DNA from: Bacteroidales bacterium
GTDB taxonomy: Bacteria > Bacteroidota > Bacteroidia > Bacteroidales > F082
Direction: 5' to 3'
Assembly: GCA_024400295.1 (NCBI GenBank)
Contig: JAKSNA010000004.1
Span: 62,001 to 126,000 of the forward strand
Length of the DNA stretch: 64,000 nt
Shown in pieces: positions 1 through 64,000 of the stretch. The translations under genes were made by a program, and so were the position numbers. Within the stretch, counting starts at the first letter, position 1; every line of letters starts with the position of its first letter. Under the pieces are notes generated by a model. The model did not search any database. It saw nothing but the letters and a program-made list of their open reading frames with translations, and had not been told where the DNA came from.

Positions 1-1
1 A

Positions 2-943
2 ATCATTAACGCCCACCCCATCGTCCCGATGATTCTCGACTGGCGCGGATTGTCGAAACTGAAATCAACATACGTCGATGCTCTTCCCGAGCTGATAAAT
101 CCTATCGACGGTCTTGTCCACACCTCTTACAATCAAGCGGTTACCGCCACCGGGCGGTTGAGTTCAACGAACCCGAACCTTCAGAACATCCCGGTACGCA
201 CCGACAAAGGCAAGGAGATACGCAAGGCTTTTGTGCCGCGCGACGAGAACCACATACTCCTCGCCGCCGACTACTCGCAGATTGAGCTTCGCATCATCAC
301 GCACCTCAGCGGCGACACCGCCATGACGGAGGCTTTCCGCGAAGGCCTCGACATCCACGCGGCGACGGCGGCACGCGTATATGGCGTCAAACTGGAGGAT
401 GTCACAAAAGACATGCGCCGCCGCGCCAAAGCCGTCAACTTCGGCATAATATACGGGATGTCGGCATTCGGCTTGGCGGAACGCTTGGACATCAGCCGTC
501 TCGAAGCGGCGGAAATCATCAAGAACTACTTCCGCGAATACGCCGGAATACAAGAATACATAAACAAAACCATAGAGTTCGCTAAACAAAACGGCTACGT
601 CGAGACCATGTTCGGCCGCCGCCGCTACCTGCGCGACATCAACACGTCGAACAACGTCATGCGGCAGTTCGCCGAACGCAACGCCATCAACGCGCCGATT
701 CAGGGAAGCTCCGCCGACATGATAAAAATAGCGATGGCGAATATTCATAAAGAACTTAAAAACAGAAACTTAAAATCAAAGATGATTCTTCAAGTACACG
801 ATGAACTTGTCTTCGACACCTGTCTTGACGAACTTGATGTTGTCAAAGAAATAGTCAAAGACAAGATGGAGAACGCGATAAAGCTCAACATACCCGTCAT
901 CGCCGAGCTGAACACTGGCGAGAACTGGCTTGAAGCGCACTAA
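2..943 (+). CDS. polA: DNA polymerase I, C-terminal polymerase domain (5' truncated by window edge)
   Basis: Family A DNA polymerase, used in gap filling and Okazaki-fragment maturation. The reading frame is open from base 2, so the 5' part lies outside the window and the in-frame ATG at 29 is not the true start. About 313 residues of the palm and fingers are present. Motif A (DYSQIELR) lies near nt 268, the O-helix motif B (RRRAKAVNFGIIYG) near nt 418 and motif C (QVHDELVF) near nt 790; these carry the metal-binding Asp residues and the dNTP-binding Lys/Tyr. The gene ends in TAA at 943, directly before a pyrimidine-rich repeat tract. Base composition is GC-rich and typical of the core genome. 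Identification is secure; nothing can be said here about the 5'-nuclease or 3'-exonuclease domains. Confidence 0.97.
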   Translation: MINAHPIVPMILDWRGLSKLKSTYVDALPELINPIDGLVHTSYNQAVTATGRLSSTNPNLQNIPVRTDKGKEIRKAFVPRDENHILLAADYSQIELRIITHLSGDTAMTEAFREGLDIHAATAARVYGVKLEDVTKDMRRRAKAVNFGIIYGMSAFGLAERLDISRLEAAEIIKNYFREYAGIQEYINKTIEFAKQNGYVETMFGRRRYLRDINTSNNVMRQFAERNAINAPIQGSSADMIKIAMANIHKELKNRNLKSKMILQVHDELVFDTCLDELDVVKEIVKDKMENAIKLNIPVIAELNTGENWLEAH

Positions 944-948
944 TTAGG

Positions 949-1077
949 AAAAAGGTGAAAGGTGAAAGGGTTTTAGGACCCCATCCACCTTTCCACCTTT
1001 CAACCTTTCAACCTTTTAACCTTTTAACCTTTTAACCTTTCAACCTTTTAACCTTTCAACCTTTCAACCTTTTAACC
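949..1077. repeat. Octamer tandem repeat (aacctttY) with preceding inverted arm
   Basis: From 986 to 1077 there are about 11.5 uninterrupted copies of an 8-bp unit, cacctttc or aacctttY, differing only at the first base and the final C/T. Bases 949-970 (aaaaaggtgaaaggtgaaag) are roughly complementary to the first units, so the transcript could fold into an imperfect purine/pyrimidine hairpin after polA. The tract runs up to 5 bp before the next start codon. It is simple-sequence DNA, likely to vary in copy number by slippage. It may act as a weak terminator or as spacer for the next gene. Confidence 0.8.
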
Positions 1078-1081
1078 TACC

Positions 1082-1450
1082 ATGGCAGAACACAATGAAA
1101 CAGGGGCTTTGGGCGAGAAGCTCGCGCGTGACTTCCTCATCGCCAAAGGGTATCAGATCTTGGAGCAGAACTGGGTCTGCGGCCACAAGGAAATAGACAT
1201 CATCGCCAGGGACGGCGACGAGCTTGTAATCGTTGAAGTGAAAACGCGGAAGGTGCCGGTCATCGTTGAGCCGGAGGAGACCATCGACCGTTACAAGCAG
1301 CAATTTCTGATTTGGGCGGCCAATGCCTACGTCGAACGCAACAGGCTCGACATCGATGTGCGCTTCGACATCGTGGCGGTTGTCATCGACCACAACAACG
1401 AACACAGGATCGAGCACACGGAAGACGCGTTTTATCCGGTGGGGAGATGA
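1082..1450 (+). CDS. YraN/UPF0102 family nuclease-fold protein
   Basis: A 122-residue protein of the UPF0102 (YraN) family, which has a PD-(D/E)XK nuclease-like fold related to Holliday-junction resolvases; its cellular role is not settled. Diagnostic features are GEKLARDFLIAKGYQILEQN near the N-terminus, then HKEIDIIARDGDELVIVEVK. The E-x-D and E-V-K residues match the expected metal-binding core. Length is normal for the family. The ATG at 1082 comes a few bases after the octamer tract with no Shine-Dalgarno sequence, as is usual in Bacteroidota. It is probably transcribed with or just after polA. Confidence 0.9.
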   Translation: MAEHNETGALGEKLARDFLIAKGYQILEQNWVCGHKEIDIIARDGDELVIVEVKTRKVPVIVEPEETIDRYKQQFLIWAANAYVERNRLDIDVRFDIVAVVIDHNNEHRIEHTEDAFYPVGR

Positions 1451-1495
1451 TTTTGTATTCTCAAACTCCTAACCACATCAAACTCCTTTTCCCTC

Positions 1496-1611
1496 ACCAC
1501 GAATTTCACGAATAATCCGAATAAGACACTCAACACCTCTCTTTTAACTTTACTCTTTACTCTTTTAACAAATAAGTCACCACGAATTACACGAATAACA
1601 CGAATTATTCT
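1496..1611. repeat. Intergenic short repeats of the 'attcgtg' family
   Basis: Two patches, 1496-1515 (caccacgaatttcacgaata) and 1578-1610 (caccacgaattacacgaata and continuation), are reverse-complement versions of a motif that recurs at 8879-8955 and 21609-21650 in this window. Between them is a ctcttttaac/tttactcttt low-complexity stretch. No gene is visible here. The second patch lies directly upstream of the promoter of the TPR regulator. Confidence 0.7.
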
Positions 1612-1619
1612 TATCTTTG
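1612..1619 (+). promoter_or_regulatory. Bacteroidota -7 promoter box TATCTTTG
   Basis: TATCTTTG fits the TAnnTTTG consensus of Bacteroidota primary-sigma promoters. Only 5 nt separate it from the GTG start at 1625, so a transcript starting at the usual distance would have almost no leader. The paralogous gene at 44860 has the identical box with the identical 5-nt spacing. Confidence 0.65.
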
Positions 1620-1624
1620 CCGCC

Positions 1625-3406
1625 GTGAAAAACATTCTCGCCATATTGTCAGCAATCGTTGTCTTCGCCTCGTGTTCCGACAGGGCGGGCGGCTGGCATC
1701 CCGCGCCGGAGCTGCGGACGGCGCACGAGCTGATGCAGGAACGGCCCGACAGCGCGTTGAAGGTTCTGGTTGGTTTCGACATCGCCGACAGCACGAGCCG
1801 CTCAGTCGTAAATGAATACCAGATACTTGTGGCGGAGGCGCTTTACAAGAACGATTATCAGCAAACCAACGCTCAGGCCGTCATTGACGCAGCGGCATAT
1901 TACGACAGCGTCTTTGAGAAATATCCGGAGAACAGCGGCCTCGCCTTCGAGACGGCGCGGGCGCATTACTACAAGGCCGTCGGCGAGACGGAGGACGACG
2001 ACATCGTGGCGGCGTGCGCCGACTACCTCAAGGCCGCCGACATCATGGAGGAGGCATTCCCGGAGATTGCGAAGGCGGCGAGGAAGGGAATGATGGGTGA
2101 TTATAATTACGAAAGGACAAGATTTATCTGTCTGGTTTATAACAGAATAGGTGATTTGATGCTGAGCGAATCGTTCTGTGAGCCGGCTGTCGAAAATTTA
2201 AAAAAATCACTGTCCTATGCACGTCTGACCGGCAATGCGGAAACAGAAGCAAACATCCTTAAGCACATTGGTAATGCGTATTACCTCGCCGAAGAACCTG
2301 ACAGTGCGATGTCGTATTACAAAAAAACGCTCGTTACCGGAAGCGAATTCAAAAACATCTGCGAGGAAGTTATAGCCACGGTTGCATTCTTGTACAACGA
2401 CGACGGCAAGGCTGATTCCGCAAAAATGCTGTTGAGGGGCAACATGTCATCAAGAAACGGCAATGTGATAATTAAAAACTCTTTGGTCATGGGCAATATT
2501 TTTTATGATGAATGTGAATACGACTCCGCAGCATATTATTACTCAATATGTTTTGAGAACGGCAACGAGCAGACCAGGATGTCGTCCGCCCAGAGACTGA
2601 GTTCAATATACGACAGAAAAGGTGAAGCAGACCGCGCAGCTTTTTACAGCCGGTATGCGACAGAGAATGCCATAAAGGAGATAAACCGCAGCACAAAGGC
2701 CAAGGAAATTGTCGTGTTCTACAACAGTTACAAGGAGAAAAAGCAGAGGATGGAGACAATCCGCTTGACCGTCCTGTATTCGGTCGTCACGCTGATAATC
2801 GCCGGCGTGGTTTTCGCGGTAAGGAGCATCATGCACCGCAGGCAGAAGGTGCGGCTCTCGGCCGAGATAGCGACGAGCAGGATGCTCATCGACGATGTCA
2901 ACTGGCGGCTCTCGGTCACAAGCGGCAAACTCGAAAGCGCACGGCGGAAGATAAGCGAGCAGCATGACGCCATAAAATCGAAGGAGGAGGAAATCGACAG
3001 CATACGGCAATCGGCAGCCGGACCGAATACCGAAGAACGTCTGCGTTCCTTCCGCGCCTCCGATATATGCGCCACCGTAATGTCGCGCATCAATGAACTT
3101 GACGCAAGAGAAATCAAACTCACCGAACTCGAACCGCTCACAAGCAGCGAACTTTCGGAGCTGCGCCGCGCCGCCGACAACTGCCTCAACAGATTCACTG
3201 GCAGGATGATGAAAAAGTTCCCCCAGCTGAACAGCGACGACATCACATACATCTGCCTCTACCTGCTCGACATATCCGACAACGCCATAGCAGGCCTCAT
3301 GGACAAAAACGCAAACACAGTGTGGTACAGGGCTAAAAAACTGCGCTCAATTTTGGATATATCCCCTAAGGAAAGCATCAGCCATACACTCTATTTGTTT
3401 ATTTAA
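1625..3406 (+). CDS. Lipoprotein TPR transmembrane regulator with C-terminal HTH, copy A
   Basis: A 593-residue predicted one-component membrane regulator. It has a signal peptide with lipobox ending VVFASC (Cys17), a helical TPR-like region (about residues 30-360), one membrane segment (about 377-400), a short coiled coil (about 405-465) and a C-terminal winged/LuxR-like helix-turn-helix at about 537-580. This matches the TPR-plus-HTH regulators common in Bacteroidales, in which an extracytoplasmic TPR domain senses and the HTH acts on DNA. GTG is the start, set by the promoter 5 nt upstream and by alignment with the paralogue at 44860. The first ~157 residues are almost identical to that paralogue; identity stops abruptly near nt 2095. 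It is followed by a DUF3244 gene, a typical partner. The ligand and target genes are unknown. Confidence 0.8.
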   Translation: MKNILAILSAIVVFASCSDRAGGWHPAPELRTAHELMQERPDSALKVLVGFDIADSTSRSVVNEYQILVAEALYKNDYQQTNAQAVIDAAAYYDSVFEKYPENSGLAFETARAHYYKAVGETEDDDIVAACADYLKAADIMEEAFPEIAKAARKGMMGDYNYERTRFICLVYNRIGDLMLSESFCEPAVENLKKSLSYARLTGNAETEANILKHIGNAYYLAEEPDSAMSYYKKTLVTGSEFKNICEEVIATVAFLYNDDGKADSAKMLLRGNMSSRNGNVIIKNSLVMGNIFYDECEYDSAAYYYSICFENGNEQTRMSSAQRLSSIYDRKGEADRAAFYSRYATENAIKEINRSTKAKEIVVFYNSYKEKKQRMETIRLTVLYSVVTLIIAGVVFAVRSIMHRRQKVRLSAEIATSRMLIDDVNWRLSVTSGKLESARRKISEQHDAIKSKEEEIDSIRQSAAGPNTEERLRSFRASDICATVMSRINELDAREIKLTELEPLTSSELSELRRAADNCLNRFTGRMMKKFPQLNSDDITYICLYLLDISDNAIAGLMDKNANTVWYRAKKLRSILDISPKESISHTLYLFI

Positions 3407-3486
3407 CATGCTGTAATTCAAGTTGTTGACTGATTTTATTGAATAATTTTGAATGATTAATTTGAGACAAGCTAAAAAAATCGGCA

Positions 3487-3494
3487 TAATTTTG
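3487..3494 (+). promoter_or_regulatory. -7 promoter box TAATTTTG upstream of DUF3244 copy A
   Basis: TAATTTTG matches TAnnTTTG and lies 25 nt before the ATG at 3520. It implies that the DUF3244 gene has its own promoter and is not only read through from the regulator. Confidence 0.55.
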
Positions 3495-3519
3495 CACCAA
3501 AATTCAAACAAATACCATT

Positions 3520-3894
3520 ATGGTAAGAAAAACAACTTTAATCATTCTGGCGGTGCTTTTAGGCACAGCTGTGTTGGCCAAGCCAACAAACTCTGACGTT
3601 ACCGCAGAACCTGTACGAATCATGTCAATTATATCCAATGATTCGAATAACAAGTCTTCAGAACCTATCTCCGCCTCCATCGACGGCCACGCGCTAACCA
3701 TTTACATCAACGAGAACGTGGGCATAGCGCACATCGTCGTCACCAACTCGAACGGCGTCTATATCGACCGCGACAACATCCTTCACACGCCCGACATGGC
3801 GACGCTGCTCATCGAGGACGAGGGCTTCTACACGGTGACGATAACACTGAACAACGGCGATGTTTATTATGGTGATTTCATGGTGACAGAGTAA
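3520..3894 (+). CDS. DUF3244-type small secreted protein, copy A
   Basis: A 124-residue protein with an N-terminal signal peptide (cleavage likely after AVLA) and one compact beta-rich domain of the DUF3244 kind found in Bacteroidales. Visible features are ISASIDGHALTIYINENVG, GIAHIVVTNSNGVY and the C-terminal EGFYTVTITLNNGDVYYGDF. These proteins often sit next to TPR/HTH regulators, but their function is not established. The C-terminal ~80 codons are about 90% identical at DNA level to 46876-47109, whereas the N-terminal parts are unrelated, which points to gene conversion. The gene is followed by a ~300-base leader and a lipoprotein gene. A role as a secreted signal or ligand for the TPR sensor is inference only. 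Confidence 0.8.
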   Translation: MVRKTTLIILAVLLGTAVLAKPTNSDVTAEPVRIMSIISNDSNNKSSEPISASIDGHALTIYINENVGIAHIVVTNSNGVYIDRDNILHTPDMATLLIEDEGFYTVTITLNNGDVYYGDFMVTE

Positions 3895-4200
3895 TACTTT
3901 TAATCTACAGATATGAATCCAAATCACATAGCAAGACGTTTTGAAGGAAAAGGCAACATTTTCAAAAATTTTCTGCGCGATGTTGCGGTTTCCGGAAATA
4001 ATAAATATCTTTGCCGTGCGTTTTTGAAGTTGGCCATTGTGGAGGATGGCATGAACAAGTTCATTGGGTGGAGCCTCTGCAACGGCTGATGGCTGCAATG
4101 TCGGTTGCAGCGGCGATGACAGTAAGACAACGACGGGCTGCCGCACAAAAAGCCCGCGTGCCATGGGAAGTACGAATGTTAAATCTTAAAAAAGACTAAA
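3895..4200 (+). promoter_or_regulatory. Intergenic leader with promoter (box at 4006-4013)
   Basis: This 306-base gap contains a convincing promoter: TTG at 3982-3984, 21 bases, then TATCTTTG at 4006-4013. The transcript would carry a ~180-nt leader before the lipoprotein ATG at 4201, with GC-rich self-complementary stretches (for example cgacgggctg against aaaaagcccg near 4130-4160). A short open frame starts at 3913 and ends at 4089 (58 codons), but the promoter lies inside it, so I do not call it a gene. No known riboswitch is recognised. Confidence 0.45.
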
Positions 4201-5217
4201 ATGAAAAAGAATAGAATTTTCGTCATTGTCGCATTATTGGCAGTTATAGTTTCAAGCGTGGTCGTGTTCCAGGCATGTAGGAAAAAAATTGTTGAAAAAA
4301 ACTACAGAAATAATGAAAACGTTATTTCTGCATCATCCACCAGTGATATTGAAGAATATCTTCTTAATCTGAGAAAACGCATGAAAACCGCAGCAAAAGA
4401 CGGAGAGACAATATCGTTGTCAGATGCTGAATGGTGTCTTTCGGCATTGGAAAATTTTGGATTTTGTGACGGAAGCAAACGTTCTGATGAGATGATTGTT
4501 GACACATTTTACACGACAATAAACGTCATAAACAATAATGTAACACTTTATGATTTGAATTTGGTTTACGAAAACAACAAGAAGGACATCCTAAATAAAT
4601 TTAATTCGTTGAGCAGTGATGACAAGAACATTTATTTGATAAATTGCCACATTGATACGCTGGCAAAAGAAGGAACTACCAGGGTGACCACCGTTACCAG
4701 CATGCGCAATGGTGGCTCAACGATAGGAAATCCAATGCGTTTTGGGCCAACAGATTATTGGTATGACTTCGATTTAAGGGGGAAGTGTGGACCATACGAG
4801 GGACAATGTGTTGGCAGGGATGCCACAACAGAAATGCGATTAAAAGTCATGGCAAATATCGGATCTTACGCTTGCATTCATGGAAGGATTTTTTACAGTA
4901 ATATATCTGAGGCGTATGCTGGACCTTACGAATTTAGTCAAATTTTGGGTGACTGTGATGATAGTCCATATCCACCTGATTGTATATATACAAATTATGA
5001 ATCATCTTACAGATGTGTTACCCCTGAAGAGTTAAATTGGTACCTTGATAGAATCTTATTTTTTCTGGATGTTTTCAACGAAGACGGTAGTTCATTGATA
5101 AATGTTGATGTTGAGCGAGATTATTGGGTCGGTGACGCTTTATCTGGAAATAGTTTTATGTTATTGGATTTAACCTATGCAGATGTAAATTGCACACAAA
5201 CACCGATGGATATATAG
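4201..5217 (+). CDS. Predicted lipoprotein of the TPR/DUF3244 module, copy A
   Basis: A 338-residue protein of unknown function. The N-terminus is a hydrophobic signal with a lipobox ending VVFQAC (Cys26), followed by a charged linker RKKIVEK, so it should be membrane-anchored. The middle (residues ~45-160) is helical and polar. The C-terminal half is Cys- and aromatic-rich, including CGPYEGQCVGRD. The protein at 47191 has the matching pattern CGDHRGRCNGD followed by a similar helix, so the two are divergent homologues. It lies 10 bases before a T9SS cargo gene and probably shares its transcript. I recognise no enzyme signature. A surface or periplasmic partner of the co-transcribed T9SS protein is a guess from context. 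Confidence 0.65.
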   Translation: MKKNRIFVIVALLAVIVSSVVVFQACRKKIVEKNYRNNENVISASSTSDIEEYLLNLRKRMKTAAKDGETISLSDAEWCLSALENFGFCDGSKRSDEMIVDTFYTTINVINNNVTLYDLNLVYENNKKDILNKFNSLSSDDKNIYLINCHIDTLAKEGTTRVTTVTSMRNGGSTIGNPMRFGPTDYWYDFDLRGKCGPYEGQCVGRDATTEMRLKVMANIGSYACIHGRIFYSNISEAYAGPYEFSQILGDCDDSPYPPDCIYTNYESSYRCVTPEELNWYLDRILFFLDVFNEDGSSLINVDVERDYWVGDALSGNSFMLLDLTYADVNCTQTPMDI

Positions 5218-5227
5218 TTACTTTAAA

Positions 5228-6751
5228 ATGCAGAAAAACATGCCTAACATTATCACAAAAGCCACAGTCATGATATACGCAATGGCAGCCTCCTTGTTGG
5301 CGTATAGCCAAAACACATTTGAGCGAGTGTTTGACGATTTCGGCGATTCGGAAATAAGGGCCGCCATTGAGACATCTGACAACGATTTCATCTTTTCAGT
5401 TACTAGGGAAGGAACAATTGCGGCAAACGATTTACTGATGAAAGTGTCATCAAAAGGAGAATTGATTGCGACTTTGGATTGCGAAATTGCAGATGGATAC
5501 CTAAGGTATCTTGGGCTGTTTGAACACCCTGAATTGTGCGATACTTTTTTAGCTCCAGCACTTGTCTGTGATGGGCAAGCCGCAAGGGAAATCTCCATTG
5601 TTTCGTTTGACAAAGACCTCAAAGTGATTGATGAAAAACGGGTTGTGTTTGCTGATATAATTGCCGACCTTTCGCCTGTGGTGCTTCCATCTGTAACAGT
5701 CTATGGTAGAGAAATTGCCGTGGCAGCCCATGTCCTGCTTGATGACCACAGCTATGCCCAATTTTACGTCCGCATGAATATTGATGGATTGCTGTTGTAT
5801 GAAGGCTTGGATTACAAGTACAATACAATAAGTTTTTTTGTATCAAGCATATCTCTGATTGACGAGCATAATAAGCACTTCGCTGTTCTTAATCAGGCAA
5901 GTTTTCAGGGAGGCCATCAATTATTTGTTGAGACACTTGATTCGACCATGTGTGTTGAAAAATCACAAATGCTTAAGTATGACAACTCTGGCGGTCAGGA
6001 TTACGTTTCTTATTGTCCATTCGACACACCCATATTGAAATCATTGAATGATACAACTATAGTGGCAAACGTTATGACTGATGTTTTTAAAAGTAATGGG
6101 GAAATCTATCATGGCAACTGCCTCGTCAGTTTAGACCACAACCTGACAACGACAGGAACTTCACTCTACTTTTATGATAAGGTTAACACTGCCGTGAGAT
6201 TGCCATTACGCAGTTCATTTGACATTGGAGATGATTGTTTGGTTTCCTGTTCAGTCATAAATTGGTACAGTAATCATCCTATGTACAAAACTCAATGTCT
6301 GGTTACAAAATACGACGCCGAAATGAATGTGGTGTGGCAAAGGTTTGTAAACAAGAAAGAAGGATATTATTATCCTCATTTTGTACTTGGAACTGAAGAT
6401 GGTGGAAGTCTTATTGCAGGATATTCCTGTGATTTGAGTTACCAGCACGGATATTCATACATCCTCAAGACTGATAGTGATGGCTATCTTTCCATCAACG
6501 AGCTTGACGATTTGGAAATAAAGCCAGTTGCGGTTTATCCCAATCCGTGTACGACCAACGTCAATGTTGAAGTCTCACCAGACGTAAAGATTGAAAACGT
6601 CAGCCTCTTCGACATCTCCGGCCGCCTCGTCAAGGCTCAGCAGTCGGACTTCGGGAGCATCGACATCAGCGGCCTCGCGCCGGGGATGTATGTGATGAAG
6701 GTCACGCTCGACGACGGGAAGGTGTTTGAAGAGAAGATTGTGAAGGAATAG
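5228..6751 (+). CDS. T9SS-exported protein of the module, copy A
   Basis: A 507-residue protein with an N-terminal signal (hydrophobic stretch ending SLLAYSQ) and a C-terminal type A sorting domain of the Por/type IX secretion system. The latter is visible as VAVYPNPCTTNVNVEV, then ENVSLFDISGRLVK, and ending DISGLAPGMYVMKV with a basic tail. Such domains direct outer-membrane translocation and anchoring to the cell surface. The central ~400 residues look like beta-strand repeats (blade-like) with no catalytic motif I can name. The final ~80 codons are more GC-rich than the body, as if the sorting domain came from elsewhere. A homologue in the same position lies at 48270-49880. Confidence 0.8.
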   Translation: MQKNMPNIITKATVMIYAMAASLLAYSQNTFERVFDDFGDSEIRAAIETSDNDFIFSVTREGTIAANDLLMKVSSKGELIATLDCEIADGYLRYLGLFEHPELCDTFLAPALVCDGQAAREISIVSFDKDLKVIDEKRVVFADIIADLSPVVLPSVTVYGREIAVAAHVLLDDHSYAQFYVRMNIDGLLLYEGLDYKYNTISFFVSSISLIDEHNKHFAVLNQASFQGGHQLFVETLDSTMCVEKSQMLKYDNSGGQDYVSYCPFDTPILKSLNDTTIVANVMTDVFKSNGEIYHGNCLVSLDHNLTTTGTSLYFYDKVNTAVRLPLRSSFDIGDDCLVSCSVINWYSNHPMYKTQCLVTKYDAEMNVVWQRFVNKKEGYYYPHFVLGTEDGGSLIAGYSCDLSYQHGYSYILKTDSDGYLSINELDDLEIKPVAVYPNPCTTNVNVEVSPDVKIENVSLFDISGRLVKAQQSDFGSIDISGLAPGMYVMKVTLDDGKVFEEKIVKE

Positions 6752-6958
6752 GATTCTCCAGAAAGCAACGGCAACAAGGGAAATTGACGCAGCCACGTCT
6801 TTTAGTGAAAAACTCATGAAGATTAGAGTGAAGAGTGAAGAGTGAAGAGTGGAGTTTTGAGAGTGGAGTTTCAAACTAACTCAACTCTCAACTCTCAACA
6901 CTTCAAACTTAACGAAAAAATAACTCCACTCTCCACTCTCAACACTCCAAACTTTTTT
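6752..6958. repeat. Intergenic low-complexity 'gagtgaagagtg' repeats in opposing orientation
   Basis: Bases 6829-6872 are built from gagtgaagagtg and gagagtggagtt; bases 6878-6951 carry the complementary forms aactctcaac and actccactctcc. The arms could pair in RNA and act as a terminator for the T9SS gene. The same motif family recurs at 13493-13520 and at 42018-42052. No coding sequence is visible in this ~300-base gap, and the conserved RhuM leader follows it. Confidence 0.6.
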
Positions 6959-6959
6959 G

Positions 6960-6967
6960 TATTTTTG
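6960..6967 (+). promoter_or_regulatory. -7 promoter box TATTTTTG of the RhuM leader, copy A
   Basis: TATTTTTG matches TAnnTTTG, placing a start site around 6972, just upstream of the 46-nt conserved hairpin. The copy B leader has TACCTTTG in the same relative position (49922-49929). Confidence 0.55.
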
Positions 6968-6980
6968 CAGTTCGGATGAA

Positions 6981-7026
6981 ATGGTTACCAAATGACATCG
7001 CCTCACGGCGGTCGTTTGGCAGCCAT
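6981..7026 (+). ncRNA. Conserved hairpin leader upstream of rhuM, copy A
   Basis: A 46-nt imperfect inverted repeat starting atggttaccaaatgac and ending gtcgtttggcagccat, with an inner cgcc/ggcg stem and a 4-nt loop. It is followed by a run of T (tttttcgt), so it resembles an intrinsic terminator or attenuator between the promoter and the RhuM start at 7056. The element is repeated at 49943-49988 with stem differences that keep or improve pairing. It could be a small structured RNA or an attenuator controlling RhuM; the function is inferred. Confidence 0.6.
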
Positions 7027-7055
7027 TTTTCGTAAACAATTAAAAACCAACATTT

Positions 7056-7883
7056 ATGAATAAGGAAATAATTATTTTTCAGACAAACGACTCCAAGAAA
7101 ATAGAGGTCGTTTTTGAAGACGGGACGATCTGGCTGACGCAGGCGCAGATGGCGGAGTTGTTCCAGCGCGACAGAAGTATCATTACGAAACATATCAAAA
7201 ATGTTTTCACGGAGACAGGGCTTGAAGAAAAAAGCAATGTGCGTTTTTTGCACATTGCAATTTCAGACAAACCGGTGAAATGCTTCAGTTTCGACGTGAT
7301 AATTTCAGTCGGAAACCGAGTGAAATCTTCAAACATTAATCAGTTCAAAACCTGGGCTGAAGACGTGATGAAGGCACGCACCTCAAGCCTGATGATTCCC
7401 GACAACTCAATCAGAAATCTTATCAAAATCATTAGAAATCAACAGGTTATGCTCGACTCCGACTTGGCGGTTCTTTATGGCGTTGACACAAAAGTATTGA
7501 ATCAGGCGGTGAGCAGAAACATCGAAAGATTCCCCGAGGACTTCATGTTTCAGCTGACTTGGGAGGAGTGCGAAAACTTGAGATCACAAATTGTGACCTC
7601 AAGTTTAAGGTCACAAATTGTGACCTTAAACTCAAAACAAGGACAACATATCAAGTATCTTCCTTACGCCTTCACCGAGCAGGGTGTCGCCATGCTTAGC
7701 GGTGTCCTTCACTCGCCGACGGCAGTCGAAGCCAACATCAGAATCATGCGGGCGTTCGTCGGGATGAGACATTTCATCAAGGTTTATCATCTCGGAGCAT
7801 CGCTGAAGGACTTAGGCAGGAAATGGTTCGCGTTCTCAATCCTGAATTTCACGAAGGAGGAAATACTCATAAGATTGAGATGA
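7056..7883 (+). CDS. RhuM N-terminal domain fused to ORF6N (KilA-N-type) domain, internally shortened
   Basis: A 275-residue chimera. Residues 1-~105 are the start of the RhuM (virulence protein/Fic-associated) family: IWLTQAQMAELFQRDRSIIT and SVGNRVKSSNINQFKTWAE. Residues ~115-250 are an ORF6N domain, a phage-type DNA-binding module: QQVMLDSDLAVLYGVDTKVL, then KYLPYAFTEQGVAMLSGVLH. The end (GASLKDLGRKWFAFS) is the far C-terminus of ORF6N proteins joined directly after MRHFIKVYH, so the usual linker is deleted, and the last ~15 residues look out of frame. Two adjacent palindromes (7576-7632) lie inside the ORF6N part. It ends 4 bases before the convergent gene at 7888. Possibly inactive; the RhuM function is unknown. 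Confidence 0.7.
   Translation: MNKEIIIFQTNDSKKIEVVFEDGTIWLTQAQMAELFQRDRSIITKHIKNVFTETGLEEKSNVRFLHIAISDKPVKCFSFDVIISVGNRVKSSNINQFKTWAEDVMKARTSSLMIPDNSIRNLIKIIRNQQVMLDSDLAVLYGVDTKVLNQAVSRNIERFPEDFMFQLTWEECENLRSQIVTSSLRSQIVTLNSKQGQHIKYLPYAFTEQGVAMLSGVLHSPTAVEANIRIMRAFVGMRHFIKVYHLGASLKDLGRKWFAFSILNFTKEEILIRLR
7576..7632. repeat. Two adjacent intragenic palindromes in the ORF6N coding region
   Basis: The second palindrome, 7602-7632, is perfect over 31 bp around a central A (half-site agtttaaggtcacaa). The first, 7576-7604, is the same design with one mismatched pair (half-site acttgagatcacaa). They encode the repeated peptide LRSQIVT. Such hairpin-forming repeats in coding DNA are unusual and may be an operator, a recombination hot spot or a remnant of repeat expansion. 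Confidence 0.75.
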
Positions 7884-7887
7884 AATT

Positions 7888-8823
7888 TCACTTCAGCCTC
7901 TTCTCCAATCTTCTTTCCCAGACCAAAAGCAGCGACATCGCCCAGCGCGAGAGGAGCATCCACAGGAAACTGCCGCCAATGGCTGTGAAGAGCAGCAGGT
8001 CTTCGAGGTTGCTGTGCGACACGCAGATGTGATGGTTCAAAAGGTCGTTCTCCTCTTTCGTCGTCGTGCCTTGCTCCGCTTCGTCAATCATGATAGCGGC
8101 ACCGTAGGCGAGACCTAAAGTATTGGCTATCAGCCACAGAAACGCCGTGCGCGGCGGTAGCCCGAAGAAAAGCATCACAGGCTTCAGGAAACGCGCTATG
8201 GCCTCGATGATGCCGAACTCCTTCAGGATCCTTTGCAGCAACGTCAGTGCATAGACCAGCACTATCATCAGGCCGACGGTCTTCAAGGTGCGCAAAGCCC
8301 AGCTTTTGAGCATTTCCACGAAAGCGACATTATCCGCCGAGACGACCTCCGATGCGCCGCCCCCGAACTGTCCGGGCATTATCCTGTTCAAAACGAAAGC
8401 CAAAAGAAACGCCGACAACGTCCTGACAATCACCATCCTCGTGAAAGAAGAGCCGGTCTTGTGCTGCACCGTCGTCTCGACAATCATGTTATGCGAGCAG
8501 AGCACCATCACCGCAAGGATTGTGGCGGAGCGCATGTCGAGATGCAGTGTAGTCATCACCGCCATCGCGGTGTAACAGTTCACGAAATAGCCGGAGACGT
8601 AGGCGAGAGCCGCCTCACCTGGAAGCCCGAAGCTCGAAAACACAGGCGTCAGCCATCTCGAAATCATGTCGATAACGCCGAAGTATTGCAACAGCATGAT
8701 GCCGAACGACACGCCGGTCATTATCTTCACGAGCCACCATATCGTCTTCAGCGCGCCCGGAGTGGCAGAGCGGACACACGAAAGCATCCGCCCTAAAATC
8801 GTATTGTTGTTTTGTTCTACCAT
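7888..8823 (-). CDS. Nucleoside-recognition (Gate) domain membrane protein
   Basis: A 311-residue integral membrane protein with about eight hydrophobic segments in two similar halves. Its architecture and motifs (GLPGEAALAYVSGYFVNCYT in the first half, FFGLPPRTAFLWLIANTLGL in the second) match the nucleoside-recognition/SpmA-SpmB-like Gate family. Family members are thought to transport or gate small solutes, but the substrate is not established. The ATG at 8823 is preceded by a palindromic element (8824-8851) also found before the S46 peptidase. It is convergent with the RhuM-ORF6N gene, 4 bases apart. Confidence 0.8.
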   Translation of the reverse strand: MVEQNNNTILGRMLSCVRSATPGALKTIWWLVKIMTGVSFGIMLLQYFGVIDMISRWLTPVFSSFGLPGEAALAYVSGYFVNCYTAMAVMTTLHLDMRSATILAVMVLCSHNMIVETTVQHKTGSSFTRMVIVRTLSAFLLAFVLNRIMPGQFGGGASEVVSADNVAFVEMLKSWALRTLKTVGLMIVLVYALTLLQRILKEFGIIEAIARFLKPVMLFFGLPPRTAFLWLIANTLGLAYGAAIMIDEAEQGTTTKEENDLLNHHICVSHSNLEDLLLFTAIGGSFLWMLLSRWAMSLLLVWERRLEKRLK

Positions 8824-8851
8824 GTTACGGATATGTAACCGCTACGCGGTT
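8824..8851 (-). promoter_or_regulatory. Palindromic element directly before the start codon (first of two)
   Basis: A 28-base element, gttacggatatg then taaccgctacgcggtt, abuts the ATG of the Gate protein. aaccgc/gcggtt forms a small hairpin. A close match occupies 11112-11139, just before the S46 peptidase start, with differences mainly in the loop. Because two unrelated genes carry it in the same place and orientation, it is either a dispersed palindromic repeat or a shared 5' UTR element. Confidence 0.6.
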
Positions 8852-8878
8852 TCTGTATCACTGCTTATCCCTTAATTG

Positions 8879-8955
8879 ATTCGTAAAATTCGTGTCATTC
8901 GTGGTGATTACTTCGTGTCATTCGTGCAATTCGTGGTGATCAATTCGTGGTGATT
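8879..8955. repeat. Tandem 'attcgtgtcattcgtggtga' repeats
   Basis: Four to five imperfect copies of an ~20-bp unit (attcgtgcaattcgtggtga and variants). The last copy runs into the S46 peptidase gene and supplies its final codons (Ile-Thr-Thr-Asn-stop on the minus strand). The same unit occurs at 1496-1610 and 21609-21650. No gene is seen between 8824 and 8939. Confidence 0.75.
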
Positions 8956-11102
8956 GTCATTTCATCGATGAGCCGTGTGCACCCCGCGTATTTGTCAATC
9001 AAAAACAGCACGTAGCGGATGTCAACGCTGATGTTCTTGCAGATTGACGGGTCGTAGATGAGGTCGCTCATCGTGCCTTCCCATGTGCGGTCGAAGTTGA
9101 GTCCGAGCAGATGTCCGTCGGCGTTCAAAATCGGCGAGCCGCTGTTGCCGCCCGTCGTGTGGTTGCCGGCGATGAAGGCGACATGCATCGTGCCGTCGGC
9201 GTCGGCGTAACGGCCGTAGTCCTTCGCCTCGTAAAGCTCGCGCAGTCTGTCGGTCACGACGTAATCGTAGATGTCTGGGTTCTCCTTCTGCATGATGCCA
9301 TCAAGGGTGGTGAAGTGTCTGTAGTTGACGCCGTCCTTCGGCTTGAAGCCGCCGACCTTGCCGTAAGTCACCCTCAACGTGAAGTTCGCGTCGGGATACA
9401 TGTTCCTTTCCGGGAACACCTCAGGTATCATCTTCATCTGGCCTTCCATATAGACGCGGCGCAGCGACTTGATCTGCCTGTTGCAGGCGACGTAATTGTC
9501 CCTCACATTCTCCCTGTAGAACGAGAGCATGTCCTCGAAGGCGAGAACGGCCGGGTCCTTCGCTATTTTCTTTGCGTCTGAAACCTTGAAATTGTCGAGA
9601 AGACTGTTCACTTTCTCTTCGGAGACGAACATCGTCTTCCCGAAAAGATAATCGACGTAAGCCCTGACATCGCCTTTGTATTTCGTATCGATGTCATTCA
9701 GCAGTGCCGGACGGAAATCGGCAGGCTGCGCTGCGCGGTAAGCCGTGAGCATCGCCGACGCCACCTCCTCGTCGATGGGCTGGTGGTAATCCTTGAAAAA
9801 TGACTTTGATAAATTACGCAATTCATTGACAATCTCTTCAATATCTTCTTTCGGAGTGTCTTTCGTGACTTTTGCGAGTTCCCTGAAGTTGGCGGCAAAC
9901 TCGATGAGTTCTATCGAGAGGCCGGCTTCGGTGAAGTAGGTGTAAGCCATGCGGTATTTCTCGAAGTCGCCATAGACCTCGTTGAAATTTTTCAGCAGGT
10001 TCATGTAAGGGGCGCGGCTGCGGCTCTTGTAGCACCATTCCATGAACGACTCCTCGAAAGCCTGTTTCTTCTCCACGCCGTGGAAGCTGCGGATGCCTTC
10101 GGTGACGCCCATCCATTTCTTCCATCCGTTGCCGAGGCCGGCGTGCTTGCTGGCGTACTGTATGCGCACCTTCGGGTCTTTCTCCTGGTATTTGTTGTAG
10201 ATGTCGAGTATCTGTCCGCGGAGGTCAACGATGACGGGATAGACTACGTTGGCTTCCTGGTTGACGGCCACCGAAGGGAGGTATTCCGTCGTGCGGGCGG
10301 GATAGCCGAAGACGAAGGTGAAGTCGTTCTCGTTTGCGCCTTTCAGTGATATTGTGAAATGATAATCTGGTTTGTAAGGGACGTTGTTCTCGTCATATTC
10401 GACGGGTTTCCCTTCCGGGGAGACGTATATCCTGAAGATGGAGAAGTCGCCTGTGTGACGCGGCCACACCCAGTTGTCGGTGTCGCCGCCGAACTTGCCG
10501 ATGTTTGACGGCGGTGCGCCGACCATGCGGATGTCTTTGAAGACCTCGTTGTAGATTGCGAAGAACTGGTTTCCTTCGTAGAACGGCTCTATCGTCACCT
10601 CGTATTCTGTTTCTTTCTGGAGCAGTTCGGTGAGGCGTTTGACGTTGGCGTTGACGGTGCTGTCGCGTTGTGCGTCGGTCATCTCTCGTGTTACATTATA
10701 AAGGATTTTCTCGGTGACGTCGCGCATCTCTTTCATCATCGTGGCGGTGAGGCCCGGGCAGGCGAGTTCTTCCTGTTGTGTCATGGCCCAGAAGCCGTCG
10801 GTGAGGTAGTCGTGTTCGACGGTGGAGTGGCGTTGTATCCAGCCGTAGCCGCAGTGGTGGTTGGTCAGCAGCAGCCCCTGGTCGCTGACGAGCTCGCCGG
10901 TGCAGCCGCCGCCGAACAGCACGACAGCGTCTTTCATCGAGCTGTGGTTCATCGAGTAGATGTCATCGGCACTGATTCTCATGCCCATCTCCTGCATCTC
11001 CTTCTCGTTTTTCTGGAGGAGAAGCGGTATCCACATGCCTTCGGCACGCACGTTGCCGGCAAACATGACGGATGCGATTAATGTCAAAAAGATTCTCTTC
11101 AT
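8940..11102 (-). CDS. S46 family dipeptidyl-peptidase, DPP11-like (Asp/Glu-specific)
   Basis: A 720-residue periplasmic serine exopeptidase that removes dipeptides from oligopeptides in asaccharolytic or proteolytic Bacteroidota. The signal peptide ends NVRAEG. The catalytic triad is visible: His in TNHHCGYG, Asp in KFGGDTDNWVWPRHTG, Ser in GGNSGSP. Exactly 18 residues after that Ser is Arg (GLNFDR), the position where DPP11 has Arg and DPP7 has Gly, so preference for acidic P1 residues is predicted. The ATG at 11102 is chosen over the 86-codon upstream extension because a signal peptide starts there and a -7 box (TATTTTTG on the minus strand, 11176-11183) lies upstream. The last codons are made by an intergenic repeat. 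Confidence 0.92.
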   Translation of the reverse strand: MKRIFLTLIASVMFAGNVRAEGMWIPLLLQKNEKEMQEMGMRISADDIYSMNHSSMKDAVVLFGGGCTGELVSDQGLLLTNHHCGYGWIQRHSTVEHDYLTDGFWAMTQQEELACPGLTATMMKEMRDVTEKILYNVTREMTDAQRDSTVNANVKRLTELLQKETEYEVTIEPFYEGNQFFAIYNEVFKDIRMVGAPPSNIGKFGGDTDNWVWPRHTGDFSIFRIYVSPEGKPVEYDENNVPYKPDYHFTISLKGANENDFTFVFGYPARTTEYLPSVAVNQEANVVYPVIVDLRGQILDIYNKYQEKDPKVRIQYASKHAGLGNGWKKWMGVTEGIRSFHGVEKKQAFEESFMEWCYKSRSRAPYMNLLKNFNEVYGDFEKYRMAYTYFTEAGLSIELIEFAANFRELAKVTKDTPKEDIEEIVNELRNLSKSFFKDYHQPIDEEVASAMLTAYRAAQPADFRPALLNDIDTKYKGDVRAYVDYLFGKTMFVSEEKVNSLLDNFKVSDAKKIAKDPAVLAFEDMLSFYRENVRDNYVACNRQIKSLRRVYMEGQMKMIPEVFPERNMYPDANFTLRVTYGKVGGFKPKDGVNYRHFTTLDGIMQKENPDIYDYVVTDRLRELYEAKDYGRYADADGTMHVAFIAGNHTTGGNSGSPILNADGHLLGLNFDRTWEGTMSDLIYDPSICKNISVDIRYVLFLIDKYAGCTRLIDEMTITTN

Positions 11103-11111
11103 AGTAGTTAT

Positions 11112-11139
11112 GTTACTGATATGCAACCGCTGTGCGGTT
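11112..11139 (-). promoter_or_regulatory. Palindromic element before the S46 start (second of two)
   Basis: gttactgatatg followed by caaccgctgtgcggtt, 9 bases upstream of the start codon and downstream of the -7 box at 11176-11183. It would lie in the 5' UTR and form an aaccgc/gcggtt hairpin. It is the partner of 8824-8851. Confidence 0.6.
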
Positions 11140-11293
11140 ATAGTTGAACTTAATTTTTTAAATTGTTTGAAGTTGCAAAAATATGAAAAAAGTTTATACG
11201 GAAATCCATGAAATTCCCAACTACCTGAAACTCCTTTTATCTCGTGGAATCGCCGCATCATGCTGCAAACACGGAAGCAAACGCCATTAATGG

Positions 11294-11325
11294 CAAAGCG
11301 ACGGCAATGCAGATTACCGTCGCTT
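11294..11325 (-). terminator. Hairpin downstream of tRNA-Lys
   Basis: A 10-bp stem (aaagcgacgg pairing with ccgtcgcttt) with a 12-nt loop, just past the 3' end of the tRNA on the minus strand. The flanks are A- and T-rich on both sides, so it could terminate transcription in either direction. Confidence 0.65.
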
Positions 11326-11328
11326 TTG

Positions 11329-11401
11329 TACATCCTCAGGGATTCGAACCCTGGACCCATTGATTAAGAGTCAATTGCTCTACCAACTGAGCTAAGGATG
11401 C
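11329..11401 (-). tRNA. tRNA-Lys (CTT anticodon)
   Basis: On the minus strand the sequence folds as a cloverleaf: acceptor gcatcct/aggatgt, D arm gctc-agttggta-gagc, anticodon arm attga-ctcttaa-tcaat with anticodon CTT, and T loop ttcgaat. CCA is not encoded, as is common in Bacteroidota. One oddity is the 3' side of the T stem: it has an extra C (cagggttcgaatcccctg), giving a bulge or a 6-nt strand. A promoter (TTG, 19 bases, TACTTTTG) lies upstream. Confidence 0.9.
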
Positions 11402-11418
11402 ATCTTTGATTTCGGGTG

Positions 11419-11448
11419 CAAAAGTACTGCTTTTTTTTTAATGTACAA
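11419..11448 (-). promoter_or_regulatory. tRNA-Lys promoter
   Basis: On the minus strand, TTG (complement of 11446-11448), a 19-base A-rich spacer, then TACTTTTG (complement of 11419-11426), ending 18 bases before the mature 5' end of the tRNA. It matches the Bacteroidota -33/-7 arrangement well. Confidence 0.7.
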
Positions 11449-11476
11449 CATTTTTTTTTATTTTTTTATATCCCTA

Positions 11477-11505
11477 TTGATATTCAGCATTTTTTTGTAC
11501 TTTTG
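11477..11505 (+). promoter_or_regulatory. Promoter of the glycosyltransferase gene
   Basis: TTG at 11477-11479, 18 bases, TACTTTTG at 11498-11505, then a 24-base leader to the ATG at 11530. Confidence 0.6.
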
Positions 11506-11529
11506 CAACCTCATTAAGGTTCATTTTTT

Positions 11530-12444
11530 ATGAGAATAACAGGTTTTACATACGTCAGAAATGGTATTAATTACCAATATCCATTCGTCGAATCAATAAA
11601 ATCGGCACTTACTATTGTCGATGAAATGATTGTGGTTGTGGGCGATTCGACCGACGGGACGCGGCAGGCTGTTGAAAATATTAACTCTGAAAAAATCCGT
11701 ATCATCGACTCGGTATGGGATATGGACCTTCGCAAAGACGGGAAAATTTTCGCCATTCAGACAAATATCGGTCTTCTCGAAGCAAAAGGCGACTGGCTGC
11801 TACACATCCAAGCTGACGAGGTTCTTCATGAGTCGGCCAGGGAACAGATAATAAAGTATATGGAAATCGCCGACAAATACGATGACATTGACGGCCTGCT
11901 CTTCCATTACTATCACTTTTGGGGCGACTATAATCACATCCGTACGACACGCGAAGTCCATCCTTACGAAATAAGAGCCTTCAAGCCTAACCGTAATGTC
12001 TTTTCATATAAGGATTCACAAGGTTTCAGGAAATATTCATCTTACGAGAATTATCTCGCAGGCGAGAAAGGTGAAAAACTGAAAGTCATTGACTGTGGGG
12101 TCATGATTTATCATTATTCATATTGCAGGAATCCGAAGTTAATGCAGCAAAAGACCAAGTTTTTCGCAAGATTCTGGCATAATAATGAAGAACTTGATGC
12201 AAAATTCAAAGAAGCTGACTTCGATTATAATGATGTTGACTATCTGTGCGAATTTAAAGGTGAACACCCTGTTTTCATGAAAGATACTATCAAAAAGAAA
12301 GACTGGGATTTCACCTACGATCCGTCGAAATCAACCATGAATTTCAAGGGTAAGCTTCTGATGTGGCTTGAAAAACGCCTGCACCGTGAACTTTTCAGAT
12401 ATACAAACTACATCCTCGTAAGAGACTTAGATAAAAGACGCTGA
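11530..12444 (+). CDS. Glycosyltransferase family 2-like protein
   Basis: A 304-residue protein with a GT-A nucleotide-sugar-binding N-terminus: RITGFTYVRNG, VDEMIVVVGDSTDGTRQ and then GDWLLHIQADEVLHES, where QADE takes the place of the classical DxD metal motif. No signal peptide or membrane segment is seen, so it is cytoplasmic, perhaps attached peripherally through its basic C-terminus (LEKRLHRELFRYTNYILVR). Donor and acceptor cannot be read from the sequence. It is monocistronic with its own promoter, followed by argF. Confidence 0.8.
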   Translation: MRITGFTYVRNGINYQYPFVESIKSALTIVDEMIVVVGDSTDGTRQAVENINSEKIRIIDSVWDMDLRKDGKIFAIQTNIGLLEAKGDWLLHIQADEVLHESAREQIIKYMEIADKYDDIDGLLFHYYHFWGDYNHIRTTREVHPYEIRAFKPNRNVFSYKDSQGFRKYSSYENYLAGEKGEKLKVIDCGVMIYHYSYCRNPKLMQQKTKFFARFWHNNEELDAKFKEADFDYNDVDYLCEFKGEHPVFMKDTIKKKDWDFTYDPSKSTMNFKGKLLMWLEKRLHRELFRYTNYILVRDLDKRR

Positions 12445-12487
12445 TTCAGTACGAAATTTTTTCACACTAATTTAAAAGTATATAATC

Positions 12488-13489
12488 ATGGCATTTAACC
12501 TTAGAAACAGAAACTTTCTGAAGCTTTTAGACTTCACACCAGAGGAAATCAAATTCTTCCTTAAACTTGCTGCTGACCTCAAGACAGCCAAGTACACAGG
12601 CACGGAGCAGCCTACTTTGAAGGGCAAGAACATCGCCCTCATCTTCGAAAAGACTTCGACACGTACACGTTGCGCATTCGAGACAGCCGCCTACGACCAG
12701 GGCGCACACGTCACCTACCTCGGCCCGACTGGCTCACAGATCGGCGTCAAGGAATCGATGAAAGACACGGCTCGCGTCCTTGGCCGCATGTACGACGGCA
12801 TCGAATACCGCGGCTTCGCGCAGAAGACTGTCGAAGAACTCGCCAAATACGCAGGCGTGCCGGTATGGAACGGCCTCACAAACGAGTTCCACCCGACACA
12901 GATCCTCGCCGACTTCCTCACAATGCAGGAACACGTTGACAAGCCTCTCAACCAGGTCAGTTACGCCTACGTCGGCGACGCCCGTTTCAACATGGGCAAC
13001 TCTCTCATGGTCGGCGGCGCGAAGATGGGCATGGACGTCCGCATCGTCGCCCCGAAAGAGCTGTGGCCTGCACAGGACCTCATTGACACATGCAAGGAAA
13101 TTGCAAAGGAGACTGGCGCAACAGTGACAGTGACCGACAACGTCGAAGAAGGCGTCAAAGGCTGCGACTTCATCTACACCGACGTCTGGGTATCAATGGG
13201 CGAACCGGCTGAAGTGTGGGCTCAGAGAATCAACCTCCTCCGTCCATATCAGGTCAACAAACAGATGATGGAGATGACAGGCAACCCGAACTGCAAGTTC
13301 ATGCACTGCCTGCCGGCTTACCATAACCTCGAGACACAGGTTGGCCGCGACGTCAACAAACAGTTCGGCCTCGACGGAATCGAAGTCACTGAAGAAGTGT
13401 TCGAAGGCAAGAACTCTATCGTGTTCGACGAAGCCGAGAACCGTATGCACACCATCAAGGCCGTCATGGTCGCAACACTCGGAGATTAA
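12488..13489 (+). CDS. argF: Ornithine carbamoyltransferase
   Basis: A 333-residue cytoplasmic enzyme joining carbamoyl phosphate and ornithine to make citrulline in arginine synthesis (or the reverse in the arginine deiminase pathway). The carbamoyl-phosphate motif STRTR, the HPTQ motif ([13 protein letters not shown]), the ornithine-side DVWVSMGE and the HCLPA loop (MHCLPAYH) are all present. The overall sequence is very close to the enterobacterial ArgF/ArgI and ArcB type, not to the N-succinylornithine transcarbamylase known from Bacteroides. Length is normal. It ends 33 bases before a perfect bidirectional terminator. A catabolic ArcB role cannot be excluded from sequence alone; no arcA or arcC lies nearby. 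Confidence 0.95.
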
Positions 13490-13522
13490 TCAGTTAAGAG
13501 AGTAAAGAGTAGAGTTAAGAGA

Positions 13523-13552
13523 AAGCCTCCGCCGGAAATCCGGCGGAGGCTT
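13523..13552. terminator. Bidirectional terminator between argF and the beta-barrel genes
   Basis: A perfect 14-bp inverted repeat (aagcctccgccgga / tccggcggaggctt) with a 2-nt loop, A-rich on one side and T-rich on the other, between convergent genes. Confidence 0.9.
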
Positions 13553-13579
13553 ATATTTAAAATTCATCGACAATTCCTA

Positions 13580-14287
13580 TCAGTCAAATATTGATTTCTG
13601 CATTTTATTGACCTTTATCCTCAATCCGACATTTACACTGAACTGAATATTGTGCATTTTCACATCACCCATGTCAATCAACTCCTCATCACCTGAATTG
13701 AGATTAGTGAAGCTGTAACGCTGGGCGACACTCAAAAACGAACGGACTCGCTTTCCCCAAACCCAACTGAACTCCACCTCGCACACTTCAGCAAAATCAA
13801 ATTTGTTCTTTGTGTCAAAAACGTCTTTGTAATCTTCACAATTATAGACATATTTCATCTTCGACGACGCCAAATAACCAAACTGAACGCCTATCTTCGG
13901 GGCGACAGAGAAACTCCTGTCACTCCTGCCGAAACGATAACCGAACATCAACGGCACCGAAACATAATTGAACTTGAAGTTGATTTTATCCAAAGGATAT
14001 TCAAGCAACGACTCAAGTTCTTCAAGATTATTCAAAATATAACCCGACTCATTGTAAGTCAATGCAGTCTCAATGATGTACGGCTTCTTGAACTGATGCT
14101 GGTACCTGACACCGCCGACGAAACCGCCTTTCATCATCGAATGACTTTTCAAATCGTACTTGTCGTTTCCGAAAACCATTCCACTGAAATTGCCACCCAA
14201 GGCCGGAATTATGAAGTCTTCCTGCGCTTTGACATTAGTAGCTGTTATCGCCAAAAGTAAAATTATTACTATTCTCTTCATCATCAA
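13580..14287 (-). CDS. PorT-like outer-membrane beta-barrel protein 1
   Basis: A 235-residue protein with a clear signal peptide (cleavage near NVKAQE) and alternating amphipathic strands ending in a Lys-rich C-terminus. Phrases such as GGFVGGVRYQHQFKKPY, NYVSVPLMFGYRFG and FSVAPKIGVQFGYL are typical of the small outer-membrane beta-barrel (PorT/OprF-like) proteins of Bacteroidota. The specific role is unknown. It is the second gene of a pair with its paralogue at 14301-14987, 13 bases apart, both minus strand. Confidence 0.75.
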   Translation of the reverse strand: MMMKRIVIILLLAITATNVKAQEDFIIPALGGNFSGMVFGNDKYDLKSHSMMKGGFVGGVRYQHQFKKPYIIETALTYNESGYILNNLEELESLLEYPLDKINFKFNYVSVPLMFGYRFGRSDRSFSVAPKIGVQFGYLASSKMKYVYNCEDYKDVFDTKNKFDFAEVCEVEFSWVWGKRVRSFLSVAQRYSFTNLNSGDEELIDMGDVKMHNIQFSVNVGLRIKVNKMQKSIFD

Positions 14288-14300
14288 TATTATTTATTCT

Positions 14301-14987
14301 TCAAAATTCATAAACTTCCTTATCTCGGTTTGTGAGCTTGATTTTCACACCGGCATTTCCGGTAATCACATATTGGCGAATCCCGGGAATTTCATAACCT
14401 TCAACAACATTCGCGATGTTTGAATACGTTATGATGTCCCATCCATCTCTTCCGTTTACGTTCACAAAAATGCTCATCACGCTGTTTATTTTCCAGGCTA
14501 ACTCAAGTTCGAGCACGCAACGCCAGTCAACTTTGTTGTCAACCTTCGCATCGTACTTCTCTCCTTGGAATTCTGCGGAAGTATTCACAAAGAAACTCGG
14601 AACGACACCTACCTTCGGCGAAATGCTGAAATTATCATTTTCACCAAGGTAGAAATTATATCCTAACAATAACGAAACGGAAATGAAATCATTGCGGAAG
14701 TCGATCCTTTCCATCAAATTCGTTTCCGGAACCGTCAGGCTGTAGCCGCATTTGTTATAGAACGACTGCAACTCAACGAGAAATGGTTTCTTAAAATCAT
14801 GCTGAACCTTCAAACCAGCCGAAAAACCAGTTTTCATTCCTGTATAGTCCTGCATTTTAAAAACATCGTCTTTGATTTCCACGCCGCTGCCATTGACACC
14901 GCCAAATGCGGAAAGCGAAAACCCCGACTGTGCATTGATATTCAATGCAATTATTAAAATTATAATAAATGTTGAAATTTTTTTCAT
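14301..14987 (-). CDS. PorT-like outer-membrane beta-barrel protein 2
   Basis: A 228-residue paralogue of the downstream protein. Signal peptide ends LNINAQ; shared features are GMKTGFSAGLKVQHDFKKPF, SVSLLLGYNFYL and FSISPKVGVVPSF. Alignment of the repeated landmarks (KKP, the NKCGY/NESGY segment, SPKVGV/APKIGV) supports a tandem duplication with considerable divergence. It is transcribed first in the two-gene unit. The upstream 14988-15259 gap is strongly AT-rich and holds divergent promoters but no gene. Confidence 0.72.
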   Translation of the reverse strand: MKKISTFIIILIIALNINAQSGFSLSAFGGVNGSGVEIKDDVFKMQDYTGMKTGFSAGLKVQHDFKKPFLVELQSFYNKCGYSLTVPETNLMERIDFRNDFISVSLLLGYNFYLGENDNFSISPKVGVVPSFFVNTSAEFQGEKYDAKVDNKVDWRCVLELELAWKINSVMSIFVNVNGRDGWDIITYSNIANVVEGYEIPGIRQYVITGNAGVKIKLTNRDKEVYEF

Positions 14988-15234
14988 TTTAATTTTTTAA
15001 ATAAACTACGCCTTAATGAATAGGTTTATTATACATTTGTTTTATTCTTTATATATCATATTACTACTTTGATTCATAAAGTTAATCAACACCTATTTTT
15101 CATAAATTCTATTAAGCCGCAAAATTAAAACTAATTTTTCAAATATTTTCTTTTTATAAAAAAAATATTGTCAGATAACTAACTATATTGCATTTTCAAA
15201 TTAAAAAATAATATTAAATAAAATGAAAATATTA

Positions 15235-15242
15235 TAATTTTG
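15235..15242 (+). promoter_or_regulatory. -7 promoter box TAATTTTG upstream of mntP
   Basis: TAATTTTG lies 17 bases before the ATG at 15260. The short leader leaves no room for a yybP-ykoY manganese riboswitch. Confidence 0.5.
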
Positions 15243-15259
15243 CGCTTTAAATTTCTGAT

Positions 15260-15823
15260 ATGGATTTTATAACTATTCTCGGAATTGGAGTAGCACTTTC
15301 AATGGACGCTTTTTCGGTTTCAATTTGTAAAGGCTTGGCTACCAAGAAGTTCTCTTTCAGAACTGCTGTCATCTGCGGAATCTGGTTTGGTGGTTTTCAG
15401 GCCCTGATGCCTGTCATCGGTTATTTTTTGGGAGCGCAGTTTGAGCATTTGATAGTTGCAATAGACCATTGGATTGCTTTCGGACTACTTTTATTAATTG
15501 GTGCCAACATGATCCGCGAAGCCTTTTCCGATGACGAGTCAGAAAAGCCAGACTCAACAACAGGCTTCAAGACAATGTTTCTGCTTGCCGTCGCAACAAG
15601 CATCGATGCCTTGGCTGTCGGCGTGTCGTTCGCCTTCCTGCAAGTCAACATCTTGATCCCAATATTAATAATAGGTGTGACAACTTTCATTTTCAGTTTT
15701 GGCGGTGTCGCCATCGGAAACTTTTTCGGCTCGCGATATTCGAAACCCGCCGAAATCACAGGCGGCGTGATACTTATTCTGCTCGGCACAAAGATTCTGC
15801 TCGAACATTTGAATGTTATATGA
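15260..15823 (+). CDS. mntP: MntP-family manganese efflux pump
   Basis: A 187-residue polytopic inner-membrane protein with six predicted helices in two inverted repeats. The paired acidic motifs expected of MntP (DUF204) are present: [13 protein letters not shown] in helix 1 and the repeat [15 protein letters not shown] in the second half. It exports Mn2+ to prevent toxicity. Length is normal. It is a single gene with its own promoter, flanked by AT-rich intergenic DNA on both sides. Confidence 0.88.
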
Positions 15824-16205
15824 TTATTTCTTAATTTAAAATTAATGAAAAATAAAATAATTGGTATTAATAAGTTATTGTTGATAACTATTTAATATTT
15901 TAATTATCAATTATTTAAATATAAATTAAATGTTGATAATAATGTTAAATACAAGTAAAAAATTTTTAAAAACTTAACAAAAACAGCAAGGATGTGAAAT
16001 GAATGAAAGTTGTTATTAATTTCAAACAATTTTGTAAACTTTTATAATTAAAATTTGTTGATAACTTTTAAATATTGATTAACAAATACATATAAAAACA
16101 CTGAAAATTACATAATTTTATAACTTGTTCAAAATTAGTAAAAAAGCGGTTGTAGCGTTTTGATATTTTTTCTACTTTTGTAAAAATTTTTTCAACATTT
16201 GCGTT
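15824..16205. other. AT-rich intergenic region with three TGTTGATAA 9-mers (possible oriC or protein-binding region)
   Basis: A 382-base non-coding gap with very low GC. The 9-mer tgttgataa occurs exactly three times in the same orientation: 15879-15887, 15931-15939 and 16056-16064. Its complement, ttatcaaca, is one or two changes from the DnaA box TTATNCACA. Long A/T tracts that could unwind lie between the copies. TACTTTTG at 16173-16180 is the likely rpiB promoter. No coding sequence is visible. An origin of replication is possible but unproven; dnaA, dnaN and gidA are not in the window. Confidence 0.4.
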
Positions 16206-16646
16206 ATGAATAAAATAATTCCTATAGCATCTGACCATGGTGGATTTGCCATGAAGCAATATATCATTGATAAACTGAGAGATAGCGGTTACGAAGTTAA
16301 AGATTACGGTTGTTATTCGGAGGAGAGTGTCGATTATCCCGACATGATTCATCCGTTGGCAAAGGATATAGAAGACGGTAAATATCCACTTGGGATTATT
16401 CTTTGCGGAAGTGGCAATGGCGCACAGATGACAGCGAATCATCATCATAATGTGCGGGCGGCTCTTTGTTGGAATGTCGAACTCGGAAAATTGGCTCGTC
16501 AGCATAATGATGCCAATATTCTTTCACTGCCTGGTCGTTTCATCAGCAATGAGCTTGCATGGGAGATTGTCAAGGCTTACCTGACGACAGATTTTGAAGG
16601 CGGACGTCACACACGCCGTATCGAAAAAATAGAATTCAAATATTAA
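16206..16646 (+). CDS. rpiB: Ribose-5-phosphate isomerase B
   Basis: A 146-residue RpiB/LacAB-family enzyme interconverting ribose-5-phosphate and ribulose-5-phosphate in the pentose phosphate pathway. Diagnostic features: IASDHGGFAMK near the N-terminus (phosphate and substrate binding), VDYPDMIHPLA, the catalytic-cysteine segment GIILCGSGNGAQM, and RAALCW. Length is standard. It starts 25 bases after a -7 box and is followed 2 bases later by the LutB-like gene, so the two are probably co-transcribed. Confidence 0.93.
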   Translation: MNKIIPIASDHGGFAMKQYIIDKLRDSGYEVKDYGCYSEESVDYPDMIHPLAKDIEDGKYPLGIILCGSGNGAQMTANHHHNVRAALCWNVELGKLARQHNDANILSLPGRFISNELAWEIVKAYLTTDFEGGRHTRRIEKIEFKY

Positions 16647-16648
16647 AT

Positions 16649-17998
16649 ATGTCGGAAAGTTCGTTTTTCAAGCAGAATGTTGACAAGATAGTTGCCGACG
16701 TGGAATTTCGCGGCAAGATGAACGCTCGTTACGACTTTTTCAAGAAAGTCGTGATGAACAGCGCGAGTCATTATTCTGATTTTGAACTTGAAAAATCGAG
16801 GGCTTTCAACATCCGCAACAAGGCTTTCAGGAATTACGACAAGCTTTTGGTTGATTTAGAGACAAACTGCCTCAATAACGGTGTCACTGTGAAATGGGCG
16901 CGTGACGCAGAAGAGGCGAAACAGATGGTCTATGACATCATTGTCGAAGAAAAAGCTAAAAATATCATCAAGACAAAAAATGCAGTCGCCGAAGAAATCG
17001 GATTACTTTCATTTTTGAAAATGAAGAAAATGAATGTAAGTGAAACAAATTCAGGCGATTTCGTATGTAATTGTGATGATGAGCGTCCGTCTGACTCACA
17101 GCATCCGTCGGCACACCTCACCTGTGATGAGATTTCAGAACGTTTCACTGAGAAATTTTCCGTGAAATCAAATCTGAAGCCGAATCAGTTGATGACGATA
17201 GTTCGTAAAGTTCTGAAAAACAGTTATTTAAATGCCGATATAGCGATAACTGGCGCAAATTTTCTCATTTCAGACACTGGTGGAATTGTCATAAACGAAG
17301 ACGAAGGCGATGTCTTGAAGTCAATGGCTTCAGCCGCAAAACATATAGTCTTGACAGGTATCGACAAACTTGTGGCTACGCTTGATGATATATCAACGTT
17401 ATTGCCGCTGTCATCAATTTATGAAGTGTCAATAAACAGAGTATCAACTAATTATATTTTTGCTAACAAACCTGATTACATTATTTTGGTTGACAATGGC
17501 CGTTCGGTTGTCATTGAGAAAAAGTATCAACGTCAAATCATGACATGTTTGGATTGTGGAGGTTGTCACAGCATTTGTCCGATTTTCAACACGATAGGCG
17601 GTCATGTCTATGAGATGTCGTTGCCAGGGCCTGTCGGAACGGTGATAAAACCAATAATTGAAGGCGCTGAGTCAGCATCGCATTTCGCCACACTATGCAC
17701 ATCTTGTCATCAATGTGATGATTATTGTCCGGTAAACATAAAACTCAGTGATCTGATTCTTCGTAACAGAATGGACATCGTGAAGGAAGACAAATCGCTG
17801 ATAGACGAGAAAAATCTGTTTTTATTCATGAACAAAAGGGTTGAGAACCGTAGGAATATGGACAGGCAGAATATGTTTATCAACGTGGAATACAAGCAGT
17901 TGATGAAGAAGAGTTGGGGTTCGAAACGTGTTGTTCCGGAATTTGCGCAGAAGACATTTTCGCAGCTCTGGAAAGAGGCGAACGGCATCACAGAATAA
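16649..17998 (+). CDS. LutB/LldF-like iron-sulfur protein (lactate utilisation family)
   Basis: A 449-residue cytoplasmic protein. The N-terminal half is the LUD domain (ITGANFLISDTGGIVINEDE is characteristic). The C-terminal part carries a ferredoxin-like double cluster: CLDCGGCHSICP (about residues 299-310) and CTSCHQCDDYCP (about 350-361), each able to ligate [4Fe-4S]. LutB is the electron-transfer subunit of the LutABC L-lactate dehydrogenase. Partners lutA and lutC are not adjacent here; the upstream neighbour is rpiB. A stand-alone redox role or distant partners are both possible. Confidence 0.85.
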   Translation: MSESSFFKQNVDKIVADVEFRGKMNARYDFFKKVVMNSASHYSDFELEKSRAFNIRNKAFRNYDKLLVDLETNCLNNGVTVKWARDAEEAKQMVYDIIVEEKAKNIIKTKNAVAEEIGLLSFLKMKKMNVSETNSGDFVCNCDDERPSDSQHPSAHLTCDEISERFTEKFSVKSNLKPNQLMTIVRKVLKNSYLNADIAITGANFLISDTGGIVINEDEGDVLKSMASAAKHIVLTGIDKLVATLDDISTLLPLSSIYEVSINRVSTNYIFANKPDYIILVDNGRSVVIEKKYQRQIMTCLDCGGCHSICPIFNTIGGHVYEMSLPGPVGTVIKPIIEGAESASHFATLCTSCHQCDDYCPVNIKLSDLILRNRMDIVKEDKSLIDEKNLFLFMNKRVENRRNMDRQNMFINVEYKQLMKKSWGSKRVVPEFAQKTFSQLWKEANGITE

Positions 17999-18078
17999 TT
18001 ATGAATTTTTAAATCTGTTAAAAAAAAAATATTAATATTGCACGTCAAAAAATTAGAAAATCAAATTAATACAACACA

Positions 18079-20664
18079 ATGAAAAAGCTATCTATGTTTT
18101 TGTTTATTGCGTTGATGAGTCTGGGACTTTTCGCGCAAGTTGAGATTACAGATGATTTCAACAGTTACAGTGAAGGCACTTTCAACGGCCAAGGCGGTTG
18201 GAAGGCGGTGAAACACAGCGCAGGCGGCGGCGTGCTGAAAATCGAATATGTAGGCGGCGACGGCACCACCACGCCTGACGAGACACTCGGCGTCTTCTTC
18301 GATGCTGCAAACACCAATTTCGGTGAGATTGCCACACACAAAGCGACAAACGGCTGGAATTTTGATTTCTCGCAGGGCGGCACCATCGAGATTGAAATTG
18401 ACATGTACCGTAACTATTGGGGCACTGTGTTTGGTGTCGGCTATGACGCTGACGGCGACGGCTCGGTGCTTCCTCCAATGAGTTATGAGACAACAAAACC
18501 AAACCCGAACCTTCCGACACAGGACGGCGGCATCTGGTTCACAACAACGTACAACAACACCAACGATGACCGTTTTATCAACGGTATAGTATTGCCTAAC
18601 AATATTTTAGCTGTTGACTATGACTACAATTACGAAGGTTGGATGCGTTGGAAGATGATGATTGACCTTGAGGCCAACAACGGTCAGGGCAGCGTTTCGA
18701 TGTTCATCGATCCGGAATGTTCAGGCGAGTTCCAGCCGGTTCCTGAGATTCAGGGTGTCAACTGCGGACTCACGCCAGGTTCAGGCGACCGCTTCGACCC
18801 GGCGATGTGGGACGGCGTGTTCTTCCTCAACAGCAGCCATGCCGGTTACGACAACTTCGTGCTTCGCACAATCCCAGCCGGTCTCGCTTCACAATTCATT
18901 GATTTCCAGGCTATTCCAGACCAGCTCGTTTCGGCAGCCCCGATACATCTCAACGCAACAGCTTCGTCAGGGCTTCCTGTGAGCTTTGAAGTCGTATCAG
19001 GTCCTGCAACAATTGATGGCAACACATTGACACTCACAGGCACTTCTGGTGTGGTGAAAGTGAAAGCCGTTCAGGACGGAGACTCAAACTGGCAGCCGGC
19101 TCCGGCAGTCACACGTACTTTTGAAGTCGTTGACCCTGACGCATATACACCAGAGATAACAATCCGCCGCCCATACGACGGAACAATGGTCTATGCCCCG
19201 ACACTCAATGATCCTATTCTCCTCGTTCTCAGCGCATACATTGAACACGGTGACGCCATCAAATTTGAAGATGTGACATGCACAATCAACGGTGATGAAA
19301 TGGAACTTGAAACAGCATATCCTAATGACCCGTCAAACGGTTATTGGTACACATCATGGACCCCGACATCGTACGGCAGCTTCGACATGACAGCCACAGT
19401 CACACAGAGCGGAGGAAAGACAACATCAGTATCAAACACATTCACAGTGACTAACGAGTTTAACGATATTGAAGTCACGGCATTTAACGGCGACCTCGTT
19501 GTTACGCCTGATCAGCAGAGCAACACCAAAGACTATGTGTTCCCGAGCCATGTCAATGCTTTCAACGAAATCAGATTGAACTATCAGCATCAGTGTGTCG
19601 GTGGTTGCGACCCTTACGACCGTGTCGGTTACTGCCGCGTGAAGAACTACCGCGGCGAATGGGTTGAACTCTTCCGTTACGTCGCCCCGTTCGGCGTGGA
19701 ATGCGAAGCCGACCTTGATGTTGCAGATTACACCACAGTGCTTCAGGGCCTCGTTGAGTTCGAGCTTTATTTCCAGACATGGACAGGCAACGGCTATGCT
19801 CCTATTGCCACTTTCAGCTATACGAAAGGAACGCCTGAGTATAAGTATGTTGATATGAATGAGTTGTGGTTTGGCATATATGATTTCGGTGACTATGCCA
19901 ACCAGCAGCCGGTTCCTGAAATCAATTACACCTTCTCGGAAGTGACTCAGAAAGCAAACTTGAAGGTCATCACCACAGGTCACAACTGGAGCAGCGGCAC
20001 AAACGGCGCATATAACACCGACAACGCAGCCGAATTCAGCAACAACACACATCACGTTTATGTCAATGGTACGAAGAAATACGACCAGCACAACTGGTTG
20101 ACATGCAACCCTAACCCTTACGGATGCCAGCCGCAGAACGGTACTTGGACATACGAGCGTTCGGGATGGTGCCCCGGTTCAATGGGTAAGGTGTGGGATT
20201 TCGACCTCAGCGAATATGTCAGCAACGGAAACGCAAAGATTTTCTATCAGTTCGACCCGACATACATCGACCAGTGCCATCCGAACTACCCTGACTGCGT
20301 GAACGGCCAGAACAACTGCCCGAACTGCTCGGCAGCCGACAACCCGATATTGAGACTGTCTGGTGCCGTTGTCAGCTACAGTAACGACATCGCTGTTGTG
20401 AACAATATCCTTTCCTTGATTGACCACAGCGACCCGTTTGAGGTTGGCATCAGACCAAATCCTGCAAAGTCAACATTAAGACTTTCAACGAATTATGACA
20501 AAGGTCGTATCTGCTGCCACATCTTGAACATGCAAGGTCAGGAAGTCCGCAACTTCGTGTTTGAAGGCGAGACGACAATTAACATCGAAGACCTTCCTTC
20601 AGGTGTCTATATGGTCAGCTTCATCGGCGGTCAGGTGGTCACAAGGAAGTTCGTGAAAGAGTAG
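18079..20664 (+). CDS. T9SS-exported PNGase F-like glycoamidase with accessory domains
   Basis: An 861-residue secreted protein: signal peptide (ends LGLFAQ), an N-terminal lectin-like domain (~20-270), an Ig-like domain (~275-350, ASSGLPVSFEVVSGPATIDG), a second beta domain, a PNGase F-type two-jelly-roll region (~465-770) and a T9SS sorting domain (VGIRPNPAKSTLRL onwards). Alignment from memory with Elizabethkingia PNGase F is clear in QCVGGCDPYDR, KGTPEYKY and NGTWTYERSGWCPGS. The catalytic Asp60 equivalent is D514 and the Glu206 equivalent is E652, but the Glu118 position is Gln566 (YFQTW). It may therefore be a weakly active or altered N-glycan-releasing amidase, or a glycan-binding derivative. 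A strong terminator follows. Confidence 0.85.
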   Translation: MKKLSMFLFIALMSLGLFAQVEITDDFNSYSEGTFNGQGGWKAVKHSAGGGVLKIEYVGGDGTTTPDETLGVFFDAANTNFGEIATHKATNGWNFDFSQGGTIEIEIDMYRNYWGTVFGVGYDADGDGSVLPPMSYETTKPNPNLPTQDGGIWFTTTYNNTNDDRFINGIVLPNNILAVDYDYNYEGWMRWKMMIDLEANNGQGSVSMFIDPECSGEFQPVPEIQGVNCGLTPGSGDRFDPAMWDGVFFLNSSHAGYDNFVLRTIPAGLASQFIDFQAIPDQLVSAAPIHLNATASSGLPVSFEVVSGPATIDGNTLTLTGTSGVVKVKAVQDGDSNWQPAPAVTRTFEVVDPDAYTPEITIRRPYDGTMVYAPTLNDPILLVLSAYIEHGDAIKFEDVTCTINGDEMELETAYPNDPSNGYWYTSWTPTSYGSFDMTATVTQSGGKTTSVSNTFTVTNEFNDIEVTAFNGDLVVTPDQQSNTKDYVFPSHVNAFNEIRLNYQHQCVGGCDPYDRVGYCRVKNYRGEWVELFRYVAPFGVECEADLDVADYTTVLQGLVEFELYFQTWTGNGYAPIATFSYTKGTPEYKYVDMNELWFGIYDFGDYANQQPVPEINYTFSEVTQKANLKVITTGHNWSSGTNGAYNTDNAAEFSNNTHHVYVNGTKKYDQHNWLTCNPNPYGCQPQNGTWTYERSGWCPGSMGKVWDFDLSEYVSNGNAKIFYQFDPTYIDQCHPNYPDCVNGQNNCPNCSAADNPILRLSGAVVSYSNDIAVVNNILSLIDHSDPFEVGIRPNPAKSTLRLSTNYDKGRICCHILNMQGQEVRNFVFEGETTINIEDLPSGVYMVSFIGGQVVTRKFVKE

Positions 20665-20694
20665 AAAGTTTATAAAGTTATAAAGTTAAAAGGT

Positions 20695-20736
20695 GGGCTG
20701 GCGCAAGATGGTTTTTTTGTGCCAGCCCCCTTTTTT
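20695..20736 (+). terminator. Rho-independent terminator after the PNGase F-like gene
   Basis: A GC-rich stem (gggctggcgcaa pairing with ttgtgccagccc) followed by ccttttttattt. Confidence 0.9.
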
Positions 20737-20880
20737 ATTTTTAATGACTGATTTCATGTTTAATTTGACAGAAGTACATGCGTTATTTAAGACCTATAGG
20801 TCAAAATTTCAGATTAATATTGGGCGCAAATGAATTTTAAGAACAAAGAACAAAATTATTACGTTCTGCGATATTTTTAT

Positions 20881-20888
20881 TACTTTTG
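20881..20888 (+). promoter_or_regulatory. -7 box TACTTTTG of the DUF3791/DUF3990 cassette
   Basis: TACTTTTG ends 10 bases before the ATG at 20899, which makes the earlier ATG at 20830 untenable as a start. Confidence 0.6.
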
Positions 20889-20898
20889 CAAAAAAAAC

Positions 20899-21117
20899 AT
20901 GAATTTTAAAACGACATACATTATAATGACAATTCGCAAGTTTGCGGAGCATTATTCGATAGCTTGGAAAGAATCCTATCAATATTTGAAAAAATATGGT
21001 GGTATCTCTTTCCTTGACGATTGCTATGAAGCGGAACACACATTGTCGTTTGATGATGCCATAGAAGATCTGACGAGAGTTTGTGAAAACAACGGAGGAG
21101 GGTTGAAATATGCTTAA
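20899..21117 (+). CDS. DUF3791-type small protein (first gene of cassette)
   Basis: A 72-residue protein resembling DUF3791: TIRKFAEHYSIAWKESYQYL then KYGGISFLDDCYEAEHTLS and a C-terminal DDAIEDLTRVCENNGG. These small helical proteins are commonly encoded beside DUF3990 proteins in Bacteroidota and Firmicutes, an arrangement that resembles a toxin-antitoxin operon, although this is not proven. The start at 20899 is preferred because the promoter is at 20881; an ATG at 20926 is also possible. It overlaps the DUF3990 remnant by 8 bases. Confidence 0.65.
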   Translation: MNFKTTYIIMTIRKFAEHYSIAWKESYQYLKKYGGISFLDDCYEAEHTLSFDDAIEDLTRVCENNGGGLKYA

Positions 21118-21226
21118 ATTGTACCACGGTTCAAATATAAAGATTGAAAAAATCGATTTGTCAAAAGGACGTATCAACAAAGATTTTGGCACGGAAAAAG
21201 CAATCTCAAAACTTCAAGTGTTATGA
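21110..21226 (+). pseudogene. Internally deleted DUF3990 remnant (ADP-ribosyltransferase-like)
   Basis: The 38 codons begin like intact DUF3990 proteins (LYHGSNIKIEKIDLSKGRIN, then KDFG) and then jump to TEKAISKLQVL, which resembles the extreme C-terminus. The intact family is around 150-180 residues, so the catalytic middle is missing while the reading frame is kept. Its ATG overlaps the stop of the first DUF3791 gene, and its TGA overlaps the ATG of the next gene (ATGA), so the coupled operon layout survives. The putative ART activity must be lost. Confidence 0.65.
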
Positions 21227-21453
21227 GTAAAGAACAAATTTTCATAACTGACACATTGCTGTCGGGCGTTGTGAATCTTATCATAGAAAACAAGAATGTT
21301 TCCATACAGGAAGCCCTCAATATTCTATATAACTCTGAAACTTATAAGAAAATCATAGACACAGAAACGGGTTTGTATATTCAAAGTGCTGATTACAATT
21401 ATGAAGTTCTGGAAGAGGAACTTTCAGGTGGAAATAAAATATATTTGATTTAG
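21223..21453 (+). CDS. Second DUF3791-like small protein
   Basis: A 76-residue helical protein. The segment NILYNSETYKKIIDTETGLY followed by IQSADYNYEVLEEEL matches the companion DUF3791-type protein usually encoded after DUF3990. It starts within the stop codon of the DUF3990 remnant (ATGA), implying translational coupling. It appears intact. Its role, possibly as an antitoxin to the lost ART-like protein, is inference. Confidence 0.6.
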   Translation: MSKEQIFITDTLLSGVVNLIIENKNVSIQEALNILYNSETYKKIIDTETGLYIQSADYNYEVLEEELSGGNKIYLI

Positions 21454-21608
21454 AAAATTTCCTTTGTGGATTATTAAAAAATATTGCTACATTTGCGACT
21501 TGAAAAATTGAATTAAACATTTTCTTTACCTGCGCACTATCGGAAAATTGTGAATTTTTAAAAGAAGAATTGACCTGCACACCAAAAAAGACGGACCTGC
21601 GCCCGTCT

Positions 21609-21650
21609 TTATCATTCGTGAAATTTATGCAATTCGTGGTGACTACTTCA
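21609..21650. repeat. 'attcgtg' intergenic repeat
   Basis: ttatcattcgtgaaatttat then gcaattcgtggtgactactt; same family as 8879-8955 and 1496-1610. It overlaps the 3' end of the thioredoxin-like gene on the minus strand. Confidence 0.65.
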
Positions 21651-22647
21651 AATAATCACTGACAAAGTTCATCAGTTCCTCGCCAGCGAGGTTTCTTGCC
21701 ACGATGACACCGTCTTTGTTGATGATAACATTCTGCGGGATGAAGGCGATACAGTATTCGTCGGCAACCTGGTTGTTCCAGCCTTTGAGGTCGCTGGTGT
21801 GGTTTTCCCAAGTCAGACTGTCGTCGGCAACAGCTTTCTGCCATACTGCCCTGTCGGTGTCTAAAGAAACGCTCACAACGTCAAAACCTTTGTCTTTGAA
21901 AGCGTTATAGACCGCAACGACATTCGGGTTCTCCTTGCGGCAGTCGGGACACCATGAAGCCCAGAAATCAACCATCGTGAGATTGTTGTTTTCCACAAAT
22001 TCACTTAAGACAAAAATTCCGCCATCAATAGTCTCCTGCTTGAAATCAAGGCATTTGCTGCCAACAGAAACTTTCCTGACCTTGATGATGTATTTTTTCA
22101 TCAGCTTGATGTATCCGCTGTTCACGTTTTCAAAACTTTCAAGAAGTTTCAATTGGTCTTCATCGGCGAAAGCCCATTTGTAACGGTATAAAGCGTATGC
22201 GCCTATGGCATCGGTGTGGTTTTCTTTGACAAATCTCATCGCCTCATACATCAGTTCTGTCTCGTCTCCGATAGAGTTGAGTTGCTCGTCCAAAGCAATC
22301 AGACTGTTCTGACGTTCGCCAGCCTGAATATTTATCTGGTTATAATTCTGGCAGTCGCCGGTAATCATAACATCTTCATTATCAACAAAAAACACTAAAG
22401 GTTTCTTCAAATTTTTAATATTGATTAAATAAGCGTCTGAGTTTGCGCCTTTTTCAACTTTGAAGACAGCTTTTTCCTTCTTCATTATTACGCTGTCGAT
22501 AGAAACAATGTCTTCGTTTACAAACTTTTGAAGATAAACGGTCTTGCCGTTGGTGTTTTTAAGATTAACATTGATTTTCAATGAGTTTTTGTCGGAACAC
22601 GATGCAAGACACATCAGTGCCAACAGAGCGATGAATAGTTTTTTCAT
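21643..22647 (-). CDS. TlpA-like thioredoxin-fold lipoprotein with N-terminal DUF4369-like domain
   Basis: A 334-residue lipoprotein: signal with lipobox LMCLASC, a beta-rich N-terminal domain (~20-120, DUF4369-like), a helical linker and a C-terminal redoxin domain with active site FWASWCPDC (CPDC motif) and cis-Pro region AFIPQNVIINKDG. It should work in the periplasm as a disulfide reductase or isomerase. Its ATG overlaps the mreD stop (ATGA), so it is the last gene of the purH-mreBCD transcript. In many Bacteroidota this position is held by penicillin-binding protein 2 and RodA. Confidence 0.85.
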   Translation of the reverse strand: MKKLFIALLALMCLASCSDKNSLKINVNLKNTNGKTVYLQKFVNEDIVSIDSVIMKKEKAVFKVEKGANSDAYLINIKNLKKPLVFFVDNEDVMITGDCQNYNQINIQAGERQNSLIALDEQLNSIGDETELMYEAMRFVKENHTDAIGAYALYRYKWAFADEDQLKLLESFENVNSGYIKLMKKYIIKVRKVSVGSKCLDFKQETIDGGIFVLSEFVENNNLTMVDFWASWCPDCRKENPNVVAVYNAFKDKGFDVVSVSLDTDRAVWQKAVADDSLTWENHTSDLKGWNNQVADEYCIAFIPQNVIINKDGVIVARNLAGEELMNFVSDYLK

Positions 22648-23168
22648 ACAATTTTTTTCTTTTTTATAGGTTTAAACAAATAAGATATTAACAGAATAAG
22701 CAGTGCAGAGACTGGCACACTTGCGAGCATTTCCAGCAAAATCACGCCTATCAGCTTGAAAGTGAATGCTTCCAAAAGGAAAAACGTGAAGTTATGGATT
22801 ATCAGGATGATGAGCGAATAGACAAAAAACCAGGCGGCACCTTTTTTCTCGACTGTCGGTTCTTGTTTTTCGTCGAGTTCACTTTTTCTGGTCATCATGT
22901 CTATGACATACGGCCTGAGGTAGGCGACAAGGACTGTCGCTGCGGCGTTGAGTCCCGGTGTTCCGTTGAAGACATCGACGGCTATGCCCATTGCGAAACC
23001 TTCAAGAAGCAGTTGGATCCTTGGGGTTTTGAACGGACGTTGCATGATGAAAATTATGTAAACAACAGGGTGGACGTAGCTGCCGAGACAGATGTTGTCA
23101 AGCATCAGAACCTGCACTAAAAGCAGACAGATAAAACTTAATATGTTCTTTATCTGGGTGTTAAGCAT
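22644..23168 (-). CDS. mreD: Rod-shape-determining protein MreD
   Basis: A 174-residue inner-membrane protein with about five hydrophobic helices and the MreD-like feature GFAMGIAVDVFNGTPGLNA. It works with MreB and MreC to organise lateral cell-wall synthesis. It overlaps mreC by 19 bases and the following thioredoxin-like gene by 4, a tight operon. The C-terminus is Lys-rich (PIKKKKIV). Identification rests on motif plus position directly after mreC. Confidence 0.9.
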   Translation of the reverse strand: MLNTQIKNILSFICLLLVQVLMLDNICLGSYVHPVVYIIFIMQRPFKTPRIQLLLEGFAMGIAVDVFNGTPGLNAAATVLVAYLRPYVIDMMTRKSELDEKQEPTVEKKGAAWFFVYSLIILIIHNFTFFLLEAFTFKLIGVILLEMLASVPVSALLILLISYLFKPIKKKKIV

Positions 23169-23953
23169 AATGAATCAATTTCCGACTTGAAATTATTTTT
23201 CACCACATAGACATGTTGAAGCGTACTGAAATTTGTTGAGAACTTCAGTCTCGCCGACTTGAAATCGTCTCTTTCTTCGGGTATGTTTTCTTCGATGATG
23301 CCGATGGATATGCCGGCGGGCAGAGTGTTCGAGAAACCGCTGGTCACCAGCAAATCGCCTTTTTTGATGTCAACATGTGCCGGAATGTCAATCACGGTGC
23401 CGTAATCGCAGCCGTCATTTTTCCACACTACGCTTGCAATGTTCTGATTGTCAACAAATCTCGCGCTTGTCACTGAATAAGTGTTGAGCAGACTCATCAC
23501 CGATGCGTAATGATTGCTGACGTTTATCACCTTCCCGACGACACCGTTGTCGCTGATTACGCCCATGTCAACCTCAACGCCGTCAATACGCCCCTTGTTG
23601 ATCATGATGTAATTGTTTGTCTCATGAAGGCTGTTGCTGATGACATTCGCTGGCATATAGGTGAAAGTCTGGTCGGTGAATGTCGAGTCGCTGTTGAAGT
23701 TGTATTTTTCCAACGTATTCATCAGGAATGCATTACGTTTGGCTAATAACTCATTCTCACTCTTCAGGTTGAAATAATCGCCGATGTTGGACATTTTCTC
23801 ATGGACACCGCCGGTGATGCTGTTCGACACGCTGACTAATTTTCTGTTATGATACGGGAGACTGTTAAGTATCAATAAGATACAAACAATCTCAAGCAGC
23901 AGGAACAACAAAGCTGCACTGTATTTCTTCAAGAAAACGAGAAGGTTGTACAT
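23150..23953 (-). CDS. mreC: Rod-shape-determining protein MreC
   Basis: A 267-residue bitopic protein: N-terminal membrane anchor (residues ~12-32), coiled coil, then the MreC beta-barrel pair (DGVEVDMGVISDNGVVGKVI and GDLLVTSGFSNTLPAGISIG are characteristic). It scaffolds the elongasome in the periplasm. It lies 12 bases downstream of mreB. Confidence 0.93.
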   Translation of the reverse strand: MYNLLVFLKKYSAALLFLLLEIVCILLILNSLPYHNRKLVSVSNSITGGVHEKMSNIGDYFNLKSENELLAKRNAFLMNTLEKYNFNSDSTFTDQTFTYMPANVISNSLHETNNYIMINKGRIDGVEVDMGVISDNGVVGKVINVSNHYASVMSLLNTYSVTSARFVDNQNIASVVWKNDGCDYGTVIDIPAHVDIKKGDLLVTSGFSNTLPAGISIGIIEENIPEERDDFKSARLKFSTNFSTLQHVYVVKNNFKSEIDSLCLTPR

Positions 23954-23965
23954 TTGAGAGGTCCG

Positions 23966-24988
23966 TTACTTGATTAGGAACGGGAATTTGTCAAAGTTTT
24001 TGAGTGCGATGCCGGTGCCGCGTGCCACGGCACGTAGTGGGTCTTCGGCCACGTGTATAGGAAGCTGTGTCCTGTCGTGCAGACGTTTGTCGAGGCCTCT
24101 CAGCAGTGCGCCGCCGCCGGTGAGGTAGATGCCGGTGCGGAAGATGTCGGCTGAAAGCTCTGGCGGTGTGTCTTCAAGGGTGTTCAGCACGGCGGCTTCG
24201 ATCTTCGAGATGCTCTTGTCGAGGCAGTGCGCTATCTCCTTGTAGTTCACCTTTATCTCCTTCGGGATGCCGGTGAGCATGTCGCGCCCGTGCACGGCGT
24301 AGTCCTCAGGTGGATTGTCGAGTTCCTGAATGGCTGAGCCGACCTCTATCTTTATCAGTTCGGCGGTGCGTTCACCGATGTTCATGTTGTGTTCCTTGCG
24401 CATGAAGTCAACGATTTCTTCAGTGAAGTCGTCGCCGGCCACGCGTATCGACTTGTTTGTGACGATGCCGCCGAGTGCGATGACGGCTATCTCCGAGGTG
24501 CCGCCGCCTATGTCAACGATCATGTTGCCCATCGGTTCGAGGACGTCGATGCCGATGCCAATGGCAGCTGCCATCGGTTCGTGTATCAGCCTTACTTCCT
24601 TCGCTCCGGCCTGTTCAGCACTGTCTTTGACGGCTCTTTCCTCAACTTCGGTGATGCCTGAAGGGATGCAGATGACCATCTTCAGCGCCGGTGGGAAAAT
24701 CGAGTTGTGGAAGTTTATCATCTTTATCATATCGCGAAGCATGAACTCAGCCGCCTGAAAGTCGGCGATGACGCCATCGCGTAAAGGTCTGATAGTCTTG
24801 ATGTTTTCATGTGTCTTGCCATGCATCATCATGGCACGCTTGCCCACCGCCATAATCTGCTGGGTGTCGCGCTGCAACGCCACTATGGAAGGCTCGTCAA
24901 CCATCACCTTGTCGTTGTAGATGATGATGGTGTTGGCCGTGCCAAGGTCAATTGCCAATTCTTTGTTTAAGAACGAGAAGAGTCCCAT
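23966..24988 (-). CDS. mreB: Rod-shape-determining actin homologue MreB
   Basis: A 340-residue actin-fold ATPase forming membrane-associated filaments. Phosphate-1 motif IDLGTANTIIIYN, phosphate-2 motif MIVDIGGGTSEIAVIALGG and the adenosine motif GIYLTGGGALLRG are present. Length and sequence are standard. Second gene of the purH-mreBCD unit, 12 bases after purH. Confidence 0.97.
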   Translation of the reverse strand: MGLFSFLNKELAIDLGTANTIIIYNDKVMVDEPSIVALQRDTQQIMAVGKRAMMMHGKTHENIKTIRPLRDGVIADFQAAEFMLRDMIKMINFHNSIFPPALKMVICIPSGITEVEERAVKDSAEQAGAKEVRLIHEPMAAAIGIGIDVLEPMGNMIVDIGGGTSEIAVIALGGIVTNKSIRVAGDDFTEEIVDFMRKEHNMNIGERTAELIKIEVGSAIQELDNPPEDYAVHGRDMLTGIPKEIKVNYKEIAHCLDKSISKIEAAVLNTLEDTPPELSADIFRTGIYLTGGGALLRGLDKRLHDRTQLPIHVAEDPLRAVARGTGIALKNFDKFPFLIK

Positions 24989-25000
24989 AACTTTATATTT

Positions 25001-26503
25001 TTAGTGTTTGAAATGTCTGAATCCTGTGAATACCATGGCGATGCCGAGTCTGTTGCACGCGTCGATGGAGTCTTGGTCACGCACCGAGCCGCCGGGCTGC
25101 ACGATGGATCTTATGCCGGCTTCGTTGGCGATTGTCACGCAGTCGTCGAACGGGAAGAAGGCGTCTGACGCCAAGACAGCACCGTTGAGGTCGAAGTCGA
25201 AACTCTTCGCCTTCGCGATGGCCTGACGGAGCGAGTCAACACGTGAGGTCTGGCCGATGCCTGAAGCGTACAGCTGCTTGTTCTTGGCAAGCACGATGGC
25301 GTTTGAACGGCTGTGTTTCACAATCTTGTTCGCAAAAATCAAATCATCAATATCATTTTGATTTTCAACGAGTTTATCTGTCACAGGCTTGAAGTCGGCA
25401 GCCGTCTCCGAATGAAGGTCACGGTCTTGTTCCAAGATTCCGTTGAGTGCCGATTTGTAAACCTTTGAAGGGAATTTGTTTGATTTCAGCTTGAGGACGA
25501 TTCTGTTTTTCTTCGTGAACAGGATGTCAAGGACGCCTTCGTCGTAACTTGGTGCGACACATACCTCGAAGAACATCTTGTTCATCTCTGTAGCTGTCTG
25601 AATATCAATTGGTTGATTGCTCACCATCACGCCGCCGAAAGCCGAGACGGGGTCGCCCGCGAGCGCAGCGTTATATGCGTCGAGGATGTTGCTCCGCGAT
25701 GCGATGCCGCACGGGTTGTTGTGTTTCAGGATTGCAAAAGTAGGCTCGTCAAACTCGCGGATGAGGTTGAGACCGGCATCGAGGTCGAGTAAGTTGTTGT
25801 ACGACAGGTCTTTACCGTGAAGTTTCTCAAAGACATCATCGAGGTTTCCGTTGAACACTGCCTGCTGGTGAGGGTTTTCGCCGTATCTCAAAGCCGATGT
25901 CTTTTCGGCGCTTCTGCCGTCGAACCAGTTGAAAATAGCAGTGTCATAATGTGAGCTTGTCTGGAAAGCATATTTTGCGAAACGCATCCTGTCTTCGATG
26001 GAGGTGCATCCATCCTGTTTCTCGTACATATCCATAAACTCTTGATAATGAGCCGATGACGGGACGATGAGGCAGTGGTTGAAGTTCTTCGCACCGGCGC
26101 GGATGAGCGAGATGCCGCCGATGTCGATCTTCTCGATGATCTGTTCTTTGTCATCGGTGTTCCTCACCGTTTCCTCGAAAGGATAAAGGTCAACGATGAC
26201 GAGGTCGAACGCCGGAATGTTGTATTTCTGCATCTCTTGGATGTCGCCTTCGTTGTCCAAACGCGCGAGAATGCCTCCCATGACCTGCGGGTGCAAGGTC
26301 TTCACGCGACCGCCGAGAATTGAAGGATAACCCGTCAACGACTCGACGGAACGGACACTGCCGTCAAATTTTTTAATGAAGTCCAAAGTGCCGCCCGTGG
26401 CGTAGATTTGTACGTCATTTTTCTTCAAAAGATTGACTATTTTATCAAGGTCAGTTTTATAATATACTGATATTAAACAATTTGTAATTTTTTTTAGTGC
26501 CAT
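25001..26503 (-). CDS. purH: Bifunctional AICAR transformylase / IMP cyclohydrolase
   Basis: A 500-residue enzyme catalysing the last two steps of IMP synthesis. The N-terminal MGS-like cyclohydrolase domain (IYATGGTLDFIKKF, LGGRVKTLHPQVMGGI) precedes the transformylase domain (RYGENPHQQAVF, ILKHNNPCGIA, DAFFPFDDC). The ATG at 26503 (ALKKITNCLIS) is chosen over an upstream 25-codon extension because it gives the family length. First gene of the mre unit, an arrangement known in Bacteroidota. The 26504-26750 gap to recJ is AT-rich and without genes. Confidence 0.96.
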   Translation of the reverse strand: MALKKITNCLISVYYKTDLDKIVNLLKKNDVQIYATGGTLDFIKKFDGSVRSVESLTGYPSILGGRVKTLHPQVMGGILARLDNEGDIQEMQKYNIPAFDLVIVDLYPFEETVRNTDDKEQIIEKIDIGGISLIRAGAKNFNHCLIVPSSAHYQEFMDMYEKQDGCTSIEDRMRFAKYAFQTSSHYDTAIFNWFDGRSAEKTSALRYGENPHQQAVFNGNLDDVFEKLHGKDLSYNNLLDLDAGLNLIREFDEPTFAILKHNNPCGIASRSNILDAYNAALAGDPVSAFGGVMVSNQPIDIQTATEMNKMFFEVCVAPSYDEGVLDILFTKKNRIVLKLKSNKFPSKVYKSALNGILEQDRDLHSETAADFKPVTDKLVENQNDIDDLIFANKIVKHSRSNAIVLAKNKQLYASGIGQTSRVDSLRQAIAKAKSFDFDLNGAVLASDAFFPFDDCVTIANEAGIRSIVQPGGSVRDQDSIDACNRLGIAMVFTGFRHFKH

Positions 26504-26750
26504 AAAATTAACAGGTTTTAAATTGCAATAATAATGAAAATAAGCGAGATGGGGTTTAATTTTTGAAATATTTTTCAAGATTTTTTAAACAAACTTCATG
26601 ACGTGAAATAATAGTTGCTTTTGTTGTGTCTGTTGAGTAGAATTATAAATTATTGAGTATAAGTGAGTTATTAAAATGTGAAAAATAATTGAGAAAAAAT
26701 GTCAGTAAAACAGAAAAAAAATTTAATTTTACAGGTTAAAAAAGTAAAAA

Positions 26751-28526
26751 GTGGAAACTCGTTGGATAATAGCCCAAGAGGCTGATAAACAAAATGTTAG
26801 AAACTTGTCTGATGCTTTAGGCATTGACGAGATTTTGGCATCGTTGCTTGTCCAACGCGGAATAACGACTTTCGACGAGGCAAAGGATTTCTTCCGCCCG
26901 TCGCTGTCACATCTGCATGACCCGTTCCTGATGAAAGACATGGACAAGGCTGTCGATAGGTTGCAGCTTGCCATGCAAAATGGCGAGAAAATCCTTATTT
27001 ATGGTGACTACGACGTTGACGGTACAACGGCCGTGGCATTGATTTACACCTACTTAAAGAACCTTATCAACAAGAAAAAGATTGAGTTTTATATTCCGGA
27101 CCGTTATGAAGAGGGTTACGGCATATCCTATAAAGGTATCGATTATGCCGCCGAAAACGGTTTCGGACTTGTGATAGTGCTCGACTGCGGCATCAAAGCC
27201 GTCGAGAAAATTGAGTACGCGAACGAGAAAGGCGTCGATTTCATCATCTGCGACCATCACCGTCCGGGTGATGAGATTCCTAACGCTGTGGCAGTCCTTG
27301 ACTCCAAACGTGTTGATTGTCAATATCCTTACAAAGAACTGTCGGGCTGTGGCGTCGGCTTCAAGCTCGTCACTGCTCTGTCAATGCGCCTCGGTCGTCC
27401 AATAGAGGAGGTCTATGCCTTGATGGATTATGTGGCGGTGAGTATCGCTGCCGACATCGTGCCTATCACCGGCGAGAACCGCGTCTTGGCGTATTTCGGA
27501 CTTAAACTGCTTAATCGCCGGCCGCGTCCGGGCATCGAGGCGGTGCTTCGTCATGCCAACATCAGACGTCGCGATGAGGTGCAGAACGCAGAGGTCGAGT
27601 CACAGAATGTCCTCGAAAGAGAGATGACTATCAGCGACTTGGTATTCCTGATTGGTCCTCGTATCAATGCAGCCGGCCGTCTTGAGAAAGCCAGCGACTC
27701 GGTAAGGCTGCTGATTGCGACTAATTATGAACATGCCGAGAAACTCGCATCAAGCATCAACGACCTGAATGCGAAACGCCGTGAGTTTGACAACGCCATC
27801 ACCGAGGAGGCCCTCGCGATGATCGAAGCCGACGAGAAAATGCGGCTCGCGAAGAGCACGGTGATTTTCAACGAGAACTGGCACAAAGGCGTCATCGGCA
27901 TAGTGGCGTCACGACTTACAGACTCTTACTATCGCCCGACCATAGTGCTGACACGTTCGGGCAACCTTATCACAGGTTCGGCACGCTCAATCAAGAATTT
28001 CGACATCTACGACGCCATCGACGACTGCTCCGACCTGCTTGAACATTTCGGCGGTCATAAATATGCAGCCGGTCTCTCGTTGAAACCGGAAAATCTGCCG
28101 GCATTTGCCGAGCGTTTTGAAAAATATGTCTCGGAACATCTTGAAAATGAAGAGCTTGTGCCAGAACTGAATGTTGACATTCGTATTAACTTCTCTGACA
28201 TCACTCCGAAGTTTGTCAGGATTTTGAAACAGTTTGCGCCTTTCGGACCAGGCAACCTCTCGCCGGTATTCTTGTCGGATAACGTTGTTGATACAGGTTA
28301 CTCCCGCGCTGTCGGAAATCATAAGCATCTGAAACTCACCGTGATGCAGAAGGATCATCCGGATGATACCTTTGCGGGCATCGCTTTCCAGAAAGGCGAC
28401 CTTTTCGACAGGATCCACGAGAAAGAGCCGTTCTCGATGTGCTATTACGTTGAGGAGAACTTCTGGCTCGGGAAGACGACGCTGCAACTCAACGTGAAGG
28501 ACATAAAGTTTCCGGAAAAGGAATAA
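26751..28526 (+). CDS. recJ: Single-stranded-DNA-specific exonuclease RecJ
   Basis: A 591-residue DHH-family 5'-3' exonuclease of recombination and repair. Motifs: LIYGDYDVDGTTAVALIY, IVLDCGIKAVE, DFIICDHHRPGDE (DHH core), IGPRINAAGRLEKASD, and the DHHA1 motif GGHKYAAGLSL, followed by an OB-fold C-terminus. The start codon is GTG (26751); no ATG fits the family N-terminus. Length is typical. Divergent from purH. Confidence 0.95.
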   Translation: METRWIIAQEADKQNVRNLSDALGIDEILASLLVQRGITTFDEAKDFFRPSLSHLHDPFLMKDMDKAVDRLQLAMQNGEKILIYGDYDVDGTTAVALIYTYLKNLINKKKIEFYIPDRYEEGYGISYKGIDYAAENGFGLVIVLDCGIKAVEKIEYANEKGVDFIICDHHRPGDEIPNAVAVLDSKRVDCQYPYKELSGCGVGFKLVTALSMRLGRPIEEVYALMDYVAVSIAADIVPITGENRVLAYFGLKLLNRRPRPGIEAVLRHANIRRRDEVQNAEVESQNVLEREMTISDLVFLIGPRINAAGRLEKASDSVRLLIATNYEHAEKLASSINDLNAKRREFDNAITEEALAMIEADEKMRLAKSTVIFNENWHKGVIGIVASRLTDSYYRPTIVLTRSGNLITGSARSIKNFDIYDAIDDCSDLLEHFGGHKYAAGLSLKPENLPAFAERFEKYVSEHLENEELVPELNVDIRINFSDITPKFVRILKQFAPFGPGNLSPVFLSDNVVDTGYSRAVGNHKHLKLTVMQKDHPDDTFAGIAFQKGDLFDRIHEKEPFSMCYYVEENFWLGKTTLQLNVKDIKFPEKE

Positions 28527-28554
28527 TATCTGCGTAGTTGATTTAGCAACAGAC

Positions 28555-28995
28555 TTATAGTCCTAATATAGCATTAAACCAGCTTTTTTCTGTGAGTGTC
28601 ACCGATGCTTGAAGTCCCGATTTTAATGTTATTTCCTCGTTTTCTCTTAAAAAAATATCGACTGTGTTTAACCCGTTGATGCGTTTTTCTGATATAGATA
28701 TGACGTTGCCTTCAATCGTTAAACCGTTAACATCAATGGAAACAGTCATTCCTTGTTGTAATTGCTTGGCTTTTTGTGGTTCTATGTAAGCAACGCACGA
28801 TGACGGAGCTAATGGATTGGCTGTAACAGTGAAATATATTTCCTCCTGGTAGGGAATAAGCATTGAAACAGCGACCATAATTGCAATAACTAAACCTATA
28901 ATTGTGATGCCATAACGGTCTATGGCAGGTGGAATTTTGCCAACGATGTTTCTGACTTTTTCGCTACGCAACTCTATGTCTTTTGTCTCTGGCAT
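28555..28995 (-). CDS. Minimal HlyD-like membrane protein of the peptide exporter
   Basis: A 146-residue protein with one N-terminal membrane helix (about residues 28-47), then the entry and exit beta strands of an HlyD/MFP adaptor (PYQEEIYFTVTANPLAPS; QGMTVSIDVNGLTIEGNVIS). The long alpha-hairpin and lipoyl domains of a normal ~400-residue adaptor are absent, without an obvious frameshift. It follows the C39 ABC transporter by 10 bases. The ATG at 28995 is preferred to a TTG at 29016 that overlaps the transporter. It may be a naturally short adaptor or a deleted one. Confidence 0.65.
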   Translation of the reverse strand: MPETKDIELRSEKVRNIVGKIPPAIDRYGITIIGLVIAIMVAVSMLIPYQEEIYFTVTANPLAPSSCVAYIEPQKAKQLQQGMTVSIDVNGLTIEGNVISISEKRINGLNTVDIFLRENEEITLKSGLQASVTLTEKSWFNAILGL

Positions 28996-29005
28996 GTCAA
29001 TAATT

Positions 29006-31189
29006 CTAATTTCCAAGTTCGAGTTGGTTTTTCACCAACTGATAATATTTTCCTTTAAGTTCTGTAAGTTCGGAATGGTTGCCTTGTTCGGCAATTTTCC
29101 CGTTTTCAAGTACTACAATATTGTCGGCGTTTTTGACAGTGCTGAGTCTGTGTGCTACAATGATAACCGTCTTGCCTTTGTAAAAATCATTAAGATTTTC
29201 GATTATTGTACGTTCATTGTTTGCATCAAGTGCATTGGTTGCCTCATCGAAGAAAAGTATTTGTGGATTTTTATAAACAGCTCTTGCAATCAATATGCGT
29301 TGACGCTGTCCTTGGCTCAACCCCTGTCCGTCTTGTCCGATTATGGTATTGTATTTCAATGGCAATGAATATATGTATTCAGCAATATTCGCTATTTCCG
29401 CCGCTTTCTTCATACGTTCAATATCAATTTCTTCATCGGAGACAGCTATGTTTCGTGCTATGCTTTCCGAGAATATGAATCCATCCTGCATTACCGCACC
29501 GCAAACGCTTCTCCACCATTTTAAATTGAAGCGGTTTAAATTTTCGCCGCCGACAGTGATTACACCTTCATTGGGTGTATAATATCCGAGAAGCAGTTTT
29601 ACAAGTGTTGTCTTGCCGCTTCCACTTGCTCCTACGATAGCTGTAACTTTACCTTCAGGTATGTCAAGACAAATATCATCGAGGACATAATCGCTGCGAG
29701 TACCATCATATTTAAAATACAAATGTTTTATTTCAATATCATTACTGCTTGTTGATGAGATGGTTCTTTCAGTATTTTCTTCGTTCTGCTGTGTATGTAT
29801 TTCACTCATTCGCTCAAGGCTGATACTCACGTCCTGCCATTGATACACAAAACTCATCAGCTGTTCAACAGGACTGTTCAGCTGTCCGATGATATATTGA
29901 ACAGCCAGCATCATACCGAGTGTCATTTCTCCATGAATAACAGACGTTGCCGCAAGTACTGTCGTGAGGATGTTTTTCAATTCATTGATGCATACGCTGC
30001 CGGCTTGTTGGTATTGTTGCAAGGTGAGTGACTTCATGTTTACATCAAAGAGATCGGCTTGTGTATCTTCCCACTGCCAGCGTTTGCGTTCCTCGCTGCC
30101 TTGCAGTTTTATCTCCTGCATTCCACGTAAGAGTTGGAAAATCATATTGTTATTATCCGCTTGTTTTTCAAAGTACAAATAATCCAATGTGCGGCGTTTT
30201 TTCAGGAATAGGCGTATCCAGATACCATAAAGGATACTTCCTGTAATGAAGACAAGGAAGATTTTTGTATTGTAAATCAATAATACAATGCCGAAAACAA
30301 TGAAACTAAAAAAGGAGAAGATAATGTTGAGCGTCTGAACAGTAAGGAAACGTTCGACGCGTTCATGGTCATTGATTCGTTGTTGCAGGTCGCCGATGAG
30401 TTTGGTATCGAAGAATTTCATCGGAAGCTTCATAAGTTTGATGAAGAAGTCGGATATTAAGGATATGTTGATACGCGTACTTATGTGCAGTAATATGCGG
30501 CGGCGAATAAAATCAATGGCTGTTTGGCTGAAAAGGAGCATGAGCTGGGCTATGAGTACAAGCCAGACAAAACCAATGTCTTTATGGCTTATTCCTGTGT
30601 CGACAATCGCTTGTGTCAGAAATGGCAGTACAAGTTGCAACAAGCAGCCAATTAGTAGTCCAAGAATAAGTTGAAAAAAATAGCGTTTGTATTTCAGGAA
30701 ATAATTGGCTAAGAACTTAAGTCGATTTTGTTGTGGTGCGGCATCACCTTCACTTTGGTAGAAAAGTTGTGTTGGCTCAAGTAATAGTACGATACCTTTT
30801 TCTTCGCCATTGTTTTTTGTGCTAAACCAATGTTTGCAAAATTCATCTTTTGTGTATGTTATCAACCCTTTGCCAGGATCTGCCACGGACACTTTGGTTC
30901 GTTTAATTTTATAGACGACAACGAAATGGTTTTGGTTCCAATGAACGATGCATGGCAATGGAGCTTTTTTCGCCAAAGCCTCAAAAGAAAGCATGCAACC
31001 GACGGTGTGCATCCCTATTTTCTCGGCGGCATGGCTGATCCCAAGCATACTCACACCTTCGCGACCGATAGAAGAATAAGCTCTCAATGTGTCGAGAGAA
31101 TAAATTCTGCCATAATATTCAGCGACCATCTTTAAGCAAGCTGGTCCGCAATCCATAGCATCGGGTTGATGAGTGAAAGGGAAATACAT
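29006..31189 (-). CDS. C39-peptidase-containing ABC transporter (PCAT), peptide exporter
   Basis: A 727-residue bacteriocin-type exporter that cleaves leader peptides after a GG-type site and exports the product. The N-terminal C39 peptidase has catalytic Cys14 in DAMDCGPACLKM, His in NQNHFVVVY and Asp in VADPGKG. A six-helix transmembrane domain follows (~160-440), then the ATPase: Walker A GASGSGKT, signature LSQGQRQRI and Walker B ILFFDEATNAL. It lies between a barrel protein (5-base gap) and the HlyD-like gene. No double-Gly precursor is seen nearby. Confidence 0.92.
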   Translation of the reverse strand: MYFPFTHQPDAMDCGPACLKMVAEYYGRIYSLDTLRAYSSIGREGVSMLGISHAAEKIGMHTVGCMLSFEALAKKAPLPCIVHWNQNHFVVVYKIKRTKVSVADPGKGLITYTKDEFCKHWFSTKNNGEEKGIVLLLEPTQLFYQSEGDAAPQQNRLKFLANYFLKYKRYFFQLILGLLIGCLLQLVLPFLTQAIVDTGISHKDIGFVWLVLIAQLMLLFSQTAIDFIRRRILLHISTRINISLISDFFIKLMKLPMKFFDTKLIGDLQQRINDHERVERFLTVQTLNIIFSFFSFIVFGIVLLIYNTKIFLVFITGSILYGIWIRLFLKKRRTLDYLYFEKQADNNNMIFQLLRGMQEIKLQGSEERKRWQWEDTQADLFDVNMKSLTLQQYQQAGSVCINELKNILTTVLAATSVIHGEMTLGMMLAVQYIIGQLNSPVEQLMSFVYQWQDVSISLERMSEIHTQQNEENTERTISSTSSNDIEIKHLYFKYDGTRSDYVLDDICLDIPEGKVTAIVGASGSGKTTLVKLLLGYYTPNEGVITVGGENLNRFNLKWWRSVCGAVMQDGFIFSESIARNIAVSDEEIDIERMKKAAEIANIAEYIYSLPLKYNTIIGQDGQGLSQGQRQRILIARAVYKNPQILFFDEATNALDANNERTIIENLNDFYKGKTVIIVAHRLSTVKNADNIVVLENGKIAEQGNHSELTELKGKYYQLVKNQLELGN

Positions 31190-31194
31190 AACTT

Positions 31195-33507
31195 TTATTT
31201 CTGTTTCACCATACCATCATCATAACCGCCGTTCCAAAGAGTCTTTCCGCTTTTGGTGAACGCCTTGCCATAATTAATTTGCCAAGCAATTCCAAGAGAT
31301 ATCATGTTACCATTGTTTGCAGTCCAGTTGACGTGATGGTATGGATGAACGGCTGACAGGCTTTCTGATTCATATTTATATCCCTCACTGTTGAATGGGC
31401 AATTCCATGTGGCAGTGAAATAGAAATCTTTCCATTTATATTGCACGTAAATATCTTGGGACTTTGCTTCATACCACAATTCCTCGCCATTTAACGAACA
31501 AGAAGGGGTTATGTCAAAATTACATCCAGCCACGAAATTGTTCCAGTATGCCTGCGCATTGATGCCGCTTGCGAAATTGTCGTGCGAATGCAAAAAACTT
31601 TCACCGGCGGACTTGTCTCTTCTCAATGTGCCATATATGGAGATGTTTATGTGGTTGAATAGTTTACTGACACCGGTTTCAAAAGATAAATATATGCAGT
31701 TGAAATAGTCTGCATTTACAGGTGAACTGATGAACAAATTGCTGTTAGGGTCATAGTGGCAGAGATTAACAATCGGGTTAAAGAGATGATAGCTGCCTGC
31801 TGCAGCGTTGACAAACCAGCCTTTGGAGTGGACGTAACGTGCCAATAATCTTCCATCCAACTGATTTGAAGGCTTCAAATCAGCGTTTCCAACGGTAGCT
31901 TCTACATTGTCAATGCGTTGCATAACTGTCGAGAGTGAACTTAATGATGGTAATGATGGTGTGAAATTAGCGGTTGCAGTCAACGACCAGCTGTTGTTCA
32001 TACGCCAGTTGAGTCTGGCAGAACTCAAATTTCTTATGTAAATTTTATTGGCACTGCCATCAACGACAGAAAATAATTTCGCGGCCGTTCCGAGAGCGTA
32101 ATTGACTTTTTCTCCCAAATTGCCTTGTACTTCTCCGTATAAGTATAGATTATCTTTCGACATTTTTGAAACAGTGTTATATTCAACATAATCGTTGTTT
32201 GCGAAATTATGCTGGTATTGCAAGCCGAAACGTGTGCTGATCTTTGTAAATTGTTTACTGTAAGCACCCTCCGCAGTGACTGCATATCCATAGTTGCCGA
32301 CTTGTGTCTTGTAATTCTCAACTGTGTCTATTTTTGTGTAAATCAATTTATTAACATAATTTGAAGACGAATATTGACCGACGATATTGAATTCCATTTT
32401 CTGATTGTTTTTCAACTTTTGGGAGTAGAAAAGGTCGATTGTTGGCATTCTGTATTTGTTGTCGGTATATCTTTCCATGTTAGACGTGTCGATACATCCG
32501 TTGTCAGATTCTATCATTTCTCCGTTCCATTTCCAATGATTGTTTCCAAGGTTGCCTCGCAATGAAGCCACAAAAGTAGTACTGTCGTTTGCTTGAAATG
32601 TGTATTCAGCTGTCACACTGTGGTCGATGTAATGGAAAGGACTCTGGTTTTTCTGTTGTCTTTCAACAATTCTGAGCGAATCCAAATACTTGTCGTACAT
32701 CACGTATGGAACATCATTGTAGTTTCTGTAGTTGACGTTGTATTGCACTGAAAATTCCGACCTGCCTTTATGGTAAGAACCGAAGAAATATCCGTCAACC
32801 TTACCAGTAGTTAGAGCCGACGATATTCTTGTCACCACACTGCCTCCATCGTCCTGTTCCTTCAATATGACATTAATAATGCCGGAAGCTCCGCGGTCGA
32901 GATAGCGGATGCCAGGGTTGTTGCTGTATTCAATACGTTTGATTTTGTCGGCCTTGACGTTGCAGAAGCGTGTCATTGAGACTTCCTTTCCGTTGATTTG
33001 CAATATAGGTGAGCCGCCATCAATGGTTATGTTTTGTAGTGCCATATTGACTTTTAATCCAGGAAGTTGTTGCATATCAAGCAGTTCGAGATTTCTTCCT
33101 GCAACATCTGCTTCTTTGGGGTCAGGCAGTACCACAAAACGGTCGGCTTCTTCTGTGACGCGTGTGCCAACCACCATTACCTCATCTAATTCTTCCGATT
33201 TGCTCGGCATTATTAGCTGACCGAGGTCGCCTGCTCCACATCTGACCGACAAGCTTTCATATCCTATTGCAGATGCTGTTATAATATATTTTTCATCAAC
33301 GACATCGAAAGAAAAAAAACCTGTACTGTCGGTCACGGTTCCTGCTATAATGTTTTTATTGTCAATATTTCGCAACGCGACATTCGCGAACTGAATAGGG
33401 TTCATGTTCTCGTCAGCCAATTGGCCAGTAATTTGATTTTCGCTGTTTTGTGCAAAAGTTGCCGAAGACAACAGATACAGAAACAGGAGGATAAAGACTT
33501 TTTTCAT
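31195..33507 (-). CDS. TonB-receptor-like outer-membrane beta-barrel protein 1 of the export locus
   Basis: A 770-residue outer-membrane protein: signal peptide (ends SATFAQ), N-terminal carboxypeptidase-regulatory-like beta-sandwich (~25-95), a plug-like region (LQINGKEVSMTRFCNVKADK) and a large beta-barrel ending in a Lys-rich tail. It belongs to the TonB-receptor-like outer-membrane barrel family often found with peptide-export loci in Bacteroidota. Substrate unknown. A -7 box (33532-33539, minus strand) lies 25 bases upstream; the PCAT gene follows 5 bases downstream. Confidence 0.85.
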   Translation of the reverse strand: MKKVFILLFLYLLSSATFAQNSENQITGQLADENMNPIQFANVALRNIDNKNIIAGTVTDSTGFFSFDVVDEKYIITASAIGYESLSVRCGAGDLGQLIMPSKSEELDEVMVVGTRVTEEADRFVVLPDPKEADVAGRNLELLDMQQLPGLKVNMALQNITIDGGSPILQINGKEVSMTRFCNVKADKIKRIEYSNNPGIRYLDRGASGIINVILKEQDDGGSVVTRISSALTTGKVDGYFFGSYHKGRSEFSVQYNVNYRNYNDVPYVMYDKYLDSLRIVERQQKNQSPFHYIDHSVTAEYTFQANDSTTFVASLRGNLGNNHWKWNGEMIESDNGCIDTSNMERYTDNKYRMPTIDLFYSQKLKNNQKMEFNIVGQYSSSNYVNKLIYTKIDTVENYKTQVGNYGYAVTAEGAYSKQFTKISTRFGLQYQHNFANNDYVEYNTVSKMSKDNLYLYGEVQGNLGEKVNYALGTAAKLFSVVDGSANKIYIRNLSSARLNWRMNNSWSLTATANFTPSLPSLSSLSTVMQRIDNVEATVGNADLKPSNQLDGRLLARYVHSKGWFVNAAAGSYHLFNPIVNLCHYDPNSNLFISSPVNADYFNCIYLSFETGVSKLFNHINISIYGTLRRDKSAGESFLHSHDNFASGINAQAYWNNFVAGCNFDITPSCSLNGEELWYEAKSQDIYVQYKWKDFYFTATWNCPFNSEGYKYESESLSAVHPYHHVNWTANNGNMISLGIAWQINYGKAFTKSGKTLWNGGYDDGMVKQK

Positions 33508-33568
33508 GGTGACGGAATTTTAATATGAGTGCAAAAATAATATTTTTTTATATGATTATTTTGATTCA

Positions 33569-35890
33569 TCAATTCAGTCTTCGTATTTCATCAGTTGAAG
33601 AGGATTCTCCTTTATAAGAACTTCTTTTTTTGTTAAACCTGATTATTACCGAAAGTTGTACATTGATACACTCCATATCTGAAACATTACGCATTGTTAT
33701 GCCATTCATTTCCAACGTGTATTTGTCCTTGTGGGTATCAAATAAATTCTCAATAGAAAGACTGACAGTCAGTTTTTCTTTGAAGAACGATTTTGACATG
33801 TTCAAGTCAAACGAGAAATCATCATAATAGTACCACAGAATCTTATGCCCCTTGGTGCTATATGTCAGATCAAAGCCAATAAAGAAATCACGAGGAAGAC
33901 TCCACCTGCTGTTTAATCTGCAACTCAATATTGGCTCATTGTAATATCGCCCTCCATAGTTTAAGTATTGTTTGTAAAATGACACGTCAATCATTGGTTT
34001 CCAAATTTTCAGTGATGGCGAGAAGACACAAGACATAGACAATTGTTTATAGTTGCTGATATTAATAGGTTCAAAAATCAACAAAGTATCATTGTCGTCA
34101 AATTTGTTTATTATTGTGCAGACTTTGTCATTTATGTTTGAGAATATTGCTTTGAGATGAATTGATTTCCAGTCGAATGAACATGTAAGATTGTCTGATA
34201 AGGTATTTTTTAGTAAAGGATTCCCGCGAGCGTATGTGTAGGGTCCATCATAGGCGATATTATTTCGCAGATTTTCATAACTTGGTCTGTTTGTTGTTCT
34301 TCTGTAAGCCAGAGATAAGTGTATTTTTTCTTTTGAAAAGCCGATGGTGACGGATGGGAACAAGTTGTCGTATATTTTACTTGCATCAGTATCTTTCATG
34401 TCGTTTGCATAGTATGACATATCAACATGTTCGTAACGTAATCCAGCGATTATAGAAAACAATCCAATGTTTCGGGAGAATTCACAGAACAAGGCTCCGA
34501 GGTCTTGTTCTGATTTGTTTTTGCTTGACTGAAACCCACTAAGAAGAGTCCCCATTTCCACTGTATATTTTTGATTGTTTAATGTATGTGCATATTCGCC
34601 GCCGCTTTTGAATTTCCAAGCAAATAAAGGTGTGACATACACTAATTTTCCTGCATATAGAAAATAATTCCTTTCGTTATTCGTACATAAATTTTCGGAT
34701 GATTCATTTTGTGGCCGTTCAACGGCTTGTTTGGTGTTTTCCCTTCCGTCAATGTAATCGGCATCAAGTTTTAGATAACTGGCATCCGATATGTCATGAT
34801 TGTAATAGGCATTAATACTGTGCTTACATTGATTCATTGAACGAATGTCGTGGTCATATAAGTTGATGTTCGTAATATCTTGTTTTACGACACTGATGTT
34901 ATTATCAATAATGAATGTTGGTTCAATCAATGGTTCATAAAACAAGTCATACCGTAATCCTACAGAGTGTTTTTTACTGAACATACGATTAAATCCCACT
35001 GTCGGGTTCAAATATTTCAGATTCCATTTTTGTGGGACTGTTTCTATTATTTGATAATCACCGAATGATGTATTATGTTTTTGATTAATCTTCTTGTTGA
35101 GGGCTACATATTGCAGGGCACCAAATATTTCTGTTTCTCCTTTTCTAAAGCTAATATCTAAATTTTCGATATGAGAAAAAACTTGGTTTTGTTTTGCTGT
35201 GCCAAAAAAACCGATACCGATTCCATCTGATGAATGCCGGACTGTTTTGATTTTGATAACAGCATTGGTCGTTGCGTCGTATTCTGCACCAGGATTGTCA
35301 ATTATGATGATTTGTTTTATATCAGACGAATTAATCCTGTCGAGTTCGCCCAGATCTCTGACAACTTTGTTGTCGATGTAAATTATGGGTGTTCCTTTTC
35401 CAAAAACTTCAAACAAATCACCTTTTTTATGTACATTTGGAAGGTTTTTAATGACATCCTGTGATGATCCGAGTTTTGACAGCGGCGTGTCTTGTATGTT
35501 TGCAATTATACCTTCAGCTGTCCGTACAAAAGGTGATGCGCTTATTGTAGCACATTCCAGCAGATAAACATCTGGTGTTAATAAAACGGTTATTGTTTTT
35601 GGAATATCATTTATACTGTCTTTAACACAAATATTCTTTGTCTTGTAACCGATGCAGCTAATTTGTAGGATGTCATTTTCTGTATTGGCATTAATTGTGA
35701 ATCCGCCATTTTCAGAAGTTAGTGTACCCATTACGAAGGTGCTGTCTGGATTTGCAAGCAGGACTACGTTTACAAAAGATATGGGATTATTTGTAACACT
35801 GTCTTTGACAAATCCCAATATTTTGACATTTTGGGCTTCCGCTGCAAGGAACATAACACAGAAAAGAAATACCAGAGTTAATTTTTTCAT
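33569..35890 (-). CDS. TonB-receptor-like outer-membrane beta-barrel protein 2 of the export locus
   Basis: A 773-residue paralogue in domain order: signal peptide (ends LAAEAQ), regulatory-like beta-sandwich (KILGFVKDSVTNNPISFVNV), a plug-like region (IIYIDNKVVRDLGELDRINS) and a barrel. Identity to the neighbour is low, so the two probably handle different ligands or form a hetero-system. It has its own -7 box TACTTTTG at 35916-35923 (minus strand). Confidence 0.85.
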   Translation of the reverse strand: MKKLTLVFLFCVMFLAAEAQNVKILGFVKDSVTNNPISFVNVVLLANPDSTFVMGTLTSENGGFTINANTENDILQISCIGYKTKNICVKDSINDIPKTITVLLTPDVYLLECATISASPFVRTAEGIIANIQDTPLSKLGSSQDVIKNLPNVHKKGDLFEVFGKGTPIIYIDNKVVRDLGELDRINSSDIKQIIIIDNPGAEYDATTNAVIKIKTVRHSSDGIGIGFFGTAKQNQVFSHIENLDISFRKGETEIFGALQYVALNKKINQKHNTSFGDYQIIETVPQKWNLKYLNPTVGFNRMFSKKHSVGLRYDLFYEPLIEPTFIIDNNISVVKQDITNINLYDHDIRSMNQCKHSINAYYNHDISDASYLKLDADYIDGRENTKQAVERPQNESSENLCTNNERNYFLYAGKLVYVTPLFAWKFKSGGEYAHTLNNQKYTVEMGTLLSGFQSSKNKSEQDLGALFCEFSRNIGLFSIIAGLRYEHVDMSYYANDMKDTDASKIYDNLFPSVTIGFSKEKIHLSLAYRRTTNRPSYENLRNNIAYDGPYTYARGNPLLKNTLSDNLTCSFDWKSIHLKAIFSNINDKVCTIINKFDDNDTLLIFEPINISNYKQLSMSCVFSPSLKIWKPMIDVSFYKQYLNYGGRYYNEPILSCRLNSRWSLPRDFFIGFDLTYSTKGHKILWYYYDDFSFDLNMSKSFFKEKLTVSLSIENLFDTHKDKYTLEMNGITMRNVSDMECINVQLSVIIRFNKKRSSYKGESSSTDEIRRLN

Positions 35891-35915
35891 GTTTTATGAA
35901 AACATTGTTTACTTG

Positions 35916-35923
35916 CAAAAGTA
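35916..35923 (-). promoter_or_regulatory. -7 box TACTTTTG for the barrel 2 gene
   Basis: The complement of caaaagta at 35916-35923, 25 bases before the ATG at 35890; fits TAnnTTTG. Confidence 0.55.
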
Positions 35924-35958
35924 ATGTTTTTAATTAAATGAACATAAGGTTTTAGAAA

Positions 35959-36747
35959 TTATTTTCTTTTGATTAACTTCGCACAATATGAAATGTGTGA
36001 ATAAAAATCCTGTCCATCATATACGGGTTTTAATCTGCAGTTTTTCATATTACATATCGCGTTATTTTTACAATTAGCACATCCTTTAACGTTTTCTAAC
36101 ACTGTTTGTCCTCTAAAGATCCCCCATTTATCTGATTGCCAAATATCAAGCAAAGATTGCAATTTTAAATTACCCATTTTGAATTGTTCGAAGTCATTGC
36201 CATAAACACAAGGGTATACATCTAATTTTTCATCTATTGATAATGATGTATTTCCTGCGGCACAATAAAGAGGGGTTTGTGGACCGATTGAATGCATTGT
36301 GTGTTTGCCATTATAATCATCAGCTAATGCATCATCAGATAGTTGTATAATACTACCATATTGTTTTTCCAATTTATTTACCAATTCAATGACATTCAAA
36401 TATTGAGATTCAGATAGAAAAATATCATTGTTTATTCTGGCTCTCCCCAATGGTTTCAGTTGATTGATATATAAATTACGCACCCCCAATGATTCAATTG
36501 CATAACGAGCAATATCCTCTAATTCAAGAAAATTTTTTGTGTTGACAGAAACGGTTATTCCCATTGAAACACCGGCTCTCCTCAATAAAGACAACTTGTT
36601 TTGAAGTATAGCAAAAGAACCTTTCCCCCTAATGTAATCATGACTTTCTGGAGTTATTCCATCCAATGAAATACCAAGTGTTATGTTGCTGCTTTTAATT
36701 GAATCAATTAGTTTTTCAGTCAATAACATCCCGTTTGATCGAAACAT
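35959..36747 (-). pseudogene. Radical SAM/SPASM protein lacking the N-terminal [4Fe-4S] motif
   Basis: 262 codons correspond to the middle and SPASM end of a peptide-maturing radical SAM enzyme: LGISLDGITPESHDYIRGKG, ITVSVNTKNFLELEDIARY, and the Cys-rich C-terminus with CAAGNTSLSIDEKLDVYPC and GCANCKNNAICNMKNC. The first ~90 residues, with CxxxCxxC, are missing. The frame is closed by a stop about 11 codons upstream of the ATG, and 36748-36840 encodes nothing similar. It therefore cannot bind the SAM-cleaving cluster and is best called a 5'-truncated remnant, although a deliberate pseudo-rSAM partner is an alternative. It sits beside the exporter locus, consistent with a decayed RiPP cluster. 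Confidence 0.75.
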
Positions 36748-36840
36748 TGCAATTATAAAATTAAGTTCAATTAAAATTCATCTGACAGCTGCTGCAAAAA
36801 ATCGTCTAAGTGTGTATATTTTACCTCTGAATGCGGCATT

Positions 36841-37233
36841 TCAGCCTCTAAGTGTGGATTTTTGTGAATACCATTCCTTGAATGCTTTCCATCGTCGTGT
36901 GGAAATCAAAATATCAACACCATTTTTCATTTTGATATTGTATGATCTTCGTGCTATTTTAACAACTTGAACGATGTGTAATTTATTGACAATAAAAGTG
37001 TTATTGGCTTGGAAAAACCATTCTGAATTTAACTTCTGCAAAAAATAACGTAAAGGTTGGGGACAAACAATCTCGGTGTTGTCAGAAAGAAAGACGTGGC
37101 AATCGTAGTTTGAATATTCAACATACAAGATGTCAAGATTAAGAACCAATCTTTGTGTTTTTTGCTTGTTATTGGCCTTTAATAAAATCCAATCGTTGCT
37201 GTCGGTATCAGTGGTTATGTTTCTATACTGCAT
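36841..37233 (-). CDS. LytTR-type DNA-binding protein without a receiver domain
   Basis: A 130-residue protein consisting mainly of a LytTR DNA-binding domain (LNLDILYVEYSNYDCHVFLS, the TEIVCPQPLRYFLQKLN segment, FIVNKLHIVQVV, then NGVDILISTRRW). No receiver or membrane domain is attached. It lies upstream of the truncated radical SAM gene on the same strand and may regulate the export locus, as LytTR proteins often do for peptide clusters. The partner kinase is not in the window. Confidence 0.8.
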   Translation of the reverse strand: MQYRNITTDTDSNDWILLKANNKQKTQRLVLNLDILYVEYSNYDCHVFLSDNTEIVCPQPLRYFLQKLNSEWFFQANNTFIVNKLHIVQVVKIARRSYNIKMKNGVDILISTRRWKAFKEWYSQKSTLRG

Positions 37234-37266
37234 AAAAAAGGGCGATTACTGCTTATTGACTGCTGC

Positions 37267-37404
37267 TTATTTGGGGCGGTCTGGAATACCGAGTGTACTA
37301 AACAGCAAAAACAGTTCACGCCCAACGACGCGAACTCCATCAACTGTTCTTGTACACTTTTTAAATTTTCCAGATTCCTCAAGTGATAACAAGAGTTTGA
37401 AGTT
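37267..37404 (-). other. Open but start-less fragment upstream of the LytTR gene
   Basis: Between a TAG (37405-37407) and a TAA (37267-37269) on the minus strand, 45 codons are open without an ATG. They read like a protein end: SGKFKKCTRTVDGVRVVGRE followed by LFLLFSTLGIPD. It may be a gene remnant. I do not recognise the family and nothing else is visible between 37234 and 37486. Confidence 0.25.
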
Positions 37405-37486
37405 CTATGTTATTTTATCTTCCTATATTTATATCGTTTTATTTATCGTAATTATTGATTTCATTATTTTCTGTCATTTCTCCCAC

Positions 37487-38203
37487 TCAAAGGAACAGCA
37501 CCCTTATAATCACCACCAACCCGCAGATTATCAATATGATGCCGGTTGCGTGGTTCAGTATTCTCATCCTTTCTTCGGTGAAGAAATGCTTCAGAGAATA
37601 AGCTCCCATGATTTTCAGTATGTCGAATGCCAAAACGGTGGCGAACGTTCCGAGGAAGAACATGATGACTTTGTCGAGTTCGCCGTCGTAAGAACCCGAA
37701 GCCGTCGCCACACAGGTCATCCAGAAAATCCAGATGAACGGATTTAACACGTTCATTGCGAATCCTTTACCTAAATATACATACCATCGTGAACCTTCCG
37801 GCTTCTTGATATTCAGCTTCTCGTCAACCTTGTCAAGTTTCTCGTCGAGTTTCTCAAATTTCTTCTCAAACTGTTCGAGTTCCTCGTTCTTGCGTTTCGA
37901 GCGTTCGACTACATTTTCGGGTTTGCTTCTATAGGTGAAGATTCCGAAGACGATGACGATGATGCCGGCGGCTATTCCGGCGAGCACCACGTTTCTGTTT
38001 CCGCTGTTAAAATCCAACTGGACTGATGTCATCAACATCACTACGACGGCGGCCACATCGCTCAACATGACACCGGCATCAAAAAACAAGGCCTTTTTAA
38101 AGCCTCTGTTGATACTTGTCTGAATCAGCGTGAAGAACGCTGGCCCGATGCCGAAAATGGTCGCGAGTGACAAACCGAGTAATGCTCCAGATAAAAAAAC
38201 CAT
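37487..38203 (-). CDS. LysE-family amino-acid exporter with coiled-coil loop
   Basis: A 238-residue membrane protein of the LysE/RhtB type: LSGALLGLSLATIFGIGPAF with the family Gly-Pro, then FFDAGVMLSDVAAVVV, and C-terminal helices GFAMNVLNPFIWIFWMT. The central cytoplasmic loop is a charged coiled coil (EQFEKKFEKLDEKLDKVDEK) longer than usual. The ATG at 38203 is chosen; the upstream TTG would lie at the transcription start implied by TACCTTTG at 38223-38230 (minus strand). Substrate unknown. Confidence 0.82.
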   Translation of the reverse strand: MVFLSGALLGLSLATIFGIGPAFFTLIQTSINRGFKKALFFDAGVMLSDVAAVVVMLMTSVQLDFNSGNRNVVLAGIAAGIIVIVFGIFTYRSKPENVVERSKRKNEELEQFEKKFEKLDEKLDKVDEKLNIKKPEGSRWYVYLGKGFAMNVLNPFIWIFWMTCVATASGSYDGELDKVIMFFLGTFATVLAFDILKIMGAYSLKHFFTEERMRILNHATGIILIICGLVVIIRVLFL

Positions 38204-38296
38204 ACCTTTAAATTTCAACTCGCAAAGGTACTAAAAAAACATTTAAAGAAGATTTTTAAAATGCTTTTTAAATTTAAATGTTTTTTCCTCGTTTTT

Positions 38297-40861
38297 TTAT
38301 CTCGTCACCACAACAACGGCGTTTTTAAATCTTTTAACAACACCTTGTAAATCAAATATTTCTGTAAACACAACATATATTCCCGGCGGCACGACATGGC
38401 CGCTGGCGTCGAGTCCGTCCCACACAAAATGTCCGGCAGTCGCAGCCAGATTGTTGTCTGCCACTCGTTTTATGAACCTTCCTTCCGAGTCAAAGATGTT
38501 GATGTTTATCGTAAAACCTGTTTCATTAAATTTGTAATTTATGGTTGTGATGTCGTCGAAGCCGTCGTTGTCGGGTGAGAAGACTTTCGGTATCACTTCA
38601 ATTTCGTTGTTGATTTCTTTGTCTTCGACGAAAGACGAGTTCTTGGAGCCTGGTGTCCCGTAGAGCGGTGCGGCGGCGGAGTGCCAGCCGCCACTGATGC
38701 GTTCAAGTGAAACGCCTTTCGTTTCTGTGAGAAGCGGATAGTGGTCTTTCTCGGAATACCCGATGGCGTCGATTGCTTGTGAATTATGAGTAAGTATTAC
38801 AGTCGCCTCGCTGTTGGGATATTGCGGAAACCCCTGCATCTCGATGAAATTGTCGGTCTGGCACTCGTATTGCTCCGCGATTTCTTTAACTGTCGTTGTT
38901 AATAATGCAAAGGAATATGGTAAAAACAGCCTGTTTTCATTGCAGATTTGCATGAGTGTCGTGTCGGGCGGGTTCGGGAAAGTGGATTTCACCACACCTA
39001 TCTTCATATCCGCGAGGTTGAAGACCTTGCCGGAATTGTTGTAAAGCTCAACATAATCACCCGCTGGTTCAATCGGGTTGAAGAGAATCTCATTGATGAT
39101 GATGTCCCCGTTTTCAGGCGTGCCGGGCAGCCCGAAGCTCAACCTGCTTTCAGGCGGCAGTGGCACTCCCGTACAGTTTAAGACATTTTCTATCAATATG
39201 TTATAGACAGACTGAGGTTCTAAGTCTTGGCTCAAATGCAACCTCACGCGCCATGTATCTTCCGGAAATAATGTTATCTCATTTGGGTGCGTGTCAAATT
39301 CGATGACTGTATAGTTTTCTGGCATACCAAGTGTCTGAGCGTTCATTTTCTGGTCGAAGACGACATCAATGGTGTTTTCTGAAATGACATCAATGTAATC
39401 AACACTGGGAATCAATATGTTATCCGCGTCAACGGAGTTTCTTGAGCCTGGGGTGCCGCCGTTTTTGTCGGTGCTGGCTCGCCAGTTTTCTTTCGCGGCA
39501 CAGGCTGCGTCGGGGTCAATCTGCTCAAGCGACCAGCCGCCTTCTGCTTTTGTCTTGTCGCGGTACCACGTGAGGTCAAACTCCACATCCGACATGAGTT
39601 CACGGTCTTTGTTTCTCAACTCAATCCTCACTCCGGCATTCGTGACAGCGAACCCAGAAAAACCAAGGCAGTTGCCGTAATTAGACAGCATCTCAACAGC
39701 GTCGTTTTTGCAAAAGATAAGATAGTCATCTGGTTGAATTATAATGTGTTCCGTGATTTCTTTCTCGGTTGTCCCGATTGTCAGAAACCAACCTCCGATG
39801 TCTATCGGGTAACCGCTGTTGTTGAAAACTTCAATGTATTCGGCTGCCGGAAGCCCGACAACAGGCTCCGGGTCTGCCATTATCTCGTTGATTAACAAGT
39901 CGTTCTCGCGTGTTATGTGATGAATGAAAACCATTTCTATGTTCTCAGCCACATTGCCGCTTACATCTTGTATCTTATTGATAATCAGTTTGTAATCGAC
40001 ATCTTCCTGAATTGTTTTTGTAAATGTCAGAAGTATGGTTGAATGATTTTCGAAAAACTCGACAAAATCAGGTGAATTTAGTTGATTGTCAATGTTATAG
40101 TTGTCGGCATCCAAGGCGGTTGTTTCGTCAATCGCCTCGTTGAATTTCAAAGCGATTTGGTTTTCATTCAGAATATTTATGTTTTCAAGTTCTGGAGGCG
40201 TCTCATCAACTATCTCCGGCCCGATGTAAACGTCATCGAGATAAACTCTTTGGGCGTTTGACTTGCTGTATGTTATCTCAATCCCGAAGCCGCCAATCGG
40301 TTCGTATGTCTTATCAACACATTGACATTCAAGGATATACTCTCCATTGCCAGTTTTGTCAACAAAAATCTGCCAAAGTCCGGCAGCGCTTCTTGTCACC
40401 TTTATGAATGTCGAAAAAGGTGAAGCGATGAAGTTGTCGGAACCTCGGCAGATACTGACGGTTGTAGTGCCGTCAACACGTTGTAAATCAATCACATCTT
40501 GACTTCCAGCCTCACCAAGCCGAATAAAATAATTTTCACAAAGATAAATGTCGGTGAAGTTGTTTGACGACGGCGCGAAGGCTTCTCTTATCCATAAACG
40601 CCACTCACGGCCTTTGTCGTCACCTGAATCCGGCTGGCACCGGCTGTTGGCATCAACGATGAACAGCGAGGCGTTTCCTCCGACAGTGGCGTTCAACTGC
40701 AGCTGATGATTCGCATTTACACAGAAAACGCTGTCAGTGCCAGTCCAGACAGGCTCTTGCGTAAAATCACCGTCAGAGAAATCATCGGTGATCTGCGCAA
40801 TGATGGGCGGCTCTATTAAAAAAAGATGTGCCCATAATATCAATAACATTTTTGCTTTCAT
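38297..40861 (-). CDS. Secreted lamin-tail-domain surface protein
   Basis: An 854-residue exported protein: signal peptide (ends PPIIAQ), an N-terminal LamG-like domain (~20-215), Ig-like segments, two lamin-tail domains (NDLLINEIMADPEPVVGLPA and GDIIINEILFNPIEPAGDYV) and a C-terminal FlgD-like/gliding-associated domain (PKVFSPDNDGFDDI to GIYVVFTEIFDLQG) that resembles T9SS type B cargo ends. It is probably surface-attached and may bind or act with nucleic acid or envelope polymers, as proposed for some lamin-tail proteins, but no catalytic motif is visible. A -7 box lies at 40897-40904 (minus strand). Confidence 0.82.
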   Translation of the reverse strand: MKAKMLLILWAHLFLIEPPIIAQITDDFSDGDFTQEPVWTGTDSVFCVNANHQLQLNATVGGNASLFIVDANSRCQPDSGDDKGREWRLWIREAFAPSSNNFTDIYLCENYFIRLGEAGSQDVIDLQRVDGTTTVSICRGSDNFIASPFSTFIKVTRSAAGLWQIFVDKTGNGEYILECQCVDKTYEPIGGFGIEITYSKSNAQRVYLDDVYIGPEIVDETPPELENINILNENQIALKFNEAIDETTALDADNYNIDNQLNSPDFVEFFENHSTILLTFTKTIQEDVDYKLIINKIQDVSGNVAENIEMVFIHHITRENDLLINEIMADPEPVVGLPAAEYIEVFNNSGYPIDIGGWFLTIGTTEKEITEHIIIQPDDYLIFCKNDAVEMLSNYGNCLGFSGFAVTNAGVRIELRNKDRELMSDVEFDLTWYRDKTKAEGGWSLEQIDPDAACAAKENWRASTDKNGGTPGSRNSVDADNILIPSVDYIDVISENTIDVVFDQKMNAQTLGMPENYTVIEFDTHPNEITLFPEDTWRVRLHLSQDLEPQSVYNILIENVLNCTGVPLPPESRLSFGLPGTPENGDIIINEILFNPIEPAGDYVELYNNSGKVFNLADMKIGVVKSTFPNPPDTTLMQICNENRLFLPYSFALLTTTVKEIAEQYECQTDNFIEMQGFPQYPNSEATVILTHNSQAIDAIGYSEKDHYPLLTETKGVSLERISGGWHSAAAPLYGTPGSKNSSFVEDKEINNEIEVIPKVFSPDNDGFDDITTINYKFNETGFTININIFDSEGRFIKRVADNNLAATAGHFVWDGLDASGHVVPPGIYVVFTEIFDLQGVVKRFKNAVVVVTR

Positions 40862-40885
40862 GTATTACATGTTTGATTTTTTTAT

Positions 40886-40904
40886 GTATTTTTGCGCAAA
40901 AGTA
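40886..40904. promoter_or_regulatory. Back-to-back -7 boxes
   Basis: TATTTTTG (plus strand) and TACTTTTG (minus strand) are separated by only the dinucleotide CG, forming a near-palindrome. The minus box suits the lamin-tail gene at 40861. The plus box would serve asd with a ~130-base leader. Confidence 0.45.
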
Positions 40905-41027
40905 TATCAAAAAATCCTGACAAATTCAATTGTAAAAGGAATTTACACGGAAAATCAAAAAATTGTTGATATGTTAAGATTTTTTGACAAAATCGGGGTT
41001 TTTTGTAAAAAAAATTAGACAAAAAAG

Positions 41028-42041
41028 ATGAAAATAGCAGTCGTTGGAGCGTCCGGACTGGTCGGACATAAGATGTTGCAGGTGCTTGAGGAGCAGAAAA
41101 TCCACATTGATGAACTGATTGTGGCGGCTTCCGAGCGTTCGATAGGTAAGAAAATTGTGTTTTGCGGCAAGGAATACACATTTGTTTCTGTCGTGCAGGC
41201 AATCGAGATGTGTCCCGACATCGCCATTTTCTCGGCTGGCTCCGACGCATCGCTGAGATATGCGCCGTTGTTTGCGGAGAAAGGCACTTACGTCATCGAC
41301 AACAGCTCGGCCTGGCGCCGGAAAGACGGCATCCCGCTTGTGGTGCCGGAGATAAATGCAGACGACATAAACATTGATACTCACATAATTGCGAACCCGA
41401 ATTGCTCGACAATCGGGCTTGTGATGGCTCTCGCGCCGATGCACCGGCGTTACGGGATTAAACGCATCGTGGTCTCGACATATCAGTCGGTGAGCGGCAG
41501 CGGCCTCAAAGGTCTCAACCAGCTTCATTGCGAACAACGCGGCGAGAAAGCCGAGAATCCTGCTTATCCGCATCAGATTCATGAAAATATCCTCCCGCAC
41601 GGCGGCACTTTCAACGATGACGGAAGCACTACGGAAGAGGAGAAACTCGTTTTTGAAACGAACAAAATCATGCACTCCGACATAAAGGTCTCGGCGACGG
41701 TGGCACGTGTCCCGGCTTACGGCGGACACTCGGAGTCGGTCAATGTTGAGTTTGCGCAACCATACGATTTACAGGAACTTAAAGCGGAAATCGCGAAGTT
41801 TCCGGGTATCGTGATCGCCGACGACCCAAGTCAGAATATTTATCCGACACCGCTGATGGCGTATGACAGAGACGAGGTCTTCGTCGGCAGAATGCGCCGC
41901 GACAACAGCATCGAAAACGGCTTCAACTTCTGGGTCGTGACCGACAATATCCGCAAAGGCGCGGCTACCAACGCAGTGCAAATCGCGAAACATGTTATTA
42001 ATGTGTTAGAAAAGTTGGAAAACTCCACTCTTCACTCTTAA
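41028..42041 (+). CDS. asd: Aspartate-semialdehyde dehydrogenase
   Basis: A 337-residue NADP-dependent enzyme reducing aspartyl phosphate in lysine/threonine/methionine and diaminopimelate synthesis. N-terminal Rossmann motif VGASGLVGHKML; active-site IIANPNCSTIGLVMAL with catalytic Cys; STYQSVSGSGLKGL; ARVPAYGGHSESVNVEF with the substrate-binding residues; C-terminal GAATNAVQIA. The last ~9 residues (LENSTLHS) are encoded by the actccactcttcactctt-type intergenic repeat, so the natural C-terminus has been extended. It is followed 17 bases later by ribF. Confidence 0.96.
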   Translation: MKIAVVGASGLVGHKMLQVLEEQKIHIDELIVAASERSIGKKIVFCGKEYTFVSVVQAIEMCPDIAIFSAGSDASLRYAPLFAEKGTYVIDNSSAWRRKDGIPLVVPEINADDINIDTHIIANPNCSTIGLVMALAPMHRRYGIKRIVVSTYQSVSGSGLKGLNQLHCEQRGEKAENPAYPHQIHENILPHGGTFNDDGSTTEEEKLVFETNKIMHSDIKVSATVARVPAYGGHSESVNVEFAQPYDLQELKAEIAKFPGIVIADDPSQNIYPTPLMAYDRDEVFVGRMRRDNSIENGFNFWVVTDNIRKGAATNAVQIAKHVINVLEKLENSTLHS

Positions 42042-42058
42042 AACTCCACACTGAAAAA

Positions 42059-42997
42059 ATGAAGATTTATCATAACATATTGGAATTCAAGCCTGTGCGA
42101 AATGCGGTTGTCACCATCGGGACATTCGACGGCGTGCATCGCGGGCATCAGGTCATCTTGAAAGACATGGTGCGGAAAGCGCATGAAATCGGCGGCGAGA
42201 CGGTCGTAGTCACGTTCTATCCGCATCCGCGACAGGTGTTAAGCACCGGCGACAACAGCCTCCGTCTGATTTCAACACAGGAAGAAAAAATAAAACAGAT
42301 GGATGCCTTGGGCATTGACAATCTGATAGTTATAAAGTTTACTAAAGAGTTCTCAACATTGTCTTCAGAGGATTTTATCAGGAATTACATCGTCGAAAAA
42401 ATCAGACCGGCAATGCTGGTAATCGGCTACGACCATCATTTCGGGAACAACCGTCTCGGCGATTTTGAGATGCTGAACGAGCTCGGCGCGGAAAACAATT
42501 TCAAAGTGGAGCGCGTGCCTGTGCAAGATGTTGATAATGTGGTCGTCAGCTCGACGAAGATTCGTAAAGCCTTGCAGGTGGGCGACATCCGTCAGGCCAA
42601 CAGTCTTCTCGGACATCAGTTTTCATACACCGGAATCGTGGTTCACGGCATGGGCTTGGGTCGTCAAATGGGCTATCCTACTGCTAATCTGGAAGTCGCA
42701 CTCGAATATCGTCTTATTGAAAAGCCAGGCGTCTATGCCACTTTCGTCGATTTCGACGGCAAGACGTTGCCTGCGATGACTTACATCGGCCGCCGCCCGA
42801 CGGTGAACGACAACCGTCCCGCCACGATAGAGTCGCATCTCATCGGCTTCGACGGCGACCTTTATGGCAAACAGCTGACGCTCAGGTTCGTTGACCGGGT
42901 CAGGGACGAGAAGAGATTCGACGGTCTCGATGAGCTGAAACGTCAGATTAACATTGATGAACAGACAATCATTAATATCTTAAATAAATTATCATGA
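42059..42997 (+). CDS. ribF: Bifunctional riboflavin kinase / FAD synthetase
   Basis: A 312-residue enzyme making FMN and FAD. The N-terminal adenylyltransferase domain has VVTIGTFDGVHRGHQVIL (HxGH-type) and VVVSSTKIRKAL; the C-terminal kinase domain has GLGRQMGYPTANLE and the IESHLIGFDGDLYGKQL segment. The stop overlaps the next ATG (ATGA), coupling it to the C69 peptidase gene. Confidence 0.95.
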   Translation: MKIYHNILEFKPVRNAVVTIGTFDGVHRGHQVILKDMVRKAHEIGGETVVVTFYPHPRQVLSTGDNSLRLISTQEEKIKQMDALGIDNLIVIKFTKEFSTLSSEDFIRNYIVEKIRPAMLVIGYDHHFGNNRLGDFEMLNELGAENNFKVERVPVQDVDNVVVSSTKIRKALQVGDIRQANSLLGHQFSYTGIVVHGMGLGRQMGYPTANLEVALEYRLIEKPGVYATFVDFDGKTLPAMTYIGRRPTVNDNRPATIESHLIGFDGDLYGKQLTLRFVDRVRDEKRFDGLDELKRQINIDEQTIINILNKLS

Positions 42998-44730
42998 AAA
43001 AATTCTTAGCATTAATCACAGTTATCTGCCTTTTCTCAACAGTTAAGGTTAATGCCTGCACCAACTTCCTTATTACAAAAGGTGCATCGGCTGATGGTTC
43101 GACAATGATTTCGTATGCCGCTGATTCTCACGTACTTTACGGTGAGTTGTATCATTATCCGGCGGCCGATTACCCTGAAGGCGCGATGCGTGACCTTTAC
43201 GACTGGGACAGCGGCCGTTACCTCGGTCAGATTCCGGAAGTCAGTCATACTTATAATGTTGTCGGCAACATGAACGAATGGCAGCTTGCCATCGGCGAGA
43301 CGACATACGGCGGCCTCGAATGCCTCTGGGAAGGCGAAGGCCTGATGGACTACGGCACGTTGATTTACATCTCGTTGCAGCGTTGCAAGACGGCCCGCGA
43401 AGCCATCCGTAACATCGCCGAACTCACCGCACAATACGGTTACATCAGCGAAGGCGAGTCGTTCTCGATAGCCGACACCGAAGAGGTCTGGATCATGGAG
43501 GTGATCGGCAAGGGCAAGTTCGGCAAAGGCATGGTGTGGGTTGCACGCCGCATCCCCGACGGCTACGTCAGCGGACACGCAAATCAGGCCCGCATCCAGA
43601 CATTCCCGCTGAAAGGCAAGAACGTCCTCACTTCAAAGGATTTCGACAAGTTCATGACAAACAAGAAAATCGATTGCATCTATGCCGAAGATGTCATCTC
43701 TTTCGCGAAAGCTAATAATCTCTATGTCGGAAAAGACGAAGACTTCTCATTCTCAGACGTTTACGCTCCCGTTGATTTCAGTGGCGCACGTGGCTGCGAC
43801 CTCCGCGTATGGGCGATGTTCAACAAAGTCGCCGACGGCATGGACGCTTATTGGGACTATGCCACCGGCCGCGACATCAAACGCGCGAAGCCGTACGTCA
43901 AAGGACAGCCGCAGACCGTCGAGAACTTCCCTTCAAACAGAATGCCTCTATGGGTCCTCCCGAAGGAGAAGGTGAGCGTCCGCGACATGATGAACTTCAT
44001 GCGCGACCACCTCGAAGGCACCGAACTCGACATGTCGCTCGACCTCGGCGCAGGTCCTTTCCATTGCCCGTACCGCTGGCGCCCGATGGATTTCGAGGTT
44101 GACGGACAGGCCTACTGCCACGAGAGGACGACGGCAACACAGCAGACAGGCTTCTCGTTCGTCACGCAGAGCAACAGCCAGAACATCCCCGGAATGGGCG
44201 GCATCATCTGGTTCGGCGTAGATGACGCGGCAAGCACCGTCTATTGCCCGATGTACACCACAATAACAGAAATACCGCTCTGCTTCCGCGAAGGCAACGG
44301 CTCGATGATGGAATATTCGGAGACAGCCGCCTTCTGGATCTTCAACCAGGTCTCAAATTTTGCCTACACAAAATACGACTACATCCATCCGGAAATAGCT
44401 AAAAAACAAGACTATTATGAAGGAATGTGGATTAAGGAAACAGAAGAATTAAGGGGAAAATTTGCCGGAATTTATGAGACTGAAGGCGAAAAAGGCGTCA
44501 TGAAAAACCTCATGCAATATTCACACACGGCGGCTACAAACCTCTGCGCCGACTGGAGGATGTTCTACAGACACCTCTTCGTGAAATACATGGACGGCAA
44601 CGTCAAGACAGCCCGGAAAAAACCTGAGGGATACAAATATTACGCTCCGAAAGTCGAACAGCCGAAATACAGCGACGAGTTCTATAAGGCGATTATCGAA
44701 CAGACAGGAGACAAGCTGAAAGTTTATTAG
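42994..44730 (+). CDS. C69-family dipeptidase (secreted)
   Basis: A 578-residue N-terminal-nucleophile peptidase of the PepD/C69 family. The signal peptide ends VKVNA, exposing Cys22 (CTNFLITKGASADGS), the expected catalytic nucleophile after cleavage. Other family features are YGTLIYISLQRCKTAREAI, SFSIADTEEVWIMEVIG and GGIIWFGVDDAASTVY. It probably trims dipeptides in the periplasm, complementing the S46 peptidase at 8940. It is translationally coupled to ribF and followed by a strong terminator. Confidence 0.9.
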   Translation: MKKFLALITVICLFSTVKVNACTNFLITKGASADGSTMISYAADSHVLYGELYHYPAADYPEGAMRDLYDWDSGRYLGQIPEVSHTYNVVGNMNEWQLAIGETTYGGLECLWEGEGLMDYGTLIYISLQRCKTAREAIRNIAELTAQYGYISEGESFSIADTEEVWIMEVIGKGKFGKGMVWVARRIPDGYVSGHANQARIQTFPLKGKNVLTSKDFDKFMTNKKIDCIYAEDVISFAKANNLYVGKDEDFSFSDVYAPVDFSGARGCDLRVWAMFNKVADGMDAYWDYATGRDIKRAKPYVKGQPQTVENFPSNRMPLWVLPKEKVSVRDMMNFMRDHLEGTELDMSLDLGAGPFHCPYRWRPMDFEVDGQAYCHERTTATQQTGFSFVTQSNSQNIPGMGGIIWFGVDDAASTVYCPMYTTITEIPLCFREGNGSMMEYSETAAFWIFNQVSNFAYTKYDYIHPEIAKKQDYYEGMWIKETEELRGKFAGIYETEGEKGVMKNLMQYSHTAATNLCADWRMFYRHLFVKYMDGNVKTARKKPEGYKYYAPKVEQPKYSDEFYKAIIEQTGDKLKVY

Positions 44731-44756
44731 TTATAAAGTTAAAAGTTTATAAAGTA

Positions 44757-44806
44757 AAAAGTGCGCGGGGCGATGAGGATTTTATTGCCGCCGCGCACTT
44801 TTTTTG
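44757..44806 (+). terminator. Rho-independent terminator after the C69 peptidase
   Basis: An 11-bp GC-rich stem (aaagtgcgcgg pairing with ccgcgcacttt) followed by ttttttt. An extended reading frame starting at 44761 would begin inside this stem and is rejected as the start of the next gene. Confidence 0.92.
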
Positions 44807-44846
44807 AATATTTGTGGAAACCAGCGTTTATTTGCTTGACTTTTCT

Positions 44847-44854
44847 TATCTTTG
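44847..44854 (+). promoter_or_regulatory. -7 box TATCTTTG before TPR regulator copy B
   Basis: Identical to the box at 1612-1619 and, like it, 5 nt from the start codon (ATG 44860). The flanking ttcttatctttgccgcc matches copy A almost completely. Confidence 0.7.
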
Positions 44855-44859
44855 CCGCC

Positions 44860-46635
44860 ATGAAAAACCTCCTCACCATATTGTCAATTCTCGTCGTCTT
44901 CGCCTCGTGTTCCGACAGGGCGGGCGGCTGGCATTCCGCGCCGGAGCTGCAAGCGGCGCATGAGCTGATGCAGGAACGGCCCGACAGCGCGTTGAAAGTG
45001 CTGGTTGGCTTCGACTTTGGCGACAGCACGAGCCGCTCAACAACAAATGAATATCAGATACTTGTGGCGGAGGCGCTTTACAAAAATGATTATCAGCAAA
45101 CCAACGCTCAGGCTGTCATTGACGCAACGGCATATTATGACAGCGTCTTTGAGAAATATCCGGAGAACAGCGGCCTCGCCTTCGAGACGGCGCGGGCGCA
45201 TTACTACAAGGCCGTCGGCGAGACGGAGGACGACGACATCGTGGCGGCGTGCGCCGACTACCTCAAGGCCGCCGACATCATGGAGGCGGCGTTCCCGGAG
45301 ATTGCGAAGGCGGCGAGGAAGGGAATGATGGGTGATGATGACTATGTAAAAATGAGGCTCGTGGGATTGATTTACAATAATATGGGTGCATTATTATTCA
45401 ATGAACAGTTACCAAACACGGCGATAATTATGTTCGAACATGCCAATATGTTTTTCAAGTCTATTGGCGACTCTCCGTCTGAAAGAGCAATTATCAAGAA
45501 TCTCGCAATGTCGTATATGTTATGTTACAGATACGATGAAGCAATATTGGTTTTTGACAGGCTGCTGAATGACACCACTATGCCATCAGCCATGACGCTT
45601 GCCATAAGAGGAGACATTGAGATTCTCCATTACAATAAATACAGACTCGATGAATCACTCAGCAACATCAAAGTTATCATCAACGATCTGGAATCGCAAG
45701 ATGAAAGGAAACGCTTTGAGTTTGCGCTCGCCGAAATCTACTATGACAGGGATGAATTTGATTCTGCGATGGTGTATTACACCAGAAGCATCGACAGGAG
45801 CAAATATACCATGATGCGATCTTCAGAATGTCTGGGCAATATTTACAAGTCATTGAATGACAACGTGAAAGCGGCATATTACGATTCGGTATATAAAAGC
45901 GTTGCATCTGTTGAGATGGAGAGAAACATCAGCAGAGAGGAACTTTCAGCAATGGTCAATGCTTTCTTTTCAGAATCGCAGGCAAGAAGTGTCGCCGCAA
46001 AGAAAGTGACCTATACGGTCATGTTTGTAATACTGCTATCAGTCGCCGCATTGAGTATCGCAGTTCTGCGCGGAAGACGCATGGAAATGTCGTCGGCACG
46101 TGAAGAGGAGTTTAAGACACAACTTGCCGCCGCCGAACGCAGGGCCGAACAATCCGAAACCGAGCTCGCAGCAGTGAAAAACACGCAGGACAGTAGAGAT
46201 GTCTTGAGACGGAAACTTGAAAGCCTCGTCATAACCGAAAACTTCGGGACAATGATGCGTAACCTTGAGACAAGCGACATCTGCAAATCGTTGAGGAATA
46301 GGTTTAAAGGCGTCAAGATACAGACCAAGAACATCGGCGGCTGCCGTCACTTCGCCATGACAAAAAACGAAATCAATGATTTGATGTCGGAGGCCGACAG
46401 ATGCCTTCCGCTGTTCGGCAGAATCCTCTCTGAAGACCTCGGCGTGAACAGGAACAACCATCCATACTGCATACTTCAGCTGCTCGGCTTTTCGACGGCA
46501 GAGATTGCGGTACTGATGAATTCAAGTTACAGCGCAGTTGCAAAGCGCAACGATTTCATAAAAAAGAAACTTCAAACTGATATGAATATCCGCGATTTTT
46601 TAGATGACTGCCTCTCTGATACATATAAAGTATAG
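44860..46635 (+). CDS. Lipoprotein TPR transmembrane regulator with C-terminal HTH, copy B
   Basis: A 591-residue paralogue of the protein at 1625. Signal with lipobox VVFASC (Cys17); TPR-like helices to ~370; membrane segment at ~383-403 (KVTYTVMFVILLSVAALSIA); coiled coil; C-terminal HTH at ~533-573 (ILQLLGFSTAEIAVLMNSSY). The first ~157 codons are almost identical to copy A, after which the sensor, membrane and HTH parts diverge beyond easy recognition at DNA level. The start at 44860 follows the -7 box; the longer frame runs into the terminator. It precedes the DUF3244 copy B gene and presumably regulates its own locus. Confidence 0.82.
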   Translation: MKNLLTILSILVVFASCSDRAGGWHSAPELQAAHELMQERPDSALKVLVGFDFGDSTSRSTTNEYQILVAEALYKNDYQQTNAQAVIDATAYYDSVFEKYPENSGLAFETARAHYYKAVGETEDDDIVAACADYLKAADIMEAAFPEIAKAARKGMMGDDDYVKMRLVGLIYNNMGALLFNEQLPNTAIIMFEHANMFFKSIGDSPSERAIIKNLAMSYMLCYRYDEAILVFDRLLNDTTMPSAMTLAIRGDIEILHYNKYRLDESLSNIKVIINDLESQDERKRFEFALAEIYYDRDEFDSAMVYYTRSIDRSKYTMMRSSECLGNIYKSLNDNVKAAYYDSVYKSVASVEMERNISREELSAMVNAFFSESQARSVAAKKVTYTVMFVILLSVAALSIAVLRGRRMEMSSAREEEFKTQLAAAERRAEQSETELAAVKNTQDSRDVLRRKLESLVITENFGTMMRNLETSDICKSLRNRFKGVKIQTKNIGGCRHFAMTKNEINDLMSEADRCLPLFGRILSEDLGVNRNNHPYCILQLLGFSTAEIAVLMNSSYSAVAKRNDFIKKKLQTDMNIRDFLDDCLSDTYKV

Positions 46636-46721
46636 AAGCGTATTTGAATATTTTACTATCAATTACATCAAATCTCCAAAAATCTCCAAAAATTTTTTGT
46701 TATTTTGACATAATTTTCATA

Positions 46722-46729
46722 TACTTTTG
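46722..46729 (+). promoter_or_regulatory. -7 box TACTTTTG of DUF3244 copy B
   Basis: TACTTTTG lies 26 bases before the ATG at 46756, parallel to the copy A arrangement. Confidence 0.55.
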
Positions 46730-46755
46730 CGGCATGATTCTAAATAATTTAAGTC

Positions 46756-47109
46756 ATGCTAAAAAAACTATCCATTATTCTAATTATGGCGTTTGCATTG
46801 ACTGCAAATGCGTTTCAGATTTCCGGTCCGATTGACATAAGGGCTGTTGCCAACATAGAACAGCCAAAATCCGACATCCCAATCTCCGCCACCATCGACG
46901 GCCATGCGCTAACCATTTACGTCAACGAGAACGTGGGCATAGCGCACATCGTCGTCACAAATAGGAACGGTGTCTATACCGACAGCGACAACCTTTTCCA
47001 CACGCCCGACATGGCGACGCTGCTCATCGAGGACGAGGGCTTCTACACGGTGACGATAACACTGAACACCGGCGATGTTTATTATGGTGATTTCATGGTG
47101 ACAGAGTAA
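46756..47109 (+). CDS. DUF3244-type small secreted protein, copy B
   Basis: A 117-residue protein with a signal peptide (ends LTANA) and a beta domain nearly identical to copy A in its last ~80 residues (ISATIDGHALTIYVNENVG to EGFYTVTITLNTGDVYYGDF). The N-terminal ~35 residues differ completely. Same relative place behind a TPR/HTH regulator. Function unknown. Confidence 0.8.
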   Translation: MLKKLSIILIMAFALTANAFQISGPIDIRAVANIEQPKSDIPISATIDGHALTIYVNENVGIAHIVVTNRNGVYTDSDNLFHTPDMATLLIEDEGFYTVTITLNTGDVYYGDFMVTE

Positions 47110-47113
47110 CGGT

Positions 47114-47137
47114 ATAATCCAAATCCTATTTATTGAC
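47114..47137 (+). repeat. 24-bp direct repeat flanking the lipoprotein gene (left copy)
   Basis: ataatccaaatcctatttat plus tgac; the right copy is 48245-48268 with one mismatch. The right copy is the 3' end of the lipoprotein gene, encoding NPNPIY-stop. The left copy, just after the DUF3244 stop, reads the same peptide end with no gene in front of it, and so looks like a fossil gene end left by duplication or deletion. Confidence 0.75.
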
Positions 47138-47190
47138 ATTTGAAAAATCACATAACAACTCATACTACAAATCAATTAAAACTCCATAAT

Positions 47191-48267
47191 ATGACAAGAA
47201 CAATTAAAACATTTTTTGCAGCCACAATAGTTGTCGCTGCAACGGCAGTAATTCTCATTGGCTGCAAAAAAAACAAGTTGGATAACGCAATTGCAGAACA
47301 GCGAAACGACAAAGAAGCCATTGCTCTTATTGAAAAAATCAACAAATTCCTTATGCAAAACGAGGAGTACAAAGCAGGAAGAAAAAGTGATGAAAGAATT
47401 TCCATGGACGAGGCTAGACTATCCCTTGACCTTGCTATTAATTATGAATACAGCCAGCACAACGTAATGTCTGAAAACAACATGCTTGATACTTTAAGTG
47501 TCACGGCATTTCACCCAGACCAAAACGGCAATGTTCTGCTAGATAATGTGCTGGCGGCATATAACGAATTTGGTGAAAAAATATCAGAATACCGTGATAA
47601 GTTTCCAAATGACAATAATATTTTAAGTTATTTCATGATAAAATTCCCTGACGAGAGCAAAGGTGGCAACGACATTGAAATAATTTTTGACCGGGGTGTT
47701 CTTGCCAGTGATTCTGTCGATGTTTATCCAGGACCATTTGGAGATAATGACGATTGGTATTGTGGTGACCATCGTGGGAGGTGTAATGGAGATTCAACAG
47801 GACGTCTTAGTGATGCAGCCGAACAATTAAGTCTTAAATTCAGATTTGATAATACGCCACCACATGTTGGCTATATTCTTGTTCTTTGCAACGTTGAATA
47901 TGTTGAATATATTGCATATCCGGTTCATTATGGGACACCATGTTACGTTTATTACGAGGATCCCGAACCACAAAGTTGCCCTAATTATTGGCTTTTTGCC
48001 CAAGAAATAAATGTTGGTGACCCTATGCCCTGCATTGACCATGAAGAAATGAATTGCCATTGGAGAAAGATAAACAAATTTATCTGCAATCCGACAGGGG
48101 AATTACATTTTTCACCTATATATCATTCACCTTACAACCAATGTACAATTCATTTTACTGATTTTTATCCAAAAAATTTGGAAAAAGGCTACAGTACTGT
48201 TTATGGTCACGTTGCACGTGTAAGATACTGCAGCACCCAATGGCATAATCCAAATCCCATTTATTGA
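47191..48267 (+). CDS. Predicted lipoprotein of the TPR/DUF3244 module, copy B
   Basis: A 358-residue lipoprotein: signal TIVVAATAVILIGC (Cys25), helical first half, Cys-rich second half with WYCGDHRGRCNGDSTG, matching the pattern of the 4201 protein (CGPYEGQCVGRD) at the same relative position. Overall divergence is high. The ATG at 47191 is preferred over 47140 because the signal peptide begins there. It ends next to a 24-bp repeat and 2 bases before the T9SS gene. Function unknown. Confidence 0.65.
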   Translation: MTRTIKTFFAATIVVAATAVILIGCKKNKLDNAIAEQRNDKEAIALIEKINKFLMQNEEYKAGRKSDERISMDEARLSLDLAINYEYSQHNVMSENNMLDTLSVTAFHPDQNGNVLLDNVLAAYNEFGEKISEYRDKFPNDNNILSYFMIKFPDESKGGNDIEIIFDRGVLASDSVDVYPGPFGDNDDWYCGDHRGRCNGDSTGRLSDAAEQLSLKFRFDNTPPHVGYILVLCNVEYVEYIAYPVHYGTPCYVYYEDPEPQSCPNYWLFAQEINVGDPMPCIDHEEMNCHWRKINKFICNPTGELHFSPIYHSPYNQCTIHFTDFYPKNLEKGYSTVYGHVARVRYCSTQWHNPNPIY

Positions 48268-48269
48268 CT

Positions 48270-49880
48270 ATGATAAGGTTACGTCAAATATTCGTGGTGT
48301 TGTTTCTGCTTTTAGGCGGTGACACCTTCGCTCAGGAATGGGAATATGTCCGCACATACGACAGCAATGCGCCGATCCGCCCGAACTGCATGCAGTCACT
48401 CACCGAACTTGAATCAGGCGACATTGTGGTGAACGCTTCATGGTGGGATGCCTCCGTGAACGGAATGAATAGCGAAAACCCAGGCCTGATGAAATTCTCA
48501 TCCGACGGTGTCTTGCAGAAGGAGGTTTATTGGTCGCGGCTCGGTTATCGTTCCGATGACCAGTACATCATCGAATCTCCAGACCATGAAATTATTGTGA
48601 TGGGGCATTTCCTCCCCGACCGCGACCCGGATTGTGTCAATTTCGTGATAGAGTGTTCCGACAAGGCGTACCTGTATTTCTACAAAATGGACAGTGATTT
48701 TAACATGATTGACTCCGTTGAATATACGATACCGCTCGACACGACAAACAACGGGGCGTATTACCAATCGGTATCGCAAATCTTCAACATCGCCATGGCA
48801 AAAATCAAGCTGACCTCCGCTTTTGTGGAAAATGGGCATATCGTTGGCTCATACACAAAAACACAGACGAGGCACGGCAACTACGCATTAGATTCGCTTT
48901 TCTTCTTCAAGATGGATTTCAACGGCAACCTCTTGATGCACAATGGTATTTCGATGGGCGACAGAGGGACTGACCCGTATGCATTTAACGACCAGATGAT
49001 AAGCAATGAAATAGGATATGTGCATTACCATTGCACGAAAAATGACAGAAGAAACATCGGCGACTTTTGTGTTTTGTTGGACAAGGACTTCAATTTCGTG
49101 AAAAACATGGGGGTTGAAGTCCCGCCACAGGGCTACCCCCGTCATATTGATTTCGAGATGGTAAGGAAAAGCCCGTGGGGGACGACATTCCTGTCAAGCC
49201 TGATAGACCATACCGTAGGCAACAACGGATCCTGCTACGACCCGTTTCTTCAGGAAATCACGGAGAATGCCGGACGCGTTGATGTGCTGCACCAAAAGGA
49301 AGTTGTCACAGACACTTATGACATGACTGCGTTGCGGTCGCCGGTTTGTTTCACAGCCGACGGCATCATCTGGGCATACACACGCGACAGAGGCAGGTAT
49401 CGCGAGCGTGATTCCTGGATTATGATAGAGAAACTGAATCGTGACTTCGAGCTGGAACGAGAGGTTTATTATCCATATCATGAGAGGACCAATCTCAATA
49501 CCAATTCTTATATCGTCAGCCGCGACGGCGGCGTGCTTCTGCTATCCTATTGTCACGAACTTGACAATACAGACATCCACCATTACATTATGACGAAGTT
49601 CCCAGCCGAAGCCTTCCTCGGCATCGAGGAGGCCCACGACAACGGACTCAAAGTGGCTTTCGCCTACCCGAACCCTGGCGGCAATGTTCTAAACATTAGA
49701 ACAGCATTGCGAAACGCTCATGTCGCAGTGTACGATATGAACGGGAAACTCATTTGTGATCAAGAGATTTCAGATATTATTACTTCTGTAAATGTCGAGA
49801 GCTGGCCTTCAGGAATCTATATTTGGAAAGTGATCAAGGACGGTAGTGAGGCCGAGAGCGGGAAGTGGGTAAAACAATGA
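48270..49880 (+). CDS. T9SS-exported protein of the module, copy B
   Basis: A 536-residue secreted protein: signal peptide ends GGDTFAQ; repeated beta-rich body; C-terminal T9SS type A domain (VAFAYPNPGGNVLNIRTALR, HVAVYDMNGKLICDQE, ending WPSGIYIWKVIKDGSE). It is the positional homologue of 5228-6751 with similar length and layout. The ATG at 48270 is used instead of a TTG at 48264. No catalytic motif recognised. Confidence 0.78.
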   Translation: MIRLRQIFVVLFLLLGGDTFAQEWEYVRTYDSNAPIRPNCMQSLTELESGDIVVNASWWDASVNGMNSENPGLMKFSSDGVLQKEVYWSRLGYRSDDQYIIESPDHEIIVMGHFLPDRDPDCVNFVIECSDKAYLYFYKMDSDFNMIDSVEYTIPLDTTNNGAYYQSVSQIFNIAMAKIKLTSAFVENGHIVGSYTKTQTRHGNYALDSLFFFKMDFNGNLLMHNGISMGDRGTDPYAFNDQMISNEIGYVHYHCTKNDRRNIGDFCVLLDKDFNFVKNMGVEVPPQGYPRHIDFEMVRKSPWGTTFLSSLIDHTVGNNGSCYDPFLQEITENAGRVDVLHQKEVVTDTYDMTALRSPVCFTADGIIWAYTRDRGRYRERDSWIMIEKLNRDFELEREVYYPYHERTNLNTNSYIVSRDGGVLLLSYCHELDNTDIHHYIMTKFPAEAFLGIEEAHDNGLKVAFAYPNPGGNVLNIRTALRNAHVAVYDMNGKLICDQEISDIITSVNVESWPSGIYIWKVIKDGSEAESGKWVKQ

Positions 49881-49921
49881 GTTTTCCCAAAATTTCCAAT
49901 CTCCGTCTGGAAAAATATAAT

Positions 49922-49929
49922 TACCTTTG
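49922..49929 (+). promoter_or_regulatory. -7 box TACCTTTG of the RhuM leader, copy B
   Basis: Same position relative to the hairpin as the 6960-6967 box. Confidence 0.55.
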
Positions 49930-49942
49930 CAGCTCGGATGAA

Positions 49943-49988
49943 ATGGTTATCAAATGACAACGCCTCATGGCGGTCGTTTGGTGGCCAT
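49943..49988 (+). ncRNA. Conserved hairpin leader upstream of rhuM, copy B
   Basis: A 46-nt hairpin starting atggttatcaaatgac and ending gtcgtttggtggccat, followed by ttttttcgt. Relative to copy A, three stem pairs differ: U-A to U-G, A.C to A-U and C-G to U-G. All remain paired. The element survives although the downstream gene is broken. Confidence 0.6.
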
Positions 49989-50018
49989 TTTTTCGTAAAT
50001 AATTGAAAATCATGATTT

Positions 50019-50477
50019 ATAGAAAAGGAAATTGTTTTTTACCAGCCGAATGACCAGATTAAATTGGAGGTCTTTTTTGAAGACGGGAACGTCTGGCTCA
50101 CGCAGGCACAGATGGCAGAGCTGTTCAACAAGGATGTCAGCGGAATAGGCCGGCACATAAAAAATGTTTTGGAAAAAGATGAACTTGAAAAGGAGTCAGT
50201 ATGTGCAAATTTTGCATATACTGCCGCCGACGGGAAGACTTATCTGACGAAATTTTACAATCTCGAAATGATAGTTTCTGTCGGAAACCGAGTGAAATAT
50301 TCAAACATCAATCAGTTCAAAATTTGGGCCGAAGACGATGGCATCATCTACATCGACCTGTTTTCGCTCTTCGCCGACGAGGAAGGCAAGATGGACATCA
50401 AATATTCAAACGACGGCCTGCACCTCATCAGAGAAAGCTATCTGATCTGACACGATGCCGTGAAACGTTATCTGTGA
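50019..50477 (+). pseudogene. Broken RhuM N-terminus fused to an SGNH/GDSL-hydrolase tail
   Basis: Aligned to 7056, the start codon is ATA (50019-50021) in place of ATG. The frame then reads KEIVFYQPNDQIKLEVFFED and IWLTQAQ-type RhuM sequence to NQFKIWAED. It switches without a stop to the end of an SGNH hydrolase: IIYIDLFSLFADEEGKMDI, then SNDGLHLIRESYLI, including the catalytic D-x-x-H. A TGA at 50448-50450 replaces what is normally Trp, after which HDAVKRYL continues to the expected end at 50477. A lost start, a chimeric junction and a nonsense codon mark it as a pseudogene. Confidence 0.8.
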
Positions 50478-50604
50478 CTATTGATGTCCGATGATTTTTT
50501 GATGGCAAAAAACTATGTATCTTCCATGTTCTTGTAATTCGCTCTCGAATTTGCTGAATTACAGGTCTTTGCATAGAAAAATAATTTTATTAGGTATACC
50601 TATA

Positions 50605-51984
50605 TTAGTTGTTTTTACAGTTATCAATAATCTTCTCTAACATGCCAATAGAATAAAAAGGAACATTCACAAGGCGATAGAGCTTATGCCCAATGGGTGT
50701 TGTTAGGTCATTGATAGAGAATGGTTCATTCCAGAAACGAATAGCAGTTACTGGTAAATCCGTATTATCTACAAATACTTGTAAGGATTGTAATTTGGAG
50801 TTATGACCACTTTTTACTTCTATTGGATAAATGCGACCGTCTTTTTGCCAAATGAAATCGATTTCTGCATTTGCTCCCTTTTTGTCTCTTACCCAAAAGC
50901 AAAGTTCGTCTTCTATATGTTTGTCTAATAAAATTTGTAACTCTTGTGCTACGATATGTTCTGCAGCACGCCCTCTCCAAGTGTCTAATAGGTTCTTATT
51001 TTGTAAATACTCTTGTGCAAGTCCAACCTTGTGATTTACTAATCCATTATCCATCCAAATCAGTTTAGGTGACCGCCGACGGATAGGAATTGCAGGTACT
51101 TGAGAAGATGTAATTGGATAAGCCAATTGCATAATAAATGCCTTAGACAACACATCCATGGCTTCATGAATTTGCGTAGAAGTATAGGTGCTATTACCAA
51201 AATTAGCAAACTTTATCGTACTTCCTCCTTCGTGCCAACCAGTATTCAATATATGGCGAATTACACGTGTTTGAGCTTCATTTGTTGCATAATTTTCCAC
51301 ATCCTCTATGTATCCTGTAATCAGTGATTTATAGATAGGAGCTAATGTTACAAGGTCATGGTATGTTAAGTAATGACTTACCACTTCCGGCATTCCACCG
51401 ATCAATGCAAACGTATTAAATTCTCTCTGTAAATCAACATGTAGTAACTCACTTACGGTGAGATTTTCTATTTGTTCACGCCAAGTTTGTTTACCTGCGG
51501 CAGATAGATATTCAAGGAACGAGAATGGTCTCAAATTAAGGTACTCCACGCGCCCCACCGGAAAACTACGTTTTGCTAATTGTTGGTCATTTTGTCTATG
51601 TTTCAAGAGTTTTTGCAAACGAGAACCGGCGGCAATCACATACAAATCAGGTGCTTCTTCGTAGAAATAGCGTAATAAAGAAACAGCAGAATACGACTCT
51701 TGAATTTCATCAATAAACAGCAGTACCGCCTGTGTTTCATGGAGTGCGATATTTTCTCGCACATAAAGATATTGGATAATCTCCTTTACATTGTCTGTTC
51801 GCTCAAAAATATCTCTATCAGACTTTTTTTCTAAGTTTAACTTGATATAGCAATCGAATTCGTGGCTAAATTCATCCACCAAAGTGGTTTTGCCAACTTG
51901 TCGAGCACCACGTAAAACAAGCGGTTTTCGTGATGTCTTGCGTTTCCAATCTCGTAAATCAGATAGTAAATCTCTATTGTACAT
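50605..51984 (-). CDS. AAA+ ATPase with DUF4143 (ATP-binding/nuclease-fold) domain
   Basis: A 459-residue protein of the widespread AAA_14-DUF4143 family. Walker A GARQVGKTT, Walker B LLFIDEIQES, sensor motif VIAAGSRL, then GGMPEVVSHYL and a C-terminal restriction-endonuclease-like segment (NAEIDFIWQKDGRIYPIEVK). Function is uncertain. The start at 51984 follows TACCTTTG (52010-52017, minus strand); the longer frame runs through a tandem repeat and is rejected. A related gene flanks the other side of the island at 63244. Confidence 0.88.
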   Translation of the reverse strand: MYNRDLLSDLRDWKRKTSRKPLVLRGARQVGKTTLVDEFSHEFDCYIKLNLEKKSDRDIFERTDNVKEIIQYLYVRENIALHETQAVLLFIDEIQESYSAVSLLRYFYEEAPDLYVIAAGSRLQKLLKHRQNDQQLAKRSFPVGRVEYLNLRPFSFLEYLSAAGKQTWREQIENLTVSELLHVDLQREFNTFALIGGMPEVVSHYLTYHDLVTLAPIYKSLITGYIEDVENYATNEAQTRVIRHILNTGWHEGGSTIKFANFGNSTYTSTQIHEAMDVLSKAFIMQLAYPITSSQVPAIPIRRRSPKLIWMDNGLVNHKVGLAQEYLQNKNLLDTWRGRAAEHIVAQELQILLDKHIEDELCFWVRDKKGANAEIDFIWQKDGRIYPIEVKSGHNSKLQSLQVFVDNTDLPVTAIRFWNEPFSINDLTTPIGHKLYRLVNVPFYSIGMLEKIIDNCKNN

Positions 51985-52009
51985 GGGTACTTTATTTTGA
52001 AATCGGTTG

Positions 52010-52017
52010 CAAAGGTA
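52010..52017 (-). promoter_or_regulatory. -7 box TACCTTTG of the DUF4143 ATPase
   Basis: Complement of caaaggta, 25 bases before the ATG at 51984. Confidence 0.6.
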
Positions 52018-52054
52018 CTGTTTTTTTGAATTAAGCAAATATTTTTCTACCATT

Positions 52055-52142
52055 TTTTCTTCTAAAACATACCCGTAAAATGTATATTTTTCTTCTAAAA
52101 CATACCCATAAAGTGTGCAATTTTCTTCCAAAACATACCCAT
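52055..52142. repeat. 33-bp tandem repeat, 2.7 copies
   Basis: Units start at 52055, 52088 and 52121, each containing tcttctaaaacataccc. It lies just upstream of the ATPase promoter. No spacers, so not a CRISPR array. Confidence 0.8.
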
Positions 52143-52233
52143 TTTTTCCTCGTTTTGGCGTGTTACAATATTAAAAAGCTGAATTCAAGTAATAAATGCA
52201 ACTTTTTTGTTAATATTTTTAGTTAACGATCTG

Positions 52234-52273
52234 AAGTTACGAAAAAAATATTCAATTGGCGTTAAAATATTTA
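52234..52273. repeat. 40-bp direct repeat, left copy (island boundary)
   Basis: Begins aagttacgaaaaaaatattc and ends attggcgttaaaatattta; identical over 40 bp to 63106-63145. The two copies bracket 10.8 kb of accessory genes and may be attachment sites, target duplications or copies of an element end. Confidence 0.85.
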
Positions 52274-52460
52274 GAAGCTGTTTTGATTTCTTACAATGAT
52301 AATTATACTGTATGTCATTTCGATGCGATTTGCATATCTTTCCGGCATCTTTTCCCCGTTTCACTCCTCGAATAGTCCACTATTCTTCGTCGCAAAACAA
52401 GAAAAATCTGCTCGAAAATATAATGCAAATCCCTATCGAACAAATCAAAACAGCTTCTAA
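52271..52460. mobile_element. 190-bp MITE-like element with 20-bp terminal inverted repeats
   Basis: The left end ttagaagctgttttgatttc and the right end caaatcaaaacagcttctaa are complementary at 19 of 20 positions. The interior has no convincing gene. The left end overlaps the last 3 bases of the 40-bp direct repeat. Its parent transposon is not identified. Confidence 0.65.
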
Positions 52461-52768
52461 GATGTTTTGCCATAAAAGTTTCTCCTTTTGGGTGTATTTG
52501 GACAAAGGCTGGGGCTACTTTTATGAGAGCAACAACTATTTCAAACTTTTCTCCTTTAAACGAACATACTTGTACCGTACCGATAGGATAAGAAAGATAA
52601 TGCCCACAAGTTGCCCTGTCTGCCTATACGCATAAAGAAAGCAACCGCATTCAATTGAACACGATTGCTTGCTCCATCAGCCCCAAAGGGAATTAACCCA
52701 AGAGCATTTGCAACAATCACTCAGATAGGTAAACTATTCAGAGAACCTATGCGCAGCAGAGTGAGCCA
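52461..52768. other. Non-coding or decayed stretch inside the island
   Basis: Several short open frames exist. On the minus strand one reads LGLIPFGADGASNRVQLNAV and continues to a stop near 52560, and another ends LVGIIFLILSVRYKYVRLKE. They overlap in different frames and have no start codon or promoter. I treat the region as decayed or repeat-derived DNA. Confidence 0.35.
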
Positions 52769-53156
52769 CTACAACCCTTCGATAACATCCCAAAAGCATT
52801 TTGGAAGATACACATTAGGCACATCAACTGCTTCTTGGAACATCGGAGCGACCTCTCTTGGCGAATACCCTGCAATGCAGTGCCTCTCGATACTTATGCA
52901 CCGGCATACACAGAACGATATAATCGGCTGATGGGATACAGGATTGCGGATTGTTAGTGATCGTTTCTGTCTTTCCTTTGAAAACCTGCAGCACCTCTCC
53001 ATCGGTGTTTTGGTATTCCAATGCTACCGTATGGCTCCAGTCATCAGGACTCGAAGTTAAGACGGAAATATCAAAATCCGTTTTCGATAATAAAGGTATC
53101 AGCACATGTGCGCTATTTCCACCTCCTACTATTACGATATTTTTATTCATTAGCAC
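52769..53156 (-). pseudogene. Opine-dehydrogenase-like N-terminal fragment, frameshifted
   Basis: The frame from 53156 begins MNKNIVIVGGGNSAHVLIPL, a Rossmann nucleotide-binding start like that of NAD/NADP octopine/nopaline dehydrogenases, and continues to ADYIVLCMPVHKYREALH before leaving frame and stopping at 52824. A second frame stays open to 52769. Intact enzymes are about 350-400 residues. Only the cofactor-binding part survives. Confidence 0.6.
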
Positions 53157-53274
53157 ATTTTGTTAAATCACGGTGCAAAGGTAGGGCTTTTTATTGAGAC
53201 AGCCAAATATTTCAAGGTTGCAGGAGACTGGTAAAATGATGTATATCCCATAATACAATACCTAATGTAATTAG

Positions 53275-54378
53275 TTAGTGTGTTATCAAATTTTCAATAA
53301 TTTCCCTATAGCATGAGTCAATATGATAAATATTATTCCATATATTTTTCCCGCATGCATCCTCTATGTACGATGCGAATTCATCATAAGGGAAGTCCGG
53401 AGTCATATAATTGAAATATGAACATAAATTGTCGTTAGCATAAAGAAAGAAGGGCCCCCTATGCCGCTGATTGATGCAGATGCTTAGATGGCAATCAATG
53501 TATACGACATCTAAGTGACGTAACTGATTAATTAAAGCTTGATATATATTAACGGTATTAACTTTTCTAAGAATAACTACTTTTGTCCCTTCTCTGCAAA
53601 AGATAAAATTATGAGAAAGGCTACTTTCTTCTGATACGATAGATTCTGCATTTTGGAAAAGAGATATCTGGTCAGGAACAGATAACTTCTCGGGAAAGAT
53701 GAGATGGTATCCTGAATCAATTATTATTTGACTTAAACGACTGCTACAAATCTGACGTAATGAGTTCTCTCTCATCAAAAATATTTTTCTTGGGGAAAAA
53801 ATATTAGAACCTTGGCGACATATATGATCAATAAGAGAAACGTATTCCTTGGTATACCTCAAAGAGATACGATGATTATCAAAACAAGTGTCGGGTATAT
53901 AAACGGAACGGAAAAGAGTAATTTTACTAATACGGTAGAATTGAGTCAAAGGAATGCCTATCAACTTGATAAATTCCAAATAATTACCATCCAAATGCGT
54001 TTCGCTAATATAATATATCGGAAGATGATTATATTTTTTCTTTATTTCAGTTACTATCCACCAAAGTCGACCGATAGAGTCTGTTATAGTGTGCCCCCAG
54101 CAAACACTAGAAATGTGACCAATAAATATAATATCTTGATCAACCTTTTCACCCTCATCGAACTTAAAGTCATAGATAGTTCCAATATTGAGATTATCAG
54201 AAATCTTTAATCCGCCACCGACATAATTTATATCTTCTTTGGCAAGAGCCTTATAAGGCAGACCATAGCAATCTTTATAATGATTAATACACAAAGAACC
54301 CGTCTCAAAATAATTATCTTTATGAGCTTCTATAGTGGGATCTTGTAGTAATGGATATGAGTAATGAATGTCTATCAT
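53275..54378 (-). CDS. GT61-type (DUF563) glycosyltransferase of the RiPP-like cluster
   Basis: A 367-residue cytoplasmic protein resembling family GT61 (DUF563). The hallmark region is CWGHTITDSIGRLWW (GH...RLW), and the C-terminal part has KIFLMRENSLRQI, SLFQNAESIVSEESSLSHN with the Glu and Ser typical of the donor site, and FIFCREGTKVV. Its start overlaps the stop of the upstream radical SAM gene by 4 bases, so it is translationally coupled to peptide-modifying enzymes. It may glycosylate the peptide product; this is inference from context. Confidence 0.72.
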   Translation of the reverse strand: MIDIHYSYPLLQDPTIEAHKDNYFETGSLCINHYKDCYGLPYKALAKEDINYVGGGLKISDNLNIGTIYDFKFDEGEKVDQDIIFIGHISSVCWGHTITDSIGRLWWIVTEIKKKYNHLPIYYISETHLDGNYLEFIKLIGIPLTQFYRISKITLFRSVYIPDTCFDNHRISLRYTKEYVSLIDHICRQGSNIFSPRKIFLMRENSLRQICSSRLSQIIIDSGYHLIFPEKLSVPDQISLFQNAESIVSEESSLSHNFIFCREGTKVVILRKVNTVNIYQALINQLRHLDVVYIDCHLSICINQRHRGPFFLYANDNLCSYFNYMTPDFPYDEFASYIEDACGKNIWNNIYHIDSCYREIIENLITH

Positions 54379-55400
54379 AAAATATTTTCTTGAGTAATAT
54401 AACCATTAGAAGATGCAAACTCATATACTCGGGGACACCGAATGTCACCCATGTTATCTGTGTGGAATACTTTTAATGATAAACCGGGGCATCCTCCATT
54501 ACAAATAGGAAGATATTTGCAATTATTACATATGGAATCAGAGTGAATATGGATCCTTTCTTTTTCCATGAGTCTATTCTTAATGTCAAGTATATCATCT
54601 GCCAATAAATTTCCTATACTTTGGTCAGTGCACGTACAAGGCAGTATATCAAAAGTCGGTGAAACGTAAAAATGTGAAACACCTCTACCACAATTAACTA
54701 TGCCGTGCCATGTTTTGCCACTTTCAAGGAATTTGTCCATTAAATCAAAAGCATATAATTTACTCACATCAACACGATAAAAGCATCTGATGAGAAGTTG
54801 ATCTACAAAATTATTCCACGTTGCTGCTGATATTATTTTTTCGGATAGAGGATTAAGAGGTTGAACATATGATACGGTAAGACGACGGAATCGCAAACCA
54901 TTCAAATATTCCGAAAGTGAAAGAACGTTATCCATATTCGCTGGCGTGACAGTTGATGAAATAGATAAGTGAGAATGATAGTTCTGTAAGTATCCAATAT
55001 TCGCCACAACCTTCTTGAAAGTGCCATTTCCCCTTATCTCGTCATGAATATCTTCCGTCCCATCTATAGAAAATTGTATAAAAACATTCTTGCTTAAATA
55101 CTTGATTAATTTATCTGTAACATCCCTATCAAATGTTCCATTTGTTTGGATTTCGATTTTTTCAAATTTATTAGACACATAGTCTAATATAGGAAAAAAG
55201 TTCTTAGTAATGGTTGGTTCCCCTCCTGAAAGCACTAATTTAGAATGAGGATACGCCTCTGATAAAATATCAAATGCCTTACAACAATCATGATATGTCG
55301 GCTCATGATATAATTTTGATAAATTATTTCTACTACAGAAAAAGCAATTACAATTACACTTTTCTGTAATCATAAATATTATACTAATCCTGTTACTCAT
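54375..55400 (-). CDS. Radical SAM/SPASM peptide maturase 1
   Basis: A 341-residue radical SAM enzyme. [4Fe-4S] motif CNCNCFFC (CxxxCxxC) near residue 15, SGGEPTITK as the SAM-binding GGE motif, IQFSIDGTEDIHDEIRGNG, and a C-terminal SPASM region with CGRGVSHFYVSPTFDILPC, then CNNCKYLPICNGGCPG and a final Cys, able to hold auxiliary clusters. Such enzymes form C-S, C-C or related bonds in ribosomal peptides. It is coupled by 4-bp ATGA overlaps to genes on both sides. Confidence 0.92.
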   Translation of the reverse strand: MSNRISIIFMITEKCNCNCFFCSRNNLSKLYHEPTYHDCCKAFDILSEAYPHSKLVLSGGEPTITKNFFPILDYVSNKFEKIEIQTNGTFDRDVTDKLIKYLSKNVFIQFSIDGTEDIHDEIRGNGTFKKVVANIGYLQNYHSHLSISSTVTPANMDNVLSLSEYLNGLRFRRLTVSYVQPLNPLSEKIISAATWNNFVDQLLIRCFYRVDVSKLYAFDLMDKFLESGKTWHGIVNCGRGVSHFYVSPTFDILPCTCTDQSIGNLLADDILDIKNRLMEKERIHIHSDSICNNCKYLPICNGGCPGLSLKVFHTDNMGDIRCPRVYEFASSNGYITQENIL

Positions 55401-56497
55401 TGGGCAATATAATTCTGTTCTATTAGTTCTAAATCATTTTGTACCTCACTAATTGCTTTCATAATGAGATAATCTGTATTTGAAATGCTTCTAGATGTTA
55501 TTATTCTATGATATTCTAATTTCGCATTTATTAGAAAATCAATTTTCCGATAATCACATATAGACATATCCCTTTCTCCCATATCTCCTCGTTCTATATA
55601 ATTAGCAGCATAGCAGGTGTGACATAGATTTATAAAACGGCATGTTTTACAAGGAGAATGTTCAATCTTAGATCTACTGGAAAAGTCTAATAAATCCATA
55701 TTTTGCGGTCTGTTTTCTCCGCACACAGACGGGAAAAACAAATGACATGGATAATATTTATTAGTATCGATGTCGTAGATAATTTTTTTACCGATATCAC
55801 ACAAGATACAATCACACTTAGTAAGTAATCTATCTAAATGTAGATTTAACGTATGGCAACGATGTACCTGCGGATTTTTAATATAATATTCTGCCAAAAG
55901 TGTTAATTGTTCATAGTAGGTTTGCTGGAGGTTTTTCTCTTTCCAATTAGTAAGAACTGCAAATATGGGAACAATGTTTTTCAATCCACATCCATGAAGA
56001 AAAATTACATTATCAGCATAAAAAGGCAAAGTTTGAGGGGTTATCACCATATTTACAGTACAATTGTCCCATGTTTCTGCAAAAAAAGGTATATCTATAA
56101 GATCGAAAGAATGCGGACGATTGATATCCTGTGAAACTCTATTTCCATCTAAGCTCAACTTACAATCAATATCTTTATTGTGCGATTTTAACCATTCTTG
56201 AATCTCACCATGCACAAGAGTTCCGTTTGTGGTAATTTGAAAATGTACGTTTTCTTCTAAATGCTCATTCCAAATTTGTTCACAAAAAAAGCGAATTTTG
56301 TCAAACACCAAGAATGGCTCTCCACCAATGAGTTTTATCTTAGTCCCATGTGCGGTAGGCTCTTTTAAAATATTTAATACCTTATTTAAAACTTGCTCTA
56401 CTTCGAAAACATTTTGATTCTTGTTTCGTTCATAGCAATATACACAATTTAAGTTGCATGATTGGTTTGTTTTTATGAATAAATGACGGCTGTACAT
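55397..56497 (-). CDS. Radical SAM/SPASM peptide maturase 2
   Basis: A 366-residue radical SAM enzyme. CNLNCVYCYERN holds the CxxxCxxC cluster; IGGEPFLVF is the SAM motif; FQITTNGTLVHGEIQEWL and CKLSLDGNRVSQDINRPHSF are typical. The C-terminal SPASM-like region contains CDCILCDIGKKIIYDIDTNK, KTCRFINLCHTCYAANYIER and further Cys. It differs strongly from its neighbour, so the two probably act on different residues or in sequence. First enzyme gene after the small peptides, separated from them by a strong hairpin. Confidence 0.92.
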   Translation of the reverse strand: MYSRHLFIKTNQSCNLNCVYCYERNKNQNVFEVEQVLNKVLNILKEPTAHGTKIKLIGGEPFLVFDKIRFFCEQIWNEHLEENVHFQITTNGTLVHGEIQEWLKSHNKDIDCKLSLDGNRVSQDINRPHSFDLIDIPFFAETWDNCTVNMVITPQTLPFYADNVIFLHGCGLKNIVPIFAVLTNWKEKNLQQTYYEQLTLLAEYYIKNPQVHRCHTLNLHLDRLLTKCDCILCDIGKKIIYDIDTNKYYPCHLFFPSVCGENRPQNMDLLDFSSRSKIEHSPCKTCRFINLCHTCYAANYIERGDMGERDMSICDYRKIDFLINAKLEYHRIITSRSISNTDYLIMKAISEVQNDLELIEQNYIAQ

Positions 56498-56521
56498 AAG
56501 TCTACATATTAAAATAAATAA

Positions 56522-56556
56522 CGTTAGCAGAACTCATTGATCGGGTTCTGCTAACG
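56522..56556 (-). terminator. Perfect hairpin between peptide 3 and the radical SAM genes
   Basis: A 12-bp perfect stem (cgttagcagaac / gttctgctaacg) with an 11-nt loop, followed on the minus strand by a T-rich ttatttatttt. It fits a leaky terminator that lets the peptide genes be expressed above the enzymes. Confidence 0.8.
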
Positions 56557-56568
56557 CGCGATGATTAG

Positions 56569-56706
56569 TTATGCGGAACACGTACCATCAGTTCCATCAT
56601 ACCAACATGCAGGTGCATTAACTGTGGATGCTTCCATATGCTCGTAATTCATTGCAAGCCACGCATTCACATTAGCTCCCATCTGAGACATTCCTTGATT
56701 TAGCAT
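56569..56706 (-). CDS. Candidate RiPP precursor peptide 3 (45 aa)
   Basis: A 45-residue peptide: leader-like helix NQGMSQMGANVNAWLAMNYE, then HMEASTVNAPA and a core-like end CWYDGTDGTCSA with two Cys. An unusually perfect Shine-Dalgarno (aggaggtg, complement of 56713-56720) lies 6 bases before the ATG, in a genome that mostly lacks such sites. It is followed by the 12-bp hairpin and two SPASM enzymes. Small size, Cys pair, strong translation signal and position support a modified-peptide precursor. It is not obviously related to peptides 1 and 2. Confidence 0.65.
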   Translation of the reverse strand: MLNQGMSQMGANVNAWLAMNYEHMEASTVNAPACWYDGTDGTCSA

Positions 56707-56738
56707 TTTACACACCTCCTTTCATCAATTTGTTTCGG

Positions 56739-56895
56739 TTATTGGTCTTCACAATCACAATCATCCGCTCCCGTACCCGGGATCGGGACAATCACACATA
56801 GATACATCGTAAAGTGATGCATTCAAAAATACGATTTCGCTGCAAGTATTATTTTTTGGCATAGCGACATTGCCAGTTATACCCCATCGGCACGT
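56739..56895 (-). pseudogene. Candidate precursor peptide 2, altered start and frameshift
   Basis: Aligns codon by codon with peptide 1: CRWGITGNVAMPKNNTCSEI, then VFLNASLYDVSMCDCPDPG. At the position of the peptide 1 start it has ACG (56893-56895) where peptide 1 has ATG; the internal ATG at 56862 is shared. After CPDPG the frame meets a TGA at 56761-56763, whereas a +1 frame continues TGADDCDCEDQ to a stop at 56739, which resembles the acidic Cys-rich end of peptide 1. Either a real frameshift or a base-calling error. Confidence 0.6.
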
Positions 56896-56924
56896 CGATT
56901 TTAAAGACAAGACACTATTGCTGA

Positions 56925-57086
56925 TTATTCGTCATCGCATGAGCAATGTGGAATATCATCACAATTACAATCATAATTTGGTTCGCACATAGACGACTCA
57001 TATTCGTATGCGCCCAAAAAAATTATTTCGCTACAATTATCATTTTTTTGCATAGTAACATTACCTCTTATATCCCATCGGCTCAT
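56925..57086 (-). CDS. Candidate precursor peptide 1, acidic Cys-rich (53 aa)
   Basis: 53 residues from the ATG at 57086: SRWDIRGNVTMQKNDNCSEI, IFLGAYEYESSMCEPNYD, then a C-terminus CNCDDIPHCSCDDE. Six Cys, mostly in the acidic tail, suggest bonds or metal binding after modification. A -7 box TACTTTTG lies at 57124-57131, so the longer frame to 57152 starts upstream of transcription and is rejected. Translation might also begin at an internal ATG (57053), which is preceded by agagg. Homologous to peptide 2. Confidence 0.65.
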   Translation of the reverse strand: MSRWDIRGNVTMQKNDNCSEIIFLGAYEYESSMCEPNYDCNCDDIPHCSCDDE

Positions 57087-57123
57087 CGGCTTATAAGTTA
57101 ATATACTGGTTATAACTACGCTA

Positions 57124-57131
57124 CAAAAGTA
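57124..57131 (-). promoter_or_regulatory. -7 box TACTTTTG of the peptide/radical-SAM unit
   Basis: Complement of caaaagta; start site expected about 30 bases before the peptide 1 ATG. It separates the peptide unit from the upstream FtsZ-like operon. Confidence 0.6.
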
Positions 57132-57194
57132 CAATATATTTTTGACATACACAAATTTTTAACGTAAAAAACCTATTTTTTTACAGTTTTTCAG

Positions 57195-58337
57195 TTAATC
57201 TCGTCTTTTATATGGTCTTAATGGCAAATCAAGGGAAGCTTTCAGTTCGTCCATTAATTTATTATATCGACGCGTCCACATTTCTTTATCATCATACCAA
57301 GGACGACCTCTAAGTTTTCTAAATTCTTTCTGCTGCTGAATATATTCCTCAAGTGTAATTTCCAGTATACGTTCACAAGCATCTCGATTACCAAGCAAAC
57401 GATTTAATTCAAATTCTGTAGATGATAAACGTAGAGGCGAACATGATTGATAGAAATCAAGTAGCCATTGCATATTGCTCCGATTAAATTCTTGCTCTTC
57501 TTCAGGAATTTCATCAGTATCTTTGTAAAAAGCATTGAATGCGTTCCAAAATTCCGAACTTGCCCACTGTTCAGAGTAAGGTACTCCTCTCAATTCTTTA
57601 ACGGCAGCTTTTAATTGCGGATAAGATAAAATTGCTTTCTCTGCACAAGGTTTGTTTACAATAGTTAATCTACCTTGCGGCTTACGTGTGAAAAACTTCC
57701 CACATTTTGGACATTGTTGTGTAAACGTTGGTTCGAACCAATCATTCGCTTCCATATGGTCATCAGACCAAAAGGTAAGCCCCTCCTTCGACCAAAAGTC
57801 TTTGAAAAAGAGGACTCTTCTTTTATGACCACAATGTGGGCATTTTATAATACGCGTTTCAGTTCCCTCAGGCGAACCATAATATGTTAAAATAAATTGT
57901 ATATTGTTTATTACCTCTTCGTCAGATTTGTTGAAGGCATTGAGAAGGTTGAAATCTGTATACTTTGTTTTCAAAATATCATTATCGCAGATATGGAGCT
58001 CATCAACCAATTTTCGTAGTTCGGAACACGCTTGTGTTGCCTTATCCATTCGTATTTGCCCCTCAAAAGCAAAAGGAGTAGTAACTACGGCGACGGTTCT
58101 AATCCTTTTCTTCGACGCTTTTTTAACAACATCAATAATCATGGTGGAGCCGGTATGACCGCCTAATCCTGCCACTAAGATTAACACGTTACCATTTTCG
58201 AGAGCCTTGTTAATGTTTTCCTCCGAATCTTCTTTGGCAAAATAGAAACAATTGATTTCCGGTCTTTGTCTAGAAAATTGCTTTATGACATTGCAACCTG
58301 CGTTTCCAATGCCTAGAATAGAAATTTTTGTTTTCAT
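57195..58337 (-). CDS. FtsZ/tubulin-like GTPase-fold protein with zinc ribbon
   Basis: A 380-residue protein. Residues 1-~150 follow the FtsZ nucleotide-binding half: ILGIGNAGCNVIKQF, the tubulin signature LVAGLGGHTGSTMI (GGGTGTG variant, residues ~57-64), RTVAVVTTPFAFEGQIRMDK, DELHICDNDIL and LLNAFNKSDEEVINNI. The second half of FtsZ, including the NxDxxD T7 catalytic loop, is absent. A zinc ribbon (CPHC at ~166-169, CPKC at ~209-212) and a helical C-terminus follow. It may bind GTP without classical assembly-driven hydrolysis. Last gene of a tight four-gene operon with a phosphatase and an AAA+ ATPase. The architecture is not one I know by name. Confidence 0.7.
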   Translation of the reverse strand: MKTKISILGIGNAGCNVIKQFSRQRPEINCFYFAKEDSEENINKALENGNVLILVAGLGGHTGSTMIIDVVKKASKKRIRTVAVVTTPFAFEGQIRMDKATQACSELRKLVDELHICDNDILKTKYTDFNLLNAFNKSDEEVINNIQFILTYYGSPEGTETRIIKCPHCGHKRRVLFFKDFWSKEGLTFWSDDHMEANDWFEPTFTQQCPKCGKFFTRKPQGRLTIVNKPCAEKAILSYPQLKAAVKELRGVPYSEQWASSEFWNAFNAFYKDTDEIPEEEQEFNRSNMQWLLDFYQSCSPLRLSSTEFELNRLLGNRDACERILEITLEEYIQQQKEFRKLRGRPWYDDKEMWTRRYNKLMDELKASLDLPLRPYKRRD

Positions 58338-58342
58338 AACAT

Positions 58343-59104
58343 TTAATTTTTATTGAATTTAATGATTTGATAACTTTGTATAGGCTTGCCTAACGCTTTG
58401 TTTCCTAGGCAATCCACATTAGTAAATCCTTTTTGAGAATTTACTACGTAGGGCACTTGCGTATGACCAAATACTTGCCAATAATTTGTGCCTTCAAACA
58501 GATTAACTCCTGCTTTTTCGAAGATATATGAACGCAGCCAAATGGGGCTTTGTGATGGACCTTCAAAATTCCCACAATCAAAGGTAGCATTAGGACGAAC
58601 CATAAATGCTTTTTTGTTTATTTCCCACAAATTATTGATTTGATTGGCTATCTCGTTTGGTGCTTCATCTCTATATGGTCCCAAATACCTTCCCCACCAT
58701 TGTCGGCTAACCCCGGCATGGGTAATTAAATGGTTTCCTACCGCATAAGCAACTCCATTAAAAAAATCCTCATTTTCATAAAGAAGATCCTGTATCTCTG
58801 TTGCATGCACGGAATCAAATCGGCTGTAGATTTCTCTTCCCTTATCATAAAGGAGGTAGTGTAGCTCATGGTCTGCATATAACAAGACAGTTTCCGGATG
58901 TTGCTTCTTGTAATCAATAATCTCAAGAAAATTCCTCTTACAATCCTCAAAAGATATGTTTTGATAAGGATCGAGATAATCGCCGACAAACACGTTCCGG
59001 ATGCCATCAATAATGACATCTCTCCATGCATCACGACCATGCACATCGCCTATGACATTAGCGGCGATTGCATTGGGGTCAAAATGTAAACATTCGGTTT
59101 CCAT
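58343..59104 (-). CDS. Calcineurin-like metallophosphatase
   Basis: A 253-residue cytoplasmic phosphoesterase. Metal-binding motifs in order: IGDVHGRDAW, FVGDYLDPYQN, LLYADHELHYLL (GNHE replaced by ADHE), LITHAGVSRQWWG and QVFGHTQVPYV. The Asn to Asp change in the third motif is unusual but could still bind metal. The gene is 5 bases before the FtsZ-like gene and 3 bases after the helical gene. A role reversing phosphorylation within this operon is an inference. Confidence 0.85.
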   Translation of the reverse strand: METECLHFDPNAIAANVIGDVHGRDAWRDVIIDGIRNVFVGDYLDPYQNISFEDCKRNFLEIIDYKKQHPETVLLYADHELHYLLYDKGREIYSRFDSVHATEIQDLLYENEDFFNGVAYAVGNHLITHAGVSRQWWGRYLGPYRDEAPNEIANQINNLWEINKKAFMVRPNATFDCGNFEGPSQSPIWLRSYIFEKAGVNLFEGTNYWQVFGHTQVPYVVNSQKGFTNVDCLGNKALGKPIQSYQIIKFNKN

Positions 59105-59107
59105 CTT

Positions 59108-60034
59108 CTAATCAAAATATTTCGACAATTCTTTTAACACCTTGATTCTTTGTTTGGCATGCTTCACATCTAATTTTTCATGCGGAATCTCAACTAAATA
59201 ACCTGCAATATGTTCTTTCGTATAGGTACGAATAATTTCATCTTTTTTACATATCCGCCATAATTCGTATAAGTACGAAACACGCGGATTATGTAACTCA
59301 GCCCACTGGGCAAGACCTTCAAGTATCCATAAGATTTCCACTTCAATCCAACTACATGATTTTTCGTTACTTTCCTTTCGTATTTTCCTTAATAAAGACC
59401 TATGAACAGACAGTATTTGCTCAGTCCTTTCAATATGACGGAGACACGTTTTCTTGGTCGCAAAGACATCTTTGCGGGCATGTACCCAGTAATATTGTTC
59501 CAACATTGCAATCTCTACCCACCGGCGGTTATTATCGTCATTCCCATACGGACCATATTTCGAAATACACTCGTAATATTTAGCCGATTCTTCATCTTCT
59601 TCCATTTTGTCTAACTCACGGCTTAAAAGTAGGCTAAGATTGATAAAACAATCCCACAAAATATTCTTTTTACTTCTAATATTAGGGATATAACCGATCA
59701 TCTCTTTATGTAGAGCCTTAGCCCGCAAGAAGAATGGCTCACGGAAGTCTATGTCTTCGTCTTGCTGCAAGTAGTAATTGCAAAGCGCTTCGCCTACCAA
59801 TGAAACACGTAAATATAAATCTTGTTCGTACCATGCTTTAAGTTTTGGGAAGTATGCTCTGAATTTATTTGCCTTATGACTTAGTTTGTCAAAGGCATTG
59901 ATTCGCTCATCGTATGTTGGAGAATAGTTGCTTTTTTTATTATCCAATTCTTTAAGAATACAAAACATATCATCAGCAGCCTTCATATAGGATGCATAAA
60001 TATCTTTTATTTTTTTATTATCAATTTTTCCCAT
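59108..60034 (-). CDS. Helical protein of unknown function
   Basis: A 308-residue, almost entirely alpha-helical, charged protein with no signal peptide or membrane segment. Trp/Tyr-rich helices such as FPKLKAWYEQDLYLRVSLVG and WIEVEILWILEGLAQWAELH suggest a TPR/HEAT-like solenoid. I recognise no family. It is placed between the AAA+ ATPase (68-base gap) and the phosphatase (3-base gap), so it is a structural or adaptor candidate. Confidence 0.6.
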   Translation of the reverse strand: MGKIDNKKIKDIYASYMKAADDMFCILKELDNKKSNYSPTYDERINAFDKLSHKANKFRAYFPKLKAWYEQDLYLRVSLVGEALCNYYLQQDEDIDFREPFFLRAKALHKEMIGYIPNIRSKKNILWDCFINLSLLLSRELDKMEEDEESAKYYECISKYGPYGNDDNNRRWVEIAMLEQYYWVHARKDVFATKKTCLRHIERTEQILSVHRSLLRKIRKESNEKSCSWIEVEILWILEGLAQWAELHNPRVSYLYELWRICKKDEIIRTYTKEHIAGYLVEIPHEKLDVKHAKQRIKVLKELSKYFD

Positions 60035-60102
60035 AAGGCGTTATTTTTGTTATAAAAAATATGTTTTTTTAGCAGCTGGTAGAAGCAACAAAAAGTGTCA
60101 TT

Positions 60103-61758
60103 TTAATAGAAACCAATGCGATTGTGTTTATGCGAGTTGCGAGTTTCCATTTTATTATGTAAGAGTTCATACTCATGTCTGATTTCTTCAGACAGCGAAG
60201 GTGAAGTGTTTGCGATATGGCGGAGCAATACTGCTTGACTAATAAGTTCCTCTTTGCGAGCAGCTTCCATTGCAGCATAATTAACCACGGCACTTATGTC
60301 GCTGGCAGTAAAATTTTCCGCTTTTTGACCTAATTCTTGACAATTTACATCTGAGGTCAACGGACGGTCACGCAATTCAATATCAAAAATGGCTTCGCGA
60401 GCCTTTGCATCAGGAGCTGGTACATATACTTTTTTATCAAAACGTCCGGTGCGTAGCACGGCAGAATCTATTATGTCTGGCCGGTTAGTTGTTCCTATAA
60501 CAAAAATTCCGCTATCAGCTAAGTTGTTGAGTTCAGATAAGAATGTGTTCGTTTCCGCTGCAACTTTTATATCATAATCTCTACGTGTGGGACACATCGC
60601 ATCAATTTCGTCAAAACATAGAACACACGGAGAGTTGCGCTTAGCCTGGTCAAACAGTTGTTGAATTAACATCTGCGTACCGTGTATATATGAACTACTG
60701 ATTTCAGAAGCTTTAATCAAACAATAGGACATGGCTCCTTCATTGGCAAAATGTTCAGCGAAAAAAGTTTTACCACAGCCAGGAGGACCATAGAGTAACA
60801 TACCATTGGTCATATGAAGTTTGTATTTATGAGAGAGTTCAGGATGCAATAATGGAAAAAGAACTTCGTTACGCATGCTCTCTTTTAGGTACTCCATTCC
60901 TGCTACTTTATTCAGTCCATTCGTGCCGTCTCCATGTTTAAATTGGAATGTCTCCAACACGCCACAACGAGAGTATAATGACTTTTGTTCTTCAAACGAA
61001 AAATTCGTATTAGTATTAACTTGATTTTCGTTCGTATTAAATTGATTTGAAGAGATGTTCATAGCAGGATTCCCGTTGTTATAAGTTTGCCTGTTACCTG
61101 AATTTTGATTTTTATTATCCTCTTCATCTTGACAACAATCAGTCAGGGACTCTAATATCGTTTTGCAGACATCATCTAATTTAAATCTATCATCCAATTC
61201 TGGCATCCACTCAGCCATGCCAGAGCTCCGAATTTCATCCTGCAAATAGCTACAATATAGAATCAACAAATCATTTAACTTTGTTTTGGAGTGTAGATTC
61301 GTTATTCCACATTCTATTACCGGTTGGATAAAAGAGGGAAGTTGATTTGTATAATTAAGTTTCTCGTTTTGGCGGGCATTGAAAACAGCATGCCTTTGTT
61401 TTGCCCTAGACTCGTTTTTGATATTGTCGTCAATATGCCACGGCAAATGTCCGGCAAAAAGATAATACAAAATAGTAGTCACGGTAAATACCGTATCTTG
61501 CTCTTCAGACCATCTACCTGTTTTTATATAGTGATCAGAATAATAGCGATAATCCAATTTCTGTGTTTTGTCAATTTTTATCTCATCAACGACAAATGGG
61601 GCATCCTCCATAATAAAACTCTGCGGACTTAGGTTCTTGCAACTTTTATTGAATGAGCTGTAAAGATATGTGTTATTTAAGATACTCATTCCCAATATTA
61701 GATTATTGGCGCATTTTTGTCCCGCTACTTGAGGTAAAATATCATCTAATGTTTTCAT
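60103..61758 (-). CDS. Cdc48/SpoVK-type AAA+ ATPase with possible kinase-C-lobe-like N-terminus
   Basis: A 551-residue protein. Residues ~30-130 resemble the C-lobe of a protein kinase without catalytic residues: KNLSPQSFIMEDAPFVVDEI where HRDLxPxN would be, then TVFTVTTILYYLFAGHLPWH like SDVYSLGxxLYYLLTGxLPW. An Asn-rich linker (~220-250) follows, then one AAA+ module: GMLLYGPPGCGKTFFAEHFA (Walker A), CVLCFDEIDAM (Walker B), sensor-1 GTTNRPD and arginine-finger region RTGRFDKKVY. First gene of the operon that ends with the FtsZ-like protein. It may remodel or disassemble a partner. Confidence 0.8.
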   Translation of the reverse strand: MKTLDDILPQVAGQKCANNLILGMSILNNTYLYSSFNKSCKNLSPQSFIMEDAPFVVDEIKIDKTQKLDYRYYSDHYIKTGRWSEEQDTVFTVTTILYYLFAGHLPWHIDDNIKNESRAKQRHAVFNARQNEKLNYTNQLPSFIQPVIECGITNLHSKTKLNDLLILYCSYLQDEIRSSGMAEWMPELDDRFKLDDVCKTILESLTDCCQDEEDNKNQNSGNRQTYNNGNPAMNISSNQFNTNENQVNTNTNFSFEEQKSLYSRCGVLETFQFKHGDGTNGLNKVAGMEYLKESMRNEVLFPLLHPELSHKYKLHMTNGMLLYGPPGCGKTFFAEHFANEGAMSYCLIKASEISSSYIHGTQMLIQQLFDQAKRNSPCVLCFDEIDAMCPTRRDYDIKVAAETNTFLSELNNLADSGIFVIGTTNRPDIIDSAVLRTGRFDKKVYVPAPDAKAREAIFDIELRDRPLTSDVNCQELGQKAENFTASDISAVVNYAAMEAARKEELISQAVLLRHIANTSPSLSEEIRHEYELLHNKMETRNSHKHNRIGFY

Positions 61759-61871
61759 AATGCTTCATTTTTAATAGTTGTTAATTTTTAAATTGATGGC
61801 TTGACGTATAAAACCGTTATTCACCTGATTTCAAACATCTGATTTTTTCATCTTTGGGAGCAACGTTCATT

Positions 61872-61967
61872 CTATTTTCCCACATATTTTTCACAGATTC
61901 CTTTTTGTGTTTCTGCAAATTCTAATTGCATGTGTACTTGCTGTTTTTTTCGTTTTTCTGTCACCAT
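61872..61967 (-). CDS. Mini-ORF, 31 aa, basic
   Basis: ATG at 61967 to TAG at 61872: VTEKRKKQQVHMQLEFAETQ and KGICEKYVGK. It shares a K-R-K...MQLxFA pattern with the mini-ORF at 62341, so the two may be related. No family recognised. Could be a genuine small protein or chance. Confidence 0.3.
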   Translation of the reverse strand: MVTEKRKKQQVHMQLEFAETQKGICEKYVGK

Positions 61968-62009
61968 AATACCTGAATTTTAAATGTTTGTATTTTTATC
62001 GCATAAAAA

Positions 62010-62040
62010 AAGGCTTGAACATACGTAGTGTCCAAGCCTT
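62010..62040 (-). terminator. Terminator hairpin 2 of the mini-ORF array
   Basis: Stem aaggcttg / caagcctt followed on the minus strand by ttttttatgc. Confidence 0.75.
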
Positions 62041-62050
62041 CATTTCTGAG

Positions 62051-62152
62051 TTATTCGAGCATGGGGCGTTCCACCTTTAGCCCGTACTTGGATTTACTAT
62101 CGAATAATGCTTCGACTGCTGCTGTATCGCGTTTTTTTGACGTGTTACACAA
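62051..62152 (-). CDS. Mini-ORF, 33 aa, TTG start
   Basis: From a TTG at 62152: TSKKRDTAAVEALFDSKSKY then GLKVERPMLE. The composition looks protein-like, and it ends 11 bases before a terminator hairpin. No ATG; it could equally be the tail of a lost gene. Confidence 0.3.
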   Translation of the reverse strand: MCNTSKKRDTAAVEALFDSKSKYGLKVERPMLE

Positions 62153-62234
62153 TATTTACTTTTTAACTGAATCAATTTTGATTATAAAATTTACAGGGTT
62201 ATTTACTCGTTTTTCTTAGGCTGTTGCATAAAAA

Positions 62235-62266
62235 AAGACTTGGGACGTGCTTCCGCTCCAAGTCTT
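62235..62266 (-). terminator. Terminator hairpin 1 of the mini-ORF array
   Basis: Stem aagacttgg / ccaagtctt followed on the minus strand by tttttttatgc. Confidence 0.8.
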
Positions 62267-62340
62267 GTATCTTCTTTTCTTATCCACACGCACTCACAAC
62301 AGACAACGGAGCGATCGAATTGCTCGACCACGATCGCTGC

Positions 62341-62418
62341 TCAATCATTTGCAAGTGCATTATGTGCGAATAGTAATTGCATTCTTAATTTTCTTTTCCG
62401 ATTTTTTATATTATTCAT
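62341..62418 (-). CDS. Mini-ORF, 25 aa, with promoter
   Basis: ATG at 62418 to TGA at 62341: NNIKNRKRKLRMQLLFAHNA, LAND. A -7 box TAACTTTG (complement of 62423-62430) lies 4 bases upstream, which would make a nearly leaderless small transcript ended by the hairpin at 62235. A structured small RNA is an alternative reading. Confidence 0.35.
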   Translation of the reverse strand: MNNIKNRKRKLRMQLLFAHNALAND

Positions 62419-62724
62419 TTTGCAAAGTTATAGTTTTTTTTGATATGTCCATAGTTTTTTTTTGTTGAACATAAAAAAAAATAACTTGATAAAGTTTTGA
62501 GTCAACCGAAGATGATTTGTAACGATACAAAACACCATCATCGAACACCTTAATCAGAGGCTCGAAACGGCACCAAAATTTATAGTTAAATATTTGATTA
62601 TTAATTAGATATATTTGCAAAACTGGAGAAATTTTCGTAACTTTAAATACTATTCGACGGTATTTTAAATGATTACGAAAGCTCCTCCAGCGGTACTCAC
62701 AACTCTTTTGGACAGTCATCCCGA

Positions 62725-63066
62725 ATGGTTCGAGACTTTCAACCTCGTCATCGGGCCGAGAACTGCCGGATTGCCTCAGGACGAGAGTGTCATCCGGGTA
62801 TCGGTCATTCCAAGTCCCTTGAGCACAGGCTCTTCTCGCAGATAACCCGCAGCTGGAGCGGAACTCAGCTTCTTTCCATTGAAGATGCTACAAGACGGGC
62901 CGCTGAAACAACCACATCGAAAGGACTGACCGTATATGTTGACATCAATACCAAAACTTATGACATACAAAGACCGATTGACGAATCTTACGAAAGAGAA
63001 CGCAGGAGACGAATCATCCCGATGGACGCTCTACCCAAGTGGAATTATCTCGTCAAAAGGTCGTGA
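62725..63066 (+). pseudogene. ISAzo13-like transposase C-terminal remnant
   Basis: The frame ends with sequence like the DDE transposases of the ISAzo13/Rhodopirellula type: SLEHRLFSQITRSWSGTQLL, then ATRRAAETTTSKGLTVYVDI and KWNYLVKRS. Only about 110 of the ~400 expected residues remain; the start and the first catalytic Asp residues are missing. It lies 40 bases before the right 40-bp repeat, so it may mark how the island was acquired. Confidence 0.65.
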
Positions 63067-63105
63067 ATTTTACCAAGTTATTTTTTTACCGTTACTAACT
63101 GTTCA

Positions 63106-63145
63106 AAGTTACGAAAAAAATATTCAATTGGCGTTAAAATATTTA
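63106..63145. repeat. 40-bp direct repeat, right copy (island boundary)
   Basis: Identical to 52234-52273. Flanked here by the transposase remnant on one side and by a DUF4143 ATPase gene on the other. Confidence 0.85.
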
Positions 63146-63243
63146 ATTTTTGTTCTTCTGTCTTTCCGTCAATCTTTCAGTTAATTCCGTCATCAACCGC
63201 AAAATAAATCGGTTACTGATTCCCATTGACCATACGAACGAAA

Positions 63244-64000
63244 TTAGAAGATAGAATAGAAAGCATATAAAGGTATATCCGTAATCTGCTCACTTAGATG
63301 GTATGGAGATAAAGATGTTCGAATGACGTTTTTAGGGTGATTTTGTTGTATATATATGGCTATGGATTTGGCTTTTAGATGCCGTTCCGCTTTTACTTCA
63401 ATAGGAATGATTTGTTCCTCTTTTTGAATGACAAAATCCATTTCCGCAATACTCTCATCAGGTGTCCAATAGTGAATCTCCAGCGAATTCAGTGTCTGCA
63501 TTTCTTGCAAAACAAATTGTTCGGTTAAAGCACCTTTATACTGGAGAAATAAATCATTTCCTTGAGTTATGGTAGTAGCACTTAGTCCTGACATTGCTCC
63601 CATCAATCCAATATCTAATAGATATAATTTGAAGGAATTTATATCTTCAAAACCTTTTAGAGGAAGTTGCCCACATCGCACACGTGAGATTTTATAGGTT
63701 AGTCCGGCATCACACAGCCATTGAATAGCTGTTTCAAAATCGCGAGCTCGTGCTCCTTGTTTGACAGCATTATAAACAAACTTTTTATTTTCTTTGGCTA
63801 ACTGGGCGGGAACAGAATCCCATAACAATGCCATGCGCTTAACAATTTCTTTAGGCGGATGTTTAGAAAAATCGTTTCGATAAGACTTTAAAATTTCTTG
63901 CTGCACAGCGCGTACTTTTTCGTAATTCTGTTGTTCAGCAAAGGTTTTAACTACTTCCGGCATACCTCCGACAAAGTAATATTGCCGTAATAAATCCGTT
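63244..64000 (-). CDS. AAA+ ATPase with DUF4143 domain, C-terminal part (truncated by window edge)
   Basis: The minus-strand frame is open to the window end (reading LLRQYYFVGGMPEVVKTFAE at the edge), so the ATPase core lies outside. The visible part has the GGMPEVV linker, a helical DUF4143 region and the nuclease-like segment IAEMDFVIQKEEQIIPIEVK. Same superfamily as 50605-51984 but a different subgroup. Function uncertain. Confidence 0.85.
   Translation of the reverse strand, partial: TDLLRQYYFVGGMPEVVKTFAEQQNYEKVRAVQQEILKSYRNDFSKHPPKEIVKRMALLWDSVPAQLAKENKKFVYNAVKQGARARDFETAIQWLCDAGLTYKISRVRCGQLPLKGFEDINSFKLYLLDIGLMGAMSGLSATTITQGNDLFLQYKGALTEQFVLQEMQTLNSLEIHYWTPDESIAEMDFVIQKEEQIIPIEVKAERHLKAKSIAIYIQQNHPKNVIRTSLSPYHLSEQITDIPLYAFYSIF

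Follow-up and report, generated by a model that had tools for sequence, protein, structure and literature searches.

Downstream of an FtsZ-like gene, on the minus strand of a gut-type Bacteroidales genome (G000, contig C34; 98.4% complete), lies an operon in which three small genes for Cys-containing peptides (pep1, pep2, and pep3) are followed by a hairpin, two radical SAM genes (rSAM B, then rSAM A), and a gene for a glycosyltransferase of family GT61 (Table 1; the window is the whole analyzed stretch of 64,000 nucleotides). Both enzyme junctions, rSAM B/rSAM A and rSAM A/GT61, are 4-bp ATGA overlaps. The two radical SAM proteins carry the CX3CX2C motif (at residue 14 in rSAM B and 15 in rSAM A) and a SPASM-type Cys motif (at residues 283 and 291, respectively), and the pair scores 57.9 and 40.3 bits with PF04055 (Pfam cut-off 29.5), while GT61 reaches 46.3 bits with PF04577 (gathering score 27). 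An earlier, sequence-only reading had listed two different radical SAM/SPASM enzymes and a glycosyltransferase joined by 4-bp overlaps, which these motifs, scores, and junctions bear out; it was also correct that the unit contains no exporter or protease. An RRE gene was likewise not found within the operon, and the nearest C39 transporter is located approximately 22 kb away. The GC content of the operon stretch is 33.8% vs. 44.2% in positions 1-50000 of the window, which suggests that this DNA was acquired. Positions 50000-64000 gave no Rfam match at E<=1. A PADLOC scan of the neighboring proteins matched the AAA ATPase to IetA and two ORFs (at 50605 and 63244) to PDC-S01; the FtsZ-like, phosphoesterase-like, and 308-aa proteins had no match.

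Table 1. Positions of the operon features in the window.
Feature	Position	Strand	Description
pep1	57053-56925	-	SEI-type precursor, 42 aa; MQKNDNCSEIIFL... then Cys/Asp-rich core
pep2	56862-56761	-	SEI-type precursor, 33 aa; shortened core
Out-of-frame Cys/Asp tail ADDCDCEDQ	56739..56768	-	Behind pep2
pep3	56706-56569	-	CW-type precursor, 45 aa; probable rSAM B substrate
Hairpin terminator/attenuator	56557-56521	-	Between precursors and enzymes; z -4.7
rSAM B	56497-55397	-	SPASM radical SAM maturase, 366 aa
rSAM A	55400-54375	-	SPASM radical SAM enzyme, 341 aa; ortholog not found
GT61 glycosyltransferase	54378-53275	-	367 aa
Bacteroidetes-type promoter TTTG-N20-TACTTTTG	57124..57155	-	Upstream of pep1
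5' leader element ahead of pep1	57063..57089	-	Genus-wide
5' leader element ahead of pep2	56872..56898	-	Genus-wide

Judged by their sequences, the three small ORFs are more than chance, because pep1 and pep2 are paralogs (local score 78, reached by 0/1000 shuffles) with a shared leader-element spacing and because pep3 resembles a peptide at another locus (L028, see below). All three predicted peptide genes thus proved real, with the restriction that pep2 ends early and retains just two core Cys. As for the predicted promoter, the 26 sigma-70-like sites are no more than shuffled sequence gives (28.0 +/- 4.6), but a site of the Bacteroidetes type (TTTG-N20-TACTTTTG) lies at 57155, one of seven in the window with both strands counted. 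The supposed leaky terminator corresponds to a hairpin of -19.8 kcal/mol followed by a weak T-run, and it is missing from the terminator-scan listing. Hairpins between precursor and maturase genes also exist at L008 (z -6.3) and L029 (z -3.3).

A 20-nt element precedes pep2 exactly and pep1 with three mismatches, and both genes start 29 nt from its first base. With at most one mismatch it was matched 41 times in 34 of the 173 family genomes, the reversed control giving 0 matches. All of 29 aligned leaders, namely 28 unique ones from L137-L163 and that of pep1 (duplicates and edge cases were dropped, as were L134-L136, which are of another kind), have an ATG at +28 to +33. A longer leader pattern has three copies in the host genome, two of which are in this operon. 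On these alignments it is a genus-wide 5' element; a role as a mark of RiPP genes was ruled out, since it precedes many genes for secreted proteins of the genus.

The contig scan with rSAM B returned 80 loci, the first 42 of which (L028-L069) encode relatives with 27-46% identity. In the two closest genome relatives (L028 and L029, each 46%) and on a phage-like viral contig (L108; 45%, near-identical to L029), the enzyme is accompanied by a single adjoining small peptide, and a second SPASM enzyme or GT61 is absent. The L028 peptide shares the pattern VxxWLAxNxxHMxxS...CW with pep3 (score 49, 0/1000 shuffles as high) and is in turn similar to the L029 peptide (score 46, 0/1000), which is nearly the same as that of L108. 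Compared directly, pep3 and the L029 peptide score 20, a value reached by 536/1000 shuffles, and pep3 has no significant similarity to the peptide of L030. Cys-repeat peptides are found near many more distant rSAM B relatives and M42 or M18 aminopeptidases are carried by some; an ABC-transporter motif lies near just 3 of the 42, and GT61 relatives are absent from all 80 loci at E<=1e-5. The best solved structure match of rSAM B is 5wgg (1e-34), presumably the thioether enzyme CteB. The pep3 gene itself starts 8 nt after AGGAGG, and its core reads ...ACWYDGTDGTCSA, with Thr and Ser adjoining Cys. Since a pep3-like peptide stands beside rSAM B in an independent genome (L028), pep3 is a likely substrate of this enzyme.

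The precursors pep1 (MQKND...) and pep2 (MPKNN...) belong to a different family, termed SEI here, which combines the short leader [SC]E[IL][IV][FE][LVM] with a variable Cys/Asp-rich core. Of 7966 background small ORFs, 6 have the loose motif within the first 22 aa and none has the strict one. SEI peptides are present at four other loci and adjoin rSAM423 at each, a PapB-like enzyme of 421-426 aa whose best solved-structure match is also 5wgg. These loci are L008/L032 (one locus in genome G091, same genus as the host), L043 (a reindeer MAG with five SEI peptides), L130 (G354; four intact peptides, one with SNL replacing SEL, plus one with an in-frame stop), and L133 (G188; the motif reads TDLIV and rSAM423 is shortened to 244 aa). 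When pep1 and pep2 were compared with these whole loci, SEI peptides usually ranked first; because shuffling keeps composition, shuffled queries often scored as high (in 2, 5, 1, and 15 of 300 for pep1, and 3, 67, 75, and 20 of 300 for pep2). Scanning 369 order genomes with an SEI-peptide profile revealed no new locus: the scan recovered G000, G188, and G354, all profile members by construction, and a match in G308 (E=0.009) without a motif ORF. The rSAM423 profile matched 5/384 order genomes at E<=1e-45, including G354 and G188 with their SEI peptides, and had no match in the host genome, the unit included; rSAM423 relatives were also not found in the viral scan. SEI peptides were not seen in the stretches read of the other three profile-matched genomes (G199, G472, and G371) or of G673, G685, and G578, and because of these six genomes the wider rSAM423 enzyme group cannot be regarded as always SEI-paired.

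At L130 and L133, the ORFs read include SEI peptides and rSAM423 but no relative of rSAM B, whereas L008 and L043 combine the former two with rSAM B and another Cys peptide. As the latter two loci pair both precursor-enzyme sets, the composite layout with two lines recurs. An M42 aminopeptidase is encoded at L008 and L130 as well; none like that of L008 was found in the host genome by a search that had no positive control. These distributions bear on the single doubly modified, glycosylated peptide that the sequence-only reading had proposed, in which the two SPASM enzymes would act serially on one precursor (pep3, or pep1/pep2) and GT61 would glycosylate it. The single overlapping unit formed by the three enzymes and the Thr and Ser beside Cys in the pep3 core are compatible with such a product, but elsewhere rSAM B is the sole SPASM enzyme next to a pep3-like or other Cys peptide, and SEI peptides are found without rSAM B. 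Once the leading model, it was moved to second place and is now rather unlikely: with rSAM B (L028, L029, L108) and the SEI family (L130, L133) each occurring apart, two parallel precursor-enzyme lines fit better.

The candidate enzyme for the second line is rSAM A. By sequence comparison it is not an ortholog of rSAM423, with which it shares approximately 22-23% identity, no more than with other SPASM enzymes; its radical SAM core begins at residue 15, and the N-terminal part of about 80 residues present in rSAM423 is missing. At E<=1e-20, 393 order genomes contained three matches, its own included. Neither in the order genomes (1e-20) nor in plasmids (1e-5) was a precursor-linked ortholog found, the viral scan gave no relatives, and neither these searches nor the SEI profile scan identified another genome in which SEI peptides adjoin an ortholog of rSAM A. 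Conservation of the peptides beside homologous enzymes, which had been suggested as a check, was observed in the case of pep3 and rSAM B; the pep1/pep2 family is conserved beside a SPASM maturase, but not beside an rSAM A ortholog. A distant relative (L024, 28%) has as neighbors a PqqD-like protein and a small ORF rich in Cys, and the best solved structure match is SkfB (6efn, 1.4e-15). The chances that pep1 and pep2 are substrates of rSAM A appear evenly balanced, and the best reading is that rSAM A stands in for rSAM423.

GT61 matches at E<=1e-10 are confined to 5 of the 173 family genomes, the host included. We read the neighborhoods of five other loci (L165-L169; L170 was left out). The relatives at L165 and L166 (36-37% identity, same genus) lie among glycan genes, and glycan or polysaccharide-export genes, named by eye from translations, are found near those at L165, L166, L168, and L169; L167 has no nameable glycan gene nearby, and none of the five has a radical SAM neighbor. 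The enzyme was probably taken over from a surface-polysaccharide pathway. Any role assigned to it in this operon is conjectural, and action on a peptide is conceivable but somewhat less probable than not; a literature search pairing "glycosyltransferase family 61" with "RiPP" found nothing related. The L165 and L166 relatives, like the missing precursor-linked ortholog of rSAM A, would suit an arrangement in which the RiPP part consists of pep3 and rSAM B (perhaps with pep1/pep2), and rSAM A and GT61 are surface-glycan enzymes joined to it by chance. We regard this as improbable given the 4-bp overlaps with rSAM B, the peptide-maturase model with which rSAM A scores best (PapB, 89 bits), and the PqqD-like protein and Cys peptide beside its L024 relative. 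Still less credible is that pep1 and pep2 are relics after the loss of their maturase rSAM423, leaving pep3/rSAM B as the sole working line: rSAM423 is absent from the genome at E<=1e-45, pep2 is shortened with its tail out of frame, and L130 likewise has broken SEI copies, but pep1 is intact, preceded by the leader element and a promoter-like site, and its Cys/Asp core resembles those of its relatives. A programmed frameshift in pep2 was also considered and rejected, as the out-of-frame tails at L008 and L130 share neither direction nor site.

That this is a RiPP biosynthetic locus, as proposed from the sequence, is very probable and supported by the co-occurrence of precursors and maturases. 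Our preferred reading, to which we give an even chance, is a composite RiPP operon producing two different peptides from two precursor lines. rSAM B would modify pep3, probably by a Cys-centered thioether or other cross-link adjoining the CW motif, and rSAM A would modify pep1 and pep2, taking the place of rSAM423. Points against this reading are the shortened pep2 core, the distance between rSAM A and rSAM423, the failure to find a second genome pairing SEI peptides with an rSAM A ortholog in the searches above, the lack of similarity of pep3 to the L029 and L030 peptides, the mainly polysaccharide setting of GT61 relatives, and the missing exporter, protease, and RRE genes. One of the products could receive a sugar from GT61, which is translationally coupled to rSAM A. 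The hairpin ahead of rSAM B may allow a surplus of precursors over enzymes, and leader trimming and product export would be performed by proteins encoded elsewhere; these steps, like any biological role of the products, we infer. The most specific version, with two distinct peptides, GT61 glycosylating one of them, and rSAM A as a new SEI maturase that lacks the rSAM423 N-terminal domain, is doubtful. The confidence expressed in the RiPP locus, the pairings of pep3 with rSAM B and of pep1/pep2 with rSAM A, and the action of GT61 on a peptide reflects estimates and was not computed. Two small precursor families (SEI-type and CW-type) are hereby defined, each tied to a maturase lineage, and these links offer specific combinations to co-express. 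Since the composite layout occurs at three loci whose second maturases differ, it would be a case of maturases being exchanged while the precursor family is retained, and if GT61 indeed acts on a peptide, RiPP pathways would draw on a wider range of sugar-transferring enzymes.

Among known systems, BGC3 and BGC9 (PMC10352776) are likewise Bacteroidales clusters with a radical SAM enzyme and a glycosyltransferase. Their precursors mostly bear leader residues of the GG type, and a PCAT exporter is part of most of those clusters, whereas pep1-pep3 have no GG leader and the unit has no PCAT/C39 transporter. The CXXX-repeat maturases (TIGR04115) are the second-best model for rSAM B, at 79.3 bits with a cut-off of 350, and many rSAM B relatives have Cys-repeat peptides beside them, but pep3 has no CXXX repeat; the literature searched for CXXX repeats, and for M42 together with radical SAM, yielded nothing. 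CteB/SCIFF-type thioether maturases (5wgg) provide the nearest solved structure for rSAM B and rSAM423. They differ in that the rSAM B alignment begins at 5wgg residue 98, the missing N-terminal part being presumably the RRE, and in their six-Cys precursor, which is absent here. From the SEI-peptide/rSAM423 loci, the unit differs in having no rSAM423 ortholog beside its SEI peptides. The best NCBIfam model for rSAM A and rSAM B alike is that of the PapA/PapB ranthipeptides (NF047865), and because both enzymes (89.2 and 100.8 bits, respectively) are far below the PapB equivalog cut-off of 340, no class is assigned. The precursors resemble PapA in their Cys/Asp-rich cores and differ in that no NCBIfam model matched at E<=0.1, either for the SEI-type (13/13 members) or for the CW-type peptides (pep3, L028, L029). 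PapB joins Cys-Xn-Asp with n = 0-6 (PMC9413430), which suits the SEI cores. In the 13 SEI peptides, 79/80 core Cys have an Asp or Glu within this distance, as is largely expected from their acidic composition. By analogy, PapB-like Cys-to-Asp/Glu thioethers would be the most likely modification of pep1 and pep2 by rSAM A. The operon as a whole appears to be a new form of a known type of natural-product gene cluster.

The 5′ leader element occurs genus-wide and recurs at the family-genome loci L137–L163. Its consensus is AAAACCGAYGnGCCGATGGGATATAACYGGC, with an ATG located at +28 to +33, and the genes downstream of it have signal-peptide-like starts in most cases. Comparison of window positions 50000–64000, which hold both local copies, with Rfam returned 0 matches. 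Among the genes flanking the operon, the FtsZ-like protein has zinc-ribbon matches, and the short ORF downstream of the glycosyltransferase gene possesses a promoter-like site of its own at 53207. Farther away, the region 28555–36747, comprising a C39 exporter and a shortened SPASM ORF, is perhaps a decayed second peptide cluster.

Features and their window coordinates
Feature	Position	Remark
C39 peptide exporter	29006–31189	
SPASM radical-SAM ORF	35959–36747	without its N-terminal part
Short ORF	52824–53156	downstream of GT61; match to NADP oxidoreductase N-terminal domain (PF03807)
5′ leader element	57063–57089 and 56872–56898	
FtsZ-like protein, phosphoesterase-like protein, unknown 308-aa protein, AAA ATPase	57195–61758	consecutive

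At L130, which encodes SEI peptides (the precursor type of pep1 and pep2) and an rSAM423 maturase, positions 4543–5313 contain an array of SEI peptides with an in-frame stop and Cys/Asp tails out of frame, which suggests that the peptide cores turn over fast.

A further cluster type is represented by L009, L010, and L054, where rSAM B relatives and a Cys peptide occur together with both an M42 peptidase and a radical-SAM protein of the B12-binding type. Another rSAM B relative, resembling those of L009 and L010, is found on the IMG/VR contig L109, near an integrase-like ORF identified by eye. On a second IMG/VR contig, L108, genes for SSB and a YqaJ recombinase lie close to a pep3-like peptide and an rSAM B relative; because of these neighbors, the peptide and enzyme are possibly phage cargo.

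Follow-up and report, generated by a model that had tools for sequence, protein, structure and literature searches.

What could bring an AAA+ ATPase, a helical protein, a phosphatase and a relative of the division protein FtsZ together in a single operon? The four genes lie in a 64,000-nucleotide stretch of Bacteroidales DNA, the whole of which is referred to here as the window. All four ORFs are on the minus strand, separated by 68, 3 and 5 bases, exactly as the sequence-only reading of this DNA had given them. That reading had also placed them in an AT-rich, mobile-looking island, and both points hold: the GC content of the operon is 0.372 as against 0.442 for positions 1–50600 of the window, with only 5 of 93 equal-sized windows equally low, and upstream of the operon lies the C-terminal remnant of an ISAzo13-type transposase (62725..63066, plus strand; PF07592, E=3.6e-12, profile positions 225–306 of 308). 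Together with the lack of the gene set in the other family genomes, the low GC content and the IS remnant point to horizontal gain of the operon. The source organism is a gut bacterium.

An apparently non-coding leader (61759..62450, minus strand) precedes the operon. It contains a candidate Bacteroidetes-type -7 element (TAACTTTG, at about 62430) with no clear -33 element, a terminator-like hairpin at 62041–62009 and a similar sequence at about 62242–62226; these are consensus matches only and as a set do not exceed chance. An Rfam search of positions 56400–64000 gave no match. A neighbouring RiPP-like cluster was considered as part of the operon and rejected, since it has a putative Bacteroidetes-type promoter of its own (57155–57124).

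The last gene (57195..58337) encodes the FtsZ-like protein, FtsZL (380 aa), which had been described as an FtsZ-like zinc-ribbon protein. This description is borne out by a match to PF00091 (E=4.2e-16) and by two CxxC pairs. In the predicted structure, residues 1–150 have pLDDT values of about 72–93, and superposition on FtsZ with VIA-align (Z 21.8, rmsd 1.8, 156 residues) reveals the tubulin fold for which a structure comparison had been proposed. The N-domain occupies residues ~1–156 and is followed by a zinc-ribbon and helical domain (~160–370), the homologues of which are stand-alone proteins elsewhere. FtsZL thus shares with FtsZ the fold of the N-terminal GTPase domain, with signatures resembling T1, T4 and T5 and the greater part of the N-domain core, but differs in its zinc-ribbon/helical fusion and in scoring only 82 bits against TIGR00065 (cutoff, 295 bits). 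The claim that the T7 loop is absent was correct but incomplete. The alignment ends at about FtsZ residue 204, just before T7, where the zinc ribbon begins, so that the entire FtsZ C-domain is missing as well; furthermore, H2-S3-T3 is deleted in both the alignment and the model, and neither T2/H2 nor T3 was found. The cut coincides with a domain boundary, and the second domain is fused in frame. Since H2-S3-T3 is deleted and the chain ends before T7, FtsZL, as judged from its sequence and model, is not expected to form polymers or to hydrolyse GTP in the manner of FtsZ.

Could such a protein nevertheless act on the host FtsZ directly, in a manner like that of SulA or MciZ, to arrest division while being restrained by the AAA+ protein and the phosphatase? 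The retained T-loop signatures and N-domain core are consistent with such a role. Moreover, structural work concludes that an incoming FtsZ subunit joins the filament by its top surface, at the bottom end where T7 is exposed, and that mutants of the bottom interface are toxic (PMC8936486). An N-domain with a single interacting face could, on this basis, act as a filament cap. However, the interface residues of FtsZ lie in H2, T3 and T7 (PMC8936486), and FtsZL has lost the top-face H2 (D46, Q48) and T3, which contact T7. The D46A substitution by itself hampers FtsZ assembly (PMC8936486), and FtsZL is only about 40% identical to the host FtsZ over 110 residues. Co-assembly with FtsZ is doubtful given the absence of H2 and T3, a point that also counts against the reading preferred below. 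We consider direct division arrest unlikely.

The first gene (60103..61758) encodes the AAA+ protein (551 aa), whose assignment as an AAA+ remodeller holds (PF00004, E=1.2e-33). Its first ~57 residues are not matched by the family model. Residues 58–160 correspond to a kinase C-lobe remnant without an N-lobe, and are followed by a low-complexity linker (~210–275), the AAA+ domain with its lid (~280–505) and a tail ending in RIGFY. An HMM of the kinase-AAA family described below matched the full protein with 429 bits over residues 58–550, beginning at model position 171 of 597. With the isolated N-terminus, the same HMM gave 33.7 bits over residues 58–211, the clear part being 58–160 (E=7.5e-13, for a search space of one). 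This match identifies the N-terminus as the remnant of a kinase C-lobe, in keeping with the kinase-like, possibly pseudokinase, domain suggested earlier. A two-lobed kinase domain was not found in the protein, nor were remnants of the N-lobe found in the DNA upstream of its start, and the Asp of the HRD motif is replaced by Asn. The protein keeps the Walker A Lys, Walker B Glu, sensor-1 Asn, both Arg fingers and the pore-loop Tyr and Gly. Judged by these residues, the protein has lost the kinase N-lobe and catalytic Asp but retains the equipment to be expected in a threading motor driven by ATP.

The family to which it belongs normally consists of a two-lobed protein kinase fused to a Cdc48/FtsH-type AAA+ domain, and Pfam, NCBIfam and PADLOC searches gave no name for this fusion. 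Among the GTDB species genomes, 286 loci were candidates for this family. In the 97 family ORFs counted (a figure that includes the window's own copy and about five loci counted twice), the kinase N-lobe is kept in 89, and the HRD Asp position is occupied by D in 68, E in 17 and N in 5; no variation was seen at the Walker A Lys, the Walker B Glu, the sensor-1 Asn or the first Arg finger. YbjN adjoins 49 of the 97 loci, Hsp70 22 and a ClpP paralogue 15, the last in more than one branch of the tree, and at least one recurrent neighbour (YbjN, Hsp70, ClpP or the unnamed c3 and c6 proteins) is present at 75. A "TerB-like" label for the c6 neighbour was dropped, as it had been given by eye and Pfam returned no match. 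None of these neighbours was found beside the window's AAA+ gene. In the tree, the window copy falls inside a Bacteroidales clade (a 52-row set containing it has support of 100/99). Its branch has a length of 1.86 changes per column (median of the end branches, 0.11), which makes its exact placement unsure. It resembles its relatives in the AAA+ domain (40–49% identity), in the C-lobe and in the IGF tail that most of them carry, but differs in having HEL, a phosphatase and FtsZL as partners and in lacking the N-lobe and HRD Asp. These sequence comparisons place it, as a fast-evolving member, in a kinase-AAA+ family that is widespread in Bacteroidota. Two relatives have an exchanged N-terminus: L158, located within an AbiE cassette, and L146, clustered with an M78-type peptidase and a dual-specificity-type phosphatase. 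A full-length FtsZ gene, including the T7 region, lies about 3.5 kb downstream of the AAA+ gene at L158; we regard this as a probable coincidence, because the FtsZ is complete and such a case occurs in only 1 of 80 loci.

The C-terminus of the window protein reads HNRIGFY and thus has the tail typical of the family. A C-terminal [ILVM]G[FY] was present in 78 of 97 family ORFs, compared with 25 of 1078 other proteins (2%) and 0.59 of 97 in shuffles. This tail resembles the ClpP-docking tripeptide of ClpX and ClpA, with which the window protein also has a threading pore loop in common. IGF loops dock on ClpP (PMC9035409), although in ClpX the IGF is described as part of an internal loop (PMC9035409) and not, as here, as a tail at the C-terminus of an AAA+ domain of the Cdc48/FtsH type. 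These features suggest that the family unfoldase is probably coupled to ClpP, passing proteins to this protease. No ClpP gene was found within the four-gene operon. Alternatively, the AAA+ protein may be a non-proteolytic, Cdc48-like remodeller of complexes formed by the other three proteins, its IGF tail binding a partner other than ClpP from the operon or the host. Of the 15 relatives adjoining ClpP, 13 end in a V-V-x-x-L-like tail with no IGF, which makes the link between IGF and ClpP indirect and such another partner possible; most of the IGF-tailed relatives, moreover, lie beside the chaperone-type partners YbjN or Hsp70. Against this alternative, the tripeptide is identical to the ClpP-docking motif, ClpP adjacency is seen in more than one branch, and two ClpP-adjacent loci (L132 and L145) do have IGF tails. 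We view a purely non-proteolytic role as a serious but somewhat improbable alternative.

MPP (253 aa, 58343..59104) aligns with stand-alone homologues of 30–45% identity and has the D-x-H, GDxxD, H-E, HAG and GHT motifs of PPP/calcineurin-like metallophosphatases; the GNH[DE] metal-ligand motif reads ADHE, the other PPP metal motifs being present. The only phosphatase-type Pfam match, PF00149 (Metallophos), is sub-threshold (E=0.21). The motifs and homologues support the earlier assignment, and from its sequence MPP appears to be a PPP-like phosphatase. HEL (308 aa, 59108..60034) had no match in Pfam, NCBIfam, PADLOC or PHROG, and no homologue in 395 genomes of the phylum, plasmids or viral contigs. 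A single-sequence AlphaFold2 model is all-helical, with a pLDDT of 42.8, too poor for a fold search.

Repeated co-occurrence of the four families, which would have strengthened the sequence-only reading, was not found: no second genome carried the same four genes, and functional coupling thus rests on one operon. HEL and the AAA+ N-terminus had no true relatives in about 390 sampled genomes each (weak matches of the latter, at L053–L055, proved to be an ORF resembling TetR, a match in a spurious frame and a coiled coil). The relatives of MPP and of the AAA+ protein are scattered in other neighbourhoods, and the zinc-ribbon domain stands alone elsewhere. Such scattering was one of two outcomes named in the sequence-only reading as speaking against it; the other, a lack of the tubulin fold, was not observed. 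Searches of plasmids and phages by tblastn with FtsZL, MPP, HEL and the AAA+ N-terminus yielded no relative of the operon, all matches being either of FtsZ type or to distant phosphatases. In IMG/VR, neither HEL nor FtsZL had any match, and a scan of GTDB contigs with the T4 region of FtsZL gave no confirmed relative. The operon might be a decaying assemblage of island remnants with no joint function, as the truncation of both kinase and FtsZ, the occurrence of the set in one genome only, the very long AAA+ branch and the nearby IS remnant could indicate. This seems improbable to us, however, since none of the four reading frames is interrupted and the gaps between them are short, the catalytic residues of the AAA+ domain are fully conserved, and FtsZ was cut at a domain boundary with a second domain in frame.

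As to possible roles, membrane remodelling gained no support, and polymer control or phage defence is conceivable. PADLOC gave nothing beyond a generic AAA+ similarity to IetA of the IetAS anti-phage system (best match, 110.7 bits, AAA+ domain only), and neither IetS nor a subtilase was detected among the four proteins by Pfam or PADLOC. The KKP defence module, comprising two Ser/Thr kinases (PfkA and PfkB) and the phosphatase PfpC (PMC11341870), is likewise a mobile-element system in which proteins of the kinase fold are combined with a phosphatase. In contrast, the operon has a PPP-like phosphatase with a sub-threshold Metallophos match, a single kinase C-lobe remnant without the catalytic Asp, and in addition AAA+ and FtsZL, and is not a KKP module. 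NTP-dependent conflict systems built around MoxR-vWA or GTPase cores carry disrupted kinases, tubulins and HSP70 (PMC7159879), and the operon resembles them in its AAA+ chaperone logic, catalytically disrupted kinase and rare FtsZ/tubulin-type effector; no Pfam or NCBIfam match to a MoxR-type ATPase, vWA or GAP1-type GTPase was found in the four genes, which do not place it among them. A defence protein has been described that senses an FtsZ inhibitor of phage origin when this is in complex with FtsZ (PMC13423816).

Our preferred reading, put forward tentatively, is that the operon is a horizontally mobile, fast-evolving variant of the kinase-AAA+ module, in which an unfoldase, probably ClpP-coupled, works with an FtsZ mimic. 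It may be envisaged that i) the AAA+ hexamer threads client proteins, ii) the hexamer is docked on ClpP by its IGF tail, in the same way as ClpX and ClpA by their IGF loops, leading to client degradation, iii) the kinase remnant, probably together with HEL, provides a docking or adaptor surface and is not an enzyme, iv) the PPP-like phosphatase strips off the phosphates by which the system or its target is gated, and v) FtsZL is a non-polymerising mimic of the host FtsZ, serving as a bait or regulator for FtsZ-binding partners such as phage-encoded division inhibitors, or else as an effector that disturbs division after release by the AAA+ motor. The role of the operon would most likely be in stress response or conflict with a phage or mobile element, and not in housekeeping.

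A broader proposal, which we offer only as a long shot, is that the family represents an unnamed class of Bacteroidota AAA+ proteases, combining a kinase-fold sensor with a ClpP-docking, IGF-tailed motor, one mobile branch of which has exchanged its partners for a phosphatase and a non-polymerising FtsZ mimic (a bait for phage division inhibitors or a division-blocking effector). If this is true, gut Bacteroidota would own a family of kinase-gated AAA+ unfoldases with a simple ClpP-docking tail, and one mobile branch would employ a cut-down FtsZ as a tool; a single device for conflict or stress would then link the division machinery with phosphorylation and with the quality control of proteins. 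The operon would also supply a natural FtsZ N-domain without T3, T7 and the C-domain.

The four genes that a sequence-only reading had described as co-directional, with gaps of 68, 3 and 5 bases, are a genuine cluster whose reading frames are all intact and closely packed. On the minus strand, separated by these same gaps, ORFs of 551, 308, 253 and 380 aa encode an AAA+ protein (60103–61758), a helical protein (HEL, 59108–60034), a phosphatase (MPP, 58343–59104) and an FtsZ-like zinc-ribbon protein (FtsZL, 57195–58337). The operon stretch is indeed AT-rich, with a GC content of 0.372 vs 0.442 for window 1–50600, in which 5 of 93 equal-sized windows were as low. An ISAzo13 transposase remnant (62725–63066) lies upstream of the operon. 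The stretch upstream of the AAA gene contains a pair of similar hairpin/oligo-U sequences spaced 225 bp apart (62001–62290, minus strand), both lying downstream of a putative -7 element at about 62430; they had no match in Rfam and could be terminators or small RNAs. The neighbouring RiPP-like cluster (53275–57155, minus strand) contains a small Cys/Asp-rich putative precursor (56925–57152), a 70%-identical repeat of it that appears frame-shifted (56792–56916), a third short putative precursor ORF (near 56570–56705), two radical SAM proteins (54375–55400 and 55397–56497; best NCBIfam, the PapB-type ranthipeptide maturase, below cutoff), a glycosyltransferase-61 protein and its own Bacteroidetes-type promoter (57155–57124). 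The RiPP-plus-operon stretch is flanked by two DUF4143/AAA_14 ATPase genes, one at 50605–52131 and the other on the opposite side (locus L201:7245–8543, window 63244 onwards).

The AAA+ domain is Cdc48/FtsH-like. Fusions of this domain to a two-lobed protein kinase came to light when 295 genomes of the class were searched and the matches ranked by score; scanning GTDB species genomes with a profile gave 286 candidate loci, 80 of which were kept. The window's genome belongs to a Bacteroidales family represented by 173 species in the collection; of 172 genomes of this family, 57 gave a match at E<=1e-50. The set examined comprised 97 ORFs including the window copy, about 5 loci being counted twice through overlap of two collections. 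In this set, 89 ORFs have an N-terminus that extends into the kinase N-lobe, 88 keep the VAIK Lys and 68 keep the HRD Asp. The kinase-like N-terminus proposed for the window protein holds for the C-lobe, matched by residues 58–160 (33.7 bits alone), but the N-lobe is missing, with no trace of it in the DNA upstream of the gene, and the HRD Asp position is N. Since the window copy falls within the Bacteroidales clade of the tree, at the end of a very long branch, loss of the N-lobe is most likely secondary. Walker A, Walker B, sensor 1, both Arg fingers and the aromatic pore loop are all intact, and such residue conservation marks the AAA+ part as a predicted ATP-driven threading motor.

An extreme C-terminal (R/K)-I-G-F motif, preceded by a variable linker, was found in 78 of the 97 family ORFs, compared with 25 of 1078 other proteins of the same loci and 0.59 expected by shuffles. 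ClpX and ClpA dock on ClpP through an IGF motif (PMC9035409). A ClpP paralogue (PF00574, E about 1e-57 in two tested) adjoins the kinase-AAA+ gene at 15 of the 97 loci, where the tails are V-V-x-x-L-like in 13 and IGF in two. We read this covariation as probable adaptation of the AAA+ tail to its protease, although IGF could instead bind something else. YbjN (PF10722 in one tested) and Hsp70 (PF00012 in one tested) are neighbours at 49 and 22 of the 97 loci, respectively. The order YbjN, kinase-AAA+, ClpP paralogue recurs in Bacteroidales (L100, L103, L105, L112, L114, L122 and others), with a V-V-Q-G-L-like tail, not IGF, on the AAA+ proteins. At other loci (L081, L082, L120, L163 and others), the operon of the kinase-AAA+ gene also encodes one or two Hsp70 proteins of the DnaK type, a coiled-coil membrane-type protein of about 300 aa and a protein of about 175 aa without Pfam match; in several Hsp70-linked loci the HRD Asp is replaced by Glu.

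HEL is all-helical in a low-confidence predicted structure, and no relative of it was detected. MPP homologues within the genus share 30–45% identity, their loci having no common conserved neighbourhood. Because the metal ligand GNH[DE] reads ADHE in an otherwise complete motif set, enzymatic activity of MPP is plausible but not certain. FtsZL was modelled by AlphaFold2 from an 8-row alignment; the model is of good quality over residues 1–150 (block pLDDT about 72–93) and poor for the remainder. VIA-align superposes residues 1–156 on FtsZ to about residue 204 (E. coli-like numbering; best chain Z 21.8, rmsd 1.8 Å), a match not fully independent since FtsZ rows stood in the model's alignment; independent sequence evidence comes from PF00091 and PDB phmmer (E=2.4e-16). 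Immediately ahead of T7 the chain departs from the FtsZ fold, in agreement with the absence of this loop noted earlier, and the H2-S3-T3 block is deleted. In FtsZ filaments the interface and active site are formed by H2 (D46, Q48), T3 and T7 (PMC8936486), so FtsZL would not be expected to polymerise or to hydrolyse GTP in the ordinary way. Its C-terminal part carries two CxxC pairs along with a helical region, and homologues elsewhere (L047–L051) are stand-alone proteins of about 205 aa, an uncharacterised zinc-ribbon/helical family found in at most one in ten of the Bacteroidales genomes sampled; besides the window protein, no FtsZ fusion of the double-CxxC domain was seen.

Repeated co-occurrence of the four genes, suggested as a check, was not found. 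With one or more of the four proteins as queries, searches covered samples of the family, order, class and phylum, plasmids, phage records, viral contigs and the 80 kinase-AAA+ loci kept out of 286, and no further genome had all four genes, so the case for functional coupling comes from a single operon. Two members of the kinase-AAA+ family have exchanged N-termini. One (L158:8454–15427), with leucine-rich repeats, lies between AbiEi and AbiEii genes, and a complete FtsZ gene is found about 3.5 kb further without a recognisable division cluster around it. The other (L146:5719–11613), with an N-terminus of unknown type, is clustered with genes for an M78-type peptidase, an NT5C-like nucleotidase and a dual-specificity-type phosphatase. 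These contexts fit, without proving, a conflict role for such branches. In the window operon, we suggest that the AAA+ tail would dock on ClpP, that the kinase remnant and HEL may serve as adaptor and that the phosphatase may gate the system. The most fitting reading of FtsZL is as a mimic that does not polymerise. Precedents are the disrupted kinases and rare FtsZ/tubulin domains of NTP-dependent conflict systems (PMC7159879) and CapRel, which senses an FtsZ-bound phage inhibitor of FtsZ (PMC13423816).
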